Origin: Mycobacteriaceae bacterium
GTDB lineage: Bacteria; Pseudomonadota; Gammaproteobacteria; Burkholderiales; Burkholderiaceae_D
Length of the DNA: 64,000 nucleotides
Direction: 5' to 3'
Assembly: GCA_903970145.1 (NCBI GenBank)
Contig: CAJCHO010000087.1
Location: forward strand, 1 to 64,000
This document shows, piece after piece, positions 1 to 64,000 of this stretch; the stretch's first letter is position 1, and each line of letters starts with the position of its first letter. The position numbers were made by a program, and so were the translations under genes. A model generated the notes under the pieces. That model ran no database searches and was not told the origin of the DNA. It worked only from the letters and a program-made list of their open reading frames with translations.

Positions 1-88
1 CTTCAAAAACAGTTCGCAACAAACCAAGAAAGAAGGGAGGGCTAGAAAGATATCCACAACCTGAGTCATACTGCGCATCAAACAGGGT

Positions 89-132
89 GGGTCAAAATTC
101 GATGAAAAACCCGGGTCAGAATTGCGTGGAAA
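89..132. repeat. two imperfect 20-bp direct repeats, IS21-end-like
   Basis: Two 20-base units at 89-108 and 113-132, both starting GGGTCA, agree at 15 of 20 positions with a 24-base period. Short repeated GGGTCA-type blocks of this look are common at the termini of IS21-family elements, so this may be the edge or relic of one lying left of the window. No transposase is visible, so the family link is a guess. The rest of 1-298 holds no convincing gene. Confidence 0.35.
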
Positions 133-298
133 TCAACAAAGGCGTTCAAAGTAACCGCCTTTTTCACGCTCGGATTGGGAAGCGTTTCGGAAGGACTGAA
201 TGAGCGATGCAAAAGGCGTCATCTTTGCGGGCCGGGGCGTCGAAGTCCGCATTTTTGCACGTCGACCAACAAATGGCACCCCCGTACTTAAGCGCCGT

Positions 299-1513
299 CT
301 ATGCTGCCCTAAGCGGAACTATCTCGGCCCCCTTGGAAACTTGGCCGAGATAGTCAGCCCACGCTTGCATCATTTCGATTCGCTCTTCAAGAAATTGCGC
401 GCGATCATAAGCCGCCTGAACCTTATTCTCCTTGGCGTGCGCGAGCTGCATGTCGATGACCTCATGGCGATAGCGGAGCCTCTCCTTGATAGTCGTCATG
501 GCCAGCGCGCGGAAGCCGTGTCCGGTCATCCGCCCCTTGTAGCCCATGCGCTTGAGTGCGGCCAGGATCGCGCCGTTGCTCATGGGTCGTTCATGATTGC
601 GCTGATTCGGAAAAAGGAAGTCGTTGCGTCCCGTGATGTCCTGAAGTTCTCTTAGCGCGGCAACCGCTTGGCTGGAGAGGGGGACCCGATGCGGCCGCCG
701 CATCTTCATACGGGCTGCCGGAATGTCCCAAAGGCCGCCATCAAGGTCGAATTCCTTCCAGCGCGCCTCGATAAGCTCTGAGGTACGGACGAACGTGAGG
801 AGCATCAGTCTCATTGCAATCCGCGTCGGCGCAAACAAGCGCGCTTCGTTGCGATTCAACGCCCAGAGGAACGCGCCGAGGTCGTTGGGCTCGATAGCCG
901 CGAAATGGCCTGGCTTAACGGGTTTGAGCGCATCCTTCAAGTCCTGCGTCGGATCACGCTCGGAATGCCCGATAGCGACCGCGTAGCGGAAAACCTGCCC
1001 GATGACCTGCTTAAGTCGTCTCGTCATCTCCAATGCGCCACGACTCTCCACTTTTCGCAAGACGACGAGGACTTCCTTCGGCGTGATCGAGGCGATCTGT
1101 CTGGGTCCGAGGAAAGGGAACACGTCTTTCTCAAGGCGGTTTAGCTTGTCCGCCGCAGTCCTATCTTCCCATCCGTCGCGCTTATTCTCGTGCCATTCAC
1201 GGGCAATCGCCTCGAAGGTGTTTGCTGCGCTCAGCTTGTCAAGGAGCTTCTTTTCGTGCTTGGCCTGCGCTGGGTCGGCGCCGCCGCGAAGAATCTCCCG
1301 AGCGCGTTCGCGGCGCTTACGCGCCTCGTCAACCGACACCTCAGGATAGACGCCCAGAGCAAGCAGCTTTTCCTTTCCACCGAAGCGATATTTCAGGCGC
1401 CAGTATTTTGCTGCGTTGGGGCAGATCAGCAGGAACATCCCGCCACCATCCGCGATCTTGTAAGGGTTCGCTCGCGGCTTCGCGTTCTTGGCTTGAACGT
1501 TGGTCAGGGCCAT
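299..1513 (-). CDS. P4-type tyrosine site-specific integrase
   Basis: A 404-residue phage-integrase-family recombinase, about the usual length for P4/DUF4102 integrases. The N-terminal arm-binding domain (about 1-90) contains the typical KIADGGGMFL segment. A core-binding domain follows (about 98-180), then the catalytic domain (about 205-390). The catalytic set looks complete: Arg243 (FVRTSE), Lys270, His332-x-x-Arg335 (TGHGFRAL), His359 (LAHA) and nucleophile Tyr369 (AAYDRA). Its start lies 167 bases from the 3' end of a tRNA-Ser gene and it is transcribed away from it, the standard geometry for an element integrated at a tRNA. The element therefore extends left of the window. A GGAG about nine bases before the ATG supports the start. 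Confidence 0.93.
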   Translation of the reverse strand: MALTNVQAKNAKPRANPYKIADGGGMFLLICPNAAKYWRLKYRFGGKEKLLALGVYPEVSVDEARKRRERAREILRGGADPAQAKHEKKLLDKLSAANTFEAIAREWHENKRDGWEDRTAADKLNRLEKDVFPFLGPRQIASITPKEVLVVLRKVESRGALEMTRRLKQVIGQVFRYAVAIGHSERDPTQDLKDALKPVKPGHFAAIEPNDLGAFLWALNRNEARLFAPTRIAMRLMLLTFVRTSELIEARWKEFDLDGGLWDIPAARMKMRRPHRVPLSSQAVAALRELQDITGRNDFLFPNQRNHERPMSNGAILAALKRMGYKGRMTGHGFRALAMTTIKERLRYRHEVIDMQLAHAKENKVQAAYDRAQFLEERIEMMQAWADYLGQVSKGAEIVPLRAA

Positions 1514-1544
1514 TTGGGGGTATCTCCATCAGCGGGGAGTTGGC

Positions 1545-1567
1545 TTGTACCCCCATTTGTACCCCCA
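1545..1567. repeat. tandem 11-bp repeats upstream of integrase (candidate arm sites)
   Basis: TTGTACCCCCA occurs at 1545-1555 and again at 1557-1567, a 12-base period, and a related inverted block (TTTGGGGGTA) lies next to the integrase start near 1513-1522. Repeats of this type between a P4-type integrase and its attachment site fit arm-type integrase binding sites. The function is inferred from position and repetition. Confidence 0.5.
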
Positions 1568-1679
1568 GAATCGCCGGATGTCAAAAATGCGTTCTGGACT
1601 TTTTCAAACAAGAACCGGCATTCTTTATAGAAGAAATATGGGTTTCACGGACCTTACTGGATTTTCTTGGATGTGTCGT

Positions 1680-1770
1680 TGGCGGAGAGAGGGGGATTCG
1701 AACCCCCGATAGGCTATTAACCTATACACGCTTTCCAGGCGTGCGACTTAAACCGCTCATCCATCTCTCC
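1680..1770 (-). tRNA. tRNA-Ser (GGA)
   Basis: On the minus strand the sequence folds as a 91-base class II tRNA. The acceptor stem is GGAGAGA/TCTCTCC with discriminator G and an encoded CCA. The anticodon stem-loop CACGC-CTGGAAA-GCGTG gives anticodon GGA, there is a long variable arm, and the T-arm is GGGGGTTCGAATCCCCC. The 3' end faces the integrase, so it is the likely attachment site of the element to the left. Confidence 0.96.
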
Positions 1771-1828
1771 GCTGCACCCCGTACCGTTGCAGCAGAATTC
1801 GCTGCGACCGCCCTGATTGCGAGCGCGG

Positions 1829-1837
1829 ATTATAGCA
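1829..1837 (-). promoter_or_regulatory. extended -10 promoter element for tRNA-Ser
   Basis: The minus strand reads TGCTATAAT, a perfect -10 with the TGn extension, 59 bases upstream of the tRNA 5' end. The matching -35 hexamer is poor, as is common for extended -10 promoters. Confidence 0.55.
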
Positions 1838-1925
1838 AACCACACTGGGTGGTCGCCCGGATCAGAGTCTCCGCTCGGGTAAGTCAGGCGACGTTGATCG
1901 GATCCACGCCGGCGTATTTGCCCAA

Positions 1926-2924
1926 TCAGGGGTCGATCGGGCCTGGATCGGCCTGCGCATCGGCCACGGGGTCCGGTTCCGGGCCGGCGAACGAGAGCAT
2001 GCGATCTAGGATCGCTTCGCGCGTTGGCTTGTGATTCTGGCCACCCGAAGCCTCGATGGCAAATGAACTCATGACTACCCCGAGTTGCGTGCAGCGAAGT
2101 AGTGGCCAGTCGCGTACGAATCCGTGAAGGAATCCAGCGCGCAAGGCGTCGCCGCACCCGGTCGGATCGACAATTTCGCGCGGCGCGGCGATATCAACAT
2201 GGAAGTGGCCGGCGAGACTGTAGACGTCGACCCCCGCAGCGCCGCGTGTGACCGCGAGGAACTGTGTTTCGGAGATCATCCACGAGCACTCTTCGGCAGG
2301 TTGATCGAGATCCTCGGAGAGCTGGGCTGCCTCGTTGTCGTTTAGAAATACCCCCTCTGCGTGACGCAGCAGCTGCGCCAGGGGCATCGTCCCGTCGGCG
2401 TCGCCTGCGATGAAGGCCGGCAGCGCCTGGCCGGGATCAAAAAAGTAGGTCTTGCGTTCAGCATGTGCGCGCCGCGCCAGCCACGCCGTGGTTGTCGGAT
2501 CTTCAGGGGCAAGGTGCCAGAGTTCCGGGGTCTGCTCCGGGACCTTGGGCTTGACCCTCATCGCGCCCGGAGCGAAGGCCGCGATCTGATTGTTGACGCT
2601 GTCAGTAAGAATCCACGCGTGCGCCGTAGCCGCGTCGGGCACGCGGGTGAGGGTGCCTACGTCAAGGCTATGCCAGTCGAGGCGTCGCAGGTAGGAATCG
2701 GCATCCTCACCGACGCTGCCAATCAAGAGAGGTCCATCACCCAGTAGCGATGCGTTGTACGCGATATTTCCGCCGGTACCGCCGTACTCCTGCTTGTAGG
2801 AGTCAACGCCGAACACGACGTTCAGGCGGGCCTCGCCATCGCGCGGCATTTTGGTATGAAACTCGCCACGATGCAGGAGCACCGAATCGTATGCGAAAGA
2901 TCCCGACAAGAGATAGGTGTACAT
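1926..2924 (-). CDS. PfkB-family carbohydrate/nucleoside kinase
   Basis: A 332-residue ribokinase-fold kinase that should transfer phosphate from ATP to a sugar or nucleoside in the cytoplasm. Both family signatures are visible: the substrate-side GGTGGNIAYN near residue 48 and the C-terminal DPTGCGDALRAGF, whose Asp is the predicted catalytic base (the usual Ala between the two Gly is Cys here). The sequence resembles proteobacterial enzymes labelled adenosine kinase more than ribokinase or fructokinase, but the substrate cannot be fixed from sequence. It appears to be a single gene with its own promoter at 3062-3090. Confidence 0.85.
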   Translation of the reverse strand: MYTYLLSGSFAYDSVLLHRGEFHTKMPRDGEARLNVVFGVDSYKQEYGGTGGNIAYNASLLGDGPLLIGSVGEDADSYLRRLDWHSLDVGTLTRVPDAATAHAWILTDSVNNQIAAFAPGAMRVKPKVPEQTPELWHLAPEDPTTTAWLARRAHAERKTYFFDPGQALPAFIAGDADGTMPLAQLLRHAEGVFLNDNEAAQLSEDLDQPAEECSWMISETQFLAVTRGAAGVDVYSLAGHFHVDIAAPREIVDPTGCGDALRAGFLHGFVRDWPLLRCTQLGVVMSSFAIEASGGQNHKPTREAILDRMLSFAGPEPDPVADAQADPGPIDP

Positions 2925-3061
2925 CTGGTTCCCGTTCGTTGTCCGCTGCCAGTTTGCACAGGTCGGCGCGAATGCAAGCGTCAGCGCGTCGATTCGACCT
3001 CGTCAGGGATCTTTCGGCATTTTTTGCCGACATTCAATCGGTATCTGGGGAGGTGCCTGTA

Positions 3062-3090
3062 AGTATCTGAATAAAATAAACAATATTCAA
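3062..3090 (-). promoter_or_regulatory. sigma70-like promoter for the PfkB kinase gene
   Basis: The minus strand carries TTGAAT (3085-3090), 17 bases, then GATACT (3062-3067) in an AT-rich patch. A short hairpin CGGCA-T6-TGCCG (3015-3029) lies in the roughly 130-base leader before the start codon. No experimental support. Confidence 0.45.
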
Positions 3091-3099
3091 TCGCCCGAG

Positions 3100-4833
3100 C
3101 TAGCCCGTGATGCGCCGCAAGACGGCTCGGGTTGCCAGGCGCACGCGCTGCTTTAACGGGAATCGTTTGAAATTGGTTTTCAGGACACCCTGGGTGAACG
3201 CGGTGCGCTTGCTGTAGTCGATGATCACCTCGACGATCACCGGGTTTCCGGCCGCGGTAGTCTGCTGAGCTCGCTCGATCACGGCGGCGATATCGCTGCT
3301 GCTGTCGATGCGCTCAAAGCTTGCCCCGACCGCCAGCGCCACGGCTTCGATATTGACCGGTGCGAGCACTGTGCAGGCTTTGCGGTTGTAGGGCAATTGC
3401 TGAGCCTGTGCGATCTGCGAGAGCTCGCCATCGTTGAATACGAAGAAGATCACACCGAGGCGATAGGTGACCGCGGTGACGATCTCCATACAGGTCATGC
3501 GAAAGCAGCCATCCCCGACGATGCAGTGGACCTGCTGGCCGGGGCGCGCAAGTTTGGCCCCAATGGCCGCGGGTATCGAATATCCCATCGCATTGAAGTC
3601 CGTCGGAACGATGCCGGACCCGGGTGTCAGTATCGGATACAGCTCGGCAACCAGATAGGTATGGTTGCCATCGTCGACAACCGTGACGGAGTCGCGCGGC
3701 GCGCGCGCCCGCAAGGCATCGAAGAAGCGCGCCGGATTGACCCGTCCCTTGCTGTCATGGCCGTACCACTGCTGCCGGTATTGTTTCTTGTCGCGCGCGA
3801 TCTGCTCAATCAGCGTGCGTCGCTCGTCACTACCGTGACCCAGACCGGTCAGGGTGGCGAGCAAGGCCGGCACCGCGACGCGCGCATCGCAGGCAATACC
3901 GACCTTTGCGGGATAGTTGGCCGAGAGCACCTCGGGATTGATGTCGATATGCACCAGGTTCGCCGGCGTGCTCACACCAAAGCTGCCGGTCGCGATCTCC
4001 CCAAATCGGGTTCCGATGGCGAGCATCGCATCGCATTTGGCGAAGGCTTCGCGAGCCGCGGGCACGGCCGCTTCCCCGAAGCTGAATCCGACATGCAAAG
4101 GATGGTCGGCCGGAAAAACCGAGAAGCCCTGGAGCGTTGTCGCTACAGGAGCCTGGAGGTACTCGGCGATCTGGCGAATTTCGTTGGTCACCCCGCGCGC
4201 GCCCCAGCCAACAAAGATCCCCGGATGCTGGGCATTGCGCAAGAGATGCGCTGCAGCGAGAAGATCCGCTTGTAGAGGCAATTCGGCGCGCGCATCCTTG
4301 ATAAAGGGAGGCAACTCGCCGACCTCCTCGGGGATGAGCTGCAAGTTGACGGGAAGCTCGATGAACACTGGGCCGGGGTCGCCGCGCGTGGCGATGCGAT
4401 AGGCCTCAAATATGGTCGGCACAATCTCGGCGTGCGATTCAATTGCGAAAGTTGCCTTGGTCAAACCCTTCATGAACTGGTGCAAATCCATTTCATGGAG
4501 CTGGAACTTGAAGGGCAGATCGGTGCGAATGCCACCGCAAATAACAAGCATCGGCACGCCGTCGAGAAAAGCTTCGCCGATGCCGCTGGCCGCGTGAGTC
4601 AGGCCAGCTGCCGGGACCACGACCAGAGTGCCGATGCTCTCGGACAGCCGTGACAGGGCGTCGGCCATGAAGGCGCCGCCCCCTTCGTGGACCACCAGAA
4701 TGGGCGTGATCGTAGGGGAGTTATTGAGCTCGTCGTAGAGCTCCGTGTTCTGGACACCCGGAATACCGAAGGTGTGCTTCACGCCGATGGCTTCCAGGGC
4801 GTAACGGGCCAGCCATGCGCCGGTCTTTTTCAT
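3100..4833 (-). CDS. ThDP-dependent enzyme, acetolactate synthase-like
   Basis: A 577-residue enzyme of the pyruvate oxidase/decarboxylase superfamily with the three classic domains: pyrimidine-binding (about 1-165), central (about 190-320) and ThDP-binding (about 370-530). Glu50 in VVHEGGG is the conserved activating glutamate. The GDG (440-442) to Asn467 spacing is the Mg-ThDP motif. It differs from housekeeping IlvB in its basic C-terminal tail and in lacking a neighbouring IlvH regulatory subunit, so a catabolic 2-oxoacid or benzoylformate-like substrate is as likely as pyruvate. It lies 30 bases downstream of the FAD dehydrogenase and is probably co-transcribed with it. Confidence 0.82.
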   Translation of the reverse strand: MKKTGAWLARYALEAIGVKHTFGIPGVQNTELYDELNNSPTITPILVVHEGGGAFMADALSRLSESIGTLVVVPAAGLTHAASGIGEAFLDGVPMLVICGGIRTDLPFKFQLHEMDLHQFMKGLTKATFAIESHAEIVPTIFEAYRIATRGDPGPVFIELPVNLQLIPEEVGELPPFIKDARAELPLQADLLAAAHLLRNAQHPGIFVGWGARGVTNEIRQIAEYLQAPVATTLQGFSVFPADHPLHVGFSFGEAAVPAAREAFAKCDAMLAIGTRFGEIATGSFGVSTPANLVHIDINPEVLSANYPAKVGIACDARVAVPALLATLTGLGHGSDERRTLIEQIARDKKQYRQQWYGHDSKGRVNPARFFDALRARAPRDSVTVVDDGNHTYLVAELYPILTPGSGIVPTDFNAMGYSIPAAIGAKLARPGQQVHCIVGDGCFRMTCMEIVTAVTYRLGVIFFVFNDGELSQIAQAQQLPYNRKACTVLAPVNIEAVALAVGASFERIDSSSDIAAVIERAQQTTAAGNPVIVEVIIDYSKRTAFTQGVLKTNFKRFPLKQRVRLATRAVLRRITG

Positions 4834-4863
4834 TAACTATCTCCTCTTTCATTTCGTGCCACG

Positions 4864-6486
4864 CTAGCGTCCGAGCAACTGGCGACCAAGCAGGCTCGCC
4901 GCGGCGGCGCGCCCAGTCAGGATGCAGCCGCCTAAAAAAGTGCCTTCGAGCGCGCGCAAGCCATGCATGCCGCCACCACCGAAGCCGGCCGCCTCGCCAA
5001 TTGCGAACAGGCCGCTGATCGGCGCGCCATTCGCATCCAGCACGCGCGACTCCAGATCGGTCTCGATGCCGCCCAGACTCTTGCGACTGATGATCGACTC
5101 ACGGATGGCAATCAACGGCATGGCACGCGCATCGACGATTTTCTGGCGCTTGCAGGTGCGAATGCGATCCCCGGTGTAGGTGCGCAGATAGGCGATGCGA
5201 CGCAACTGTTCATCGTTCATCAGTGCGGGTTTGCGGTCAAGCTGGGAATCGTAGGTCGCAACCGCTGCGTTGACGCGTTCGAATTGCACCGCGTCGTCGC
5301 CCTGTATGGCGTTCATGCGCTCGACCAGCTCGGCAATGCTGGTTGCCACCACAAAATCCTGGCAACGCTCGGTGAGCGTTTTCACCAGCCAGCGATTGCC
5401 AATGACCTGGTCGCGCAGGAAGGCCAGCCAGTGACGCTCGCGGATCGAGGGGTTGAACTCCGCTCCGGAAACGGCCAATTCCTTCAAGGCGATGCGCCAG
5501 TTGAGTACCTGCCATGAATATTGGCGTTCGGTCGCGCAAATGCGCGTGACGAGTTCGCGGGTATCAAAACCGGTGATCAGTGGCTCAGGTCCGAAGCGCT
5601 CGCCTTGCCAGTCGAGCCAGAGCGCCGAGCGCGGCGGAACGAGGCTCAGTCCGTGATCCGGCTTGCGCGGCGCAAAATGACGCACCCCGGCGGCGTAGTT
5701 CCACATGCGCTCAAGGTGGGTGATCTGGGCACCGCAGCGTTGGGCTGCGTCATGCAGCGTGCCGTCGGCAAAGCGGTGGGAGCCATTGAGCAGGGTCTCG
5801 GGTGCGCGACCCCAGTCACTGTGCCAGTTGGCGCGCACACGCTCCAAAGAGCCGTTCATGCCGCCCGCGGCGATGAATGCGGCGGCTCCAAGAAACTCGA
5901 ACTCGCTGCCATCGGACTCACGGTGTCCCCGGCAGCCGACGACCGCGCCTGCCCGAGTGACCAGGGACTCGACCCGGCAGTCGCAGTGAATCTCGAGTAG
6001 CGCTTGCGCTCGGTGATTGATGAGCTGATCGAGCAGCACCGTGATCAGGCGCTCGCCCGTCCCCCAGACAACATGAAAGCGCGGTACCGAATTACCGGGA
6101 CGGTATTGGCCGCGCTCGACCCAGTTCGGTACGGGAAAGTAGCCGATGCCACGCGCCTTGAGCCATTCGTAGACCTGCTTGGTGCAATGGTCGACGTAGG
6201 CGCGTGCCCAGAGCCTTGGCCAACGCTCGGACTCGCCGAACTCTGCGAAGGCGCACCAGTCGGAATAGGCCAGCTCCGGTGAATCCTTGATGCCCACGCG
6301 CCGCTGCTCAGCGCTGTCGACGACGAACATCCCGCCAAAGGCCTCACGTGCAAGGCCGCCAAGATTGGCGCGAGCGTCGCGATCAACGAGCGTGACGGGA
6401 ATCCCGCCATCGAGCAATTCGATGGCAGCGCTGATGCCGGCTATGCCGGCGCCGACGATCACAACTCGCGAATCTTTTCCCCCCAC
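4864..6486 (-). CDS. FAD-binding dehydrogenase (flavocytochrome/ketosteroid-dehydrogenase-like)
   Basis: A 540-residue FAD_binding_2-type flavoprotein. The N-terminal Rossmann motif is VIVGAGIAGISAA (GxGxxG at 12-17) with Asp35 in the ribose-binding position, followed by the family GGLAREAFGG loop. The C-terminal GEAAGFGGGGMHGLRALEG segment is the second FAD contact. Relatives are annotated as FAD-binding dehydrogenases or 3-oxosteroid 1-dehydrogenase-like enzymes; the real substrate is unknown. It is first gene of a two-gene unit with the ThDP enzyme and is divergent from an AraC-type regulator 87 bases away, which probably controls it. Confidence 0.82.
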   Translation of the reverse strand: MGGKDSRVVIVGAGIAGISAAIELLDGGIPVTLVDRDARANLGGLAREAFGGMFVVDSAEQRRVGIKDSPELAYSDWCAFAEFGESERWPRLWARAYVDHCTKQVYEWLKARGIGYFPVPNWVERGQYRPGNSVPRFHVVWGTGERLITVLLDQLINHRAQALLEIHCDCRVESLVTRAGAVVGCRGHRESDGSEFEFLGAAAFIAAGGMNGSLERVRANWHSDWGRAPETLLNGSHRFADGTLHDAAQRCGAQITHLERMWNYAAGVRHFAPRKPDHGLSLVPPRSALWLDWQGERFGPEPLITGFDTRELVTRICATERQYSWQVLNWRIALKELAVSGAEFNPSIRERHWLAFLRDQVIGNRWLVKTLTERCQDFVVATSIAELVERMNAIQGDDAVQFERVNAAVATYDSQLDRKPALMNDEQLRRIAYLRTYTGDRIRTCKRQKIVDARAMPLIAIRESIISRKSLGGIETDLESRVLDANGAPISGLFAIGEAAGFGGGGMHGLRALEGTFLGGCILTGRAAAASLLGRQLLGR

Positions 6487-6573
6487 CCGACGGCCTCATG
6501 TTGCAGCGAAACTTGTGGGACCGACGATACCCCGTTACTCTTCTTCACCGATTGACCAAAGAGCCGTACTGAG

Positions 6574-7620
6574 TTGACTGCAAAGCCAAGCGCCTCCAAG
6601 AGCTGGGTCGATACGATTATCTCGGCAGCTTTGCGCATGGGAGTCGCGCGCGAAGATCTGCTGGCGCATGCAGCGCTTAACGAGGACATCCTCAGGCAGG
6701 GACGCCTCGCGATGGACGACGTGACACGTCTGTGGCGCGCTGCCGGCGAGCTGACGGGAGACCCCGGTTTCGGCTTAAAGGTCGGCACTTCGGTTGGTCC
6801 GGCCAGCTTTGATGTGGTCGGCTTTCTGGTCCTCTCGGCAGCGTCCCTGCGCGATGCGGTCGGCAAACTGCAGGCATTTCAGCGCCTGATCAGCGACGGT
6901 GGGCGCTTTCAGATCCTCGCTGGAGAAAAGGCGAGCTGGCTGATTTATCACCCCCAGCAGGGTGAACTTGCCTTTAGTCACCACCAGATCGAAGCCGTGC
7001 TCGCCTCTGTCGTGCATTTTTCGAGTTGGGTGATGGGGTCTGCCCTGACTCCACGGGGTGTGCAGTTCTCGCATGAGGCGCGCAGCCCGGCTGCTGCCTA
7101 CCGTGCTGTGTTTGGTGAGCAGGTGCTATTCGGTGGCGCTTATAACGGGCTATTGCTCGATGACGCGCTGCTTGACGCGCCCTTGCCAACGGCCGATGCG
7201 GCACTGGCCGCATTGCACGACCGCTATGCCCATGCACAGCTGGCCGAGTTGTCGGGTGAACTCGATCTTCCGGATCGGGTTCGGCAGTGGCTGCAGACGG
7301 CCTTACCTGCCGGCCGTGCCGAGCGACGCCTGGCGGCACGGCAATTTGGAATGAGCGAGCGCTCGCTCGCGCATCGCCTTCAGTGCTCGGATACGAGCTT
7401 TGTCGCACTCGTCGAGCAGACCCGCCGCGAATTGGCGCTTGAGTTACTTGGCGAGGGCGCGCTCGATCTCGCTGCGATCGCGGCGCGCCTTGGCTTTTCT
7501 GAGCCCAGCGCTTTTTGCCGTGCGTTTCGACGCTGGCAGGGCGTGAGTCCGCGACGCTGGCAGCGCGGCGCACGCTCGCGGGTTCGCGAAGAAGACGGAG
7601 TACGTGGGGGGCCGCGTTGA
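6574..7620 (+). CDS. AraC-family transcriptional regulator (OruR/ArgR-like)
   Basis: A 348-residue regulator with an N-terminal arabinose-binding-type effector domain of the PF12625 kind (about 20-205) and a C-terminal AraC DNA-binding domain (about 230-335). The second helix-turn-helix is recognisable in LAAIAARLGFSEPSAFCRAFRRWQGVSPRRW. The start used is TTG; an ATG at 6637 would trim 21 residues but would cut into the conserved N-terminus. It is divergent from the FAD-dehydrogenase/ThDP-enzyme operon and most likely activates it in response to the small-molecule substrate. Confidence 0.85.
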   Translation: MTAKPSASKSWVDTIISAALRMGVAREDLLAHAALNEDILRQGRLAMDDVTRLWRAAGELTGDPGFGLKVGTSVGPASFDVVGFLVLSAASLRDAVGKLQAFQRLISDGGRFQILAGEKASWLIYHPQQGELAFSHHQIEAVLASVVHFSSWVMGSALTPRGVQFSHEARSPAAAYRAVFGEQVLFGGAYNGLLLDDALLDAPLPTADAALAALHDRYAHAQLAELSGELDLPDRVRQWLQTALPAGRAERRLAARQFGMSERSLAHRLQCSDTSFVALVEQTRRELALELLGEGALDLAAIAARLGFSEPSAFCRAFRRWQGVSPRRWQRGARSRVREEDGVRGGPR

Positions 7621-7737
7621 TGGCCGGATCGCCCCCCATTTATGGCAGCCGCACCCCCCAAGCGCGCGGGCGTTTCTTGCAAGAATCGCAGAATTGCCAA
7701 AAGAGTCTGCAACGGACCCGGGCGCGTGGGTGAAATC

Positions 7738-8445
7738 ATGGGGGAGCGAGTGCCGATCGGCGAGTTAGTGCAGGCAGCAGGCCTGCGGCGCAGTAATTGC
7801 TTTGCGCCGCTGACCGCGCTTTGGCTTTTTTTCGTGAGCATAGCCGCGGGCACAGCGTGGGCCGCCGACGCCGGCCCTGGCGCTGCGCTCTTCGCGACCT
7901 GCACCGCCTGTCACGGTCAGCACGCGGAGGGCAACGCCAAGATCGGTGCACCCAACCTGACCGGCCAGCAGTCTGCTTATCTGATACGCCAGCTGGAGGC
8001 CTTTTCGAGCGGTCGGCGCGGCACTCAGACAGGCGACAATTTTGGCGCCGTGATGCGCGCGACGGCAGGGCTCTTGAAGACCGACGCCGATCGGGCTGCG
8101 GTGAGTTCATACATCGCAAGTTTGCCCATCGTGCCCGTGCCCACCGGGAGTGCTGGCGCCAAGGCAGATCTGGCGACCGGGCGAAACTACTTCAACGGCA
8201 TCTGCAGCAATTGCCACGGTAGTGATGGCAAGGGCAACGGCCCGCTCAGTGCGCCGCGCCTGGTCGGTCAGGATCGCACTTACATCCTGCGCCAGTACGC
8301 GGCTTTCAAGTCCGGCGCGCGTGGCGCGGATCCCGCTGATACCTATGGCGTGCAGATGCGATCCATGACCCGCGCGCTACCCGACGAGAGGACCGAGCAG
8401 GCGGTCTTTGATTATTTGTCGACGCTCGGTGGCCAGGGTGGCTAA
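7738..8445 (+). CDS. diheme class I cytochrome c (c4-like)
   Basis: Predicted periplasmic diheme electron carrier of 235 residues. A hydrophobic signal segment (about 22-42, ending AWA) precedes two homologous cytochrome c domains with heme sites CTACH (55-59) and CSNCH (156-160). Met106 and Met207 are the likely sixth ligands. The tandem-domain design matches cytochrome c4. ATG 7738 is preferred over in-frame starts further upstream because it puts the signal peptide near the N-terminus. It is first gene of a three-gene heme operon and would shuttle electrons to or from the MauG-like enzyme encoded next. Confidence 0.85.
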   Translation: MGERVPIGELVQAAGLRRSNCFAPLTALWLFFVSIAAGTAWAADAGPGAALFATCTACHGQHAEGNAKIGAPNLTGQQSAYLIRQLEAFSSGRRGTQTGDNFGAVMRATAGLLKTDADRAAVSSYIASLPIVPVPTGSAGAKADLATGRNYFNGICSNCHGSDGKGNGPLSAPRLVGQDRTYILRQYAAFKSGARGADPADTYGVQMRSMTRALPDERTEQAVFDYLSTLGGQGG

Positions 8446-9616
8446 TATCGGGTCGCTGCGACTGTGGGCTTACGGCACGGTTCTCGCCGTGCTGCTCCTC
8501 GGGGTTCTGAACGCCCCAGCCAACATACCCGGCACGAATGCACCCGCTCTTGCGACGACTTGTCCCGCGGGCTTCGTGCTGACCGGGCAGTCCTGCCGGC
8601 TTGATAGCCCCTACCTGCATTACAAGTCCCTGGAGAGTCAGGGGGTCGGCGGTTTGAAGACCGGTCTGCCCGCATTTCGCGACGGCTTTAGTCCCAAGCA
8701 GATTGATCTGGGCCGTTACCTGTTCTTTGATCCGCTGCTCTCGGCCGATCACTCGGTCTCATGCGCGCATTGCCACAATCCTGCTCACGCGTTTACTGAT
8801 GGCCTGGCGCACAGCCGCGGCATCGGCGGGCGCGAGACGAGCCGCAATGCGCCGAGCTTGTGGAACGTCGGTTTCCTGCAAAAGCTCTTTGTGGACGGAC
8901 GCGCGAGTTCGCTCGAGGAGCAGATGCAAGGGCCGCTTTACGGTGCCAATGAAATGGGCAACTCGCGCGAGGGATTGCTGGCCGCCATCAACGCCGTGCC
9001 GGCTTATCGCGCACTATTTGCACAGGTTTTTCCGGATGCCGCCAGCGGCATTCGTTCCGAGCATGTCTACGCCGCGATTGCGGCATTCGAGAGTTCCCTC
9101 GTCTCGCTCAATAGCCGCTACGATCTTTACGCCAATGGCATCCTCGGTGCCTTGAGTCCCAAGGAAATCGAAGGCATGAACGTGTTCCGCTCTTTTGTTG
9201 CGCGCTGTGCCGAATGCCATACGCCGCCGCTCTTCACCAATCAGCAGATCGCCGTGATCGGCATGCCCGATGGCGCCGGACACTCCTTCGATCCGGGCGC
9301 CGAGGCCAACACCCATGTCGACTCGATGCGCGGCGGGTTTCGCGTTCCATCCCTGCGCAATGTCGAGTTGACCTCACCCTACAATCACGCCGGCGCATTC
9401 ACTACCCTTCGCGAGACGGTTTCCTTCTATACCCAAGGACGTGGTCACGCCGTTCCCGCACAGGAGAAGCTCAATCTGCACTGGCATATCTGGGAACCCA
9501 AGCTTACCGATGCAGAACTTGACCGGTTGGTCGATTTTCTAAAGACGCTTACCGATCAATCCTACATGCCGACCATGCCGGCGGCGGTCCCGTCAGGACT
9601 ACCACCGGGCGCTTAG
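8438..9616 (+). CDS. MauG/cytochrome c peroxidase-family diheme enzyme
   Basis: A 392-residue secreted diheme protein. The GTG start at 8438 overlaps the preceding stop by eight bases, suggesting translational coupling. A signal anchor occupies about 10-27. Heme sites are CAHCH (109-113) and CAECH (257-261), with the family FRVPSLRNVELTSPYNHAG region after the second. Where bacterial CcpA peroxidases place a Met ligand, this protein appears to have Tyr331 (ETVSFYTQGRG), as in MauG-type enzymes that oxidise protein substrates through high-valent iron. An extra N-terminal CPAGFVLTGQSC segment (42-53) may form a disulfide loop. Substrate unknown; the beta-helix protein next door is a candidate partner. 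Confidence 0.85.
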   Translation: MANIGSLRLWAYGTVLAVLLLGVLNAPANIPGTNAPALATTCPAGFVLTGQSCRLDSPYLHYKSLESQGVGGLKTGLPAFRDGFSPKQIDLGRYLFFDPLLSADHSVSCAHCHNPAHAFTDGLAHSRGIGGRETSRNAPSLWNVGFLQKLFVDGRASSLEEQMQGPLYGANEMGNSREGLLAAINAVPAYRALFAQVFPDAASGIRSEHVYAAIAAFESSLVSLNSRYDLYANGILGALSPKEIEGMNVFRSFVARCAECHTPPLFTNQQIAVIGMPDGAGHSFDPGAEANTHVDSMRGGFRVPSLRNVELTSPYNHAGAFTTLRETVSFYTQGRGHAVPAQEKLNLHWHIWEPKLTDAELDRLVDFLKTLTDQSYMPTMPAAVPSGLPPGA

Positions 9617-9648
9617 CAGACCTACGAGACCCAACCAAGAGGAACAAC

Positions 9649-11163
9649 ATGTCCACCAAAACAGTACTGGCCACCGCAATCGTCGCAGTCATTGGCGTGG
9701 CTGCAGGAGCCTACCTGGGCAAGACCTATCTGGCCAGTTCAGGTGCGGGTCTGAGCGAGACGGACTCGGCAACCGTCGTGCTGGCGGGAACCAAGGGGAG
9801 TAATGACCAGGCCAGCGCCGGTCTGCGAGACGCGGCGCGCAGCGGCAAGATCATTACCGTCAAAGCCGGTCAGTCGATCCAAGAGGCGGTGCGCAGTGCC
9901 CAGCCGGGCGATACGATCCAGGTCATGCCAGGCGAGTACAAGGAGACCGTCTACATCGACAAGGACAACATCAGTCTGATCGGCAGTATCCAGGATGGCC
10001 ACTGGCCAACCCTCGAAGGCGAGGGCAAGCTCAACGATGCGGTGCTCTATTCAGGCAATGGAGTGCGCGTCGAAAACCTCAAGATCACGCATTACAAGGG
10101 CAATGCCATCATGGGCCAGGCGGGCAACAATTTCGTTGTGCGCCATAACCTGATCGTGGACGCAGGTGTATACGGCATCTTCCCCGAATTCGGCAAGAAC
10201 GGCCTGATCGAATACAACGTACTCTCCGGAATTGCTGACGCCGCGATCTACATTGGCATGAGCGACAACATCCACGCGGCGCACAACGAGGTATTTGGCA
10301 ATGTCGCCGGGATCGAGGTCGAGAATTCGCGCCACGTGATCGTCGAGAACAATACCGCTTACGACAACGCCGGAGGCATCCTGACTTTCATTACGCCAGG
10401 CCTGCCGATCAAGACAACCCAGGATGTGGTGATACGCAATAACTTCATCGCCGGCAACAACCACAAGAACTTCGGCGCGCCGGGCTCGATCGTTTCGGGC
10501 CTGCCTTCCGGGTCGGGCGTGGTGATCATGGCCGCCAAGGATGTGATCGTCGAGAACAACATCATTCGCGACAACAAGAACGCGGGAATCATCGTCGTTG
10601 ATCACAAGCAGTTCGCCAACGTTACGGCGGATCCCCAGACCGATCCGACTCCGACACGCGTGCAACTGCTCAACAATGTCATGAGCAACAACGGCTACGA
10701 TCCGATCTCGGACATCAAGGCGCTCATGACGGTCGCCCTGACCAAGGAAGGGCCGGACGTGGTCGCTGCCGGTACCGGCAAGGACAACTGCATGCTCGAC
10801 AAGGGCCATTACCACACGCTCGGCTTGTCCGACTATCCGCAGTGCGCGCGTACCAATACCGCTGACATTTCAACCTACCTGCTCGATAAGCCGGCCGAGC
10901 CGCGCGACATCACGATCACCGACAAGGGCAAGCTCGTGTACTACGCGGTGTGCGCCGGCTGTCATGCGTTCAACTCACGCATGATCGGCCCACCCACGGT
11001 CGTCATCCAGAGCCTGTATCCGAACAATGCCAAGGGGATTGCCGACTACATCGCCCATCCAGTCAAAAAGCGTGACGACTTCCCCGCGATGCCAAGCCAG
11101 GATTATCTGTCTCCCGAAATCCGCGCTGCTGCGGCTGAATATATGCTCAACGTTAAGCAGTAG
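9649..11163 (+). CDS. parallel beta-helix (NosD-like) protein with C-terminal cytochrome c domain
   Basis: A 504-residue exported protein with an N-terminal membrane anchor or signal (about 5-24). A beta-helix cap lies at about 84-115 (QSIQEAVRSAQPGDTIQV), then a right-handed parallel beta-helix runs to about 355, built from Asn-rich turns such as VIVENNTAYDNAGGI and VVIRNNFIAGNN. The final part is a single cytochrome c domain with CAGCH at 435-439 and probable Met481 ligand (PAMPSQ). NosD/PbH1 domains usually bind carbohydrates or help metal-site assembly; fusion to a heme domain is unusual. It starts 32 bases after the MauG-like gene and is clearly part of that operon. Function not known. 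Confidence 0.83.
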   Translation: MSTKTVLATAIVAVIGVAAGAYLGKTYLASSGAGLSETDSATVVLAGTKGSNDQASAGLRDAARSGKIITVKAGQSIQEAVRSAQPGDTIQVMPGEYKETVYIDKDNISLIGSIQDGHWPTLEGEGKLNDAVLYSGNGVRVENLKITHYKGNAIMGQAGNNFVVRHNLIVDAGVYGIFPEFGKNGLIEYNVLSGIADAAIYIGMSDNIHAAHNEVFGNVAGIEVENSRHVIVENNTAYDNAGGILTFITPGLPIKTTQDVVIRNNFIAGNNHKNFGAPGSIVSGLPSGSGVVIMAAKDVIVENNIIRDNKNAGIIVVDHKQFANVTADPQTDPTPTRVQLLNNVMSNNGYDPISDIKALMTVALTKEGPDVVAAGTGKDNCMLDKGHYHTLGLSDYPQCARTNTADISTYLLDKPAEPRDITITDKGKLVYYAVCAGCHAFNSRMIGPPTVVIQSLYPNNAKGIADYIAHPVKKRDDFPAMPSQDYLSPEIRAAAAEYMLNVKQ

Positions 11164-11181
11164 CCGACACGAGGTAAGGCA

Positions 11182-11214
11182 CCCCGGTCGGGCACTACTA
11201 GTGTCCCGACGGGG
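11182..11214. terminator. hairpin between convergent genes, possible bidirectional terminator
   Basis: CCCCG-GTCGGG-CACTA pairs with TAGTG-T-CCCGAC-GGGG with a small bulge, forming a strong stem between the stop at 11163 and the convergent hydrolase gene, whose stop codon lies inside the hairpin. No T-tract follows, so it may act as a transcript end stabiliser rather than a true intrinsic terminator. Confidence 0.45.
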
Positions 11215-12019
11215 GGCGTGCGTGCTGCCTCATCAGGGAGGCGATGGCATCAAGGACCGCCGCACCCTGGTCCCGATGCGCAGAGTGGCCAGCATCGGCT
11301 AGCTCAAGCAACTCTGTCTGCGGAACTGCGCGGCCGATCGCGCGGATCTGCTCAAGGGTGCCGTACTCGTCATCGATGCCCTGGATTGCCAGCAGCGGAC
11401 AGCGGATCGCGGCGATCTCCGGGACGATCGACCACGCACGAAATTCTGGATCGAGCCAGATCCGGTTCCAGCCCCAAAAGGCCGAGTCGACATCGTCGTG
11501 ATAGCGGGCAAGACGCTCCCGCAAATCAGTCGTCAGGTAGCTCGACCGGGCGCGTTCGATGCTCAAGATCGAGAGGTCCTCGACCATCACGTGCGGCGCA
11601 ATGACGATCGCGCCGGCGAGTGCGTTCAGATAGCGCGCGGCAAAGAGCAGGGCGATCGAGCCACCATCACTATGGCCGAGTAGCCAGAGTGGCTGCTCCT
11701 GGGGATCAATTTCCAGCGCGTCAAACAGCACCGGCAGCACTTCGTGCGCTTGGCGATGCATGAAGTCGACGCCCCAGAGCTCGTCCGGTGCACGCGGGGT
11801 GGAACGACCATAACCGGGCCGTGAATAGACGAGACCACGACAAGCGCAGCGCTCGCACAGCATCTGCGGGAAATCGCGCCACATGGCGCGCGAGCCCAGC
11901 CCCTCGTGCAGGAACACGACGAGCGGAGCATCCTCGTCAGCGCTGCCGAGCCATTGGTACTCGATGCGGACCGGGCGTCCGCGCCACTCGATGGTAGCAA
12001 ACGAGACGGGCCCGGTCAC
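11198..12019 (-). CDS. alpha/beta hydrolase of the benzoate cluster
   Basis: A 273-residue alpha/beta-hydrolase-fold protein. The oxyanion-hole region is VVFLHEGLGS, the nucleophile elbow GHSDGG carries the catalytic Ser, an acidic residue sits in QGIDDEYG, and the catalytic His is in DAGHSAHRDQ. Its GTG start overlaps the TGA of the benzoate-CoA ligase gene (GTGA), so the two are translationally coupled. Hydrolases of this type are found in box gene clusters, where they may act as thioesterases or cleave a benzoyl ester; the substrate is not established. Confidence 0.82.
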   Translation of the reverse strand: MTGPVSFATIEWRGRPVRIEYQWLGSADEDAPLVVFLHEGLGSRAMWRDFPQMLCERCACRGLVYSRPGYGRSTPRAPDELWGVDFMHRQAHEVLPVLFDALEIDPQEQPLWLLGHSDGGSIALLFAARYLNALAGAIVIAPHVMVEDLSILSIERARSSYLTTDLRERLARYHDDVDSAFWGWNRIWLDPEFRAWSIVPEIAAIRCPLLAIQGIDDEYGTLEQIRAIGRAVPQTELLELADAGHSAHRDQGAAVLDAIASLMRQHARPPSGH

Positions 12020-13605
12020 TTTGCCCCGGCTTCTCGTTCACGCAACTTGAAGCGCTGGATCTTGCCGGTTGCCGTCTTGGGAAGTTCCGCGACGAATTCG
12101 ATCGCGCGCGGATACTTGTATGGCGCAAGGCGTTCCTTGACGAAAGCCTTGAGCTCGGCCTCATTGGTTTCATGTCCAGGTTTCAGGACGACGAATGCCT
12201 TGCTTTTTACGAGGCCCTGATCGTCGACTCCGATGAGTGCCGCTTCGAGCACCGCCGGATGTTGGGCGAGAGTCGACTCGACTTCGAAGGGTGACACGAA
12301 CATGCCCGAGACCTTGAGCATGTCGTCGCTGCGACCCGCATAGGTATAGGTGCCGTCGCCGTTGCGCACATATTTGTCGCCGCTCTTGGTCCAGACACCC
12401 TGAAAGGTCTCGCGCGACTTGTCGCGGCTGCGCCAGTAGAGCAGCGCAGCACTGGGTCCGCGGATGTATAGATCACCGGTTTCGCCGTCGACGACCGCCT
12501 TGCCGTCCTCGCCGCGCAACTCGACTTCGTAGCCTGGCACCGGCCATCCGGTGGTGCCGTAGCGCACGTTTCCTGGCTGGTTCGAGATGAAGATGTGCAG
12601 CATCTCGGTCGATCCAATGCCATCGATGATCTCGCAGCCAAAGTGGGCCGTGAAGCGCTCACCCAGATCGGCGGGAAGTGCCTCGCCTGCCGACGAGCAC
12701 AGGCGCAGCTTCACCTGATCCCGCTTTGGTAGTCCGGCTGCGGCGAGCAGGCCCGCAAAGCCTGTTGGGGCGCCAAAGAAGATGCTTGGCTTTAGACCGG
12801 CGATCGCCCCGCGCCAGCGCTTGATGATGGCGTCCGGGGTCGGGCGTTCGGCCATCAGGATCGTGGTTGCGCCGACGGACAGTGGAAAAGACAGGGCATT
12901 GCCGAGTCCGTATGCAAAAAAGAGCTTTGCGGCCGAAAAGCAGATATCGCTCTCGCGCACGCCAAGCAGCGGCCTACCGTAGAGCTCGGCGGTGTAATAG
13001 GGATTGACCTGACTATGCAGCATGCCCTTGGGCCGTCCGGTCGATCCGGAAGAGTAGAGCCAGAAACCAGGATCGTCGGGGGCCGTATTCGCCGGCGCTG
13101 GTCGGGGTGGGTGGTCCTCATGGAGGCTCGCAAAGCTTTGTGTGCCTTCAGGCGTGGCCGCTGCGCCTGAGACGAAGACATGGCCGACTTCGTGACCACC
13201 GCTTACTTGCGCCTTGGCGAGTGCGCTTTGCAAGGTGGGCAAGAGCGCAGCCGAAACCAGGACCGCCTGCGCGCGGCAGTGCTGGACGATGTAGGCGTAG
13301 TCGTCAGCAGTCAGGAGCGTATTGACGGCGACCGGTACGACGCCGCCATACATCGCCCCAAGAAAGGCTACCGGCCAGTCATTGCAGTCGTGCATGAGGA
13401 GCAACACGCGTTCTTCGCGGCGAATGCCGCGGGCAAGAAGGCCCCCGGCCAGCCCGCGCACGCGCTGCGCCAGTTCGCCATAGCCGAGGCTGCCGGAATC
13501 ATCGACGTAGGCGAGTTTTTGGCCGCGCGCCCCATTGCGCTCAATCAGATGCTGTGCAAAATTGAAGTGCTCGCCCACGGGCGGTGCGACATGCGCGCTG
13601 GTCAC
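12016..13605 (-). CDS. bclA: benzoate-CoA ligase
   Basis: A 529-residue AMP-forming acyl-CoA synthetase that activates benzoate to benzoyl-CoA with ATP and CoA, the entry step of the box pathway. The AMP-binding motif YSSGSTGRPKG is at 184-194. Further signatures are GSTEMLHIF, the YAGRSDDMLKVSG hinge and the C-terminal PKTATGKIQRF containing the catalytic Lys. The N-terminal block EHFNFAQHLIERN is typical of benzoate-CoA ligases rather than general acetate-type enzymes. Location next to boxR and boxCBA fixes the substrate assignment. It is divergent from boxR. Confidence 0.93.
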   Translation of the reverse strand: MTSAHVAPPVGEHFNFAQHLIERNGARGQKLAYVDDSGSLGYGELAQRVRGLAGGLLARGIRREERVLLLMHDCNDWPVAFLGAMYGGVVPVAVNTLLTADDYAYIVQHCRAQAVLVSAALLPTLQSALAKAQVSGGHEVGHVFVSGAAATPEGTQSFASLHEDHPPRPAPANTAPDDPGFWLYSSGSTGRPKGMLHSQVNPYYTAELYGRPLLGVRESDICFSAAKLFFAYGLGNALSFPLSVGATTILMAERPTPDAIIKRWRGAIAGLKPSIFFGAPTGFAGLLAAAGLPKRDQVKLRLCSSAGEALPADLGERFTAHFGCEIIDGIGSTEMLHIFISNQPGNVRYGTTGWPVPGYEVELRGEDGKAVVDGETGDLYIRGPSAALLYWRSRDKSRETFQGVWTKSGDKYVRNGDGTYTYAGRSDDMLKVSGMFVSPFEVESTLAQHPAVLEAALIGVDDQGLVKSKAFVVLKPGHETNEAELKAFVKERLAPYKYPRAIEFVAELPKTATGKIQRFKLREREAGAK

Positions 13606-13769
13606 GAGTAAATCCTCATGTGCGTGGCTGACCTCAGCCCGTGCATTCGAGTAGGACAGTCACGAAATTCGCTCTCGGTCGTCGCCAAACGTCCTCCTGA
13701 TTCCAGGCTTGCGGTGAGCTGGAAGATGAATTATTGTGCGTGTATGAACCTTAGCGCTTCAAATTGGCG

Positions 13770-14735
13770 ATGTCAAGCAATATAGTGCATCAGGCCGGTG
13801 CTGGGCTCGCCCCTTCCGAAGCCGGCACGTCGGCCTCTGCCGGCGCCAGCGACAGCTCGCGGGGCGATTCCAGGAGTCCCATCCTCGTTGCGCTCGGCGA
13901 GCGCGTCAAGGCGCTGCGTGCGCGGCGCGGCATGACGCGAAAGGCGGTCGCGGCGGCTGCCCAGGTTTCCGAGCGTCATCTGGCCAATCTGGAGTACGGC
14001 ATCGGCAACGCCTCGATCCTGGTTCTCGCCCAGGTCGCTCTTGCCTTGCAATGTTCTCTGGCAGAACTCATCGGCGACGTGACCACGAGCTCGCCGGAAT
14101 GGCTGTTGTTGCGCGAACTGCTGCAAGCGCGCGATGAGGCGACGCTGCACCGGGTGCGCGTGGCCGTCGCGCAGCTTCTGGGGATGGGGGGCGCTGCCGG
14201 AGTGCGCAGCGCGCGCGTGGCCTTGATCGGCCTGCGCGGAGCAGGCAAATCTACGCTGGGGCAGATGCTTGCCAGCGACCTGGGATTTCCGTTTGTCGAG
14301 CTCTCGCGCGAGATCGAGAAATTTGCCGGCTGCAATATCTCCGAGATCCAGGCGCTGTATGGGATGAATGCCTATCGACGCTACGAGCGGCGCGCGCTTG
14401 AAGAGGCGATCCAGATCCATCCCGAAGCCGTGATCGCGACGCCAGGAGGTCTGGTTTCGGATCCCGCGACCTTTAACCAGCTGCTGGCCCATTGCACCAC
14501 GGTCTGGCTGCAGGCCGACCCCGAGGATCACATGAAGCGCGTCGCGGCCCAGGGCGACCTGCGTCCGATGGCGGCGAGCAAGGAAGCCATGCAGGACTTG
14601 AAGGGCATTCTTGCCGGTCGCGCCCCCTTCTACTCGAAGGCCGAGTTCGTTCTAAATACCAGCGCCCAGGCGCTTGAGCCAAGCTTCGAGGCCCTGCGCG
14701 AGATAGTACGCAGCGCGCTTGGCATGGCTATCTGA
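13770..14735 (+). CDS. boxR: BoxR/BzdR-type regulator, HTH plus shikimate-kinase-like domain
   Basis: A 321-residue transcriptional regulator of benzoyl-CoA metabolism. An XRE-type helix-turn-helix (about 42-100) is joined to a shikimate-kinase-like domain (about 148-315) with P-loop GLRGAGKS (154-161). In the BoxR/BzdR family this second domain senses benzoyl-CoA and relieves repression. ATG 13770 was chosen over a TTG two codons earlier. It lies between the divergent ligase gene and boxC. A TGCA-N6-TGCA-like site overlaps its first codons, suggesting it represses itself. Confidence 0.93.
   Translation: MSSNIVHQAGAGLAPSEAGTSASAGASDSSRGDSRSPILVALGERVKALRARRGMTRKAVAAAAQVSERHLANLEYGIGNASILVLAQVALALQCSLAELIGDVTTSSPEWLLLRELLQARDEATLHRVRVAVAQLLGMGGAAGVRSARVALIGLRGAGKSTLGQMLASDLGFPFVELSREIEKFAGCNISEIQALYGMNAYRRYERRALEEAIQIHPEAVIATPGGLVSDPATFNQLLAHCTTVWLQADPEDHMKRVAAQGDLRPMAASKEAMQDLKGILAGRAPFYSKAEFVLNTSAQALEPSFEALREIVRSALGMAI
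13776..13789. promoter_or_regulatory. putative BoxR operator over the boxR start
   Basis: AGCA-N6-TGCA (AGCAATATAGTGCA) sits six bases inside the boxR reading frame. It matches the TGCA-N6-TGCA operator known for the BzdR/BoxR family with one mismatch, and its AT-rich core resembles the site at 14782-14795. Overlap with the start codon region would suit autorepression and control of the divergent ligase gene. Confidence 0.5.
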
Positions 14736-14781
14736 ATGGGGCACGAGCCCGTCTCGAAACTCCTTGACGGACACGGGAACA

Positions 14782-14795
14782 TGCAATATTATGCC
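14782..14795. promoter_or_regulatory. putative BoxR operator upstream of boxC, distal
   Basis: TGCA-ATATTA-TGCC, one mismatch from the TGCA-N6-TGCA consensus, 50 bases upstream of the boxC GTG. The core is nearly the same as in the site at the boxR start. Confidence 0.55.
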
Positions 14796-14813
14796 TATTT
14801 GATGCCGAGAAAA

Positions 14814-14827
14814 TGCATTATCTTGCT
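14814..14827. promoter_or_regulatory. putative BoxR operator upstream of boxC, proximal
   Basis: TGCA-TTATCT-TGCT, one mismatch from consensus, starts 32 bases after the distal site (three helical turns), so two bound BoxR molecules could lie on the same face of the DNA. It is 17 bases upstream of the start codon, where it would block transcription or its start. Confidence 0.5.
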
Positions 14828-14844
14828 TATAGCGGGGGTCTGCT

Positions 14845-16503
14845 GTGTCTAATCCAGTCGGAGTTGATTTTCAAACGGAACCCGCGCGCTATCGCCACTG
14901 GAAGTTGAGTTTCGATGCGGGCGTGGCCACGCTCGCCATGGACGTTGACGAGAATGCGGGTCTGCGCGAGGGCTACAAGCTCAAGCTCAATAGTTACGAC
15001 CTTGGGGTCGACATCGAGCTCCACGACGCGGTCAACAGGATCCGTTTCGAGCACCCCGAAGTACGCTGCGTGGTTCTGACGAGCGCCAAGGACAAGGTGT
15101 TCTGTTCGGGCGCCAACATCTTCATGCTCGGCAGCTCGAGTCACGCCTGGAAGGTCAACTTCTGCAAGTTCACTAATGAGACGCGCAACGGCATCGAGGA
15201 TTCCTCGCGCAGCGGCAGCCTGAAATTTCTGGCGGCCGTGAACGGCTCCTGCGCTGGCGGAGGTTACGAGCTGGCACTTGCCTGCGATGAAATTCTGCTC
15301 GTTGATGATCGCTCAAGCGCGGTCAGCCTGCCCGAAGTGCCACTGCTGGGAGTATTGCCTGGTACCGGGGGCCTCACGCGACTGACCGACAAGCGCCACG
15401 TCCGCCATGATCTTGCCGACGTCTTCTGCACGACTACCGAGGGCGTACGCGGTGCCAGGGCCAAGCAATGGCGCCTGGTCGATCAGATCGCCAAGCCTGC
15501 TGTCTTCGCCGAAACAGTACGTGAGCGCTCGCTCGCGCTGGCGGCGCAGAGCGATCGTCCGAAGCACGCAAAGGGTGTGCCTCTGACGGCACTCACACGC
15601 AGCTATGAGGCCAATGGCGTGCGCTATACGCACGTCAGTATCGACATCGATCGCGCCAAGCGCGTCGCTACTCTAACCATCAGGGCTCCTGAAGGTGAGC
15701 AGCCAACCGACGCGGCTGGCATCGAATCGGCCGCTGCGAGCTGGTATCCGCTAGCGATGGCGCGCGAGCTCGATGATGCGATCCTGCACATGCGCGCCAA
15801 CGAATCCGAGATCGGAACCTGGCTGGTGAAGACCCAGGGGAGGGCAGAGGACGTGTTGGCGCTCGATGCTCTGATGCAAGCACACGGCAGCAATTGGCTG
15901 GTGCGCGAAACCATCGGTCTGATGCGACGCACTTTTGCTCGCCTTGATGTCACCTCGCGCAGCCTGTTCGCGCTCGTCGAGCCTGGCTCCTGCTTTGCCG
16001 GCAGCTTCTTCGAACTCGCCCTCGCTTGTGATCGTATCTATCACCTCGCCCTGCCGGACGACCCGCCTGGCGCACCCAGGGTGACAGTCGGTGAGGCGAA
16101 CTTCGGGCTCTTGCCGATGGCAACAGGCCAGAGCCGGCTGCAAAGACGCTTTTATAACGAAGAGGCCGCCTTGGAGGCTGTGCGCGCGCGCGCCGGCCAG
16201 GCGCTCGATGCCGACGCCGCATTCGAAATAGGTCTTGCCACCAGTAACCCCGACGACATCGACTGGACCGATGAGGTGCGCTTGGCGCTCGAAGAGCGCG
16301 CCGCGATGTCGCCGGACGCCCTCACGGGGCTTGAGGCCAATCTGCGCTTTAACGGCGCCGAGAACATGCAGACACGGATCTTTGGCCGTCTCACCGCCTG
16401 GCAGAACTGGATTTTCCAGCGACCCAATGCTGTTGGAGATAAAGGTGCGCTAAAGGTCTACGGTAAAGGCGACAAGGCGGCCTTCGACTGGAATCGCGTC
16501 TGA
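14845..16503 (+). CDS. boxC: benzoyl-CoA-dihydrodiol lyase (2,3-epoxybenzoyl-CoA dihydrolase)
   Basis: A 552-residue protein of the enoyl-CoA hydratase superfamily that opens the ring of 2,3-epoxybenzoyl-CoA, yielding 3,4-dehydroadipyl-CoA semialdehyde and formate. Two crotonase-like halves are visible. The N-terminal half has the oxyanion-hole strand VLTSAKDKVFCSGANIFML and NGSCAGGGYELALACDEI; the second half has PGSCFAGSFFELALACDRI. Length and sequence are typical for BoxC. It starts with GTG behind AGCGGGGG. First gene of boxCBA and preceded by two candidate BoxR operators. Confidence 0.95.
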   Translation: MSNPVGVDFQTEPARYRHWKLSFDAGVATLAMDVDENAGLREGYKLKLNSYDLGVDIELHDAVNRIRFEHPEVRCVVLTSAKDKVFCSGANIFMLGSSSHAWKVNFCKFTNETRNGIEDSSRSGSLKFLAAVNGSCAGGGYELALACDEILLVDDRSSAVSLPEVPLLGVLPGTGGLTRLTDKRHVRHDLADVFCTTTEGVRGARAKQWRLVDQIAKPAVFAETVRERSLALAAQSDRPKHAKGVPLTALTRSYEANGVRYTHVSIDIDRAKRVATLTIRAPEGEQPTDAAGIESAAASWYPLAMARELDDAILHMRANESEIGTWLVKTQGRAEDVLALDALMQAHGSNWLVRETIGLMRRTFARLDVTSRSLFALVEPGSCFAGSFFELALACDRIYHLALPDDPPGAPRVTVGEANFGLLPMATGQSRLQRRFYNEEAALEAVRARAGQALDADAAFEIGLATSNPDDIDWTDEVRLALEERAAMSPDALTGLEANLRFNGAENMQTRIFGRLTAWQNWIFQRPNAVGDKGALKVYGKGDKAAFDWNRV

Positions 16504-16549
16504 CGGGTTATCTGGCCAGGCGCCTGCCTTGGCCGTATTGGAGAACACC

Positions 16550-17977
16550 ATGACTGGCATCAACTACAGCGACAAGATTCCCAATAACGTGAACCTTAGC
16601 GAGGACCGGACGCTGCAGCGCGCGCTCGAGCAGTGGCAGCCCAACTTCCTGTCCTGGTGGGGAGACATGGGGCCCGACGGTTCGCAGGACTTCGACGTCT
16701 ACCTGCGCACGGCAACCGGCGTCGATCCCCAGGGCTGGGCACAGTTTGGCTATGTGAAAATGCCCGACTATCGCTGGGGGATCTTTCTCAATCCGGCTGA
16801 AGCGGGACGCAAGATCCACTACGGCGACCACAAGGGCGAGGATGCCTGGCAGGATATTCCGGGCGAGTATCGGGCCAACCTGCGACGCATCATTGTCACG
16901 CAGGGTGACACCGAGCCGGCATCGGTCGAGCAGCAGCGTCACCTCGGACTGACGGCACCAAGCCAGTACGATCTGCGCAACCTGTTTCAGGTAAATGTCG
17001 AGGAGGGGCGGCACCTGTGGGCGATGGTTTACCTGCTCCACCGCTACTTCGGTCGCGACGGTCGCGAGGAAGCCGAAGCGCTCCTCGAGCGGCGCTCGGG
17101 GCAAGAGGACAATCCGCGCATCCTGCAGGCCTTTAACGAGCCTACCCCCGACTGGCTCAGTTTTTTCATGTTCACGTACTTCACCGACCGGGATGGCAAA
17201 TTCCAGTTGTGCGCTCTGGCCGAAAGCTCCTTCGATCCTCTGGCTCGGACCACCAAGTTCATGTTGACCGAGGAAGCGCACCACATGTTTGTAGGTGAGT
17301 CAGGGGTTTCGCGCATCATCGCGCGCACCTGCCAGGTCATGAACGAACTCAAGACTGAGGACGTCACCCGGTTGCGCTCGGCCGGGGTGATCGATCTGCC
17401 AACCCTGCAGCGCTACCTGAATTTCCACTTCAGCGTCACCATCGATCTGTTTGGTGCGGACGAGTCGAGCAATGCTGCGACTTTCTACTCAAGCGGCCTC
17501 AAGGGCCGCTACGAAGAGGGCAAGCGCAGCGATGATCACGTGTTGAAAGGCGCGACCTACAAGGTGATCAACGTAGAGGGCGGCGAACTCGTCGACAAGG
17601 AGGTGCCGATGCTTAACGCCTTGAACGAGGTGCTGCGCGATGATTTCATCAAGGATAGCGTCGCGGGAGTCGAACGCTGGAACAGGGTGATCGAAAAGGC
17701 CGGAATTGCTTTCCGATTGAAAGTGCCGCACAAGGCATTTCATCGCAAGATCGGCGCGCTTTCCGGAGTCCATGTCTCGCCCGAAGGTCGGGTTATCACG
17801 GCCGCGCAGTGGCACGACGAGCAGGATACCTGGCTGCCTTCGGGCGCGGATCGTAGCTACGTCGCGAGCCTGATGGGTCGGGTCATCGCCCCTGGCAAGT
17901 TCGCCAACTGGATTGCTCCGCCCGTCATGGGGATCAATCGACAAGCGGTAGACTACGAATACGTACGCTTTAACTGA
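16550..17977 (+). CDS. boxB: benzoyl-CoA 2,3-epoxidase, oxygenase subunit
   Basis: A 475-residue di-iron monooxygenase that epoxidises benzoyl-CoA with O2, taking electrons from BoxA. Iron ligands come from a ferritin-like four-helix fold; the paired ExxH motifs EEGRH and EEAHH are both intact. ATG 16550 is preferred over an upstream in-frame TTG because GGAG sits seven bases before it and the start then matches the family N-terminus (INYSDKIPNNVNL). It lies 46 bases after boxC. Confidence 0.96.
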   Translation: MTGINYSDKIPNNVNLSEDRTLQRALEQWQPNFLSWWGDMGPDGSQDFDVYLRTATGVDPQGWAQFGYVKMPDYRWGIFLNPAEAGRKIHYGDHKGEDAWQDIPGEYRANLRRIIVTQGDTEPASVEQQRHLGLTAPSQYDLRNLFQVNVEEGRHLWAMVYLLHRYFGRDGREEAEALLERRSGQEDNPRILQAFNEPTPDWLSFFMFTYFTDRDGKFQLCALAESSFDPLARTTKFMLTEEAHHMFVGESGVSRIIARTCQVMNELKTEDVTRLRSAGVIDLPTLQRYLNFHFSVTIDLFGADESSNAATFYSSGLKGRYEEGKRSDDHVLKGATYKVINVEGGELVDKEVPMLNALNEVLRDDFIKDSVAGVERWNRVIEKAGIAFRLKVPHKAFHRKIGALSGVHVSPEGRVITAAQWHDEQDTWLPSGADRSYVASLMGRVIAPGKFANWIAPPVMGINRQAVDYEYVRFN

Positions 17978-18030
17978 CCGGGGACGTATCGCCAGGCTGA
18001 ACTGGCACGTTATCCCACGCGGGGCACGAC

Positions 18031-19305
18031 ATGGGTGTTGGAGAAACTGCGCTGCTCAAGCAGCACCTGATCGACCCCGAGATCTGCATTCGCTGCAATA
18101 CCTGCGAGGCAACGTGTCCGGTCGGAGCGGTCACTCACGATGATCGCAACTACGTCGTCGATCCGAACAAATGCAATATGTGCATGGCCTGCATCGCACC
18201 ATGCCCGACGGGCTCGATCGACAATTGGCGTACGGTGCCGCGTGTCCAGGCCTACGATCTCGCCGCCCAGCTCGGCTGGGACAGCCTGCCCCCACCCCTG
18301 GAGCTCGAAGCGCTCGGGCCGGCTGACTTCGAGGCACCCCAAACCGAGGCCGCGCCAGCCGCCGAGTTGGATTCACCCACGCGCGCAGCGCTCGCCCAAA
18401 GACCCGTCGAATATGGCGCGACCCTGCCTCCCTGGTCGGCTGCACGCGCGTACACTAATCTCTACGGCCCGAAATGCGAAGCAAGTTCGATCACCGCCAG
18501 CGTCGCGGGCAATGTGCGTGTCACCGAAATCGGTCGCGAATACGATACCCATCACATCGTGCTCGACTTTGGCGCGATCCCGTTCCCGGTCCTCGAAGGC
18601 CAGTCGATTGGGATCGTGGCGCCCGGTGTCGATGGTGCGGGACGGGTTCATCACCCGCGCCAGTATTCGGTCGCGAGTCCGCGCAATGGCGAGCGTCCCG
18701 GATACAACAACGTTTCTCTGACCGTCAAGCGCGTGCTGGCCGATCACGAGGGCAGGCCGGTACGCGGTGTGACCTCGAACTACCTGTGCGATCTGCAGGT
18801 AGGCGACAAGGTGCAGGTGATCGGACCGTTTGGCTCAAGTTTTCTGATGCCCAATCATCCCGGTAGCAGCATCGTGATGATCTGCACGGGTACCGGCAGT
18901 GCGCCCATGCGCGCGATGACCGAGTGGCGCCGGCGCCTGCGCGCTTCCGGTAAGTTTGAGGGCGGCAAATTGCTGCTGTTTTTCGGCGCGCGCACCAAAG
19001 AAGAACTGCCTTACTTCGGTCCGCTGCAGAATCTGCCCAGTGACTTCATCGATATCAATTTCGCGTTCTCGCGCGCCCTTGGTCAACCCAAGCGCTATGT
19101 CCAGGACCTCATGCGCGAGCGCGCCGCCGACCTCGGGCTTCTGCTCGCAGATCCGAACGCCTATTTCTATGTGTGTGGACTAAGGAGCATGGAAGAGGGC
19201 GTAGTACTGGCCCTGCGTGACGCGGCGCTCGCCGCGGGCTTGTCCTGGGATTCTGTCAGCTCCGGCCTCAAAAGCCAGGCGCGCCTGCACCTGGAAACCT
19301 ATTAG
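18031..19305 (+). CDS. boxA: benzoyl-CoA 2,3-epoxidase, reductase subunit
   Basis: A 424-residue NADPH-dependent iron-sulfur flavoprotein that feeds electrons to BoxB. The N-terminus carries two [4Fe-4S] ferredoxin motifs ([12 protein letters not shown] and [12 protein letters not shown], about residues 21-56). After a Pro/Ala-rich linker comes a ferredoxin-NADP reductase module: FAD-binding RQYSV, NADP-binding [11 protein letters not shown] and the C-terminal [12 protein letters not shown] region. The arrangement and length match BoxA. Last gene of boxCBA; a boxD-like semialdehyde dehydrogenase, needed for the next step, is not in this window. Confidence 0.95.
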
Positions 19306-19463
19306 CCGGACCCCTGCCAGTCGGGCGTGGCGCCATGGGTCGGAATGCTTCGCGAGGCCTTGGGCGCTAAACCTCGCGGACCGGCTGAGCACGGCGAAGT
19401 GCTATCGTATGCCCGCGCGCGGTGCGCGTCAGTGCGCACCCCAAAGAATCCGTGGAGTCTGAC

Positions 19464-19997
19464 GTGAATGACCTCTCGCAGGGCTACATCTGGATCATCC
19501 TTGGCCCTCTGATTGCCTGGCGCCTGTACTCGAGATTGCGCCGCCTCGTCACCCGGCAGAAGTTTACCCCGTGGCGCTCCTACCTGATCCTGGTGCTGTT
19601 TCCGCTGATTTTGCTCGGTCTTTGCGCGAGCCTCATCGCGAAGCCGACCTCGCTGCTCCTGGTCGTGGCAGCGATACTGATTGGCGGCTTTCTCGGGCGC
19701 TATGGATTGAATTCCACCAGGTTCGAGCAGATGCCCGATGGCCTGTACTACCAGCCCAATGCCCATCTGGGCATTGCCTTGAGTGCGCTTTTGATCTGCC
19801 GCATCGGCTATCGCCTCCTTGTCGTCTCCACCGATCCGGGCGCGATGGCTGGATCACGTGGCACGCCGGGCGCGCTGACGGTTGCCATATTTGCGGTGCT
19901 TGCCAGCTATTACGTGGTTTATGCCATCGGCCTCTTGCGTCGCGGCCGCGTGCAGGGCGCCGCACCGGTGGACGATATTGCCCCTCCTCGAGCTTGA
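19464..19997 (+). CDS. multi-pass membrane protein (DUF1453/CcdC-like)
   Basis: A 177-residue hydrophobic protein with about five predicted membrane spans. A GTG start behind GTGGAG is chosen because it places the first span near the N-terminus. A polar loop with the basic segment RLRRLVTRQKFTPWR follows the first span. Overall it resembles small CcdC/DUF1453-type membrane proteins, whose function is unclear. It follows boxA by about 160 bases and may or may not belong to the box operon. Confidence 0.65.
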   Translation: MNDLSQGYIWIILGPLIAWRLYSRLRRLVTRQKFTPWRSYLILVLFPLILLGLCASLIAKPTSLLLVVAAILIGGFLGRYGLNSTRFEQMPDGLYYQPNAHLGIALSALLICRIGYRLLVVSTDPGAMAGSRGTPGALTVAIFAVLASYYVVYAIGLLRRGRVQGAAPVDDIAPPRA

Positions 19998-20046
19998 TGC
20001 CTCTCAATCCGCACATCCTGGCCGATTGCATTGCAAGGAGTCGAAC

Positions 20047-20385
20047 ATGACTACCCAGCCACAAACCAGCCGCGACGTCATCATTCGTAGCGACGCCTGG
20101 GAACAGGCCAAGAGCTTTTATGGCACCGTACTTGGCCTGCCGATGGTCTATCTGACCGACGGCCTGGCCGGATTTGATACCGGCTCGTTTCGTCTCTATG
20201 TCGAACAGGGCAAGCCGCACGGGCCGGTGTTCGAATTCCTGGTTGACGATGTTGCGCTCGCCAAGGAGAGTCTGATCAAGGCGGGTTGCGAACTCATCGA
20301 GGAGGATACTGCCGTACCACGCTGCTATCTGCGCGACCCGTTTGGAATGGTGTTCAACCTGGCGCGCGCAAGCGGACGCAGTTGA
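20047..20385 (+). CDS. VOC-family (glyoxalase/dioxygenase-like) protein
   Basis: A 112-residue vicinal-oxygen-chelate protein with one complete beta-alpha-beta-beta-beta repeat pair: SDAWEQAKSFYGTVLGLPM at the N-terminus and CYLRDPFGMVFNLA at the C-terminus. A strong AAGGAG lies six bases before the ATG, fixing the start. Single-module VOC proteins act as dimers; possible roles include isomerase, resistance protein or dioxygenase. It is followed 37 bases later by a second VOC gene. Confidence 0.82.
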   Translation: MTTQPQTSRDVIIRSDAWEQAKSFYGTVLGLPMVYLTDGLAGFDTGSFRLYVEQGKPHGPVFEFLVDDVALAKESLIKAGCELIEEDTAVPRCYLRDPFGMVFNLARASGRS

Positions 20386-20422
20386 TCCCGAGCCAATACC
20401 CCTACATCGCGGAAGGACATTC

Positions 20423-20791
20423 ATGGCAATTGTATCGTTTGAAATAGTTTCGGTTCCGGTCACCGACCAGGAACGCGCCAAGCGTTTTTATCAGGATGTG
20501 CTCGGCTTCGAGCTGATCCGGGAGGAGCCGATGGGGCCGGGACAGAAATGGATTCAGCTAAGTCCGAAGGGCTGCAGCACCACCGTCGCGCTGGTGACCT
20601 GGTTCGAGGGCATGCGTGCCGGTGGCCTGCAGGGCGTCATGCTCAATTCGACCGACATCGACGCGGACTATGCACTTCTGAAGAGCCGCGGGGTGGTGCT
20701 TACCGATATCGCTCAGCAACCGTGGGGACGCTTCTCGATGTTTTCAGATCCGGATGGCAACGGCTGGATCCTGCGTCAGCCACCGGCTTAA
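20423..20791 (+). CDS. VOC-family protein, second copy
   Basis: A 122-residue VOC-fold protein with N-terminal VTDQERAKRFYQDVLGFEL and C-terminal SMFSDPDGNGWILRQ. The latter ends in the DPDGN motif typical of glyoxalase/bleomycin-resistance-like proteins. A GGAAGGA lies upstream of the ATG. It is the distal half of a VOC pair; sequence divergence from the first copy suggests an old duplication or different substrates rather than a recent tandem copy. Confidence 0.84.
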   Translation: MAIVSFEIVSVPVTDQERAKRFYQDVLGFELIREEPMGPGQKWIQLSPKGCSTTVALVTWFEGMRAGGLQGVMLNSTDIDADYALLKSRGVVLTDIAQQPWGRFSMFSDPDGNGWILRQPPA

Positions 20792-21017
20792 GGACGGCGC
20801 AGGCCCGCACCCTGCTCGCAATTTCGGAGTCCGATCAGGGTTCGACATTTCTGGCATGATTATGCGGCTCGGCAATTCTGTGGATCGATAGCCCGATGAC
20901 GCGGTCCAGCGAGCGACTCACGGAAAGTTATTGTGTCCCGCCAGCTTGCTGCACGGGAAGCTGCTCATTTGCATTGCCACCCCGATTGGCACGGAACGAC
21001 GGACTGAGATAGGCACC

Positions 21018-24000
21018 ATGTGGATTGTTAATCTAGCGCTGCGGCGGCCGTATACCTTCATCGTGCTCGCCTTGACGATCGCATTACTGGGCGTGTTCAC
21101 CATCCTGCGCACGCCTACCGACATCTTTCCCAATATCAAGATTCCGGTGGTGGCCGCGGTGTGGAATTACGTCGGTCTGCCGCCCGACGATATGGCCAAG
21201 CGCATCGTCCTGTTCTCCGAGCGCGTCGCGCAGACGACCGTCAATGACGTTGAGCATACCGAGTCGCAGTCGCTCAACGGCATCTCGGTGGTCAAGTATT
21301 TTTTCCAGCCTAACGTCAATGAAGAGCTCTCCTACGCCCAGATAACGGGCGTCTCGCAGACCCTTTTGCGCGCCGCGCCGCCCGGAACGACGCCACCGTT
21401 CATTCTTGCCTATAACGCCTCGACCGTACCGGTGCTGCAACTGGCCCTCTCGAGCGAGGAGCTGTCCGAGGCGCAGATGTTCGACTTTGCCAACAGCCTT
21501 ATCCGCACCGCCCTTGGCACGGTCAAGGGCGCGTCGGTGCCATTCCCGTTTGGCGGCTTGCAGCGTCAGGTGCAGGTCGATCTCTTGCCCGACGCGCTGC
21601 GTGCAAACAATCTGTCGGGCAATGACGTCAGTGCGGCAATCGCTGCGCAGAATCTCATTCTTCCCGCCGGTACCCAGAAAATCGGTGACCTCGAGTACTT
21701 CGTTCAGCTCAATGCTGCGCCGGCGACCATCGCGGAGCTCAATGACATCCCGGTTACCACGCGCAACGGCAATGTCATCTACGTTCGTGACGTCGCCCAC
21801 GTACGCGACGGATTCTCGCCCCAGACCAACATCGTCAGACGCGACGGCCATCGGGCCGTGCTGATGAGCGTTCTCAAGACCGGGAGCGCGTCGACGCTCG
21901 ACATCATCAATGGTGTCAAGGAAGCCCTGCCACAGATTCGGACCACGGTCCCGCCGAGCCTGAAAATCGAGGCGATCGGCGACCAATCGCTATTCGTGCG
22001 CGCTGCGATCACGGGCGTCGTCAAGGAGGCGGCCATTGCGGCCGCCTTGACGGGCATCATGATCCTGCTCTTTCTGGGTAGCTGGCGCAGTACGGTCATC
22101 ATCGCGATCTCGATTCCCCTGTCGATTCTCGCTTCGATCGTCTGCCTGTCGGCGCTTGGCGAGACGATCAACATCATGACGCTCGGAGGTCTCGCGCTCG
22201 CGGTAGGGATTCTGGTCGATGACGCGACTGTGACCATCGAGAACATCAACTGGCACCTTGAGCACGGCGAAGACGTGGAGCCTGCGATTCTCGCCGGCGC
22301 GCAGCAGATCGCCCTGCCGGCATTGGTCTCTACCCTCGCTATCTGCATCGTATTTGTTCCAATGTTCATGTTAGCGGGAATAGCGAAGTTTCTGTTTGTG
22401 CCGCTGGCCGAGGCGGTTGTGTTTGCCATGCTCGCTTCCTATCTACTCTCGCGTACCCTGGTACCGACGCTGGCCAAGTACTGGCTCAAAAAGCACGAGG
22501 AACATTCGAATGAGCCGGCGCCGACTTTCGCGGGACGTTTCGCGCAGGGATTCGAGCGTGGATTTGAGAAGCTGCGCGGCCGCTATCACGCGCTCTTAAC
22601 TCTGGCCCTCTCGGGAGGCTATCGCTTTGCCGGACCCTTCCTGCTTGCAATGGCAGCGACGGCGCTGCTGGCATTTCCTTTCGGGCATTACCTCCCCGGC
22701 CTCGGACAGGACTTTTTTCCGAGCATCGATGGCGGACAGATCAAGCTGCACCTGCGGGCGCGTACCGGCATCCGCATTGACGAGACTGCAGCGCTGTGCG
22801 ATTCAATCGAAGCGAGCATCCGCACCCTGATCCCGACCAAGGATCTCAGTACCATCGTCGACAACATCGGCGTGCCTTATAGCGGTATTAACCTCGCCTA
22901 CTCGACGTCTGCGCCAGTTGGGCCGGGTGACGCGGACATTTTCGTCACGCTCACGCCCGATCATCGTCCGACAGACGAGTATGTACGCACGCTGCGTGAC
23001 AAGCTCTCGGCGGCCTATCCTTCGGTGACGTTCTCCTTCCTCTCGGCAGATATCGTTACCCAGATCCTGAACTTCGGTCTGCCGAGTCCGATCGATGTGC
23101 AGATTTCGGGATTTAACGTCGAGGGTAATCGCAAATTTGCCAATGCGCTCCTGCAGAAGGTTCGCGGAATTCCCGGCATGGTGGATTCGCGCATCCAGCA
23201 GGCGTTCGACTATCCGCAGATCAACGTCGATGTCGATCGCAGCAAGGCGGCGCTGCTTGGCCTGGCCGAGCGTGATGTTGCCTCCAACCTCTTGATCTCG
23301 CTCTCGGGCAGCTTCCAGACTTCGAACTCATTCTGGATCGATCAGACAACCGGCACCCAATACAACGTCTCGGCGCAGACGCCGCAGTTCCGCATGAATT
23401 CGCTGCAGGATCTCGCAACCACGCCCATCACTTCCGCACCCGGGGTGTCCTCCCAACTCCTTGCCAACCTGGCGAGTTTTCACCGCAGCTCCGGACCTGC
23501 GGTCGTCAGTCATTACAACGCGACGCCGGTGGTCGATATTTTCGGAGCGGTCCAGGGGGCGGACCTGGGCTATGTATCGGCTCAGATCAATCAGGTCATC
23601 GCCAACACTCGCGCCGATCTGCCGCGTGGTTCGCAGATTGCGGTGCGCGGCCAGGTGCAGACCATGACCGACTCCTTTAACGGGCTTCTGATCGGCTTGG
23701 TCGGCGCGATCGTGCTGGTCTATCTCCTGATGGTCGTCAATTTTCAGTCATGGCTTGACCCCATGATCATCATTACCGCCCTGCCAGCCGCGCTGGCGGG
23801 CATCGTCTGGATGCTGTTTCTCACGCACACCTCGGTGAGCGTGCCGGCTTTGACCGGCGCAATCATGTGCATGGGCGTCGCAACTGCCAACAGCGTTCTC
23901 GTCGTCAGCTTCGCGCGCGGCAAGATGAACGAAGGCAGCGACGCGACCCACGCCGCGTCTGAGGCCGGCTTTACGCGCTTTCGCCCGGTACTCATGACGG

Positions 24001-24185
24001 CGCTCGCGATGATCATCGGCATGGTCCCGATGGCGCTCGGCCTGGGCGAGGGTGGTGAGCAGAACGCGCCGCTTGGGCGCGCTGTGATTGGCGGGCTTAT
24101 TTTCGCCACGGTCGCCACGCTGTTTTTTGTTCCCACGGTATTTAAGCTTGTTCATGGGCGCGGTGACAGTCACCGCCCGGCGTAA
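21018..24185 (+). CDS. RND-family efflux pump, inner-membrane transporter
   Basis: A 1055-residue AcrB/MexB-superfamily proton-driven exporter, full length. It shows the first transmembrane helix (MWIVNLALRRPYTFIVLALT), periplasmic porter domains, the conserved LAVGILVDDATVTIENI helix with proton-relay Asp residues, and the second half ending at the last helices before HGRGDSHRPA. Longer starts are possible, but ATG 21018 gives the usual RND N-terminus. It is first of a transporter-adaptor-outer-membrane-factor operon. Substrates could be drugs, solvents or aromatic compounds; the nearby benzoate genes make the last plausible but unproven. Confidence 0.93.
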   Translation: MWIVNLALRRPYTFIVLALTIALLGVFTILRTPTDIFPNIKIPVVAAVWNYVGLPPDDMAKRIVLFSERVAQTTVNDVEHTESQSLNGISVVKYFFQPNVNEELSYAQITGVSQTLLRAAPPGTTPPFILAYNASTVPVLQLALSSEELSEAQMFDFANSLIRTALGTVKGASVPFPFGGLQRQVQVDLLPDALRANNLSGNDVSAAIAAQNLILPAGTQKIGDLEYFVQLNAAPATIAELNDIPVTTRNGNVIYVRDVAHVRDGFSPQTNIVRRDGHRAVLMSVLKTGSASTLDIINGVKEALPQIRTTVPPSLKIEAIGDQSLFVRAAITGVVKEAAIAAALTGIMILLFLGSWRSTVIIAISIPLSILASIVCLSALGETINIMTLGGLALAVGILVDDATVTIENINWHLEHGEDVEPAILAGAQQIALPALVSTLAICIVFVPMFMLAGIAKFLFVPLAEAVVFAMLASYLLSRTLVPTLAKYWLKKHEEHSNEPAPTFAGRFAQGFERGFEKLRGRYHALLTLALSGGYRFAGPFLLAMAATALLAFPFGHYLPGLGQDFFPSIDGGQIKLHLRARTGIRIDETAALCDSIEASIRTLIPTKDLSTIVDNIGVPYSGINLAYSTSAPVGPGDADIFVTLTPDHRPTDEYVRTLRDKLSAAYPSVTFSFLSADIVTQILNFGLPSPIDVQISGFNVEGNRKFANALLQKVRGIPGMVDSRIQQAFDYPQINVDVDRSKAALLGLAERDVASNLLISLSGSFQTSNSFWIDQTTGTQYNVSAQTPQFRMNSLQDLATTPITSAPGVSSQLLANLASFHRSSGPAVVSHYNATPVVDIFGAVQGADLGYVSAQINQVIANTRADLPRGSQIAVRGQVQTMTDSFNGLLIGLVGAIVLVYLLMVVNFQSWLDPMIIITALPAALAGIVWMLFLTHTSVSVPALTGAIMCMGVATANSVLVVSFARGKMNEGSDATHAASEAGFTRFRPVLMTALAMIIGMVPMALGLGEGGEQNAPLGRAVIGGLIFATVATLFFVPTVFKLVHGRGDSHRPA

Positions 24186-24214
24186 TTTCTCGTACGATTT
24201 TTGCGGAGCATCAC

Positions 24215-25405
24215 ATGTCTGAGCAACCATCGGATCCGGTTGTCGAGTCTCCCGACAGGGTCAAGCGCTATGTCGTGATTGTCGTGATCGTGGCCCTGCT
24301 GCTCGCGGTGTGGGGTGTCGCGAGCCGGGTAATCACGCGTGACGCCCTGGCCAAGGAGGCGCAAGACGCCGCGACCCAGACGGTCGCGACGGTCAAGCCC
24401 AAGAGCGGTCCGGTCAGCGAAGCTCTGGTTCTGCCAGGCAACGTGCAGGCCTTCTTCGAAGCGCCGATCTACGCGCGCACCAACGGCTACCTCAAGTCCT
24501 GGGAAGTGGACATCGGCACCCCCGTCAAGAAGGGCCAACTCTTGGCTGTCATCGAGACTCCTGAAGTGGACCAGCAGCTGAGCCAGGCACAAGCGGATCT
24601 GGCGACCGCGCAGGCGAACTACGATTTGGCCAAGACGACCGACGAGCGCTGGCAAGGCTTACTGAAGACCGAGTCGGTTTCCAAGCAGGATGCCGACGAG
24701 AAGGCCGGAGACGCAGCCGCCAAGAAGGCGGCGCTGCAGTCATCGCTTGCCAATGTCTCGCGTCTGCGTGACCTTGAAGGTTTTAAGCGGGTCCTTGCTC
24801 CTTTTGACGGGGTCCTGACGCAACGCACGACCGACATCGGTGCCTTGATCAATGCGGGGCAGAGTCCCGGCAATTCCCTGTTCCGCGTGGCCGACACCCA
24901 TCGCCTGCGGATCTATGTGCTGGTGCCGCAACCCTATGCCGCGTCGGTTACACCGGGCATGGCCGCCGATCTGATATTTGTCGAGCACCCGGGCAAGGTC
25001 TACCCGGCGACCGTCGTCTTCACGGCGCGCGCGATCGAGCCCGCAACGCGCACTCTCCAGGTGGAACTGCAGGTCGACAACGCCAAGGCAGAACTATTCC
25101 CGGGCGCATACTCCGAGGTTCACTTCAAGCTCACCTCGCCAGTCACCACCGTCAGAGTCCCCGTGAACGCGGTGATCTTTCGCTCAAGCGGCAACCAGCT
25201 TGCCATCGTCGGACCCGACAACAAGGTCAAGCTCCAGAACTTCACCCAGGGGCGTGATTTCGGTCGCGAGATTGAAGTGGTCGCAGGGGTTGAGCTCAAT
25301 GACAATGTCATCGTCAATCCGCCGGACTCGATCGCTGACGGCGCGCCGGTCCGCATCGCAGCGCCCGAGCCGGCGCCAGCGCAAGCAGCCGGCGCACATT
25401 CCTGA
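24215..25405 (+). CDS. RND efflux periplasmic adaptor (membrane fusion protein)
   Basis: A 396-residue HlyD/MexA-type adaptor. An N-terminal membrane anchor (about 19-37) is followed by the lipoyl/biotinyl-like segment (EAPIYARTNGYLKSWEVDIGT), an alpha-helical hairpin (about 105-175, rich in Gln, Ala and Lys) and beta-barrel and proximal domains. GGAG precedes the ATG. It bridges the transporter encoded just upstream (29-base gap) to the outer-membrane factor encoded next, whose start overlaps its stop. Confidence 0.93.
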   Translation: MSEQPSDPVVESPDRVKRYVVIVVIVALLLAVWGVASRVITRDALAKEAQDAATQTVATVKPKSGPVSEALVLPGNVQAFFEAPIYARTNGYLKSWEVDIGTPVKKGQLLAVIETPEVDQQLSQAQADLATAQANYDLAKTTDERWQGLLKTESVSKQDADEKAGDAAAKKAALQSSLANVSRLRDLEGFKRVLAPFDGVLTQRTTDIGALINAGQSPGNSLFRVADTHRLRIYVLVPQPYAASVTPGMAADLIFVEHPGKVYPATVVFTARAIEPATRTLQVELQVDNAKAELFPGAYSEVHFKLTSPVTTVRVPVNAVIFRSSGNQLAIVGPDNKVKLQNFTQGRDFGREIEVVAGVELNDNVIVNPPDSIADGAPVRIAAPEPAPAQAAGAHS

Positions 25406-26868
25406 TGCGAACTGCCAAGCGCCTCCTAGCCGGGCTTGTCGCCGGACTTGCCGGGTGCTCGCTCGCGCCTGACTATGAGACTCCCAAGACTGCCGAGCCT
25501 GCCGCCGCCTTCAAGGAAGCAGGGGCCTGGAGTCTAGCTGCCCCAGCCGACGCACAGGCGCGCGGGCCGTGGTGGACCAATTTTCATGACGAGAAACTTA
25601 ATGATCTGGAGACCCGTATTGGGCTCGCCAATCAGGATTTGAAGGCAGCGCTGGCCCGGCTCGACAATGCGCGCGCCCAGACGCAGATCGCGCGCGCCGG
25701 GCTGTTTCCGAACATCACGGCAAGCGCCAGCGCGCAACGGCTACAGGCCTCTGCCAATTCGCCGACCTATATCGCGGGCAAGCCGACCATGGGAGATGAC
25801 TACCTGGTCGGGGCAAATTTCTCCTACGAGCTGGACTTGTTTGGCCGGCTGCGCAATACCGTCGCCAGTGCGCGCGCCGGGGAGCAGGCCTCAGCTGGAG
25901 ATCTCGGTGCCCTGGACCTCTCGACCCACGCGCTGCTTGCGACCAATTATTTCGCGCTGCGCGGGCTTGATGCCCAGCAGGAACTGCTCGATCGCACGGT
26001 CGCGGACTACGCCAAAGCCCTCAAGCTGACCGAGGATCTCTACCATGGTGGCGCGGGGCTGATCTCGGACGTAGACCAGGCGAGGGCGCAGCTCGAGACA
26101 GCAAAGACCCAGGCAGAAGACACGCGCCTGCGACGCGCCCAGATGGAGCATGCGATCGCGGTGCTGGTGGGCGAGCAGCCTTCAGCCTTCGGCATTGAGG
26201 CGCTACCGCTCAAATTGGATTCGCCGGTGCCGCGGATTGATGTTGGCCTGCCCTCGAAACTTCTTGAGCGACGCCCTGATGTCGCTGCCGCAGAGCGTCG
26301 GGTCGCCGCCGCGAATGCCGGCATCGGCATTGCGCGGGCCGCCTATTTCCCCGACTTCAGTCTGGACGCCACTGCCGGCTTTAATAGCGTGTCGGCCGGC
26401 AACTGGCTGTCGGCGCCGAGCCGCTACTGGTCGATCGGGCCCCAGGGATTGCTGACCCTCTTTGATGCCGGCCTGCACGATGCCCAGACTCGGGCGGCGC
26501 GCGCATCCTATGACGAGCAGGTTGCCAATTACCGCAATACGGTCCTGACCGCCTATCAGGATGTTGAAGACAATCTGGCGGCCTTGCGTCAGCTCGGCAA
26601 GGAAGGCGTGAGCGAAGCCGCAGCCGTTTCCGCCACGCAAGGCGCGCTCGATCAGGCGAACTTTCGCTTCAAGGGTGGTCTTGTCACCTACCTCGAAGTC
26701 GTCTCCGCAGAAAACGCTGCGCTTTCTGCTCGCCTGTCGGCCGTTGATATCCTCACTCGCCGGCTCACCGCAGAGGTCCTTCTGGTGAAGGCGCTTGGCG
26801 GTGACTGGCAGGCCAGTGAGGTCGAAACCGCAGAGGGTTCAGGTTCCAGAGAGGCGCAGGCCAACTAG
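25405..26868 (+). CDS. outer-membrane efflux lipoprotein (NodT/OprM family)
   Basis: A 487-residue TolC-superfamily channel. The lipobox LAGC puts the acylated Cys at residue 18. Two OEP repeats follow, with the typical LARLDNARAQTQIARAG and RRPDVAAAERRVAAANAGIG helices. The ATG overlaps the adaptor stop by one base (TGATG), so translation is coupled. It completes the RND tripartite pump. Its stop overlaps the convergent aldo/keto reductase gene by four bases. Confidence 0.93.
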   Translation: MRTAKRLLAGLVAGLAGCSLAPDYETPKTAEPAAAFKEAGAWSLAAPADAQARGPWWTNFHDEKLNDLETRIGLANQDLKAALARLDNARAQTQIARAGLFPNITASASAQRLQASANSPTYIAGKPTMGDDYLVGANFSYELDLFGRLRNTVASARAGEQASAGDLGALDLSTHALLATNYFALRGLDAQQELLDRTVADYAKALKLTEDLYHGGAGLISDVDQARAQLETAKTQAEDTRLRRAQMEHAIAVLVGEQPSAFGIEALPLKLDSPVPRIDVGLPSKLLERRPDVAAAERRVAAANAGIGIARAAYFPDFSLDATAGFNSVSAGNWLSAPSRYWSIGPQGLLTLFDAGLHDAQTRAARASYDEQVANYRNTVLTAYQDVEDNLAALRQLGKEGVSEAAAVSATQGALDQANFRFKGGLVTYLEVVSAENAALSARLSAVDILTRRLTAEVLLVKALGGDWQASEVETAEGSGSREAQAN

Positions 26869-27905
26869 GCTCGATAGCTTGGTGGCAGGGGATTGAGATC
26901 CCGAAACTGACGCTGGTGCCAGTACGGATAAGCGACCTGCGTTTGACTCGCCTCATCGAGCCTTGCAACCTGCTCTTCGGTGAGAGCAAAGCTTGCGGCA
27001 CGCAAATTTGCGCGCAGCTGCTCCTCATTGCGTGCGCCAATGATGACACTGGCGATGGTCGGCTTTCTGAGCAGCCAGTTAAGCGCTATCTCTGGGACGC
27101 TCCTGCCGATTTCACCGGATAGGGCGTCCAGCGCATCGACCACCCTGTAGAGGTATTCGTCCGCGACGACCGGACCGCCCGCCGCGCCCTTGTGCAGACG
27201 ACTTTGCTGCGGCAGTGATTGACCGCGCCGGACTTTTCCGGTCAGCCGTCCCCAGCCGAGCGGACTCCAGACCAGCGCCCCAAGATTCTCGGAGATTGCC
27301 TGCGGCATCAGTTCCCACTCGTAGTCGCGCCCGATCAGGCTGTAGTAGACCTGGTGAGCGACATAGCGCGTCCAGCCGAATTGGCGGCTGATATCAAGCG
27401 ACTTCTGCATATGCCAGCCCGAGAAATTGGAAGCGGCGATATAGCGCAGCTTGCCCTGGCGTACTGCGGTATCGAGTACCCCAAGCGTCTCCTCGATCGG
27501 CGTGAGTGCGTCAAAGCCATGCATGTGGAATACATCGATATAGTCGGTGCGCAGGCGCTTGAGACTGCCTTCGATCTGCCGGGTCAGGTGATGGCGCGAG
27601 GATCCCTTGTTATTGGGGCCGCTGCCAAACGGGAATGTGGCCTTGGTCGAGATCAGGATTCGGTCGCGCGCCAAGTGGCGTACCGCTTCGCCAAGGATCT
27701 CCTCGGACAATCCCTGCGAATACACGTCGGCGGTATCAAAGAAGTTGACCCCGGCCTCGAGACAGACGTCGATCAAGCGGGTCGCCTCCTTGACGTCGGT
27801 TTCTCCCCACTCACGAAAAAATTCGTTGCCGCCGCCAAAGGTCGCAGTGCCAAAACACAAGACAGGCACTTTCAGACCGCTCTCGCCCAACTGTCGAAAT
27901 TCCAT
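26865..27905 (-). CDS. aldo/keto reductase
   Basis: A 346-residue NADPH-dependent oxidoreductase of the AKR superfamily (YhdN/Tas-like group). The N-terminus MEFRQLGESGLKVPVLCFGT is the family start, supported by GGAG six bases upstream. The catalytic Asp/Tyr segment is FFDTADVYSQG, the substrate-side region is DYIDVFHMHGFD, and the cofactor region near the C-terminus is ASVIIGARNEEQL. Longer in-frame extensions upstream carry no family sequence and were left out. Substrate unknown. Confidence 0.9.
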   Translation of the reverse strand: MEFRQLGESGLKVPVLCFGTATFGGGNEFFREWGETDVKEATRLIDVCLEAGVNFFDTADVYSQGLSEEILGEAVRHLARDRILISTKATFPFGSGPNNKGSSRHHLTRQIEGSLKRLRTDYIDVFHMHGFDALTPIEETLGVLDTAVRQGKLRYIAASNFSGWHMQKSLDISRQFGWTRYVAHQVYYSLIGRDYEWELMPQAISENLGALVWSPLGWGRLTGKVRRGQSLPQQSRLHKGAAGGPVVADEYLYRVVDALDALSGEIGRSVPEIALNWLLRKPTIASVIIGARNEEQLRANLRAASFALTEEQVARLDEASQTQVAYPYWHQRQFRDLNPLPPSYRA

Positions 27906-28095
27906 AAGCCTCTCCACCATGGCAGCACAGTCTAGGATTATCCGGCCATCGGCAACAACGCGCTCGAGTGCGCGTCGACCTTGTTCGGGGTGGCTGTTAC
28001 GCGCCTGCAGTGGCCGTATGTGGCCGATGCGGGGTCTGCTTGGGCCCTTGTTTTGCCCAATATTGCGAAACCTGGGTAAAACTGCTTCAACTATG

Positions 28096-28123
28096 TTGCA
28101 ATGCCGCAATTCGTCACTATACT
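28096..28123 (+). promoter_or_regulatory. sigma70-like promoter for the gene at 28153
   Basis: TTGCAA (28096-28101), 16 bases, TATACT (28118-28123), 29 bases before the start codon, with a strong AAGGAGG ribosome site between. Good consensus match in an otherwise GC-rich region. Confidence 0.55.
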
Positions 28124-28152
28124 GAATTCATATCTCCTCTGAAGGAGGCTTT

Positions 28153-28488
28153 ATGAACCCGCTGCTGCGTCGCATCATGAAAGACACAAAAGAGTCGTTT
28201 GCAGGAATGATCCCATCGGACACCGAGGTGGATTTTGAAGTGCCGCTCGAAAAAGCGCTGTCTGCGCTGACTTTGTCCCCGTCAGGCGCGCGGGAGCGTT
28301 CGCGCCAGCTTGAGACTTCGATGTCCTTGGCGATCCTCGCCGGCTGGTTTCATGGCTTTGCCGACTTTCTCTCCGGTTCACGCTACGCTGACCAGGAACG
28401 CTATCTCGCCGAAGCGAGCAACGTGATGGAGCTCGAGCAACGCATGCGCGCCCTGGAGCGCTCGGACGACCGCTTCGGGGTCTTCTAG
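28153..28488 (+). CDS. small conserved protein of unknown function
   Basis: A 111-residue cytoplasmic protein with no signal peptide. A clear promoter and an ideal AAGGAGG ribosome site support expression. The C-terminal part, SRYADQERYLAEASNVMELEQRMRALER, is charged, probably helical, and recalls DUF3563-type proteins, in which a short AYL-x5-D-LE-RMR block is the only conserved feature. The middle holds one hydrophobic stretch (MSLAILAGWFHGFADFL) that could be a weak membrane helix. No function can be assigned. Confidence 0.7.
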   Translation: MNPLLRRIMKDTKESFAGMIPSDTEVDFEVPLEKALSALTLSPSGARERSRQLETSMSLAILAGWFHGFADFLSGSRYADQERYLAEASNVMELEQRMRALERSDDRFGVF

Positions 28489-28591
28489 GATGTGAGCCAG
28501 TGCGTGTGCGCCGAAGAGTATCGTCGCGCACGTCGCTGGTGCACCACCTGGCGCCTCCTCCCAATGGTGGAGGTCAGGTGCAGTGAAAATT

Positions 28592-28610
28592 GCCTCACGC
28601 ACAGTGAGGC
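28592..28610. other. hairpin cluster in a 428-base gene-free stretch
   Basis: GCCTCAC-GCACA-GTGAGGC forms a perfect 7-bp stem. It is nested inside an outer pair, CCAATGG (28561-28567) and CCATTGG (28614-28620), with the palindrome GGTGCACC just upstream near 28529. No T-tract follows, so this is not a standard terminator. No convincing gene lies in 28489-28916. The whole could be a structured leader, a processed RNA or chance. Confidence 0.35.
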
Positions 28611-28916
28611 GATCCATTGGTGCACGATCCCACCAACTTGCAAATAGACTTTGCGGCGGAATAAACCCTGGCGGCGCGCGGTATCTCCATTGATGGGCAA
28701 GGAGGGGCCAGCGCGCAAATGTGTCGGATTCCACATGCGCCTTTTGCAGTTGCGGCATACCCTCAGTTGCCACTCGTCACATGGGCTTTGGCGTCTTGCC
28801 AACTGTCATAGAATCTTTGACTGATGTGTCCACGCATCTGTGCGTGCAAATCAAGAGCGCAAGTTCCCGGTGCGGCAGCATAATCTTCAGTAGACGGATG
28901 TCCCGAGAAACGGCCC

Positions 28917-31319
28917 ATGCGCTTTCGCTATCTCCACACACGAATCGTCAGTGCCTTTGTCTTGCTGCTGCTGGTTGTCGAGGCAGCCGGCCTGGCACTG
29001 ATCAATCGTGAGGAGACGGTCGATACCGAAGCGCGCGTGCAGCAGGCACTGACCGCCAGTGGCGGAGTTTTCCAGAAAGCGCGCGACGAGAACATCCGCC
29101 AGATGACGCTCGCGTCGAGCGGATTGACCAACGATTTCGCGTTTCGCGCGACGGTTGCCAATCCCGATCGCGCCGCGCTCGACCGGCAGACCATCAGCTC
29201 GGCCCTTGAGAATCAGCGCGATCGCATTCACGCCAGCGTGACCATGCTCGCCTTTATCGACGGTCAGATGATCGCCGATTCGAACGGCACGCCTTACTAC
29301 GGCGAGTCCTTCCCTTATCCTGACATCATCCGCAGCGGCGAGGCCAGCGACGACCTGTCCACGTCGACCGTGGTGATGCTGGGCGACAAACTCTATGAGC
29401 TCATCGGTGTGCAGGTGCGCGCGCCCTTGCCCCTGGCGTGGTTTTTCATGGGCACGCGAATCGACGATCAGTTTGCAGCGAAACTAAAGAGCCTAACAGG
29501 ACCGGACGTTTCGTTTTTTTCACGGCCTTCCGGTTCAGCCACCTGGAAGCTGATGGCGACCACCATTCCGGCAGACGAGCGGGATGCGCTTAGCCTGCAG
29601 ATCAATGACGCCGGGATTCGCGGCGACGAGCGGCGCCTGACAATCGACACGGGCCGCCAGCAATACGGCACCTCGGTCAGGTGGATCGAGACCAGCGGCG
29701 GGACCCAGGTCGTGGCGGCACTGCATATTTCGATGACGACCGAACTCGAGCAGCTCGGCGCCCTGCGCAAAAAGCTGCTTTTTCTTGGCGTATTCTCGCT
29801 TCTGGCAACTGCCCTCGCTGGATTGCTGATCGGCCGCAGCATTACCAAACCAGTTAGCAAGCTCAGCGAGTTTGCGGCCAAGCTAGAGCAGGGCGACTAC
29901 TCGCAGGCGCTTCCTATCGAGCGCGAGGACGAGATAGGAGCACTGGGATCGGCTTTCAATCACATGAGCAAGGCCATCGCGCGACGCGAACAGGAATTGC
30001 TCGAGGACGGATTGACGGGCCTGCCCAACCGGGTACGTTTTCTAAAGGAGCTGGCTGGATCGCTTGCCCAGGCCAAGGACAGCGGAGCATCAGTCACCGT
30101 CCTCGTGATGGACCTGGATCGCTTCAAGGAGGTCAACGATGCGCTTGGACACCATATTGGCGACCTGCTGCTAAAAGAGATAGCGCGCCGCCTGCAGGGT
30201 GTGACAAGACCGCAGGGCCACCTGACAGCGCGCTTTGGTGGTGATGAATTCACCATCCTCTTACGCAACTGCGATGCCGCTGCAGGGCGCGCAATCGCCG
30301 AGCGCCTTCTGGCCGAACTGGAGGCGACCGTTACCCTGGGCGGCAGCGACGCCAATAAATCGGTGGAAGTGATTGCCAGTGCCAGCATCGGTATCGCGCA
30401 GTATCCGGTCGATGCGACCGACATGAATACCCTCCTGCAGCACGCCGAGGTGGCGATGTATAGCGCCAAGCAGAGCAACAGCGGCCTGGCGACCTTCGTG
30501 CCGGCGCTCAACACCTACAGCGAAGACCGACTGGTGCTGATGGGCGAGTTGCGCCGTGCAGTCGGTGCAGGGCAGCTCGAACTGTTCTACCAGCCCAAAG
30601 TTGACTCAACCAGCGAAGCGGTCGTTGGTGTAGAGGCGCTCGTGCGCTGGAATCATCCCACGCGCGGACTCCTGGGTCCGGGTGACTTCATCCCCTTTGC
30701 CGAGAGCACCGGCTTCATCACCGTCATCACCCAGTGGGTCGTGCGTGCAGCCATCGCGCAGGCCGCGCGCTGGCGCTCGCAGGGTCGACGCCTGAACATT
30801 GCCCTCAATATCTCGGCGCGTGACCTGGCGCAACCGCTCTTGCCGCAGATGATCGACGAGCTGATTCGGGAATATGCGGCTGAACCATCCTGGCTCACTC
30901 TGGAGATTACCGAGAGCGCGATCATGGCCGATCCGAAGCAGGCCCTCGAAGTCGCCGAGCAACTGCATGCGATGGGCTTTAGGCTCGCGATCGACGACTT
31001 TGGTACCGGGTATTCCTCGCTTTCCTACCTCAAGCGCTTGCCGGTCGCCGAGCTCAAGATCGACCGCTCCTTCGTCTCACACATGGCAAGCGTCGAGGAT
31101 GACGCGACCATCGTCGCCTCAGTCATCCATCTGGCTCACGACATGGGATTGAAAGTCGTCGCCGAAGGCGTTGAGGAGCTGTCTGCCTACCAGCTCCTGC
31201 GCGAACTCAAATGCGACAGCATCCAGGGCTACCTGATTGGCAAACCCCAGGCCCTGCCAAGCTTCGAGCGCTGGATTGACCAGAATGGCGGCCGCTTTGC
31301 ACGCCTGCGGCTGGCTTGA
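28917..31319 (+). CDS. membrane-bound GGDEF-EAL cyclic-di-GMP protein with periplasmic sensor and HAMP
   Basis: An 800-residue inner-membrane signalling protein. A first membrane helix (about 10-28) is followed by a periplasmic sensor of about 250 residues (double-CACHE-like). A second helix (about 286-305), a HAMP domain (about 307-358), GGDEF (about 360-530, intact GGDEF at 441-445) and EAL (about 543-790, intact EAL at 573-575 plus IDDFGTGYSSL) come next. The upstream inhibitory site usually written RxxD reads RPQG, so product inhibition is probably absent. Both catalytic motifs look intact. Its stop overlaps the start of a barrel protein, followed by a cupredoxin-like protein. Confidence 0.92.
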   Translation: MRFRYLHTRIVSAFVLLLLVVEAAGLALINREETVDTEARVQQALTASGGVFQKARDENIRQMTLASSGLTNDFAFRATVANPDRAALDRQTISSALENQRDRIHASVTMLAFIDGQMIADSNGTPYYGESFPYPDIIRSGEASDDLSTSTVVMLGDKLYELIGVQVRAPLPLAWFFMGTRIDDQFAAKLKSLTGPDVSFFSRPSGSATWKLMATTIPADERDALSLQINDAGIRGDERRLTIDTGRQQYGTSVRWIETSGGTQVVAALHISMTTELEQLGALRKKLLFLGVFSLLATALAGLLIGRSITKPVSKLSEFAAKLEQGDYSQALPIEREDEIGALGSAFNHMSKAIARREQELLEDGLTGLPNRVRFLKELAGSLAQAKDSGASVTVLVMDLDRFKEVNDALGHHIGDLLLKEIARRLQGVTRPQGHLTARFGGDEFTILLRNCDAAAGRAIAERLLAELEATVTLGGSDANKSVEVIASASIGIAQYPVDATDMNTLLQHAEVAMYSAKQSNSGLATFVPALNTYSEDRLVLMGELRRAVGAGQLELFYQPKVDSTSEAVVGVEALVRWNHPTRGLLGPGDFIPFAESTGFITVITQWVVRAAIAQAARWRSQGRRLNIALNISARDLAQPLLPQMIDELIREYAAEPSWLTLEITESAIMADPKQALEVAEQLHAMGFRLAIDDFGTGYSSLSYLKRLPVAELKIDRSFVSHMASVEDDATIVASVIHLAHDMGLKVVAEGVEELSAYQLLRELKCDSIQGYLIGKPQALPSFERWIDQNGGRFARLRLA

Positions 31320-32206
31320 TGGCAGGCCACCTCGCCGGCAGGTGTCTTGGCCCGGCTCTCGTCTGGTATCTTCTGTGTGTGGCTGCGCGGGCCGATGACG
31401 GCCAGACCACGCTCGATCTGCGCGCCTTCAACGACTCGAACGTTACCAACGGGAGTGGCAACGGGGAGATCCGCGCCGACAGCGGACTCATCCTGTCGGC
31501 AAGCCGCGGCCTGCTGGTCGACCTTGACGAAGTTGGACTGCTCGAATTGTCCGGTCATGCGCGCCTGACCGGATACGGGCGCTACTCGGATCTCGACGAG
31601 TTGGCCCTGGGAGGAGAGGCGTTGCTTAGCCGAAAGCTTGGCCTCGGCCTTGCTGCTCCCTCGATCAATGCCCAGATCAGTGTCGACTACCTGGCCGATG
31701 ACACGAGCCTGCGCACGGGCTGGCTTGATACGGCCATGCTCGGTGCCAGCTGGCGGGTTGCGCCGACGGTACGCATTTCTGGCGGCTTTGGATTTGAGTG
31801 GCGCATTCAGGATCAGATCAGTGGTGCCATCGAGGGTTATCCAGCTGACGTCTTCACCCAGTTCAATCACGTCGCCCACCTCGATCTGCAGCTGCAACTG
31901 GATGATCGGCTAAGCGTCATCGCGGCGATCGAGCGGCGTCGTGGCGACGCAGCGCTCAGCATGCCGGGCGCCCTCGATGCGGAGTACGACGATTCCCTCG
32001 CAGTCGCACGGGATCCGGTCTTTGGCGCCAACTGGGTGACCGAGAAGGTCGAAGCGACGAGCCTCATTCCGCGCCTTGGAGTGAGCCTTGCGTGCGGGCG
32101 CAACGCCAGCCTCGGATTCTCGATCAGTCGCCGCTTTACCCGCGAGCCAGGTGGCGACAGCTATAACGCTACGATAAGCGACATTACTTACACCGCACAG
32201 TTCTGA
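31319..32206 (+). CDS. outer-membrane beta-barrel protein
   Basis: A 295-residue predicted outer-membrane protein. A signal peptide ends at about residue 24 (AARA-DDG). Alternating amphipathic strands such as VRISGGFGFEWRIQD and LDLQLQLDDRLSVIAAIERR follow, and the C-terminal Phe of TYTAQF is the outer-membrane insertion signature. The ATG overlaps the stop of the GGDEF-EAL gene (TGATG), implying coupling. Its partner downstream is a cupredoxin-like protein. Similar barrels occur beside methylamine-utilisation-like cupredoxins in other proteobacteria, but no function has been set. Confidence 0.78.
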   Translation: MAGHLAGRCLGPALVWYLLCVAARADDGQTTLDLRAFNDSNVTNGSGNGEIRADSGLILSASRGLLVDLDEVGLLELSGHARLTGYGRYSDLDELALGGEALLSRKLGLGLAAPSINAQISVDYLADDTSLRTGWLDTAMLGASWRVAPTVRISGGFGFEWRIQDQISGAIEGYPADVFTQFNHVAHLDLQLQLDDRLSVIAAIERRRGDAALSMPGALDAEYDDSLAVARDPVFGANWVTEKVEATSLIPRLGVSLACGRNASLGFSISRRFTREPGGDSYNATISDITYTAQF

Positions 32207-32213
32207 GGTCCAA

Positions 32214-32909
32214 TTGAGTCTTCGGCGATTTTTTATGAATCACTTGAAACTGCCAGACGGCCTGCGTCTTCTGAAAGTTCTCGCAGGTGTCACGCTGGGT
32301 GCCTGCATGAGCGCCGAGGCCTCCCAGTTCACTGCGACCATTGTCGATGGCGAAGGGCATCCGCTGCCTGATGCGGTAGTGGTGTTGGTGCCGGTGGGTG
32401 GCGTAAAGGTTGCGCTGCATCCCCACGAGGAGATCGTCGACCAGATCGATCGCGAGTTCGTCCCTCACGTCAAGGCCATCCTCGTAGGATCGACAGTGCG
32501 CTTTCCGAACCAGGACAATATCCGGCATCACGTCTACTCGTTTTCGGTCGCGAAGAACTTCGAGCTCCCGCTCTACAAGGGCACCCAGGCGGCGCCGGTG
32601 CTGTTCGACAAGGCCGGCGTCGTCGTCCTCGGCTGCAATATCCATGATTGGATGCTCGGGTATATCTATGTCTCCGAGAGTCCCTACTACGGTATGAGCG
32701 GCGATGACGGCAAGATCGTCATAAAGGATCTCCCCAAGGGCAATTACGAGGCACGTGTCTGGCAGCCCGACATGCAGGCCACGGAAGAGTCCACTGCGCG
32801 TGCGCTGACTCTGGAGTCGGGCGACGCTGTGGGCGACTGGCAGATAGCACTCAAGAAGACCGCAAAGCTCAGGCGTGCACCGGTCGGCGCAGGCCACAGT
32901 TACCAATAG
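32214..32909 (+). CDS. secreted cupredoxin-like (methylamine-utilisation-type) protein
   Basis: A 231-residue exported protein with a signal peptide (about 17-37). It carries a plastocyanin/azurin-like domain with a likely type 1 copper set: His105 or His106, Cys141, His144 and Met147 (HHVYSF and GCNIHDWM). A carboxypeptidase-regulatory-like beta domain follows (about 160-190). A TTG start preceded by GAGG is used; an ATG at 32235 is the alternative. Proteins of this kind are often labelled methylamine utilisation protein. Seven bases separate it from the barrel gene, so the GGDEF-EAL sensor, the barrel and this protein form one operon. Confidence 0.8.
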   Translation: MSLRRFFMNHLKLPDGLRLLKVLAGVTLGACMSAEASQFTATIVDGEGHPLPDAVVVLVPVGGVKVALHPHEEIVDQIDREFVPHVKAILVGSTVRFPNQDNIRHHVYSFSVAKNFELPLYKGTQAAPVLFDKAGVVVLGCNIHDWMLGYIYVSESPYYGMSGDDGKIVIKDLPKGNYEARVWQPDMQATEESTARALTLESGDAVGDWQIALKKTAKLRRAPVGAGHSYQ

Positions 32910-33151
32910 ACTGATGGGAGCGGACGCACGGCGCTTGTCCCCTGGGACGCTTGCTCTGTGCGTTGGCGCACATCCATCTGGTACGCGCTTGACTTCGCGA
33001 CAAGAATTAGAAAAATAGCGGGAATTAATCTCCAAACTTGCGATCCAAGCGCTATAGGCCTTGGTGCATGCCTTGCACGAGGTGATCCGTTTTAGGCGGG
33101 TCGAGCGAAATTCAGGTTTCCAACAATAAGACCAACTCGAGGAAGAACTTC

Positions 33152-34249
33152 ATGTCACGACTATTGAGATCGATAACATTTGCCGCGGTCGCCTTGCTCG
33201 CGCCCTTGGCCGCGTCCGCACAGATCGGCGTCTCGGTGACCATCGCGCCGCCACCGCTGCCAGTTTATGAGCAGCCCCTGATACCCGGTGATGGCTATAT
33301 CTGGACACCAGGCTATTGGGCCTGGGGCACGGACGGATACTTCTGGGCACCCGGGACCTGGGTGCAGCCGCCGGTAGTGGGCGTACTGTGGACACCCGGA
33401 TATTGGGGCTGGAATGGCGGTGCCTTCCTGTGGAACGCCGGTTACTGGGGTCCCCATATCGGCTTTTACGGTGGCGTTAACTACGGCTTTGGATACGGTG
33501 GGGTCGGCTATCAGGGTGGCTACTGGAACAATGGCCGCTTTAACTACAACCGCAGCGTGAACAACATCAACACCTCGCTGGTCCACAACGTCTACAGCGA
33601 GAATGTCACCCACAACACCTTTAACCGAGTGAGCTACAACGGCGGTGCCGGCGGTACAAGTGTTGTCCCGACGCAGGGCGAGCGTATGGCCGCAGGTGCG
33701 CCCCATGAGGGCCCGACACCGGCGCAGGCGCAAAATGAGAGCGCCGCGCGCGGCAACCGCAGCACGTACGCGTCCGAAAACCATGGCAACCCGAGCGTTG
33801 CCGCGACGGCGCGACCGGGTGAGTTTTCCGGAGCGGGTGTCGTAGCAGCGCACGCTGCGGCGAGCGCGCGTCCGGCAGCAAGCCGTCCCCCGCAGGCCGG
33901 CGGCGCGCGGCCCGCGGCCGCGGCGCACACGGAAGCGGCGGCGCGGCCTGCGACACCGCAACACACCACTCGGCCACCCGTTTCAAGTGGCAGAGTCCAT
34001 ACCAGCCAGCCGCAGGCACGGCCAGCCGCTTCGGAGAATTCGCACGCGACGCGTCCAGCCGCTTCTGAGAATTCACACGCGACACGTCCAGTCGCTCAGC
34101 CGCGCCCCCAGGCTGCGTCCCAAGCGCGTCCCGCTACCCAGCCCCGGCCGCAAGCCGCTCCCCAGCCGCGGCCTGCGCCCGAGCAGCATAGCCAGCCGGC
34201 TCCTCATGCGGCCCCGGCGCAGAACTCGCACCGTGAAGAGCGACGCTAG
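33152..34249 (+). CDS. YXWGXW-repeat protein with Pro/Ala/His-rich tail
   Basis: A 365-residue secreted protein. The signal peptide ends at ASA-QIG (about 23). Residues 45-130 hold repeated Trp/Gly/Tyr units of the YXWGXW kind (YIWTPGYWAWG, VLWTPGYWGWN, FLWNAGYWGPH) and then Gly/Tyr/Asn-rich sequence. From about 180 on the chain is low-complexity Pro/Ala/Arg/Gln/His, including an exact 11-residue tandem repeat encoded at 34019-34084. YXWGXW proteins are widespread in betaproteobacteria, probably in the cell envelope, with no known function. A strong terminator follows. Confidence 0.83.
   Translation: MSRLLRSITFAAVALLAPLAASAQIGVSVTIAPPPLPVYEQPLIPGDGYIWTPGYWAWGTDGYFWAPGTWVQPPVVGVLWTPGYWGWNGGAFLWNAGYWGPHIGFYGGVNYGFGYGGVGYQGGYWNNGRFNYNRSVNNINTSLVHNVYSENVTHNTFNRVSYNGGAGGTSVVPTQGERMAAGAPHEGPTPAQAQNESAARGNRSTYASENHGNPSVAATARPGEFSGAGVVAAHAAASARPAASRPPQAGGARPAAAAHTEAAARPATPQHTTRPPVSSGRVHTSQPQARPAASENSHATRPAASENSHATRPVAQPRPQAASQARPATQPRPQAAPQPRPAPEQHSQPAPHAAPAQNSHREERR
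34019..34084 (+). repeat. 33-bp in-frame tandem repeat
   Basis: Two 33-base units, 34019-34051 and 34052-34084, encode the identical peptide RPAASENSHAT while differing at several bases, mostly third codon positions. This suggests selection on the peptide or an old duplication. Confidence 0.75.
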
Positions 34250-34274
34250 CGCCTGCAGCGCGCCCGAATTCGCA

Positions 34275-34306
34275 AAAGCCTACCTCTTCCAGGTGGGCTT
34301 TTTTTT
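34275..34306 (+). terminator. intrinsic terminator after the YXWGXW gene
   Basis: AAAGCCTACCT-CTTCC-AGGTGGGCTTT forms an 11-bp stem with one wobble pair, directly followed by a run of eight T (34299-34306). It lies 26 bases past the stop codon. Confidence 0.88.
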
Positions 34307-34406
34307 ATCGACTCGATTCCGCGCGACCGGCGCGTCCATGTTTAGCTAGAATCGGAGCGGAACTCGACCGACGCTCTGGCCCGGTGGGTGTTTTGGGGGA
34401 AGCGCG

Positions 34407-34973
34407 ATGAATTGCTTTAGACAGGCCTCGCTGGCGCTGGCCGCAGTCTCGCTGTGGGGCTGCGCGGCACCGTCCGATCGGGCAGAGGCTTCCCTCGAAT
34501 CCCGCTCGGTCACGCCCTACATCGTCCAGGCGTGCATTCCTTCGACCTTCCGTCCGGACGCGCTGTCGATCGCGCGGTTGACGCTCGATGCGTCGGGCTG
34601 GGCCTATAACTCGGCAGACTGGCCGCTGCGCAAGCACACCGGAGCCGGCCAGCCGGTCTACGAAGTGAGCGTGGCGGCGCTCGAAGTGCTCAAGGTTCAT
34701 GTTGCGACGCTCGATGCGAACGACTTTGTCTTTGGACCGCCTGCCTTACTGCCAGATCACGGCTGGACTGCCTGGCAGGCGCCCATGATGACCGAACGCC
34801 ACGACCTGCCGGAACAGGAAAAATATTTCTATCGTCGCGAGCATCACCTCCCGGCGATTCCCCATCCACCGCGACCGGTCTATCCCCTGCTACGTTATCG
34901 GCGCACTCTGGCAGGAGGCGCCTCAGGCGACAACGAGGCGGGCGATACTGCCGCCATCATTCCTGGCTGCTGA
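34407..34973 (+). CDS. predicted lipoprotein of unknown function
   Basis: A 188-residue exported protein. The signal sequence ends in a lipobox-like LWGC with the acylated Cys at 19. The mature part contains a block IVQACIPSTFRPDALSIARL and a Trp/Pro-rich segment, with a His/Pro-rich stretch near the end (HHLPAIPHPPRP). A purine-rich GGGGAAGCG precedes the ATG. No family was recognised, and it is convergent with the cytochrome/redoxin gene. Confidence 0.6.
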   Translation: MNCFRQASLALAAVSLWGCAAPSDRAEASLESRSVTPYIVQACIPSTFRPDALSIARLTLDASGWAYNSADWPLRKHTGAGQPVYEVSVAALEVLKVHVATLDANDFVFGPPALLPDHGWTAWQAPMMTERHDLPEQEKYFYRREHHLPAIPHPPRPVYPLLRYRRTLAGGASGDNEAGDTAAIIPGC

Positions 34974-35019
34974 GGGCGCGCGCGGCCAGGATCTGCGGGT
35001 GACGAGATGGCCAGCGCTT

Positions 35020-36186
35020 TCAGGATGGATGGGGCACGCCGAATGTCGACACGGTGATGGGTTCCGCGTCCATGCGGCGTATCAGTTGATCAAGACCGTC
35101 GCCGGATGCTGCGACCCCCTTCCTGTCGTCAGTCGCGCGACACAGAAGGTTGCTTTCGCTCCATTGGCCCGTACCGGGTCGCGCCAGCGCGCGAATCCAA
35201 CCGGCTCGATCGATGATGAACTCCGTCCCCGACAGCTGCGACGGCGCGATTCCGGCCAAGCTGGCATAAGCCACCAGCGCGGCTGTGCTGGTCGCGCTGC
35301 ACTGTGCTCTTGTAACTGCACCCGGCGTCTGCACAAGCACTGTCGCAAGACGCGGATCTTCGGCGCGTTGCGCAAGTAGGGGATTTGCGAAGACGATGCG
35401 AATGCGCTGGCCACGCCAATCCGAAATCGACTTCGCGCGGCCGTCGCCGCAATGGAACTCGAAGTCCGGTGCGAGCACCGGCGAGGGCCATACCCCTTCC
35501 CGTCGCAACTCCTCGCCGGCTCCGAGCACCCGTAAAGCCCGGATCAGGTCCCAAGTGTCAGAGTCTGACAGCGCGTCGGCAGAACCAGGCATGGTCATCA
35601 CTCCTGAACGACTATGCATGCCGTTTCGAATTCTCCAGAAGGTTTCGCCCTCGCGCCTGCGCCAGAGTAGGGCACCTGACAGGCGTGGTGGCCAGACCGG
35701 CAAGCGTGCTGCCAGCGGTGTTTCCCCAGAACCGTCCGCGGCGTGGCAGGTCGCGCAATGTGCCTCATAGAGCGCCAGACCGTGCCCGATTGAATCGACG
35801 TCAAAATGTGCGGGCGCACGCTGAAAGCTCGTTGGCACCGATTCTGTTAGAACCAAGGATGAGCTTGGCCATGGAAAGGCGCCCACCAGGGCGATCGATG
35901 CAAACCAGAGTTGCCAGCGCAGGCGACTCTTGATGGCACCGATGGTCACCATCACGGCGATGACTGTCGCTGCCGCACAGGACCAGGCAACTAGACGTAA
36001 GAGGCCCGCGTCCATGGCAAGCGTTTCGACGGCGATGCGCTGCGCGAACGGCCATTGTGCCTGCCCACTTGTGGCGGGTGTGAAGCCGAGCGCGAAAAGC
36101 GCGCTGACAAGGTCGGCTTGCGCCGCCTCCAGGAGCCCGAGGACAATATTGGAAACGCCCGGATCTGCCGGATTACCAAGTCCCAT
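35020..36186 (-). CDS. membrane-anchored cytochrome c with redoxin-like C-terminal domain
   Basis: A 388-residue protein with two predicted membrane helices (about 59-84 and 92-113), one cytochrome c domain with CATCH at 144-148 and probable Met ligand near 200 (VMTMPG). The thioredoxin/redoxin-like domain (about 218-330, APDFEFHCGDG ... TEFIIDRAGWI) lacks a CxxC active site. The gene begins inside the last codons of the ssuB-like gene, so it is probably co-transcribed with the sulfonate transporter. The N-terminal 58 residues lack clear similarity and the true start may be Met58. It could be the remnant of a larger CopD-cytochrome fusion. Role unknown. Confidence 0.68.
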   Translation of the reverse strand: MGLGNPADPGVSNIVLGLLEAAQADLVSALFALGFTPATSGQAQWPFAQRIAVETLAMDAGLLRLVAWSCAAATVIAVMVTIGAIKSRLRWQLWFASIALVGAFPWPSSSLVLTESVPTSFQRAPAHFDVDSIGHGLALYEAHCATCHAADGSGETPLAARLPVWPPRLSGALLWRRREGETFWRIRNGMHSRSGVMTMPGSADALSDSDTWDLIRALRVLGAGEELRREGVWPSPVLAPDFEFHCGDGRAKSISDWRGQRIRIVFANPLLAQRAEDPRLATVLVQTPGAVTRAQCSATSTAALVAYASLAGIAPSQLSGTEFIIDRAGWIRALARPGTGQWSESNLLCRATDDRKGVAASGDGLDQLIRRMDAEPITVSTFGVPHPS

Positions 36187-36982
36187 CTAGCCCCAGCGCT
36201 TGCAAGGTCCGATGGCGCAGCGAGTTCAAGGCCGGGTCACCACGATGCCTCGGATAGGGCAAGTCGTTGCGCAGTTCGGTAACGATTCGCGCGGGCCGGT
36301 TACTGAGCACGATGACGCGCTGGGCCATGAAGAAGGCCTCCTCGATGTCATGAGTAACCAGGAGCGCTGAAAATCCGGTGCGCCGCCAAAGCCCGACCAG
36401 TTCGCTTTGCATAGCCAGACGGGTAAGCGAGTCGAGCTTGCCGAGGGGCTCGTCCATGAGGAGCAGGGCCGGATCGTTGACCAGAGCGCGCGCCAATGCG
36501 ACCCGCTGCGCCATGCCCCCGGACAATTGGTGCGGAAGCGCCGTCGCAAACTCCCCCAGCCCAACCAGGGCGAGCGCCTCGTCGACGCGATGCCGTTGAC
36601 TGCGCAGCACGCCCCGCGCCTGGAGTCCGAGCGAGGCGTTTTCCCAGACGGTGCGCCACGGGAACAGGGTAGGGTCCTGAAATACCACAATGCGCGACGG
36701 TTCAGGACGGACAATGGGTAAGTCGTCATGGGTCAACTGCCCGACGTCGGCACGCTCAAGTCCCGCGATCAGGCGCAGCAGAGTCGACTTCCCACAGCCG
36801 CTTGGTCCAAGCAGCGCAACAAACTCACCTGGCTCGACGGTCAGGTCAATCCGCTCGAGCACCGGCAGCGTCCCGGTCTTGAGGGGAAAGCAGTGGCTCA
36901 CGCCTCGAGCGACGATGCGCGCACCAGACCGTGCAGTTACGTGCGGCTCGGCGCCCGCCCGCGCTAGCGCCAGCCCTACCAT
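36173..36982 (-). CDS. ssuB: sulfonate/nitrate-type ABC transporter ATP-binding protein
   Basis: A 269-residue ABC ATPase of the SsuB/TauB group. Walker A is GPSGCGKST, the signature is LSGGM, Walker B is LLLMDEP and the switch His is in LVTHDIEEA. The start is ATG 36982, seven bases inside the permease gene; longer in-frame upstream sequence belongs to the permease coding region read in another frame. It energises import by the permease SsuC with solute captured by SsuA. Exact substrate (alkanesulfonate, taurine, aromatic sulfonate) is inferred from the neighbouring monooxygenases. Confidence 0.9.
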   Translation of the reverse strand: MVGLALARAGAEPHVTARSGARIVARGVSHCFPLKTGTLPVLERIDLTVEPGEFVALLGPSGCGKSTLLRLIAGLERADVGQLTHDDLPIVRPEPSRIVVFQDPTLFPWRTVWENASLGLQARGVLRSQRHRVDEALALVGLGEFATALPHQLSGGMAQRVALARALVNDPALLLMDEPLGKLDSLTRLAMQSELVGLWRRTGFSALLVTHDIEEAFFMAQRVIVLSNRPARIVTELRNDLPYPRHRGDPALNSLRHRTLQALGLDGTW

Positions 36983-38016
36983 TTCAGGGTTCCCTTCTGC
37001 CACGACAGGACGCGCGCCCGCAAAGCGAAGAGCAGAGTGATCAGACTTGAGCAGACGACTGCCATGACGAGCAGCGCCGCATACATGTTGCTGTAAGACG
37101 CCCAGCCCTGAGCCCAGGTGAGGTACCAGCCGAGCCCCGACTTGACTCCCATCATTTCCGCCGTGACGAGGATGGAGAAGGAGGCCCCCAATCCCATGAA
37201 CAGGCCTACGAAGACCTGGGGCAATGCTGCTGGAATCGCTACTCGACGGATCAGGAACCACTCGTTAGCGCCGAGGGTGCGCGCGACGTCGTAGTAGCTG
37301 CGATTGACGCCCGCGACACCGGACCAGGTCAATATCGTCACAGGGAAGGCGGTAGCAAGGGCAATCAGAAAGACCGCCGCCGAATAGCTAGACGGAAAGG
37401 CGAAAAAGGCCAGGGGCAGCAGAGCCGATGCCGGAATCGGTCCGAGAAAGCGGATGACAGGATGTGCCCAGTAGCCAACGGCGCGCGACCACCCCACCGC
37501 GACACCGATCAGAAAGCCGGCGGCGGCCCCGCAGCTCACGCCAAAGAGCAACAGACGCAGAGAACCCAGCGCGCAATCGGCAAGCCGCTTCCAATCCTCA
37601 AGATAGACTTCGACCAGGGCAGTCGGCGGCGCAAAAAAAGGGGCGGGCAGCAAGCCGAGCTTGGCCGTCACCACTTCCCATGCGCCAAGCCCGGCCGCGA
37701 GCGCGACTAGCCATGGCGCCAGCGCATGCAGCCGCACAATCCACTCAAAGCGGGCCCAGACGCGAGCGATGCTGTGCAGCGAAAATAGCCCGGCGGCAAT
37801 AAGCAGTGCCGCGCAGCCGGATTCACGCGTGTATGCCCAGTCACCCATCGCGGCTGGCTTGTTGGGCCACCAGAGGGTGAGTACTCCGAGCAGTGCCCAT
37901 GTCAGGACCGCCGCTGCCAGGGGCAATGTCACAGGGCGGACCTGCCGGGCGGCGCTCTTGGGCAGCGTCGCGACCGCCGCGCTGGTGGCTAGTGACTCAT
38001 CGAGCACTGCGCTCAT
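36976..38016 (-). CDS. ssuC: sulfonate/nitrate-type ABC transporter permease
   Basis: A 346-residue inner-membrane permease of the SsuC/TauC type, longer than the usual 260 residues because of an N-terminal extension (about 1-75) with one or two extra hydrophobic segments. The BPD_transp_1 domain follows, and the cytoplasmic coupling EAA loop is VARTLGANEWFLIRRVAIPAALPQVF. It overlaps ssuB and starts three bases after ssuA. It forms the membrane channel of the importer. Confidence 0.9.
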   Translation of the reverse strand: MSAVLDESLATSAAVATLPKSAARQVRPVTLPLAAAVLTWALLGVLTLWWPNKPAAMGDWAYTRESGCAALLIAAGLFSLHSIARVWARFEWIVRLHALAPWLVALAAGLGAWEVVTAKLGLLPAPFFAPPTALVEVYLEDWKRLADCALGSLRLLLFGVSCGAAAGFLIGVAVGWSRAVGYWAHPVIRFLGPIPASALLPLAFFAFPSSYSAAVFLIALATAFPVTILTWSGVAGVNRSYYDVARTLGANEWFLIRRVAIPAALPQVFVGLFMGLGASFSILVTAEMMGVKSGLGWYLTWAQGWASYSNMYAALLVMAVVCSSLITLLFALRARVLSWQKGTLKW

Positions 38017-38019
38017 GCG

Positions 38020-39069
38020 CTAGGCCAGAACATCGGCAAAGACGAACTGCGAGAAACGTACCGGATCGGTACTTTTCTTCAGGACACCAACCGCCTGGAA
38101 GTCGCGCGCAAAGAACTCGATCTCTGCCTCGAGCTCGCGTCCGACCGGATGGTGATGATGGGTGAGCGAGCCGAGCAGTGCGCGCAGATCCTCGACGGGG
38201 ACTTTCGGCGAATACTTGGCAAAAAGCTTTGCCGCCTCGTTGGGATTGTCCGCAACGAAATCGGAGGCCTGCAAAATGGCGCGCGCCACACCCGCGGCGA
38301 CCGGCCGCTCATTGCGCACCAGATCGCCGCGCGCCCCGACAACACAACACACCTTGTCCTTGTATGCGCCGCTCAGATTGGTGGCTATCTCGTGGTAGAC
38401 CCCAGGGTTGCGTTTTTCGAGGAGGTACAGATTGGGATCAGAGTCTGCGATCGCCTGAATCTCTCCTTTGTCGATGGCGACGCCCAGCACGTCGGCTGGG
38501 TACTGGCGCCACGACACGTCTTTGTCGGGATCGATACCATTCTTGGCTAACAGGATCGAGAAGAAGTTCTTGCCGGGCGCACCGAGGTCAGGCACACCAA
38601 TCGTCTTGCCGCGCAGACTTTCGAGGGTGACCGTGCCTGCTGCCTTGGTACCCAATAGACGCACGCAGCCGCCGTGCGAGCTACTAATGAGCTTGACGTC
38701 AAAACCTGCCTCAAGCGGCTTGAGCCAACGGTGGATCATGCCGACTGCGGCATCCGCTTTGCCAGCCGCGAGGGACTCGAGCAGTTGATCGGTTGACCCG
38801 GTGTAATTGACCAGATCTACCAAAACCCCGTTACGCTCGAAGTAACCCTGTTCCTGGGCAACCACGATTGGTGACAGACAGAAGGCGTTCGCGTTCCAGG
38901 CGAAGGTCAGCTTGCGCGGCGCGGCCAGGGCGCCCGAGGTCGAAATTGCGATCTGAGTAAGCGCCGCCGCGCCCGCGATCGCGCCGAGGAATTTGCGTCG
39001 CGTAAAAGGCCTCGGGTTGGCGGCGGCCATCTGCCCCTGGATGGACATGGAGCCCGTTCTCTTAAGCAT
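38020..39069 (-). CDS. ssuA: sulfonate-type ABC transporter solute-binding protein, Tat-exported
   Basis: A 349-residue periplasmic binding protein of the SsuA/NMT1 type. A twin-arginine motif (TRRKFLGAIAG, about 24-34) and hydrophobic stretch to about 50 indicate Tat export. Domain hallmarks are FCLSPIVVAQEQGYFERNGV, the GKADAAVGM segment and LRGKTIGVPDLGAPGK. It is first of the transporter genes in the minus-strand unit, 20 bases after the SsuD-like monooxygenase gene. The ligand is probably an organosulfur compound. Confidence 0.9.
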   Translation of the reverse strand: MLKRTGSMSIQGQMAAANPRPFTRRKFLGAIAGAAALTQIAISTSGALAAPRKLTFAWNANAFCLSPIVVAQEQGYFERNGVLVDLVNYTGSTDQLLESLAAGKADAAVGMIHRWLKPLEAGFDVKLISSSHGGCVRLLGTKAAGTVTLESLRGKTIGVPDLGAPGKNFFSILLAKNGIDPDKDVSWRQYPADVLGVAIDKGEIQAIADSDPNLYLLEKRNPGVYHEIATNLSGAYKDKVCCVVGARGDLVRNERPVAAGVARAILQASDFVADNPNEAAKLFAKYSPKVPVEDLRALLGSLTHHHHPVGRELEAEIEFFARDFQAVGVLKKSTDPVRFSQFVFADVLA

Positions 39070-39089
39070 CTAAGCTTTTCCCTTCGCGC

Positions 39090-40181
39090 TCAGGCGGCCT
39101 TGGATTGGCGCGCGTGGGTCCGCGCATGAACCAGTTCTCGGGTACGGGGAATCAACTCGCGCCCATACTCGATCGCATCATTCAAGGGGTCAAAACCGCG
39201 GATCAGAAAAGTCGTCACCCCCAGGTCGTAGTAATCGAGCAGGGCTTCGGCGACCTGCTCGGGCGTGCCAACCAGTGCAGTCGTGTTGGCGCGCGCCCCG
39301 GTTTCCTTCGCGATAGCGGTCCACAAGCGCCGATCGATGCGCTCACCACGCTCGGCGGCCGCGAGCAGACGGCGCGCGCCCTCGCTTTGCTGCGGACCCC
39401 CGCGGCTATAACCTTGCGCTACGCGTAGCTGCCGAGTCTGCTCCAAAAATCCCTCGGCGCGCTGCCACGCCTCATCCTCAGTTTTGGCGAGGATCGGTCG
39501 AAACGACACTGAGAAGCGCACGCTGCGCCCGTTCTTGGCGGCCTCTGCCCGTACGCGAGTCGTGAGTTCCTCTACCTGGTCGAGCGACTCGCCCCATAAA
39601 GCATAGACATCGGCGTGTCTGCCGGCGACCGGGATGGCGGCCTCCGAGGCGCCCCCAAAATAGATGGGAACGTGCGGCTGCTGTACCGGTTTGACCTCTG
39701 AAAAACCGGCCTCAAAACGGTAGTGCCGGCCTTCGTGATCGAAGGGCTCCGAGCTGGTCCAGATGCGGCGTAACAGGGAGAGGTATTCATCGGTGCGCTC
39801 GTAGCGCTGGTCATGATCCAGATAGTCGCCATCCCGGCGCTGCTCCGAGTCGGAGCCACCGGAAATGAAATGCACGCCAAGTCGACCGCCACTGAACTGG
39901 TCCAGTGTCGCAATCTGGCGCGCCGCCAGCGTTGGCGCCGTGAATCCGGGTCGGTGTGCGAGCATGAAATGTATCCTGCTGGTATGCGCCGCCGCATACG
40001 CGACGGTCAGGGTCGCGCTCGGACCGGTCGAGTGATGGGGCACCAGTACGCGATCGAAGCCAGCCTCTTCGTGCGCCACGGCAAACGCGCGCAAATATTC
40101 ATGATCGATCGCCGGACCCCGGGCGGGATGGATCTCCGAGACCTTTTGGGTCTGGATCATGCCGATGAATTCAATGCTCAT
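39090..40181 (-). CDS. ssuD: FMNH2-dependent alkanesulfonate monooxygenase-like enzyme
   Basis: A 363-residue luciferase-like monooxygenase of the SsuD family that would release sulfite from alkanesulfonates using reduced flavin and O2. The start MSIEFIGMIQTQ is the family N-terminus and is backed by GAGGTGG seven bases upstream. Typical blocks are FDRVLVPHH, LDQFSGGRLGVHFISGG and PHVPIYFGGAS. It needs reduced FMN from an SsuE-type reductase, but the nearby ssuE is broken, so flavin must come from another reductase. First gene of the ssuDACB-type unit, divergent from an acyl-CoA dehydrogenase-like gene. Confidence 0.88.
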   Translation of the reverse strand: MSIEFIGMIQTQKVSEIHPARGPAIDHEYLRAFAVAHEEAGFDRVLVPHHSTGPSATLTVAYAAAHTSRIHFMLAHRPGFTAPTLAARQIATLDQFSGGRLGVHFISGGSDSEQRRDGDYLDHDQRYERTDEYLSLLRRIWTSSEPFDHEGRHYRFEAGFSEVKPVQQPHVPIYFGGASEAAIPVAGRHADVYALWGESLDQVEELTTRVRAEAAKNGRSVRFSVSFRPILAKTEDEAWQRAEGFLEQTRQLRVAQGYSRGGPQQSEGARRLLAAAERGERIDRRLWTAIAKETGARANTTALVGTPEQVAEALLDYYDLGVTTFLIRGFDPLNDAIEYGRELIPRTRELVHARTHARQSKAA

Positions 40182-40298
40182 GAAGTGCCACCTCGCTCCA
40201 ATCGTTAACGTCGCAAGAGGACACGGCAGCGCTTGCCTGACCCCGGAGGATGCGCCCTGAACCTTAGCTGCGCGCGGCACGTCTTACAAATTACAAAA

Positions 40299-40308
40299 GC
40301 AAATTTGC
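40299..40308. promoter_or_regulatory. 10-bp palindrome in the divergent sulfur-gene intergenic region
   Basis: A perfect palindrome GCAAATTTGC lies in an AT-rich island (TTACAAATTACAAAAGC upstream) between the divergent ssuD and flavoprotein genes. It could bind a LysR-type sulfur regulator (CysB or Cbl/SfnR kind), but no consensus was confirmed. Confidence 0.3.
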
Positions 40309-40379
40309 ATGGACGGTTTGCGGGTTTCACCGCGCGCGAGCCTTGGGCTATGGTGGGCGGTCCCCACTCGAAGGCCGTC

Positions 40380-41633
40380 ATGAGACTAGCCAGTCCGCGT
40401 GAGGCGGTCCTCTCACTTGCTCATGCACCTGAGTCGGCGCCGCATCCCTTAAACAATGCGCATCACCTCGATTCGCTTCTCGCCGACTTGGCGCGCGTGT
40501 TCGAGCAGCGCGCTGAAGGACACGATCGGGAAGCACGATTTCCATTTGATAACCTTGCCGATCTGCACGAGCACGGCTTGATCGCGGCCGTGGTGCCGCA
40601 GTTCGCGGCTGGCGGTGGTGCCAGTCTTGCTACCGCGCGTCGCATCATCGCCTCGATCGCGCGGGCAGAACCATCGACGGCGCTGATCCTGACGATGACC
40701 TTCCTCGTGCATCGGTCGCTCTCGCGTGCGGACTCTCGCTGGAGCGAGCGCTGGCGCGACGAGCTGTGGCGCAGCGCTGTTGAGGACGGCGCGCTGGCGA
40801 ACGCCTTGCGCGTGGAGCCGAATCTCGGAACGCCGGCGCGCGGAGGTTTGCCCGCGACGCTTGCCAGCCGATCGCTAGATGGCTGGACTCTTACGGGCCA
40901 CAAGCTCTACACCACGGGCATTCCGGCGCTGCGCTGGCTGGTGGTGTATGCCCGTACCGATGAGACGGAGCCGCGTGTGGGCTATTTTCTCGTGGCGCGC
41001 GACTCGCCCGGCATCCGGGTCATCGAAAGCTGGGATCATCTCGGTCTGCGCGCCAGTGGCAGCCATGAAGTGGTGTTTGACAAGGTCGCATTGGGGCACG
41101 ACCAGGCCGTCGACATTCGCGTGCCGGGTCAATGGGGTGACGGCCCCGACGCTGACTATTACGCGTGGATGATCACGCTTCTAGGCGCGCTCTACGACGG
41201 GATTGCGCGGGCGGCCCGTGAATGGATACTGCAATTTCTTGTCAATCGAGTGCCGGGCAATCTCGGCGCGCCATTGTCCACCCTGCCGCGCATTCAGCAG
41301 CAGGTCGGAGAAATGGATGCACTGCTCTGGGCCAATTCGACCTTGCTCGACGATCTGGTTCGCCGCGCCGACGATGATGCAGCCCCCTCGGTGGCCCAGA
41401 GCGGACTGGTAAAGTTTCAGGTCACCAACAACGCTGTTCGGGTGGTCGATCTAGCCATGCAGCTTGCCGGCAACCATGGCCTGTCGCGACACAACCCGCT
41501 CGAGCGCCATCACCGCGATGTACTGTGCAGTCGTATCCATACCCCCCAGGACGACAGTATCCTGGTGACGGCAGGCAGAGCGGCTTTTGAGCGCGATTTC
41601 CCGCATGGGCCAGGTCCGATTGGTTCCGGCTAG
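40380..41633 (+). CDS. acyl-CoA dehydrogenase-fold flavin monooxygenase (SfnB/DszC-like)
   Basis: A 417-residue acyl-CoA dehydrogenase-fold flavoprotein of the SfnB/DszC branch that uses FMNH2 or FAD with O2 on sulfur compounds. Visible are the N-terminal helical domain (FDNLADLHEHGLIAAVVPQFAAGG), the beta-domain (GWTLTGHKLYTTGIPALRWLVVYA) and LRASGSHEVVFDKV. The C-terminal helical domain (VDLAMQLAGNHGLSRHNPLERHHRDV) is typical of this branch. ATG 40380 behind GAAGG is preferred. Divergence from ssuD and proximity to ssuE suggest a role in sulfone or sulfonate use rather than fatty-acid oxidation. Confidence 0.82.
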   Translation: MRLASPREAVLSLAHAPESAPHPLNNAHHLDSLLADLARVFEQRAEGHDREARFPFDNLADLHEHGLIAAVVPQFAAGGGASLATARRIIASIARAEPSTALILTMTFLVHRSLSRADSRWSERWRDELWRSAVEDGALANALRVEPNLGTPARGGLPATLASRSLDGWTLTGHKLYTTGIPALRWLVVYARTDETEPRVGYFLVARDSPGIRVIESWDHLGLRASGSHEVVFDKVALGHDQAVDIRVPGQWGDGPDADYYAWMITLLGALYDGIARAAREWILQFLVNRVPGNLGAPLSTLPRIQQQVGEMDALLWANSTLLDDLVRRADDDAAPSVAQSGLVKFQVTNNAVRVVDLAMQLAGNHGLSRHNPLERHHRDVLCSRIHTPQDDSILVTAGRAAFERDFPHGPGPIGSG

Positions 41634-41741
41634 CGCTTAACCGGATCGTCGCTTCGCAAACCGGATTCAGTTCTTATATGCGCAATATCAATTCGCGCTC
41701 TTGATTCGAGTTCTAACACTCTCCACAGGCTGCCTTCGCCC

Positions 41742-42310
41742 ATGTCGGTCCTTACCATTGCAGGCAGTCCCGCCCGCCAGAGTCGCTCCAGCGCACTGCT
41801 TGGCTATGTTGATGATCGGCTCGCTGCGCGTGGCATTGAGACCAAGCGAATGGGCCTGCGCGATGTGCCGGCTGTCGATCTCGTCGAGATGCGCTGCCAT
41901 TCCGAGGCGGTACGAATCTGGCGCGCCTGGGTGAGCCATGCGCAAGCACTGGTGATCGCGACCCCGGTCTATAAGGCATCCCTGGGCGGTGGTCTGAAGG
42001 CGCGCTGGCCGGCAAGCTGGTCTTGCCCCTGGCCACAGGCGGTAGCCCTGCACACCTACTGGCACTCGAATACGGGTTCAAACCGGTTCTTTCGGCCCTG
42101 GGTGCGCGTCATATCCTAAGCGGCGTGTATGCGACCGAGGACGACATCGAGTTCTCCGACACCGAGACCGCTAACATCGCCGGCCCACTACGCAAGCGAC
42201 TCGACGACGCAATCGATGAATTGGCGCGCCACGTGCCGGGCGTTCGGCCCGCAGCGTCGCTGCCGCGTCGGGTAAACGGGGTTTTCTCGGCGTGCTGCAA
42301 AGTCTCGTGA
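41742..42310 (+). pseudogene. ssuE: broken NADPH-dependent FMN reductase (ssuE)
   Basis: The first part (41742 to about 42001) encodes MSVLTIAGSPARQSRSSALLGYV through ATPVYKASLGGGLK, a good SsuE N-terminus with the FMN-phosphate loop. The reading then continues in another frame from about 42002 (ALAGKLVLPLATGGSPAHLLALEYG through to 42310), a good SsuE C-terminus. Comparison with the family indicates about eight codons are missing at the junction plus a frame change, so a deletion of roughly 25 bases in the run GGCGCGCTGGCC is the likely cause. No functional reductase is expected unless this is an assembly error. Confidence 0.85.
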
Positions 42311-42332
42311 TGGCGCCCGTTAATATCCATAT

Positions 42333-42358
42333 GGAATATAAGAATAACAATATATTCC
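42333..42358. promoter_or_regulatory. 8-bp inverted repeat upstream of cysI, likely LysR/CysB-type operator
   Basis: GGAATATA (42333-42340), 10-base spacer, TATATTCC (42351-42358) is a perfect dyad inside an AT-rich block (42321-42371) just upstream of the cys operon. An AT-rich -10-like TATAAA follows near 42367. The dyad size and position suit a CysB-type regulator. It also lies directly downstream of the broken ssuE. Confidence 0.5.
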
Positions 42359-42411
42359 TTTACATTATAAACGGGCCTGCTTAGCATTTCGTTCTTGTCT
42401 ACGAGAGCGGC

Positions 42412-44091
42412 ATGTATCAATACGACTCCATCGATGCGGCGATGGTGGCAGATCGGATCCGTCGGTACCGCGACCAGCTAGCCCGATTTCTCGCGGGTCG
42501 CCTCGCGCCCGACGAATTCCTGCCCCTACGCCTGCAAAACGGCCTGTACATCCAGCGCCACGGCCCGATGCTGCGCATCGCGATTCCCTACGGGCTGCTC
42601 GCCGCGCGCCAGTTGCGTGCGCTCGCTGATATCGCGCGGCGTTTTGATCGTGGCATCGGGCACTTCACGACGCGCCAGAACATCCAGTTCAACTGGATCA
42701 AGCTCGAGGAGTCGGCCGATGTCCTCGAGGTTCTCGCCTCGGTCGAGATGCATGCGATTCAGACCAGCGGCAATTGCGTGCGCAATACGACGAGCGATCA
42801 TTTCGCGGGCGTTGCCGCCGACGAGATCGACGATCCCCGGATCACCTGCGAGCTCATCCGCCAGTGGTCGACCTTTCATCCCGAATTCGCACTCCTGCCC
42901 CGCAAGTTCAAGATAGCGGTGAACGGCGCGGCCCGTGACCGGGCGGCGATACTCGTGCACGATGTTGGGATCCAGCTCGTGCGCGATGAGTCAGGCCATC
43001 CCGGATATCGGATTTTCGCGGGCGGCGGCCTTGGCAGAACGCCTGTCATCGGAGAGCTGGTTCGCGACTATCTGCCGCGCGAGCAGCTGCTTAATTACCT
43101 CGACGCACTGCTGCGCGTCTACAACCGCTTTGGTCGGCGCGATAACAAGTACAAGGCGCGCATCAAGATCCTGGTGCGCGATCTTGGCGTTGCCGAATTT
43201 GCCAGGCTCATCGAAGCGCAATGGCAGGAAATCAAAGCGAGCGAGGGGATCGTCCCTGATGAAGAGTTCGCGCGCATGGAGCAATTCTTCCGGCAACCCG
43301 ACTATGTGCACGTGGCCGGCGACAGCCATGCCTTGCAGGCGCAACTGGCGGCCAATCGCGGATTTGCCAACTGGTTCAAGCGCAACGTAAGCGCACACAA
43401 GGTGGCGGGGTATGCCGCAGTGACCCTGTCCTTGAAGAAGACCGGCATACCGCCCGGCGACGTCACGGCCGCTCAGATGGATGCAATCGCGGACCTCGCT
43501 GACCGATACAGTTTTGGCGAGATCCGCGTCTCGCATGAACAGAACCTGATCTTGGCGCACGTGCGCGAAGATCACTTGTTCGATATCTACGAGCGCGCCC
43601 GTAGCCTTGGCCTCGCGACGCCCAATATCGGCCTGCTCACTAATATCATCTGCTGCCCGGGCGGCGACTTCTGCTCGCTCGCCAATGCCAAATCGATACC
43701 GGTCGCCCAGGCGATCCAGGAACGCATCGAGGAGCGTGTGGATGCCATCGACTATCTGCACGACATCGGCGAACTCGATCTCAACATATCCGGCTGCATT
43801 AATGCCTGCGGCCACCATCACGTCGGCCATATCGGCGTGCTCGGTGTCGACAAGAACGGCGAGGAGTGGTTTCAGGTAACCATCGGTGGCGAGCAGGGCG
43901 AACACGCCGCCATCGGTCGCGTCATCGGCCCTTCGTTCGCGCGCCATGAAATGGCCGACGTCGTCGAGCGGCTCCTGGAGGTTTACCTGGACAGGCGCCA
44001 TCACGGAGAGCGCTTTGTCGATACCGTACATCGGCTCGGAATCGAGCCATTCCGCGAAAACGTCTACGAGGAGCGGGCATGTCTAAATTGA
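42412..44091 (+). CDS. cysI: assimilatory sulfite reductase hemoprotein (nitrite/sulfite reductase)
   Basis: A 559-residue siroheme/[4Fe-4S] enzyme reducing sulfite to sulfide with six electrons. The cluster Cys sets are in NIICCPGGDFCSLA and SGCINACGHHH. Two ferredoxin-like half-domains are present (FTTRQNIQFNWIK and YSFGEIRVSHEQNLIL). The C-x5-C / C-x3-C layout is the family standard. It opens the cys operon and overlaps the next gene, and would take sulfite both from APS reduction and from sulfonate cleavage. Confidence 0.92.
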   Translation: MYQYDSIDAAMVADRIRRYRDQLARFLAGRLAPDEFLPLRLQNGLYIQRHGPMLRIAIPYGLLAARQLRALADIARRFDRGIGHFTTRQNIQFNWIKLEESADVLEVLASVEMHAIQTSGNCVRNTTSDHFAGVAADEIDDPRITCELIRQWSTFHPEFALLPRKFKIAVNGAARDRAAILVHDVGIQLVRDESGHPGYRIFAGGGLGRTPVIGELVRDYLPREQLLNYLDALLRVYNRFGRRDNKYKARIKILVRDLGVAEFARLIEAQWQEIKASEGIVPDEEFARMEQFFRQPDYVHVAGDSHALQAQLAANRGFANWFKRNVSAHKVAGYAAVTLSLKKTGIPPGDVTAAQMDAIADLADRYSFGEIRVSHEQNLILAHVREDHLFDIYERARSLGLATPNIGLLTNIICCPGGDFCSLANAKSIPVAQAIQERIEERVDAIDYLHDIGELDLNISGCINACGHHHVGHIGVLGVDKNGEEWFQVTIGGEQGEHAAIGRVIGPSFARHEMADVVERLLEVYLDRRHHGERFVDTVHRLGIEPFRENVYEERACLN

Positions 44092-44627
44092 TCGGTGGCG
44101 GGCGTGATTCCGGTGGCGTGATTCTCGACGATCGCTGGAGGTTCGTTGATAGCGAGGCACAGTTTCGCACTCTGAGACCCGGTCAGGCGGCCTACATGCC
44201 TCTGGCAGTCTGGCGCACGGTGCGTGCCGAGCTCCTTGTCACCGGCCGCCCCCTCGGTGTGCTGCTCGGCGCGACCGATGAGCCACGCGAGCTTGCCGAT
44301 GACGTCGGAAAGCTCGCCCTGATTGCCATCCATATCGAGAAATTCTCCGACGGGCGCGGCTATTCGCTGGCGCGTATCGTGCGCGAGCAGCTTGCATATC
44401 GCGGCGAGCTGCGTGCAACGGGCGATGTCCTGCGCGACCAGATCTTCAACCTGTCGCGCTGCGGCTTTGACAGCTTTGCGCTGCGTGAGGACCAGGATGT
44501 CGAAGATGCGTTCAAGGCCTTTTACGACTTTCGCGAGTCGTATCAGGCGAGCGTCGAGCGGCCTACACCGCTTTATCGACGCCGCTTAAGCGCGCTCGCC
44601 GCTCTTGCCGGGGATGAGGCGCCATGA
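44079..44627 (+). CDS. DUF934 protein of the sulfite reductase operon
   Basis: A 182-residue protein of the DUF934 family, starting 13 bases inside cysI and ending four bases inside cysH. It contains the family blocks ELADDVGKLALIAIHIEKFSDGRGYSLARI and ELRATGDVLRDQIFNLSRCGFDSF. DUF934 proteins are constantly paired with CysI in proteobacteria and are thought to help electron delivery or assembly, but the role is not proven. Confidence 0.88.
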   Translation: MSKLIGGGRDSGGVILDDRWRFVDSEAQFRTLRPGQAAYMPLAVWRTVRAELLVTGRPLGVLLGATDEPRELADDVGKLALIAIHIEKFSDGRGYSLARIVREQLAYRGELRATGDVLRDQIFNLSRCGFDSFALREDQDVEDAFKAFYDFRESYQASVERPTPLYRRRLSALAALAGDEAP

Positions 44628-45325
44628 GTCTTGATGAGCGCGTTGCAGAGCTCTCTGCCCTCCTGAATCGAATCGAGGTGCAGTTCGCTCCGGCGCTATT
44701 GATGACCAGCTTCGGTGCCGAAGACATGGTGCTCATCGATGCGATTGCGCGCGGTCGGCTCGGCATTGACATCGCCACCCTCGACACCGGACGACTGCCT
44801 GAACAGACCCATGATCTCTGGCGTACCGTCGAGTCGACCTACGCGCGCAAGGTGCTCTCGTTTCATCCTCAGGCCGAAGCGCTTGGACAGTACATCCGCA
44901 CCAATGGCGCGAATGCCTTTTACGACAGCGTCGCCCAGCGCATGCAATGCTGTGGGATCCGCAAGGTCGAGCCGCTCGGGCGGGCCTTGAAGGGCCGCGC
45001 GGCCTGGATTACGGGCATGCGGCGCGAGCAGGCGGCTTCGCGCGCGTACATCCTCCTGGAGGAAAGCGACGCCGAACACGGTCTCGTGAAATTCAATCCG
45101 CTCGCAGACTGGAGCACCGATGAGGTCTGGCAATACCTCAATCAATACGAGGTTCCTCACAACCGGCTGCACGATCTCGGCTATCCCAGCATTGGCTGCG
45201 CACCCTGCACGCGCGCGATCCAAGCCGGCGAGGATCCAAGGGCCGGGCGCTGGTGGTGGGAGCAGGCCGGTGCCAAGGAATGCGGCCTGCACATCCGTGA
45301 AATTCCCGTGGCGGTGACAGCATGA
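44624..45325 (+). CDS. cysH: assimilatory adenylylsulfate (APS) reductase
   Basis: A 233-residue PAPS/APS reductase-fold enzyme that converts APS to sulfite with a thiol donor. It carries the two Cys pairs that bind a [4Fe-4S] cluster (MQCCGIRKVEP and IGCAPCTRA), which mark APS-using rather than PAPS-using enzymes. The PP-loop region is SFGAEDMVLIDAI. Having no cysC kinase in the operon agrees with direct use of APS. The start overlaps the DUF934 stop, and the stop overlaps the cysD start. Confidence 0.93.
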   Translation: MSLDERVAELSALLNRIEVQFAPALLMTSFGAEDMVLIDAIARGRLGIDIATLDTGRLPEQTHDLWRTVESTYARKVLSFHPQAEALGQYIRTNGANAFYDSVAQRMQCCGIRKVEPLGRALKGRAAWITGMRREQAASRAYILLEESDAEHGLVKFNPLADWSTDEVWQYLNQYEVPHNRLHDLGYPSIGCAPCTRAIQAGEDPRAGRWWWEQAGAKECGLHIREIPVAVTA

Positions 45326-46299
45326 ATCTGGATAGCGATCTGCTCGAGGGCAGTCCACCAATCGGGGCAGCGCGGCAGGTCCGCGAGCCTGCGATAAGGT
45401 CGCTTGGCGACGAGCAGCTTGTTTGGCTCGAATCCGAGGCGATTCACATCATGCGCGAGGTGGCAGCGCAGTGCAAAAATCCCGTGCTGCTGTTTTCCGG
45501 TGGCAAGGACTCAATCGTTTTGCTGCGCCTCGCAGAAAAGGCCTTTCGTCCGGGGCGCTTTCCGTTTCCCCTGATGCACATCGACACCGGACACAATTTC
45601 CCCGAAGTCATCGAGTTTCGCGATCTGCGCGCACACGAGTTGGGAGAGCGGCTCATCGTGCGTTCGGTTGAGGACTCGATGCGGACCGGGCGGGTGCGCC
45701 TGAAATCAGCCGATGAGAGTCGCAACCCGCATCAGAGCGTTACCCTGCTCGATGCGATCGAAGAGTTCGGCTTTGACGCCTGCTTTGGTGGGGCGCGTCG
45801 CGACGAGGAAAAGGCGCGCGCCAAGGAGCGCATTTTTTCGTTTCGCGATAGTTTCGGACAGTGGGACCCCAAGAATCAGCGTCCGGAACTCTGGAGTATC
45901 TACAACGCGCGCGTCCACGCGGGCGAGCACATGCGCGTGTTTCCCATCTCCAACTGGACCGAACTCGATGTCTGGCAGTACATCGCCCGCGAAAAGCTCG
46001 CTGTACCGTCGATCTACTTCTCGCACACCCGGGAACTGGTGCGTCGCAATGGTGCCCTGTTGCCGGTCTCGCACCTTGTCAAGGCAGAGGCCGGCGAGAC
46101 CGTGCAGTCGCTGCGAGTCCGGTTTCGAACCGTCGGCGATATGACCTGCACGGCGCCCGTTGAATCGCACGCCAGTTCCCTTGAGTCGATTATCGCCGAG
46201 ACGGCCGCTACCCGCATCACCGAACGCGGGGCCACGCGCATCGATGACCAGACCTCGGAAGCAGCCATGGAGCTGCGCAAGAAGGAAGGATATTTCTGA
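45322..46299 (+). CDS. cysD: sulfate adenylyltransferase small subunit
   Basis: A 325-residue ATP sulfurylase catalytic subunit that forms APS from sulfate and ATP together with CysN. The PP-loop is LLFSGGKDSIVLLRLA, followed by PFPLMHIDTGHNFPEVIEFRD, the DACFGGARRDEEKARAKER loop and the C-terminal MELRKKEGYF. A short N-terminal extension (about 25 residues) precedes the conserved LVWLESEAIHIMREV. Start and stop overlap neighbouring genes. Confidence 0.95.
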   Translation: MNLDSDLLEGSPPIGAARQVREPAIRSLGDEQLVWLESEAIHIMREVAAQCKNPVLLFSGGKDSIVLLRLAEKAFRPGRFPFPLMHIDTGHNFPEVIEFRDLRAHELGERLIVRSVEDSMRTGRVRLKSADESRNPHQSVTLLDAIEEFGFDACFGGARRDEEKARAKERIFSFRDSFGQWDPKNQRPELWSIYNARVHAGEHMRVFPISNWTELDVWQYIAREKLAVPSIYFSHTRELVRRNGALLPVSHLVKAEAGETVQSLRVRFRTVGDMTCTAPVESHASSLESIIAETAATRITERGATRIDDQTSEAAMELRKKEGYF

Positions 46300-47591
46300 T
46301 GGCTGATCGAAGCGTATTGCGCTTTTCGACCGCCGGCAGCGTCGATGACGGCAAGAGCACCCTGATTGGGCGGCTCCTCTTTGACGCAAAGTCGATCCTA
46401 GAGGACCAGCTCAGCAATCTTGCGCGGGTAACCGCCAGGCGCGGGGGCGTAGGCGGCAACACCGATTCGGATATGGAGCTGGATCTGGCCCTTTTGACGG
46501 ACGGGCTGATCGCCGAGCGCGAGCAGGGCATCACCATCGATGTCGCCTATCGCTATTTTTCGACGCCCGAGCGCAAGTTCATCATCGCCGACACCCCGGG
46601 CCATGAACAGTACACGCGCAATATGGTGACTGGCGCCTCGACGGCCGACCTGACGATTATCCTCGTCGACGCAAAAAAGGGACTCTCAACCCAATCCCTG
46701 CGCCACGCGCTCGTCGCATCCTTGCTGGGCATTCGCCACATCGTCGTCGCGATCAACAAGATGGACCTCGTGGACTGGTCCCTTGAGCGGTTTTCAGAGA
46801 TTCGTGGCCACCTCGAGGCGCTGCGCGGGCGCCTGCAACTGCCTGAACTCCATGTGCTACCCCTCTCGGCGCTGCTTGGCGACATGGTCGTCTCGCGCGG
46901 CGCGCATCTTGACTGGTACAAGGGCCCAACCCTACTCGAGATTCTCGAGGCGGCTGGACTTGACGGCGATGACGGCGAGGCGCTGCGCTTTCCGGTACAG
47001 CTGGTCAGTCGACCTGGCATCCCTGGGGCCTATGCGCGCGGCTATATGGGGCGCATCGAGGCCGGCAAAGTGGCGCGTGGTGATCGGGTAGTGGTCGAGC
47101 CCGGCGGACTCGTCACCAGAGTGCGCGATATCCTCACCTTCGAGGGCTCTTTGACCGATGCCAGCGCTCCGCAGTCGGTTACCCTGATCCTCGAGGATGA
47201 GCTTGATGTCTCGCGCGGCGATCTGATTGCCCACGAGCACGCCCGTCAGAGGGTCGCACACCAGTGCACTGCCATGGTGTGCTGGATGGATCGCGAAGCA
47301 CTCGACCCGAACCGCAAGTACCTGTTGCAGCAAAATTCGCGCGTGGCCAAGGTTCGGGTCTCGTCGATCGACTATGTGCTTGACATCGCGAGTCTGGCTC
47401 CAGAGGGACGCAGTACCACGCTGCAGATGAACGACATCGGGCAAGTCGTGCTGCAATCGCGCGAGGCGCTTCTGCTTGACGATTACGCGAGTCACCGCGG
47501 TACCGGTGGCTTCATTCTGATCGATGAGACCAACAACCATACGGTGGCGGCCGGGATGGTGGTCAGCCGTGACCCGGAGCACGTCGCATGA
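46299..47591 (+). CDS. cysN: sulfate adenylyltransferase large subunit (GTPase)
   Basis: A 430-residue EF-Tu-like GTPase regulating CysD. G1 is GSVDDGKST, G3 DTPGHEQYTRNM and G4 NKMD. Beta-barrel domains 2 and 3 follow (SRPGIPGAYARGYMGRIEAG). No APS kinase domain is fused at the C-terminus, consistent with the APS reductase route. The ATG overlaps the cysD stop. Confidence 0.95.
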   Translation: MADRSVLRFSTAGSVDDGKSTLIGRLLFDAKSILEDQLSNLARVTARRGGVGGNTDSDMELDLALLTDGLIAEREQGITIDVAYRYFSTPERKFIIADTPGHEQYTRNMVTGASTADLTIILVDAKKGLSTQSLRHALVASLLGIRHIVVAINKMDLVDWSLERFSEIRGHLEALRGRLQLPELHVLPLSALLGDMVVSRGAHLDWYKGPTLLEILEAAGLDGDDGEALRFPVQLVSRPGIPGAYARGYMGRIEAGKVARGDRVVVEPGGLVTRVRDILTFEGSLTDASAPQSVTLILEDELDVSRGDLIAHEHARQRVAHQCTAMVCWMDREALDPNRKYLLQQNSRVAKVRVSSIDYVLDIASLAPEGRSTTLQMNDIGQVVLQSREALLLDDYASHRGTGGFILIDETNNHTVAAGMVVSRDPEHVA

Positions 47592-48352
47592 ACAAGGTCT
47601 TTCTGGTCGGTGCCGGACCGGGTGCCCCCGATCTTCTGACGGTGCGTGCCCATCGGCTGATCGAGAAGGCAGACATCGTTTTTTACGATGCCCTGATCGA
47701 TCCGCGTATGCTCGAGCTCGCCAGCCACGCGCGCAAGATCGCGGTTGGCAAACGTTGCGGCCGGCATTCGAGCGCGCAGCAATTCATTAACCGGCGGCTC
47801 ATCGAGGCAGCCAGGGAATATGCATGCGTGGTGCGCTTAAAAGGGGGTGACCCAATGCTTTTTGGCCGCGCCCAGGAAGAGATCGACGCACTTAACAAGG
47901 CCGGTGTGGAGGTCGAGGTCGTGCCGGGTGTCACTGCGGCGCTCGCCGCGGGCGCGGCGCTCGGTGTGTCTCTGACCCGCCGCTCACTGGCACGCTCGGT
48001 GGTATTTGCAACTCCGCGCGTCGGCGCGAACGAGGGGCAGTCGGATTGGCAGCGCGCAGCGGCGAGCGCGGATACGCTCGTGCTCTACATGGCGGCAGGG
48101 GAGATCGAGCGCTGTGCGCTGGAGCTTCTGGCGGGGGGCCGCTCACCCGACACGCCAGTGGCAATTGTCTACGGCGCCTCCTGGCCCGATTCGCAACACG
48201 GCTTTGCCTTATTGGGTGAATTGGCCAGGGGTTGCGGTATGCCCCTTAGTTCTACTACGCTGCCCTGCACCATTTGCATTGGCGAGGTGTACCGTGAGCG
48301 CTACGTGCAATCGCTAGTGGAGCGCAGCCGCGCGTTCGGCAAGGCCGCCTAG
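47588..48352 (+). CDS. cobA: uroporphyrinogen-III C-methyltransferase
   Basis: A 254-residue SAM-dependent methyltransferase making precorrin-2, the first committed step to siroheme, the CysI cofactor. The SAM-binding GAGPGAPDLLTVRA start, RLKGGDPMLFGRAQEE and the VVPGVTAALAAGAALG block are all present. It is a stand-alone CobA domain without the CysG dehydrogenase/chelatase half, so those steps must be encoded elsewhere. Last gene of the cys operon, with a four-base overlap to cysN. Confidence 0.93.
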   Translation: MNKVFLVGAGPGAPDLLTVRAHRLIEKADIVFYDALIDPRMLELASHARKIAVGKRCGRHSSAQQFINRRLIEAAREYACVVRLKGGDPMLFGRAQEEIDALNKAGVEVEVVPGVTAALAAGAALGVSLTRRSLARSVVFATPRVGANEGQSDWQRAAASADTLVLYMAAGEIERCALELLAGGRSPDTPVAIVYGASWPDSQHGFALLGELARGCGMPLSSTTLPCTICIGEVYRERYVQSLVERSRAFGKAA

Positions 48353-48454
48353 GATCCGCGCGGTACCTGTGAACCGAGTCTGAATACCTGACTCCAACCT
48401 ATCGCGGCTGATCCGCTATGATGTCCATCCCGCGCAATTGATTCCAGGCACTCC

Positions 48455-48916
48455 ATGACAGAAGCCGGCACTCCGATCGAGGCGCTCCTTGCCAGCGCGC
48501 ACCAACGCGCGCTTAGCGGTAAGCTCAGCTATCAGGGCGTGGTCACGCCGACCGAAGCCTGGGAACTGATGCAGGACAAGCAGGCTCACCTCATCGACGT
48601 GCGCAGCGCCTTCGAATGGGAGTACGTAGGCCATATCCCCGGCAGTACGCTCGTGGAGTGGAAGCACCTTCCCGGGGGCGAGTTCAACGTCGATTTTCTG
48701 TCCCAGCTCGCCGAGGTCGGCGGCAAGTCAGAGAACTATCTTTTCCTGTGTCGCAGCGGCGCGCGTTCGCACGCCGCGGCGACAGCTGCCGCTGCGGCAG
48801 GCTACCGCGGGGCATTCAATATTTTAGAAGGATTCGAGGGAGACCTCGATGCACACAAGCAGCGTGGAAAAACCGGTGGCTGGCGACATGCCGGCTTGCC
48901 GTGGGTCCAGGGCTAA
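48455..48916 (+). CDS. rhodanese-like protein
   Basis: A 153-residue single-domain rhodanese. The active-site loop is LCRSGARSHAAAT with Cys as the sulfur-carrying residue; the N-terminal element HLIDVRSAFEWEYVGHIPGS is the family's substrate-side motif. It is short, probably cytoplasmic and follows the cys operon by about 100 bases, so it may handle sulfane sulfur. The ribosome site is weak. Confidence 0.88.
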   Translation: MTEAGTPIEALLASAHQRALSGKLSYQGVVTPTEAWELMQDKQAHLIDVRSAFEWEYVGHIPGSTLVEWKHLPGGEFNVDFLSQLAEVGGKSENYLFLCRSGARSHAAATAAAAAGYRGAFNILEGFEGDLDAHKQRGKTGGWRHAGLPWVQG

Positions 48917-48958
48917 GCACCCGAGGATCCACACTCACCTTAACCAGGAGGCGCAATC

Positions 48959-49600
48959 ATGGCATTACGAATTGGCGACATAGCACCCGACTTTACCCAG
49001 GAATCGACGGCCGGGCCGGTGCATTTCCATGAGTGGCTGGGAGACAGCTGGGGGATTCTGTTTTCACACCCCAAGGATTTCACGCCGGTCTGCACCACTG
49101 AGCTTGGCTACACGGCCAAGCTCAAGGAGCAGTTCGCCAAGCGCAACGTCAAGGTGCTTGCTGTCTCTGTCGATGCGCTGGATTCGCATACCAAGTGGGT
49201 CGGTGATATCAATGAGACCCAGAAGACCACGGTGAACTTCCCGATCCTGGCAGATCCCGATCGCAAGGTATCGGATCTCTACGACATGATTCATCCGAAC
49301 GCCAACGACACCTTCACGGTGCGCTCGGTGTTTTTCATTGATCCCAAGAAGAAGGTGCGCGCCACCATCACCTATCCGGCCAGTACCGGTCGCAATTTCG
49401 ATGAAGTAGTGCGGGTGATCGATTCGCTCCAGCTCACCGACAATTACAGCGTGGCCACTCCGGTGAACTGGAAGTACGGCGAAGACGTCATCATCGTGCC
49501 TTCGCTGCAGGATCCTGAGGTGATCAAGCAGAAATTTCCGAAGGGATATACTGCGGTAAAGCCATACCTGCGGATTACCCCGCAACCCAACTTGCCATGA
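48959..49600 (+). CDS. 1-Cys peroxiredoxin (Prx6-type)
   Basis: A 213-residue peroxidase that reduces hydrogen peroxide or organic hydroperoxides. The peroxidatic Cys is in FTPVCTTELG; Arg and Thr partners are in the same block. The C-terminal NWKYGEDVIIVPSL and YTAVKPYLRITPQP are the Prx6 signature. AGGAGG lies before the ATG. Its stop overlaps the dsbB start. Confidence 0.93.
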   Translation: MALRIGDIAPDFTQESTAGPVHFHEWLGDSWGILFSHPKDFTPVCTTELGYTAKLKEQFAKRNVKVLAVSVDALDSHTKWVGDINETQKTTVNFPILADPDRKVSDLYDMIHPNANDTFTVRSVFFIDPKKKVRATITYPASTGRNFDEVVRVIDSLQLTDNYSVATPVNWKYGEDVIIVPSLQDPEVIKQKFPKGYTAVKPYLRITPQPNLP

Positions 49601-50115
49601 CGATTTCTTCACTTGGACCAAGAAAGCTCGCCCTCGCGGGCTTTTTTGTTTGTGCTGGCCTGATCGGCTTCGCACTGTATCTGCAGTACTTTGAGAATCT
49701 TGAACCCTGCCCCCTGTGCATGCTGCAGCGCATCTGCTTTTTTGCACTGGGCATCTTGTTCCTCTTGGCGGCAATACAGGGTCCGGGCAAGCTCGGGGTG
49801 CGAATTTACGCGATCCTGGAGTTCGCGGTTGCGGCGACGGGTCTGGGCTTTGCGAGCCGTCACGTACTCTTGCAGTGGTTTCCACCGGACGTGTCTGCCT
49901 GTACCGCGGATCTATTCTTTCAGCTCAGCCGCTTTCCCGTGCTGCGCGTCGTTCGCAAGGCCCTCGAGGCGACAGGGGACTGTGCCAAGGTCGACTGGAC
50001 CCTCTTTGGACTGTCGATCGCCCAGTGGTCGTGGATCTGGTTTGCAATTTTGGTCGTCTTTGCGATCTGGCTCTTTAGACTCGCACCCCAGGCCAGCGCC
50101 CGCCGCCCTGGCTGA
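49597..50115 (+). CDS. dsbB: disulfide bond formation protein B
   Basis: A 172-residue four-helix inner-membrane protein that reoxidises DsbA using ubiquinone. The first periplasmic Cys pair is CPLC; the second pair is formed by CTADLFFQ and ATGDCAKVDW. The ATG overlaps the peroxiredoxin stop (ATGA). A terminator-like hairpin lies inside codons 9-17, which could reduce its expression relative to the peroxiredoxin. Confidence 0.9.
   Translation: MTISSLGPRKLALAGFFVCAGLIGFALYLQYFENLEPCPLCMLQRICFFALGILFLLAAIQGPGKLGVRIYAILEFAVAATGLGFASRHVLLQWFPPDVSACTADLFFQLSRFPVLRVVRKALEATGDCAKVDWTLFGLSIAQWSWIWFAILVVFAIWLFRLAPQASARRPG
49623..49647 (+). terminator. terminator-like hairpin inside the start of dsbB
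   Basis: AAAGCTCGC-CCTC-GCGGGCTTT forms a 9-bp stem with one wobble, followed by six T from 49642 on. It looks like a genuine intrinsic terminator but lies 26 bases inside the dsbB frame, so it may end most peroxiredoxin transcripts and limit dsbB, unless translation of the leader prevents folding. Confidence 0.6.
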
Positions 50116-50136
50116 GATGGCTACACAGTACCGATC

Positions 50137-50694
50137 ATGAACAAGGCGTTCACCAAGGAATCGGACGACGCCGAAGAAGACGAGCTACCAGAAACCGCCG
50201 GGGTGCCGGTGGGCAGCAAGAACTACATGACACCCACGGGTTACGCGCGGCTGCGCGCGGAATTCATGAATCTCCTGGATGTCGAGCGGCCCGAAGTCGT
50301 GCGCATCGTCTCCTGGGCAGCTTCCAATGGCGATCGTTCCGAGAATGGCGACTACATCTATGGCAAGCGGCGCCTGCGCGAAATCGATCGGCGCCTGCGC
50401 TTTCTCACCAAGCGCCTCGACATCGCTGAAGTCGTCGATCCGGCGGGTCAGCAGAATATCGATCAGGTGTTCTTTGGCGCGACGGTTACCTACGCCAATG
50501 AGCGCGGCGACGAGGCGTGCCTGACGATAGTTGGCGTCGACGAGGCGGAACCTTTGTCCGGCAAGGTGAGTTGGGTTTCACCGATCGCGCGCGCTTTCCT
50601 GAAGGCGCGCGTGGGCGATCAGGTGACGCTACGAACGCCAGGCGGCGAGGAGTTACTCGAGATACTCGAGATCCGCTATCGACTCGAGCGCTAG
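50137..50694 (+). CDS. greB: transcription elongation factor GreB
   Basis: A 185-residue Gre factor that rescues backtracked RNA polymerase by stimulating transcript cleavage. The N-terminal coiled coil carries the acidic tip residues in NGDRSENGDYIYGKRRLREIDRRLRFL, and the C-terminal FKBP-like domain ends in LLEILEIRYRLE. An acidic N-terminal extension (about 1-30) precedes the family start near KNYMTPTGYARL. It is convergent with potI, with four overlapping bases. Confidence 0.95.
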   Translation: MNKAFTKESDDAEEDELPETAGVPVGSKNYMTPTGYARLRAEFMNLLDVERPEVVRIVSWAASNGDRSENGDYIYGKRRLREIDRRLRFLTKRLDIAEVVDPAGQQNIDQVFFGATVTYANERGDEACLTIVGVDEAEPLSGKVSWVSPIARAFLKARVGDQVTLRTPGGEELLEILEIRYRLER

Positions 50695-51536
50695 GCGCGC
50701 GCCGGAGCCTCGCGAAAGGCCTCGGCGATCTCGCGCGACAGGCGTTTCTCGCGGCGATTCATGTAAATGCTTGCGCCCACCACTCCGACGGTCACAATGG
50801 TGACGATCACCGTGGCAATCGCGTTGACCTCCGGATTTAGCCCCAGGCGCGCGCGCGAGAAGACGACCATGGGGAGCGTGACCGATCCCGGGCCTGAGAG
50901 GAACGACGAGATCAGTACGTCATCCATCGAGATCGTGAAGGTCAACAGCCACGCCGAGACGATCGATTGTGCAATCAACGGCAGGGTGACCAGCACGAAT
51001 ACCTGCAAAGGCGCGCAGCCCAGATCCATCGCTGCTTCCTCGAGCGAGTGGTCGATCTCGCGCAGGCGCGCCTGAATCGATACTGCCGCGTAGGCCATGC
51101 CGACCAGTGTATGACCAAGCCAGATGGTGATAAGGCCGCGATCCGGCCAGCCAAGCGTCTTTTGCAGCGAAACCATGAACAGCAGTAGCGACAGGCCGAT
51201 GACGATCTCGGGCATTACCAGCGGTGCGGCGAGCATGCCCGAAAATAGCATGCGCCCGGAAAAGCGTCGGTAGCGCACCAGCGCGAAGGCGGCCAGGGTG
51301 CCAAAAATCGCCGATGAGGTGGCTGACAGCACGGCGATTCTCAGCGACAGACTGGTCGCGGCGAGGATATCGTCATCGTGTAGCAATGCGCGATACCAGT
51401 TCAGCGAGAAGCTCTCCCAGACGGTGACCAGGCGCGACTCGTTGAACGAGAAAATCACCAGCGTCAGGATCGGCAGGTAAAGAAACAGATAGACGATGGC
51501 AAGCGTCGTCCAGGAAAACCAGCGGCTGGACTTCAT
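50691..51536 (-). CDS. potI: polyamine ABC transporter permease PotI-like
   Basis: A 281-residue inner-membrane permease of the PotC/PotI group with six predicted spans. The coupling EAA motif is EEAAMDLGCAPLQVFVLVTLPLI. It pairs with PotH as the membrane channel. Last gene of the minus-strand potFGHI operon, overlapping potH by four bases. Confidence 0.92.
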   Translation of the reverse strand: MKSSRWFSWTTLAIVYLFLYLPILTLVIFSFNESRLVTVWESFSLNWYRALLHDDDILAATSLSLRIAVLSATSSAIFGTLAAFALVRYRRFSGRMLFSGMLAAPLVMPEIVIGLSLLLFMVSLQKTLGWPDRGLITIWLGHTLVGMAYAAVSIQARLREIDHSLEEAAMDLGCAPLQVFVLVTLPLIAQSIVSAWLLTFTISMDDVLISSFLSGPGSVTLPMVVFSRARLGLNPEVNAIATVIVTIVTVGVVGASIYMNRREKRLSREIAEAFREAPARA

Positions 51537-52441
51537 GCCAGCACCCCACCGCCCGGTTTCTTTTCTTCCCGGGTCAGCAGCACGAAGGGCACCAGCACCA
51601 CCATGATGAGCACCACTGCCACGGTCGCCGCCATCGGCCAGTCCTGATTGCTGAACATCTCATCCCAGAGCACGCGCCCGATCATGACGGTATTGGATCC
51701 GCCGAGTAGCTCCGGAATCACATACTCGCCGACCGCCGGGATGAACACCAGCATCGAGCCCGCGAGGACGCCCGACAGCGATAACGGGACGGTGACCTTC
51801 CAGAATGCGACCCAGGGGGTCGCCCCGAGATCGAGCGCTGCTTCCAGGAAACGGCCGTCCTGCTTGACAAGATTAGAATAGAGCGGCAGCACCATGAAGG
51901 GCAGATAGGCGTAGATCATGCCCAGACACAGCGAGAACTGGGTATTCAACAACTGCATCGGCTCGTCGATCGCGTGCAGCGCGAGCAGCACGTTGTTCAG
52001 TATGCCGTTCGAGGCCAGTATGCCCTTCCAGGCATAGATACGGATCAGGAAGGACGTCCAGAACGGCAGAATCACCAGCATCATCAGGATCGGCCGATTA
52101 GCCGGCTTGGCGCGTGACATTGCGTAGGCAAACGGATAGCCGATCAGAAGACTGAAGACCGTAGTAATGAGCGCGTAGGCGAGCGAGCTGCAGAGGGTGT
52201 ACAGATACAGTTTGTCCTCGGTCAGGAAGGTGTAGTTGGCGAATTTCACGCGCAACAGCATGACGCCATCCTGCAGGCTGACGAGGTCGGCAAAGGGGCT
52301 GGTGCTGCCTTCGGTCGTGTCCGAGACACTGATCTTGAAGATGATCAGAAACGGCACCAGAAAGAACACCAGCAGCCACAGGAAGGGGATGCCGATAACC
52401 GTCTTGCGGCCCCAGTTGATAGCGCGCATCTTTGCCAGCAT
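51533..52441 (-). CDS. potH: polyamine ABC transporter permease PotH-like
   Basis: A 302-residue permease of the PotB/PotH group. ATG 52441 is two bases past the ATP-binding gene stop; in-frame sequence further upstream belongs to potG. The EAA coupling loop is LEAALDLGATPWVAFWKVTVPLSLSG and the C-terminal extension after GRVLWDEMFSNQDWP is family-typical. It forms the channel with PotI. Confidence 0.92.
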   Translation of the reverse strand: MLAKMRAINWGRKTVIGIPFLWLLVFFLVPFLIIFKISVSDTTEGSTSPFADLVSLQDGVMLLRVKFANYTFLTEDKLYLYTLCSSLAYALITTVFSLLIGYPFAYAMSRAKPANRPILMMLVILPFWTSFLIRIYAWKGILASNGILNNVLLALHAIDEPMQLLNTQFSLCLGMIYAYLPFMVLPLYSNLVKQDGRFLEAALDLGATPWVAFWKVTVPLSLSGVLAGSMLVFIPAVGEYVIPELLGGSNTVMIGRVLWDEMFSNQDWPMAATVAVVLIMVVLVPFVLLTREEKKPGGGVLA

Positions 52442-52443
52442 GA

Positions 52444-53574
52444 TCAGTGGGTCAAGACTATGATGGCGAGCTTGGCCCAGCTGGCGAAGACTTTGTCTCC
52501 CCAGGTCGGTGCGTCGCTCTGATGGCGCTCGGTATTGGGCACGGTCGCTTCGATGCGCTTGCCGGTAGCGGTTTTCAGGTGATAGACGGTGTGGCTGCCC
52601 AGATAGGCGATGTCGGCGACTTCGGCCTCGACCCAATTGAAGGCCTCCTCTGGCCGCTCGCGCGAGATATGCATTTTCTCGGGACGCACGGCGACCGTGA
52701 GCGGCATGCCGATGGTTCCCGAGACCCCATGACCGACGAAGTGTCGGCATTCCGGGGTATCGACGATGACATGGTCGGGCTCGTCGACCGACAGGGTGCC
52801 TTCGAAGAGATTAACATCGCCAACGAAATCCGCGACGAAGCGGCAATTCGGAGTCTCGTAGACCTCGCTGGGCGAGCCGATCTGCAGGAATTCGCCCTCG
52901 CTCATCACCGCGATGCGCTTGGACATCGTCATCGCTTCTTCCTGATCGTGCGTGACCATCACGCAGGTCACGCCGACCTGCTCGAGAATGTTTACCAGTT
53001 CGAGCTGGGTGGTCTCGCGCAGTTTCTTGTCGAGCGCGCCAAGCGGCTCGTCGAGCAATAGGAGCTGCGGCTGCAGGGCGAGGCTGCGTGCCAGCGCCAC
53101 GCGCTGTTGCTGGCCACCCGAGAGTTGGTGCGGCTTGCGCTTGGCGTAGGCACTCAGTTGAACCAGCGCGAGCAGGCTCTCGACGCGCTCCTTGATGTCG
53201 CTGCGCGCTGGGGTGGCGCGGCGCAGGCCGAAGGCGACATTCTCCCAGACCGTCAGGTGCGGAAAGAGCGCGTAGGACTGGAACATCATGTTGATTGGCC
53301 GCCGATAGGGTGGCACATGGGTGATGTCCTGGCCGGCGAGGACAATACGACCCGAGCTTGGTGATTCGAATCCGGCGAGCATGCGCAAGAGCGTTGACTT
53401 GCCGCATCCTGAACTGCCGAGCAGAGCGAACAGCTCGCCGCGTGCGATGTCGACTGAGACCGAGTTGACGGCGGTAATGCCGTCAAACTGCTTGGTCAGT
53501 CTTTCGATTTTCAGGAATGCCTGGGATGAGCTCGCGCCCTGGGCGCCGCTTGCTGCTGGACCCGCTGTTGTCAT
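52444..53574 (-). CDS. potG: polyamine ABC transporter ATP-binding protein PotG-like
   Basis: A 376-residue ATPase. Walker A is GSSGCGKST, the signature LSGGQQQR, Walker B LLLLDEP, and the switch is [12 protein letters not shown]. The C-terminal TOBE domain (about 290-360) carries family sequence [14 protein letters not shown]. It energises the PotFGHI importer. It lies 17 bases after potF. Confidence 0.94.
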
Positions 53575-53591
53575 GGTGGATTGGCTGCTTA

Positions 53592-54707
53592 TCAGATGCC
53601 GGTCTTGAAGCTGGTGAACAGGCGCGTCATCGAGCGCCGTACCGTGCCAGGCTCAAGACGTGCAGGAATCAGGCGCCTTTTTGCATCCTCGGTCAGGAAG
53701 ATCGTGTTGTTCTGGGCGATCTCCTTGTTGACCAGCTTGAGAGACTGGGCATTCATGGTCGCGTAGAACATCTTGTTGGTGATCGCCGCAGCGTTTTCCG
53801 GACGCAGCATGAAATTGATGAAGGTATGGGCATTCTCCGGATGCGGCGCATCGGCAGGAATTGCCATGGTGTCCATGAATAGCAGGATGCCTGCCTTGGG
53901 AATCAGCGGCACGACGTGGTAGCTCGCCTTGGAATCGCGTGCCCGCTTGCCAGCGATATTGAAGTCACCCGAGTAGCCAAGAGCCATGCACAGTCCGCCG
54001 TTGGCCATATCGTCTATATAGCCCGAGGAACTGAAGACCTTGATATCAGGGCGAATTGCCTTGAGGACCTTGGCTGCTTCTTCGTAGTCGGCAGCCTTGT
54101 CGGAGTAGGGGTCGCGCCCGAGGTAGTCGAGAACTACCGGAAATACCTCGGTTGCCGAGTCGAGCACGCTGATGCCGCAGCCCTTCAACTTGTCGGCGTA
54201 CTTCGGATCGAGCAGGAGCGAGAACACATTGTCGGGCATCGGCAGGGAGCCGAGGGCGGCCTTGACCTTCTCGACGTTGATGCCGATGGTGGTATAGCCC
54301 CACGCCCAGTCGACGACGTACTGGTTGCCCGGATCGAGCACCGCCAGCTGCGAGAGCAGTGCAGGGTCGAGATTGCTCCAGTTGGACAGGCGCGCGCGAT
54401 CGAGCTTGCGGAACATCTGGCTCTGGATCTGCAGGGCGGCCCAGCTTGCCGATGGCACAACGATGTCATAGCCCGACTTGCCGGCTACCAGTTTGGCATT
54501 GAGGACTTCATTGGCATCGAAGACATCGTAGTGGACCTTGATGCCGGACTCTTTTTCGAACTGGGCGATCATCCCGTCCGGGATGTATTCGGCCCAGTTG
54601 TAGATATTCAGTACGGGCTCCTCGGCTAGCAGGGGCGCACAAGTGCACAAGCACAAGCAAGCGCCGAGCAGCCTAGGTAGCAGTCCTGCACACAGGCGCA
54701 CACTCAT
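53592..54707 (-). CDS. potF: putrescine/spermidine-binding periplasmic protein PotF-like
   Basis: A 371-residue solute-binding protein. The signal peptide ends near residue 23 (LLA-EEP). The mature protein starts with VLNIYNWAEYIPDGMI, the Pot-family N-terminus. Residues in DIVVPSASWA, YVVDWAWGYTTIG and ALGYSGD line the polyamine pocket. GAGG six bases before ATG 54707 supports this start. First gene of potFGHI; substrate choice (putrescine, spermidine, or a related amine) is not fixed by sequence alone. Confidence 0.9.
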   Translation of the reverse strand: MSVRLCAGLLPRLLGACLCLCTCAPLLAEEPVLNIYNWAEYIPDGMIAQFEKESGIKVHYDVFDANEVLNAKLVAGKSGYDIVVPSASWAALQIQSQMFRKLDRARLSNWSNLDPALLSQLAVLDPGNQYVVDWAWGYTTIGINVEKVKAALGSLPMPDNVFSLLLDPKYADKLKGCGISVLDSATEVFPVVLDYLGRDPYSDKAADYEEAAKVLKAIRPDIKVFSSSGYIDDMANGGLCMALGYSGDFNIAGKRARDSKASYHVVPLIPKAGILLFMDTMAIPADAPHPENAHTFINFMLRPENAAAITNKMFYATMNAQSLKLVNKEIAQNNTIFLTEDAKRRLIPARLEPGTVRRSMTRLFTSFKTGI

Positions 54708-54904
54708 CAAGCCTCTCCAGATTGGGTTGCGGACCAGCAAGAACGGCAGCCACTTGTTGTGCAGGGGGCTGCTTCTGAGGGTTTCTGAACCCTCTCGATA
54801 GCCATTGTCGCAGATTTTTTGCCCGTTTTTTGCGCGTTCGGGTGGTCAAACGCCTCTAGGGCCGAGTCGCAAGCTCTGACCGCAGGCGAGGCTTCACAGC
54901 CCCA

Positions 54905-57208
54905 TCAGGACTTGACGCGCACGATGCGCGTGACTTCGGGGATGCGTCGCAGGTGGCGAATCAGCCGCGCCAGATGGACCCGATCGCTCACCTGAACCAT
55001 GAAATGCAGCAGAGTGATCTCCTCGGCCTCGTTGTCCATGGCGAGGTGGCTGATATTGGAACCCTGCTCCGAGACCGCGGCTGCGGTCTTGGCCAGTACG
55101 CCCCGCTCATTGCGCAGCGCCACATCGAGCTTCACATCGAAAAGTCGGCCATGGTCGATCTGCGTCTCCCATTGGGAGTCGATCCAGCGGTCCGGGTCGC
55201 GCGTGCGCAGGCGCGCAGCAGTCGGACAATCGGTGGTATGCACGACCAGGCCATCGCCGCGCCGGATATAGCCAAAAATGTCGTCCCCGGGTATCGGTCG
55301 ACAGCAGGGCGCGAGCGTGACCGACATGCCCTCGGTCCCGCTGACGAGTACCGGGTGGGCTATGGTCGGACCCACGCTCGGACTCTCATCAAGGCTGCGC
55401 GGCAACTTGAAGCGTCGCGCGACCACCCCTGGCAGGCGCCGCCCGAGCCCGAGATCGGCAAGCAGTTCTTCGCGTGACTTGGCGCCACTCTCGTAGAGGA
55501 CGGTTTGCCAGTCCGCTTCGGTCAACTGGTCAAGCGCCGAATCGATCTGATGCAGGGCTTGATCGAGCAGGCGGCCACCGAGATCGACCGACTCGGCGTA
55601 CTTCATCGTCTTCAGGTAATGGCGGATTTCCGAGCGGGCGCGCCCTGTGCGCACGAAATTGAGCCAGGCGGGATTGGGCCGGGCGTCGGGTGCGGTGATC
55701 ACCTCGACCACGTCGCCGGTCTGCAGTTCGGCACGCAGCGGGCTTAATTGGCCGTTGATCTTGGATGCGACGCATTGGTTACCGATGTCGGTGTGGATCT
55801 GGTAGGCGAAGTCAACCGGGGTGGCGCCGCGCGGCAGGGTGATGATGGTCGACTTCGGGGTGAATACGTAAACCGAGTCCGGAAAGAGGTCAACCTTGAT
55901 GTGTTCGAGGAATTCGGCGGAGTCGCCTGTCTGGCTCTGGATATCGAGCAGCGACTGCAGCCACTGGTGGGTGTTCTTCTGGACCTGGGAGACGGCCGGG
56001 TCCGATTCCTTGTAGAGCCAGTGGGCTGCTACGCCCGATTCCGCGACGCGATGCATCTGCTGGGTGCGGATTTGGATTTCGACGGGCGTCCCGAACGGGC
56101 CCAGCACGGTCGTGTGCAGGGACTGGTAGCCATTGATCTTGGGGATCGCGATGTAATCCTTGAACTTCGCCGCTACGGGCTTGAAAAGCGCGTGTAGGGC
56201 GCCGAGAGCGAGGTAGCAGGAGGCATGATCGGGCACGACGATGCGAAAGCCGTAGACGTCCAGAACCTGCGAGAACGACAGCTTTTTTTCGACCATCTTG
56301 CGATAGATGCCATAGATGGTTTTTTCGCGGCCATAGACTTCGGCGCGAATGCCGGCGGCGGGCAGGGCGCCGCGCACGGCCTCAAGGGTCTTGCCGATGA
56401 CCTCGCGACGGTTACCGCGCGCGGCGAGAATAGCCTTCTTGAGCACCTCGTAGCGCAGGGGATACAGGTGCATGAACGACAGGTCCTGCAACTCGCGGTA
56501 CATGGAGTTAAGCCCAAGGCGGTGCGCGATCGGGGTGTAGATCTCGAGCGATTCGCGCGCGATGCGGCGGCGCTTTTCCGGCTGCAGGGACGACAGGGTG
56601 CGCATGTTGTGCACGCGATCTGCAAGCTTGATGAGGATCACGCGCACGTCGCGCGCCATCGCCAGCAACATCTTGCGAAAATTCTCCGCCTGCGCTTCCT
56701 GGCTGTCGCGAAACTCCATCTTGTCGAGCTTGGACAGGCCGTCGACCAGATCGGCGACCTGGGCGCCAAAGCGCTCCACCAGGGTGTCCTTCTTGATCCC
56801 CTGATCCTCGATCACGTCGTGCAATAGGGCCGCCATCAGGGCGTTGGCATCGAGCTTCATGCCCGCGCAGATCTCGGCCACCGCGATCGGGTGGGAGATA
56901 TAGGCGTCTCCCGAGGAGCGGAATTGCCCGAGGTGAGCTTCGTCGGAGAAGCGGTAGGCTTCCTTGACGCGCTTTAGATCTGCTTCACTGAGGTAGGCCG
57001 AGATCATCTCGGTCAGCGGCGCCAGGCTCGCGATGCGATTGGGTGCCTTGGCGTACTCGGTGGAGATGTGTGGGATGACGATCTGCGGATTGTCCGGATC
57101 GATCCCGATTGTCTTTACTTCCTCAGTCGGTGAACTGGGAAGGTCTTCCTTACGTCGACGGAAGTTTACGAGCCGTGCGACCGAATCGAGGGCGGTGCTC
57201 AAACTCAT
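54905..57208 (-). CDS. spoT: bifunctional (p)ppGpp synthetase/hydrolase
   Basis: A 767-residue RSH enzyme that makes and degrades the stringent-response alarmone. Order: hydrolase HD domain (ALLHDVIED and ADRVHNMRTL), synthetase domain (EVYGREKTIYGIYRKM and VYGFRIVV), TGS (DLFPDSVYVFTPKSTI), helical and zinc-finger-like region (LAPCCRPIPGDDI), then C-terminal ACT. Both catalytic domains look intact. It is directly downstream of rpoZ, the SpoT/Rel position in betaproteobacteria. Confidence 0.95.
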   Translation of the reverse strand: MSLSTALDSVARLVNFRRRKEDLPSSPTEEVKTIGIDPDNPQIVIPHISTEYAKAPNRIASLAPLTEMISAYLSEADLKRVKEAYRFSDEAHLGQFRSSGDAYISHPIAVAEICAGMKLDANALMAALLHDVIEDQGIKKDTLVERFGAQVADLVDGLSKLDKMEFRDSQEAQAENFRKMLLAMARDVRVILIKLADRVHNMRTLSSLQPEKRRRIARESLEIYTPIAHRLGLNSMYRELQDLSFMHLYPLRYEVLKKAILAARGNRREVIGKTLEAVRGALPAAGIRAEVYGREKTIYGIYRKMVEKKLSFSQVLDVYGFRIVVPDHASCYLALGALHALFKPVAAKFKDYIAIPKINGYQSLHTTVLGPFGTPVEIQIRTQQMHRVAESGVAAHWLYKESDPAVSQVQKNTHQWLQSLLDIQSQTGDSAEFLEHIKVDLFPDSVYVFTPKSTIITLPRGATPVDFAYQIHTDIGNQCVASKINGQLSPLRAELQTGDVVEVITAPDARPNPAWLNFVRTGRARSEIRHYLKTMKYAESVDLGGRLLDQALHQIDSALDQLTEADWQTVLYESGAKSREELLADLGLGRRLPGVVARRFKLPRSLDESPSVGPTIAHPVLVSGTEGMSVTLAPCCRPIPGDDIFGYIRRGDGLVVHTTDCPTAARLRTRDPDRWIDSQWETQIDHGRLFDVKLDVALRNERGVLAKTAAAVSEQGSNISHLAMDNEAEEITLLHFMVQVSDRVHLARLIRHLRRIPEVTRIVRVKS

Positions 57209-57253
57209 TTGATCGCTCTCGTCGGTATATCCGGTTCATGGGGCTTGCCAAAC

Positions 57254-57457
57254 TCAGATCGGGACTTTCTTCAACATTTCAATGCCGACCTTGCACTCGG
57301 CTATTTCGCGCAAGGCTGTGACCGTCGGCTTGTCCTTGGCATCCACCTTGGGTGTATGCCCTTGAGCCAGTTGGCGGGCCCGATAGGTCGCGGCCAGCGT
57401 CAGCTGAAAGCGATTCGGGATGTTCTTCAAACAATCTTCAACAGTGATGCGAGCCAT
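57254..57457 (-). CDS. rpoZ: RNA polymerase omega subunit
   Basis: A 67-residue omega subunit that aids assembly of RNA polymerase and forms part of a ppGpp site. The sequence [19 protein letters not shown] and [10 protein letters not shown] is highly conserved. It sits between gmk (55-base gap) and spoT (45-base gap), as in related genomes. Confidence 0.96.
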
Positions 57458-57512
57458 ATCTCCAGATCCGGATTCAAGCGAACATTGATATGAGTGCCAC
57501 TCGAGCGCCCGG

Positions 57513-58154
57513 TCAAGCTTTGGTCAATACAACACCAAGTCGACCGAAGACATCCTTGTTTCTCGCGGCTTGCGCCACAAATCGCAGCCGAGCTGCATAA
57601 ACCAGGACTGCCAACTGCTCAAGGGCTGCGGGAAAGTCTTGATTGATAATAACATATTCAAATTCGCCGGCATGGGCCATTTCTCCTGTGGCAGCCGCGA
57701 GACGACGTACGATGACTTCCTCGCTGTCCTGGCCGCGCTTGCGCAGCCGCGATTCCAGGGCTTCCAGCGAGGGCGGCAACACGAAAATCCCGATTGCCCC
57801 TGGGAACTGGCGCCTAACCTGGGCGGCTCCCTGCCAGTCTATTTCGAGCAACACGTCGTGTCCGCCCGCCATGCGCTCGGTGATCCAGCGCCGTGAGGTC
57901 GCATAGAGATTGCCATGGACGGTTGCGCTCTCGAGAAACTCGCCGGCGGCGGCGCGCGCCTGAAATTCATCGACACCTACGAAGTGATATTCGCGTCCGT
58001 CCTGCTCACCAGGGCGCGGCGCGCGGGTGGTGTAGGAGACCGACAGGCGCACCGCGTCGTCGCGCGCCAGAAGACCCTGGACCAGCGTCGATTTGCCAGC
58101 GCCGGACGGGGCTGTGACGATGAACAGATTTCCCTGCATGGAGTGAGCACTCAT
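57513..58154 (-). CDS. gmk: guanylate kinase
   Basis: A 213-residue enzyme phosphorylating GMP to GDP. The P-loop is APSGAGKST (15-23), GMP-binding residues are in [22 protein letters not shown], and the lid region is [14 protein letters not shown] 58154 gives the shortest conserved N-terminus; a longer in-frame extension upstream has no family sequence. Usually preceded by yicC, here separated from it by about 5.6 kb. Confidence 0.95.
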
Positions 58155-58231
58155 GCCTTGCTTTCGAGATGGTCGCGCAGCTCTGGATTGGTCTGCATGA
58201 TACCAAGTGCCAAGCGCATGGCAGGCGGGTT

Positions 58232-59074
58232 TTACGGCCGGTAGGGCAGGTCGCCGGCGTGTCGGCGCCACAGGGTGGCCGCTGCGCCCGAATTGATCAG
58301 GTAGTTGATCTCGGCGTTGAGTTCGCCGATCTTCCGGGCGTCCGGTCCATTCAGTGCGGTGATCAAGTGCAAGGAGCGCTCAATTCCGTTGGCCAGAGGA
58401 ACGTGACGCAGTTCGGGATCGAAGAACCAGTCCTCACCCATTGCCTTGTAGCCGTAGGCAGTCTCGATGTACTCGATGAAATAGTCGCAGCGTCCGTCCC
58501 GAAGCTTGCGGATTAGCGCCTCATAGGATTTGACTCCCAGATCGAGCTCGCTCGTGTCGATGCCAAACTGCTCATAGCTGATATCGGATAGTCCGCAGCC
58601 GTGATAGTGGCGCAGCCCGGCTGGAGTATCGAAGTTGACCACCCTTTGCGAATCGAAGAATACGTAGGGAGTCGGGCTGTTGTAGTGCGCCGAGTAGACG
58701 AAGTGGCTGGCGCGCTCGGCGCTATATCCGACGTCCATGGCGAAGTTGATGCGGCCTTCTTCGACCATGCGCTGGCAACGTGCCCAGGGAATATCGCCGA
58801 TGAACTCCACTTCCCGTCCCAGTCGGGCGTAAGCCATCCGGATGAGATCGAGCGAGAAGCCGGTCAAGACGCCCGTCGACTTGCCCTGGCTATCGCGCAC
58901 CCAGTAGTTCCAGGGCGGCGGATCAGGATCGCCGCAGACCCGCACTGGTGCGGCGTGCGCGCTCGAAGCAAGAAAAACTGCGCAAACGAGCGCGAATGCT
59001 CCTGCCAGAGCATGCCGCGTCCTTCGGACGTGCGCTGTCTTGTTGTACTCCACGGTCTGGCTCACTGCTGTCAT
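58232..59074 (-). CDS. periplasmic solute-binding protein (SBP_bac_3-like)
   Basis: A 280-residue exported protein of the amino-acid-type binding-protein family. A signal peptide of about 43 residues ends AHA-APV; the mature part begins [16 protein letters not shown], as in family members. No transporter genes are next to it, so it may be a stand-alone sensor or binding protein, as occurs in betaproteobacteria with FliY/ABC-like proteins. It lies upstream of gmk in the same direction. Start ATG 59074 chosen so that the signal peptide is near the N-terminus. Confidence 0.78.
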
Positions 59075-59415
59075 CCCCACGGTTCGCTCGATCCCCGCGC
59101 TCTCGATGCAGCGACGACAGTGCAGCCGTGATTGGCGTGCCATGAGTTCCACTGGAAAGCCCGCATGTCGAGCCTGCGGCGCTGAAGACGGATCGAGGGT
59201 CGGACAGCTGCCTGGTGCGGCCCGACCTCATAAGAATCATCTGCTTACCGGCGCACGCCCGCAATGCGCAGTTCTACTCGGCAGCACGCCTGATTTGCGA
59301 AAAACGCAGCGCATACTGTCAAATGCCGCGCGCCACGGGCGTGGCAATGGTAAACAATGGTCAAACGCGAAATTGGCGGGCGCTCTGTGGCGAGGAAGCC
59401 ATGGCGCTTGCTGCC

Positions 59416-60147
59416 TCACTTACGCAGCAAATCCTCCATGAATTTCAGGTGCCAGGGTCTTGCTGCAATCAACAGCGAGACCGGGTGGCGTGCTGCCAGC
59501 GACAGGCTCGCGTCTTCATTGTGCTGTTCCGAGAGGTCGCGCGCGACCCGGCGCAGGCGATCCATGAACACGGACAGGTGGGCGGGCAAAAGTCTCACGT
59601 TCAGGAACACCAACATCTCGTTCGGAGCACCAAAATGGGAGTCGAGAAACTCGCCCGCGTTGAGCTTGAAGTACTGCTGCATCGGACCGTTGGGGATCCA
59701 GCCGAAAGTGCGCGCGGTCAACGGACGGTAGCGATTATTGGGGAGCAATTTTATAAAGCCTATTCGATCGAGCCGCACCATGTAACCGGTTAGCTCCGCT
59801 GCGCCGAGTTTATAGGTTTCAAGGATTTCCTCGAAGCTCACAAGATTCATCAAACACACCGCAACCAGGAATAACTTGGGTTCGCCGACCAGTTCGGCTT
59901 CCTGCTTGGCCGTGAGCTCGGTCAAGAGCTTCTGATCGTTGACTCGGGCGCGCACCAGCGCGCCGTAGTCGATCTCGGCTACCTCGCAGATCGCGTCCAG
60001 GCGAGCGAGCGTGAGGTTGCCGCTTGAAAACATACGCTTGACGCTCGACTCCGCCATCCCGAGCGCACTCGCAATCTGGCGATAGGTGATCTTGCGCGAG
60101 CGCAGTTCGCGCTTGAGCGCCTCCATCAGGTCCGTGCTTTGCGACAT
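59416..60147 (-). CDS. HTH-type (XRE) transcriptional regulator
   Basis: A 243-residue regulator. The N-terminal XRE helix-turn-helix (about 8-62) contains ITYRQIASALGMAESSVKRMFSSGNLTLARL. The rest (about 75-243) is a conserved-looking helical or winged domain with no family that I recognise. GAGGAG six bases before ATG 60147 sets the start; in-frame sequence upstream is the complement of the divergent gene. It is divergent from the secreted-protein/DUF2145 pair, and three dyads in the shared intergenic region are candidate operators. Confidence 0.78.
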   Translation of the reverse strand: MSQSTDLMEALKRELRSRKITYRQIASALGMAESSVKRMFSSGNLTLARLDAICEVAEIDYGALVRARVNDQKLLTELTAKQEAELVGEPKLFLVAVCLMNLVSFEEILETYKLGAAELTGYMVRLDRIGFIKLLPNNRYRPLTARTFGWIPNGPMQQYFKLNAGEFLDSHFGAPNEMLVFLNVRLLPAHLSVFMDRLRRVARDLSEQHNEDASLSLAARHPVSLLIAARPWHLKFMEDLLRK

Positions 60148-60282
60148 ACCGCTCTCCTCGGTCAACGGTTGCTGCCCGGAATAGCTTGCCGGTGAAGCCG
60201 TCAAAACCCAGCGAAACCCCGGCAAGCCTCGCCCCGGCGCTCGTGCCCGTTCCCCGTTAGTCACAGTGCATGCCCAGCAATG

Positions 60283-60361
60283 GTATCTCCAATTGATACT
60301 TGGAGTACGAGATTGATCGACATCGTACATTGAGCGTGCCTTTTCGACTGTTCCGGTCGAA
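60283..60361. promoter_or_regulatory. cluster of inverted repeats in the divergent intergenic region
   Basis: CTCCAA-N7-TTGGAG at 60287-60305 overlaps GTATC-N7-GATAC at 60283-60299. GTACGA-N12-TCGTAC at 60305-60328 has GATC in its centre, and TTCGAC-N7-GTCGAA lies at 60343-60361. Three non-identical perfect half-site pairs in about 80 bases between divergent genes strongly suggest operators, probably for the adjacent HTH protein; their different sequences may mean more than one regulator. Confidence 0.5.
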
Positions 60362-60403
60362 CATGCGCTCCGTACTTTCCCAATAACTAGACCAAGGACG
60401 AAC

Positions 60404-60826
60404 ATGAAAAAGACACTCACCAAGCTCATGGCCGCGGGCTGCCTCGCCGGCCTCACAGGGGTCAGCTGGGCAGACAGCTCGACTGCGCTATCCGATATGT
60501 CGGTTGGAGCCTCGCGGGCCCTGGGTGCGTCCGGTGTGGTCGTGGCCGGATCTGCGCTTGTCGCCGGTAGCGTGGTTGTCGTCGGCGTCTCCGCCGTGGC
60601 TGGCTCGACGGTGCTGGTAGTCAAGGGGGCGTCCGATGCAGCGGCGACCTCGGTGCAGGTCTCGGCCGAGCTCGCCCGACAACTCGGGGTCGCGGTTGGT
60701 ACCGCCGTCACTGTGGTTGCCTGCTCAACCGGACAGGTGTTGATCGTAAGCGGTCGGATTCTCGCCTTCATTCCCAATGAGATCGGCGTGGCCCTGGTGC
60801 ATTCCTCACGAGTTCCGCAGTACTGA
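60404..60826 (+). CDS. secreted small hydrophobic protein of unknown function
   Basis: A 140-residue exported protein. The signal peptide ends near residue 23 (SWA-DSS). The middle (about 38-75) is rich in Gly, Ala, Val and Ser and hydrophobic enough for one membrane span. A second hydrophobic patch, ATAVTVVACSTGQVLIVSG-like, follows. No family recognised. It is followed 25 bases later by a DUF2145 gene and is divergent from an XRE regulator. Confidence 0.62.
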   Translation: MKKTLTKLMAAGCLAGLTGVSWADSSTALSDMSVGASRALGASGVVVAGSALVAGSVVVVGVSAVAGSTVLVVKGASDAAATSVQVSAELARQLGVAVGTAVTVVACSTGQVLIVSGRILAFIPNEIGVALVHSSRVPQY

Positions 60827-60851
60827 ATCGCTAACCTAAAGGGGTATAGCC

Positions 60852-61667
60852 ATGAAAGCGCTTCGCATCCTCTTCGCCGCACTGTCGATCGCCTGTCTCG
60901 TCCCGCTGGCACAGGCCGGTCAAACCTGCGTCGAGCACACGCCGGACGCCATGCAGGTGTATCGCGCGCTGGAACTCGCAAAAAAGAGCTACGACTGGCT
61001 CGATCAGTCGGGAGCCGAAGTGGCCATCATCGCTCGTGCGGGCCAGGATCTGTCGCGGTATGGGCTGTCGTACTCGCATCTGGGGATCGTGCGGCGCGAT
61101 AACCCCGAAGGACGCTGGACGGTCACGCATCTGTTGAACCAGTGCGGTACCTCCTCGGCCGATCTGTACAACCAGGGCCTGGGCGACTTCTTCATGGACG
61201 ATATGTACCAATACCGCACCCTGATCATGATCCCGAGTCCAGCGATCCGTGCGCGGATGGTGCAACTTCTGTCGTCGGGCCACGCGCGCGACTTCTTCAG
61301 CGACCACTACAACATGCTGGCTTACCCGTTTTCAACGGATTACGAGAACTCGAACCAGTGGGTGCTCGAGTTGATGGCAGCCGCGCTCGCCAATGACACG
61401 GACATCCCCGGTCGCGAGTCGGCACAGGCCTGGTTGCGGGCGACGCATTACATCCCGTCAACCATTCATCTATCGGCGTTCGAGAGGCTGGGTGCCGAGG
61501 TGACGCGCGCCAACGTAAGTTTCTCGGACCATCCGTTCGATCGCCGCATGGCCGGCGAAATCGACACCGTGACCGTGGATTCGATGGAGCGCTTTTTCAG
61601 GGCTCGCGATCCTGGTCTGCAGGAGGCGCACCTGGTGCTCGAAATCGCACGCGTGCCGCGTCTCTAG
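60852..61667 (+). CDS. DUF2145-family secreted protein
   Basis: A 271-residue exported protein. The signal peptide ends at about residue 22 (AQA-GQT). The mature protein has Cys26, the block YSHLGIVRRDNPEGRWTVTHLLNQCG with a His and Cys that could be catalytic, and conserved PFSTDYENSNQWVLELMAAAL. DUF2145 proteins are reported mainly in proteobacteria; the fold looks like a papain/NlpC-type hydrolase in a circular arrangement, which is only inference. It is co-transcribed with the small secreted protein upstream. Confidence 0.72.
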   Translation: MKALRILFAALSIACLVPLAQAGQTCVEHTPDAMQVYRALELAKKSYDWLDQSGAEVAIIARAGQDLSRYGLSYSHLGIVRRDNPEGRWTVTHLLNQCGTSSADLYNQGLGDFFMDDMYQYRTLIMIPSPAIRARMVQLLSSGHARDFFSDHYNMLAYPFSTDYENSNQWVLELMAAALANDTDIPGRESAQAWLRATHYIPSTIHLSAFERLGAEVTRANVSFSDHPFDRRMAGEIDTVTVDSMERFFRARDPGLQEAHLVLEIARVPRL

Positions 61668-61867
61668 CCACGCGTGGTTAAAGACACATCTACGAAGGGC
61701 TTCTGCGCGCCGGATTTGTGTCATTTCAGTTGCGCGAACCGGCAGCCCCAAAGTTGGGCCAAGAGTAGCCTGTCGCTTGGTTGCTAAAGCTGTAATCATC
61801 GCTTGCCTGGCGGGGTTTGATCCCTAGAATGATTGGCCGCAGGCTGGTAACATAACAAAAATGTGAT

Positions 61868-62280
61868 ATGGTTTGGCGAATAAATGGATACTGCAAGAAT
61901 GAAAGGCGCGAGATTCATCACCGCCTCGATGGCGCGTCCCAGGAAGTTCGAGCCGGCTTTATCGTCAGGCTGCATACCTAATTGAGTTGCCGCGTCACAT
62001 GTGGAGGCGCCCGCAAGCGGCACGCCTAAAAACAGATCGAAAGGACTCAAAGCACTGCGGTGACCTAGTGGAGATTCGGTTCAAGGCCGACGCACTCCAG
62101 CAACGTCCTGTTGGCTTCTTCGGACCTGACGAAAACAGCGAATTCGCGATACTTTTTTGGACAATTGAGAAAGGAGATCGCTTTGTCGACAAAGACGTCT
62201 GCAAAACCTGCAAAAGTCGCATTGACGAGGTCAAGGCGGGTGCTGCCCGTGTCGAAGAAATTGACATCTGGCTACCCTAG
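61868..62280 (+). pseudogene. RelE/Gp49-type toxin broken by an apparent one-base deletion
   Basis: From ATG 61868 one frame encodes 37 residues (MVWRINGYCKNERREI ... VRLHT) and stops at 61979. The frame beginning at ATT 61981 continues the same protein: IELPRHMWRRPQAARLK, GDLVEIRFKAD, RPVGFFGPDENSEFAILFW, then a stop at 62280. Joined, this is a full-length Gp49/RelE-like mRNA-interferase toxin of about 137 residues. Adding one base near 61978 (for example ACC to ACCC) would restore the frame. The antitoxin gene overlaps its 3' part. It is most likely inactive, unless this is a sequencing error. Confidence 0.78.
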
Positions 62281-62767
62281 CGTCACCAAAGACCATCCCC
62301 TGGATGATCCGAGATATCGTCAAGCATATTTTCGAGCCAATATCTCAAATCGAGTTTCGACCCAGATTCGAATTTTGCGCGAACACCGAGGGTGGTCACA
62401 GACCCAGCTCGCCCAGGCACTTGGCACTCAGCAGGCCGCAGTCTCCCGGCTAGAGGATTCGTCCTACGGACGGTATTCCATCGCTATGCTTTCTAAAGTG
62501 GCTGATGCCTTTGATGTCGCCCTCAGCGTCGAGTTTGTGTCGTATCCACGCCTCCTGCTTCGAAATCGGTCGTTGACGCAAAACGACTTGCGCCCCCACT
62601 CCTACGGCGAGTCTAGCCTGTCGCAGGGTCTCTTCGTCGTCACTAGTGCCGGCCGTTCGTCGGGAACGTATGTATTAACCGATGCGTCCAGCATGCAGAA
62701 CACGCGAAACATCAACTACATGCCACCTAGCGGCTCATCGATCATGTTTTCAGGAGTAACGCTATGA
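62183..62767 (+). CDS. XRE-type antitoxin/regulator
   Basis: A 194-residue DNA-binding protein. A TTG start at 62183 is chosen because AAAGGAG lies seven bases before it. The helix-turn-helix (about 58-113) reads GWSQTQLAQALGTQQAAVSRLED. An N-terminal Lys/Ser-rich tail and a C-terminal part (about 120-194, Ser-rich) flank it. It overlaps the toxin's last 98 bases, the usual toxin-first order of this family. It remains intact although the toxin is broken. Its stop overlaps the next gene by four bases. Confidence 0.78.
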   Translation: MSTKTSAKPAKVALTRSRRVLPVSKKLTSGYPSVTKDHPLDDPRYRQAYFRANISNRVSTQIRILREHRGWSQTQLAQALGTQQAAVSRLEDSSYGRYSIAMLSKVADAFDVALSVEFVSYPRLLLRNRSLTQNDLRPHSYGESSLSQGLFVVTSAGRSSGTYVLTDASSMQNTRNINYMPPSGSSIMFSGVTL

Positions 62768-63162
62768 AGGATATTCTCTTTAAAAATCGTGAACCTGAAA
62801 ACAATAAGAACGACCTATTCGTGACGGCCGATACGACCGAAATTCATGCTGATGGCATCGGGCCAATCATGTTGGGAATCCCCAACTCGAAGCTTGGTAT
62901 TTTCCAGCTTCGACTCGTTCCCGACGAAACACCCGACATCGAGCAACGCGAAGTAGTGCAGCTGATTAGCGTTCCAACGGGAAGCCTCATCGAGTTCTGC
63001 GTGACATTCTTGAAGATCGTTGAGGCCAACCGAGGCAATCTGAACGAGGCAGTTGCGAAACTCAGCGAGGTAATCTCAGCAGTGAGCTCGAAAAGCTTGG
63101 GTAACATCAAGACGCCCGTCGACACTCAACTTGCCAAGGAAGCTGGCACAACAGGACCGTGA
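62764..63162 (+). CDS. unknown protein translationally coupled to the antitoxin gene
   Basis: A 132-residue predicted cytoplasmic protein with no signal peptide, starting at ATG 62764 inside the antitoxin stop (ATGA). It contains a beta-rich stretch (TTEIHADGIGPIMLGIPNSKLGIFQLRLV) and a helical C-terminal half (VTFLKIVEANRGNLNEAVAKLSEVISAVSS). No family recognised. Position as third gene of a toxin-antitoxin locus suggests an accessory, chaperone or immunity role. Confidence 0.6.
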   Translation: MKDILFKNREPENNKNDLFVTADTTEIHADGIGPIMLGIPNSKLGIFQLRLVPDETPDIEQREVVQLISVPTGSLIEFCVTFLKIVEANRGNLNEAVAKLSEVISAVSSKSLGNIKTPVDTQLAKEAGTTGP

Positions 63163-63200
63163 ATTACTCCGCTCGCACACGACCCGCTGACCGCAAAAAT

Positions 63201-63219
63201 ATCGCTGCGCCTTAGCGAT
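63201..63219. other. small inverted repeat after the antitoxin-linked gene
   Basis: ATCGCT-GCGCCTT-AGCGAT is a perfect 6-bp dyad, 39 bases after the stop at 63162. There is no T-tract, so a terminator role is doubtful; it may stabilise the transcript end. Confidence 0.35.
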
Positions 63220-63369
63220 GCACTTGATCTCAATAGAAACCGAGTGTGCTAGTCCGGTCACAAACTGGAAACCCCCATGCCGTACGCGCTGCTAAGTGCG
63301 AGCTGCCGTGGCTGCGGAAAGAATCGGGGTAACCTGCACGGTCCCCGACGATACAATCTGGCCAGCGAC

Positions 63370-63471
63370 TTATCCACGGCGCCCGATTTATACACCGCAA
63401 TCTGAACTTACCCACAGATGACCGCCAGGGCACCAAAACGACTCGCCGTGCCTGACCGGTAGCTACCCACA
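63370..63471. other. cluster of DnaA-box-like motifs
   Basis: Four near matches to TTATCCACA lie in about 100 bases on the same strand: TTATCCACG (63370-63378), TTATACACC (63388-63396), TTACCCACA (63408-63416) and CTACCCACA (63463-63471). The first three are 18 and 20 bases apart. Each has one or two mismatches. The gene-free stretch 63163-63775 has no convincing gene, so the cluster may be a relic origin, a DnaA-titration site or chance. Confidence 0.4.
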
Positions 63472-63498
63472 CTACGCCTGTAACCCAAAGACGTTCGT

Positions 63499-63555
63499 CG
63501 ATTGATTTTCAGCTTTCCAATCAATCGCTTAGAGTCGCTTTTTGATACTCAAAAA
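63499..63555. repeat. AT-rich palindromes next to the DnaA-like cluster
   Basis: CGATTGATT (63499-63507) and AATCAATCG (63519-63527) form a perfect 9-bp dyad with an 11-base loop. TTTTTGA-TAC-TCAAAAA (63539-63555) forms a perfect 7-bp dyad with a 3-base loop. Both are AT-rich compared with the surrounding genome. The second could also act as a terminator in either direction. Confidence 0.5.
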
Positions 63556-63775
63556 ATGAGCGTTAGACGCGGCGATTCGATGCTTAATTATTGGGCAGCG
63601 AGCGAAACATCATGTGGCCAGCGGCACGCGGAAGCACGACCGCATTGCGCAGCGAATTCCACATTCATCTCGAGAACTCGCACTAGAGCCGTAAGCCATT
63701 CAACCCATTGCGCCGCGCATCGAGCGGTATCCGTCATCCCCTCGCCAAAGGACATCTCTGGACATAGTGAAATCA

Positions 63776-64000
63776 CTATTCCAAATTTTGCACCTGCTCT
63801 CGCATCTGCTCGATGAGAAGCTTTAGTTCCATCGCGGCGTCGGCGAGCTCGGCCACAGCCGACTTGGAGCCGATCGTGTTCGCTTCCCGATTCAGCTCCT
63901 GCATCATGAAGTCAAGGCGCTTTCCGCAGCTGCCGCCGGTAGCCAGGATACGTCGGGTCTCTCCGAGGTGGGCGGCAAGCCGGGAGAGTTCCTCGGCGAC
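63776..64000 (-). CDS. yicC: YicC family protein, C-terminal part
   Basis: The last 74 residues of YicC are visible, reading VAEELSRLAAHLGETRRIL, then GKRLDFMMQELNREANTIGSK and ending in EQMREQVQNLE before TAG at 63776. The GKRLDF-x-QEL-REANT block is the family's C-terminal DUF1732 signature. YicC has been linked to RNA turnover. The 5' part lies right of the window. It is normally next to gmk. Confidence 0.93.
   Translation of the reverse strand, partial: VAEELSRLAAHLGETRRILATGGSCGKRLDFMMQELNREANTIGSKSAVAELADAAMELKLLIEQMREQVQNLE

Follow-up and report, generated by a model that had tools for sequence, protein, structure and literature searches.

A MauG-like diheme enzyme encoded beside a beta-helix-cytochrome protein: a conserved gene pair and its possible role in partner oxidation

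What does a MauG-like diheme enzyme act on when its gene lies directly beside one for a beta-helix protein that carries a heme domain of its own? MauG-like genes are common, and CCP/MauG-type matches, peroxidases included, occur in 206 of 398 Pseudomonadota genomes. To our knowledge, few protein substrates of these enzymes have been proven, namely methylamine dehydrogenase and MbnP. We analyzed a 64,000-nucleotide stretch of DNA (the window) in which three closely spaced open reading frames for heme proteins, all on the + strand, span positions 7642/7738–11163.

Gene order and conservation of the pair

The locus and the genes upstream of it are arranged as follows:

4864–6486, − strand: FAD-binding dehydrogenase (NF009472, over cut-off), upstream on the opposite strand
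6574–7620, + strand: AraC-family regulator (Arabinose_bd and HTH_18), directly upstream of the diheme cytochrome gene
7642–8445, + strand: exported diheme cytochrome c of class I, described as c4-like; start at ATG 7642 or ATG 7738
8408–9616, + strand: MauG-like diheme enzyme; start at TTG 8408 or, more likely, GTG 8438
9649–11163, + strand: beta-helix-cytochrome protein (TIGR03805 plus a C-terminal cytochrome c domain)

An earlier note on this DNA had described a diheme cytochrome, a MauG/CCP-type enzyme and a beta-helix protein with a cytochrome domain as three closely spaced genes, and the open reading frames and domain matches bear this out. The diheme cytochrome contains two CxxCH motifs (CTACH and CSNCH) and matches cytochrome c domains in Pfam (PF00034/PF13442). 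The GTG start at 8438 overlaps the stop of this gene, and 32 bases separate the MauG-like gene from the beta-helix-cytochrome gene. Across the window, CxxCH open reading frames of at least 90 aa comprise the three operon genes and one at 35023–36186, for which Pfam gives cytochrome c domains only; TIGR03806 has no match in the three operon frames at E 0.01. The AraC-family protein is a possible regulator of the heme operon, and the QhpR and GliR models score under their cut-offs on it. In Ruegeria pomeroyi an AraC gene likewise adjoins the cluster, but is divergent.

The link between the MauG-like and beta-helix-cytochrome genes is confirmed as conserved across many bacteria and exceeds chance, because the two genes adjoin each other in every locus where this can be determined. 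The MauG-like gene lies directly 5' of its partner on the same strand in 51 of 52 named loci, and the 52nd (L013) starts at a contig end. A survey of co-occurrence, which the earlier note had proposed, thus places the adjacency well beyond one strain. Among 398 Pseudomonadota genomes, with up to four candidates scored in each, the seven that encode the beta-helix-cytochrome protein (at least 678.9 bits; next 221) are exactly the seven that encode this enzyme (at least 621.9 bits; next 260). Distance matrices of the two proteins are correlated (r = 0.86 over 47 rows, with 0 of 999 permutations as high), a value that shared descent alone can explain. No full ortholog was found among 35 other genomes of the family to which the window belongs, or among 24 more of its order. 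In G632, G660 and G445 a separate MauG-like gene adjoins an MbnP gene (over cut-off), so that each enzyme has its own neighbor.

The diheme cytochrome is a usual but not universal member of the gene set. Its ortholog is present in 47 of the 52 named loci, counting one that is cut, with four undeterminable and one in which it was not found. In L053 and L164 the gene was not found next to the other two, nor in L186, whose contig begins less than 1 kb upstream. A TonB-dependent receptor family lies inside the fetched flanks of 19 of the 52 loci and of 5 of 6 further loci. Other neighbors in the 52 loci include an SDR (14), an FAD-binding dehydrogenase divergent from the same operon (8), an aldehyde dehydrogenase (6), and a haloalkane dehalogenase (7) accompanied by a GST-like gene recognized by eye (7). 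Deducing a substrate from these neighbors was rejected: no enzyme family recurs across loci, and the families track lineages.

Heme ligands and affinities of the MauG-like enzyme

The enzyme contains two CxxCH motifs and matches PF03150 CCP_MauG with an E value of 3.9e-51. According to the earlier note, a Tyr (its Tyr331) replaces the distal Met of peroxidases, and this reading stands. The residue is Tyr341, and phmmer aligns the enzyme's ...PSLRNVELTSPYNHAGAFTTLRETVSFY to ...LFY of solved MauG, pairing Tyr341, by alignment only, with the six-coordinate heme ligand position of MauG (Tyr294). The bacterial CCP 3o5c has Met at this site, and the Met ligand of the high-potential heme, a trait of bacterial CCPs, is absent from the window enzyme. 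Neither Met nor His occupies the position in the orthologs, as Tyr is identical in all 50 complete ones, the window's included. Judged from aligned sequences, a Tyr ligand is usual among MauG-like relatives and hence no special mark, with Tyr in 27 and Met in 2 of 29 other relatives picked by similarity.

A MauG-type Trp between the hemes is not present in the window enzyme, which has Val162 at the presumed position. We located this site from how the enzyme aligns with FWDGRA of CCP, whose Trp we take to be the inter-heme Trp. Trp is found there in 49 of the 50 orthologs and in 28 of the 29 other relatives, the last of which has His. Cys52/Cys63, His347, His-Trp-His at 358–360 and the C-terminal P395-S396-G397 are invariant among the orthologs.

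Family scores and structure both point nearest to MbnH. The MbnH family TIGR04039 gives the best NCBIfam score (212 bits, under its cut-off of 362.85; 213.5 bits for the L003 ortholog), followed by the MauG family TIGR03791 (182 bits, under its cut-off of 443.85). In a tree of 43 rows, which includes 14 of the 50 orthologs, the sampled enzymes group in a single supported clade that does not include MbnH. An AF2 model (mean pLDDT 69.7; below 50 at residues 267–287 and 323–329) has MbnH 6e1c as its best structural match (Z 21.6, rmsd 3.3, 306 aligned), ahead of CCPs (Z about 20), and BthA gives Z 18.7–19.2.

Among known systems, MbnH–MbnP thus resembles the locus in its top family score, its top structural match, and in having a gene for a MauG-like diheme enzyme next to a single partner gene. 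It differs in that the window enzyme belongs to a separate clade and its partner is the beta-helix-cytochrome protein, not copper-binding MbnP. MbnP (TIGR04052) was not found in the window's genome; it scores over its cut-off in 3 of the 7 locus-bearing genomes, beside a different MauG-like gene. MauG, which matures the TTQ cofactor of methylamine dehydrogenase, shares the Tyr ligand position and the diheme fold; however, the presumed inter-heme Trp is replaced in the window enzyme, whose score is under the MauG cut-off. The methylamine dehydrogenase light chain (PF02975) was not found in the window's genome (G000, 94.55% complete) or in five of the other six locus-bearing genomes (6 of 7 in all). 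In the mtoX-SCO1-mauG operon a MauG-like gene also accompanies its partner, and the authors argue that methanethiol oxidase carries a TTQ cofactor (PMC5739008); the partner there is SBP56 rather than a beta-helix protein, and no copper chaperone gene was seen here. BthA of Burkholderia is described as having a Tyr–His heme and retained peroxide turnover with Ser replacing the inter-heme Trp, where the window enzyme has Val; the partner mentioned for it is a phosphatase, not a beta-helix (PMC6405878). Orthologs of the window enzyme otherwise retain the Trp.

The beta-helix protein and its heme-associated relatives

The beta-helix-cytochrome protein consists of an N-terminal hydrophobic helix, a right-handed beta-helix (about residues 68–402) and a cytochrome c domain (about residues 423–502). 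It scores 182 bits against TIGR03805 ("parallel beta-helix"; cut-off 141.5), and 59 bits against the NosD family TIGR04247, under the cut-off of 300. The fused heme domain is class I, with c551/c552-like matches, and contains CAGCH at 435–439; the invariant Met481 is likely its second heme ligand. In its predicted fold the beta-helix is similar to polysaccharide lyases and to mannuronan epimerases of the AlgE type (Z 32.0, rmsd 2.1, 280 aligned and 19% identity with AlgE6 5lw3). The AlgE catalytic motif comprises Tyr..Asp-Pro-His and a Lys. In the putatively corresponding region, Y175 and P179 are kept and F178 and E/Q180 differ.

Elsewhere this beta-helix family is associated with a different cytochrome. 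In 19 other Pseudomonadota loci that we opened, a TIGR03805 beta-helix is beside (14 of 14 pair loci) or fused to (5 of 5 fusion loci) a TIGR03806-like diheme cytochrome, and no MauG-like match occurs in the fetched stretches. Of 38 additional genomes whose beta-helix match was weaker, 17 were opened. A relative in Hymenobacter volaticus (Bacteroidota) has no CxxCH open reading frame within 16.8 kb, which breaks any rule that the beta-helix always accompanies a c-type heme. The idea that TIGR03806 is a hidden MauG homolog was rejected for want of support: profile comparisons against one-profile databases matched it to the diheme class I cytochrome with 79.7% probability over 81 columns, and to the MauG-like family with 15.7%. 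Since TIGR03805 in other Pseudomonadota loci accompanies a TIGR03806-like cytochrome, the window locus represents a beta-helix/cytochrome module in a variant form that contains a MauG-like enzyme. It shares with the TIGR03805–TIGR03806 pair (SO2930-family diheme cytochrome) the beta-helix family and the tie to c-type hemes, but lacks TIGR03806 and instead combines a MauG-like enzyme with a fused monoheme domain and, in most loci, a diheme class I cytochrome. A TonB-receptor match lies near the pair in 5 of the 14 opened pair loci, and in Novosphingobium. The earlier note knew of no named system of this composition. For the MauG-containing gene set our literature search likewise found no description, nor any Ruegeria locus tags in papers (old tags were guessed from gene order); the beta-helix itself, however, belongs to a database family, TIGR03805, whose members in the 19 other Pseudomonadota loci are paired with or fused to a TIGR03806-like cytochrome.

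The two heme-paired types differ at defined residues. Y102, M155 and M204 are present in 58 of 58 proteins of the MauG-paired type, and Y134 and Y149 in 57 of 58, versus 0 of 15 of the TIGR03806-paired type for all five. Y175, D197, Y201, E223, E225 and N226 are identical across both types, which suggests that the core job of the beta-helix may need no MauG. MbnH and MbnP are associated with kynurenine formation. W119, the sole Trp of the window protein, is not invariant (Trp in 51 of 58, Arg in 5, Tyr in 2). This makes it improbable that a Trp is the target in all of these proteins, and a Trp-to-kynurenine or TTQ-like target was rejected.

What the enzyme may do to its partner

We favor, at a probability of only about 0.38, a periplasmic redox module in which enzyme and partner form a dedicated pair and the enzyme oxidises the beta-helix protein, drawing electrons over a distance. 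MauG-like enzymes have precedents for a partner next door in MbnP–MbnH and mtoX-SCO1-mauG (PMC5739008). Once activated with H2O2, or with O2 and electrons, the enzyme would pull electrons from the beta-helix protein much as MauG does from pre-methylamine dehydrogenase and MbnH from MbnP. One or more beta-helix residues would become oxidised, with Y102, Y134, Y149, M155 and M204 as candidates because they are kept in the MauG-paired type only. The matured protein might then oxidise a substrate and release the electrons, via its fused heme and then the diheme cytochrome, to the respiratory chain. A more specific version, that the enzyme builds a protein-derived redox cofactor in the beta-helix groove and the fused heme is the electron outlet of a beta-helix dehydrogenase, strikes us as rather unlikely. 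Against partner oxidation stand the relatives without a MauG-like neighbor, the variable W119 and Val162, and the partner's own heme could be a plain electron donor.

That last point leads to a possible, if doubtful, alternative in which the enzyme works as a peroxidase, or senses peroxide, and is fed with electrons by the partner heme and/or the diheme cytochrome, with the beta-helix as a docking or cell-wall-binding scaffold. The class I, c551/c552-like domain of the partner is consistent with this, and the 14 pair and 5 fusion loci make electron transfer look like the common denominator of the family. Val162 might also permit peroxide turnover, as Ser does in BthA (PMC6405878). However, the Tyr ligation is MauG-type, unlike that of typical CCPs, a strict tie to one large beta-helix protein exceeds the needs of a general peroxide scavenger, and one Hymenobacter relative of the beta-helix has no heme gene nearby. 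We think it unlikely that the enzyme instead oxidises a small molecule or polymer bound by the beta-helix, perhaps imported via a neighboring TonB receptor. RoxA and oleate-diol-synthase enzymes of the same superfamily do act on small or polymeric substrates, and diheme relatives are reported to oxygenate substrates (PMC4496055, PMC6797691). The AlgE- and lyase-like model, the TonB receptors in the flanks of 19 of the 52 loci and the dehydrogenases adjoining some loci agree with such a role; yet no one metabolic neighbor is conserved, a common fold proves no function, and the AlgE Asp-Pro-His appears not to be kept (F178-P179-E180). That the genes are unrelated neighbors with no joint function is highly improbable, being contradicted by the conserved adjacency, the seven-genome co-occurrence and the correlated distance matrices.

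If the enzyme does build a cofactor in the beta-helix, this protein would be another MauG-type maturation target after methylamine dehydrogenase and MbnP, and we know of no earlier one on a beta-helix fold. A conserved partner turns the vague label "cytochrome c peroxidase" into a directly testable question. In the loci opened, with one Bacteroidota exception, the TIGR03805 family is tied to c-type hemes in three ways, through a separate TIGR03806, a fused TIGR03806, or a MauG-like enzyme plus a fused monoheme, and these ties offer a hint to the family's role.

Layout and genomic setting of the heme operon

ORF and domain searches recover the three tightly packed heme genes that the earlier note had placed in this part of the window.

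Features of the operon and its surroundings
299-1513, minus strand: protein with an integrase domain, at the edge of the window (265 bits against a model cut-off of 434)
3100-6486, minus strand: genes for a TPP enzyme and an FAD-binding dehydrogenase, transcribed divergently from the AraC gene
6574-7620, plus strand: AraC-type regulator, upstream of the three genes and on their strand
7642-8445 (alternative start 7738), plus strand: gene 1, exported cytochrome with two CxxCH motifs
From GTG 8438 (ORF opens at TTG 8408), plus strand: gene 2, diheme CCP/MauG-type enzyme, overlapping the end of gene 1
After gene 2, plus strand: gene 3, N-terminal hydrophobic helix, beta-helix (TIGR03805) and cytochrome c domain
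12016-19305: benzoate (box) genes, namely benzoate-CoA ligase (minus strand), a BoxR-like regulator, boxC, boxB and boxA, all over their NCBIfam cut-offs

Every NCBIfam match of gene 1 lies under its cut-off, and "c4-like" is therefore a description only. Genes 2 and 3 are separated by 32 bases that contain AAGAGGA. The box pathway genes adjoin the operon, and the integrase at the window edge may point to a genomic island. In eight of the 52 loci that carry a beta-helix-cytochrome gene (three Woeseiaceae, two Chromatiales and three other MAGs), a homolog of the FAD-binding dehydrogenase likewise lies divergent to the operon. The Halieaceae/Luminiphilus loci (L035, L036, L037, L042, L044, L046, L047, L054) have the operon at a fixed chromosomal place, directly behind dnaG-/rpoD-like genes (families assigned by eye).

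Searches of 35 further genomes from the window's family and 24 from its order (59 in total) found no full ortholog; the best partial match there is 30% over 312 residues. The window's closest rows are two uncultured proteobacteria (L003, L004), and the operon may therefore have been acquired by transfer. The distribution is patchy, which bears on spread rather than on mechanism.

The MauG-like and beta-helix-cytochrome pair

The 52 loci come from a pattern scan of genome contigs that reaches close relatives only (51-63% identity in the best segment); their titles are mostly gammaproteobacterial, though three give no more than "proteobacterium" or "Proteobacteria". The MauG-like gene lies immediately before the beta-helix-cytochrome gene in 51 of them, and in the 52nd the contig starts inside the gene. 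Eight of eight further loci (L159-L164, L185, L186) also have a MauG-like gene, and Ruegeria pomeroyi has the full set with a TPR gene inserted ahead of the beta-helix gene. Among 398 Pseudomonadota genomes, with up to four candidates scored per genome, seven have high-scoring members of both families and no other genome has one of either, with a wide score gap below. The adjacency extends beyond one strain. A 43-row tree that includes 14 rows of this type places these enzymes in one supported clade (98/95 with Ruegeria), apart from six MbnH-type rows.

The diheme cytochrome is present in 47 of the 52 loci, four are not judgeable as their contigs end, and it was not found in L053; likewise, no diheme class I cytochrome was seen near L164, or in L186 before its contig end. 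Because it was not found beside the pair in some loci, the core is the MauG-like/beta-helix-cytochrome pair, and the diheme cytochrome is a frequent rather than a constant member. At 6056-6742 of L053, a DsbA/thioredoxin-like gene (family by eye) occupies its place.

Heme ligand and inter-heme position of the enzyme

Alignment to the solved MauG places Tyr341 on MauG Tyr294 (position counted from the printed alignment), bearing out the suggestion of a MauG-type Tyr rather than a Met. PMC6405878 gives Tyr-His ligation in MauG and BthA and Met-His in canonical CCPs; it also describes a Trp between the hemes in CCPs and MauG, and a Ser there in BthA, which yet forms bis-Fe(IV). All 50 orthologs have Tyr341 (the window, Ruegeria and 48 complete loci; four loci with cut or missing genes were excluded). 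Tyr is also usual at this site in 29 other relatives drawn by similarity (Tyr in 27, Met in two).

The CCP stretch FWDGRA reads FVDGRA in the window only, with Trp in 49 of the 50 orthologs and Val in one. We take this Trp to be the inter-heme Trp, and the Val codon (GTG, window 8891-8893, residue 162) offers a natural test of it. Shortly after the Tyr ligand, within residues 347-362, H347, H358, W359 and H360 are invariant (50/50) and were not seen in the aligned stretch of MauG; they could form a metal site or an interface.

In the region 956-5425 of contig 11 (L192), the window's genome has a second MauG-like gene that abuts the gene of a 396-residue monoheme protein lacking any Pfam match; a metallophosphoesterase-like gene is close by, a setting reminiscent of that of BthA.

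The beta-helix protein: proposed maturation, and relatives

The proposal that the enzyme matures the beta-helix protein draws on MauG-MADH, MbnH-MbnP and MtoX-SCO1-MauG, since in these the MauG-like gene adjoins its target, a rule generalised from a small number of proven cases. Three genomes (G632, G660, G445) illustrate it: one MauG-like gene of each accompanies an MbnP gene, and a different one accompanies the beta-helix gene. The arrangement resembles MbnH-MbnP in setting a MauG-like gene by a partner gene and differs in its separate enzyme clade.

What speaks most strongly against maturation of the shared core is that some beta-helix relatives manage without MauG. In 14 of 14 opened loci, chosen from 38 further genomes with a weaker beta-helix match in the 398-genome survey, a TIGR03806-like cytochrome gene adjoins other TIGR03805-type proteins, and no MauG-like match occurs in the fetched stretches. 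Five loci (L180-L184; three genomes from the survey, two from another search) each have one ORF of about 880-1040 residues matching both families; such a fusion of beta-helix and TIGR03806-like diheme cytochrome was also seen by eye in L076 and L078. L077 has both domains by NCBIfam, with the TIGR03806 part at 195.9 bits against a cut-off of 313.3 in an ORF cut by the locus end, and Novosphingobium has a separate pair with both members over their cut-offs. The TIGRFAMs record itself reportedly notes this pairing. Across the opened Pseudomonadota loci, three alternative arrangements link the beta-helix to c-type hemes. The exception is a Hymenobacter volaticus protein annotated as "parallel beta-helix", for which no CxxCH ORF of at least 80 residues lies within 16.8 kb; it falls under the relatives that work without MauG and leaves the weighing of the explanations unchanged. 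Its gene (L067, 7818-8816) is on a plasmid, amid glycoside hydrolase and SDR genes.

Comparison of 58 MauG-paired with 15 TIGR03806-paired sequences shows Y102, K105, M155 and M204 fixed in 58/58 of the former, and Y134 and Y149 in 57/58, whereas the M155 position is Lys and the M204 position Gln in all 15 of the latter. Y175, D197, Y201, E223, E225 and N226 are identical across all 73. Y134, M155, F178, Y201 and E223 lie 21-23 residues apart on predicted strands and, judging from register rather than coordinates, should stack along one face. The predicted fold is nearest AlgE epimerases (Z 32.0), with NosD (7osf) also close (Z 27.0).

No description of the gene set was found in the literature searched. 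The earlier note knew of no named system of this composition, but both component kinds are partly known: MauG-like enzymes that have a partner of their own, and TIGR03805 beta-helix proteins with c-type heme. The gene set is a real, conserved variant of these two partly known kinds.
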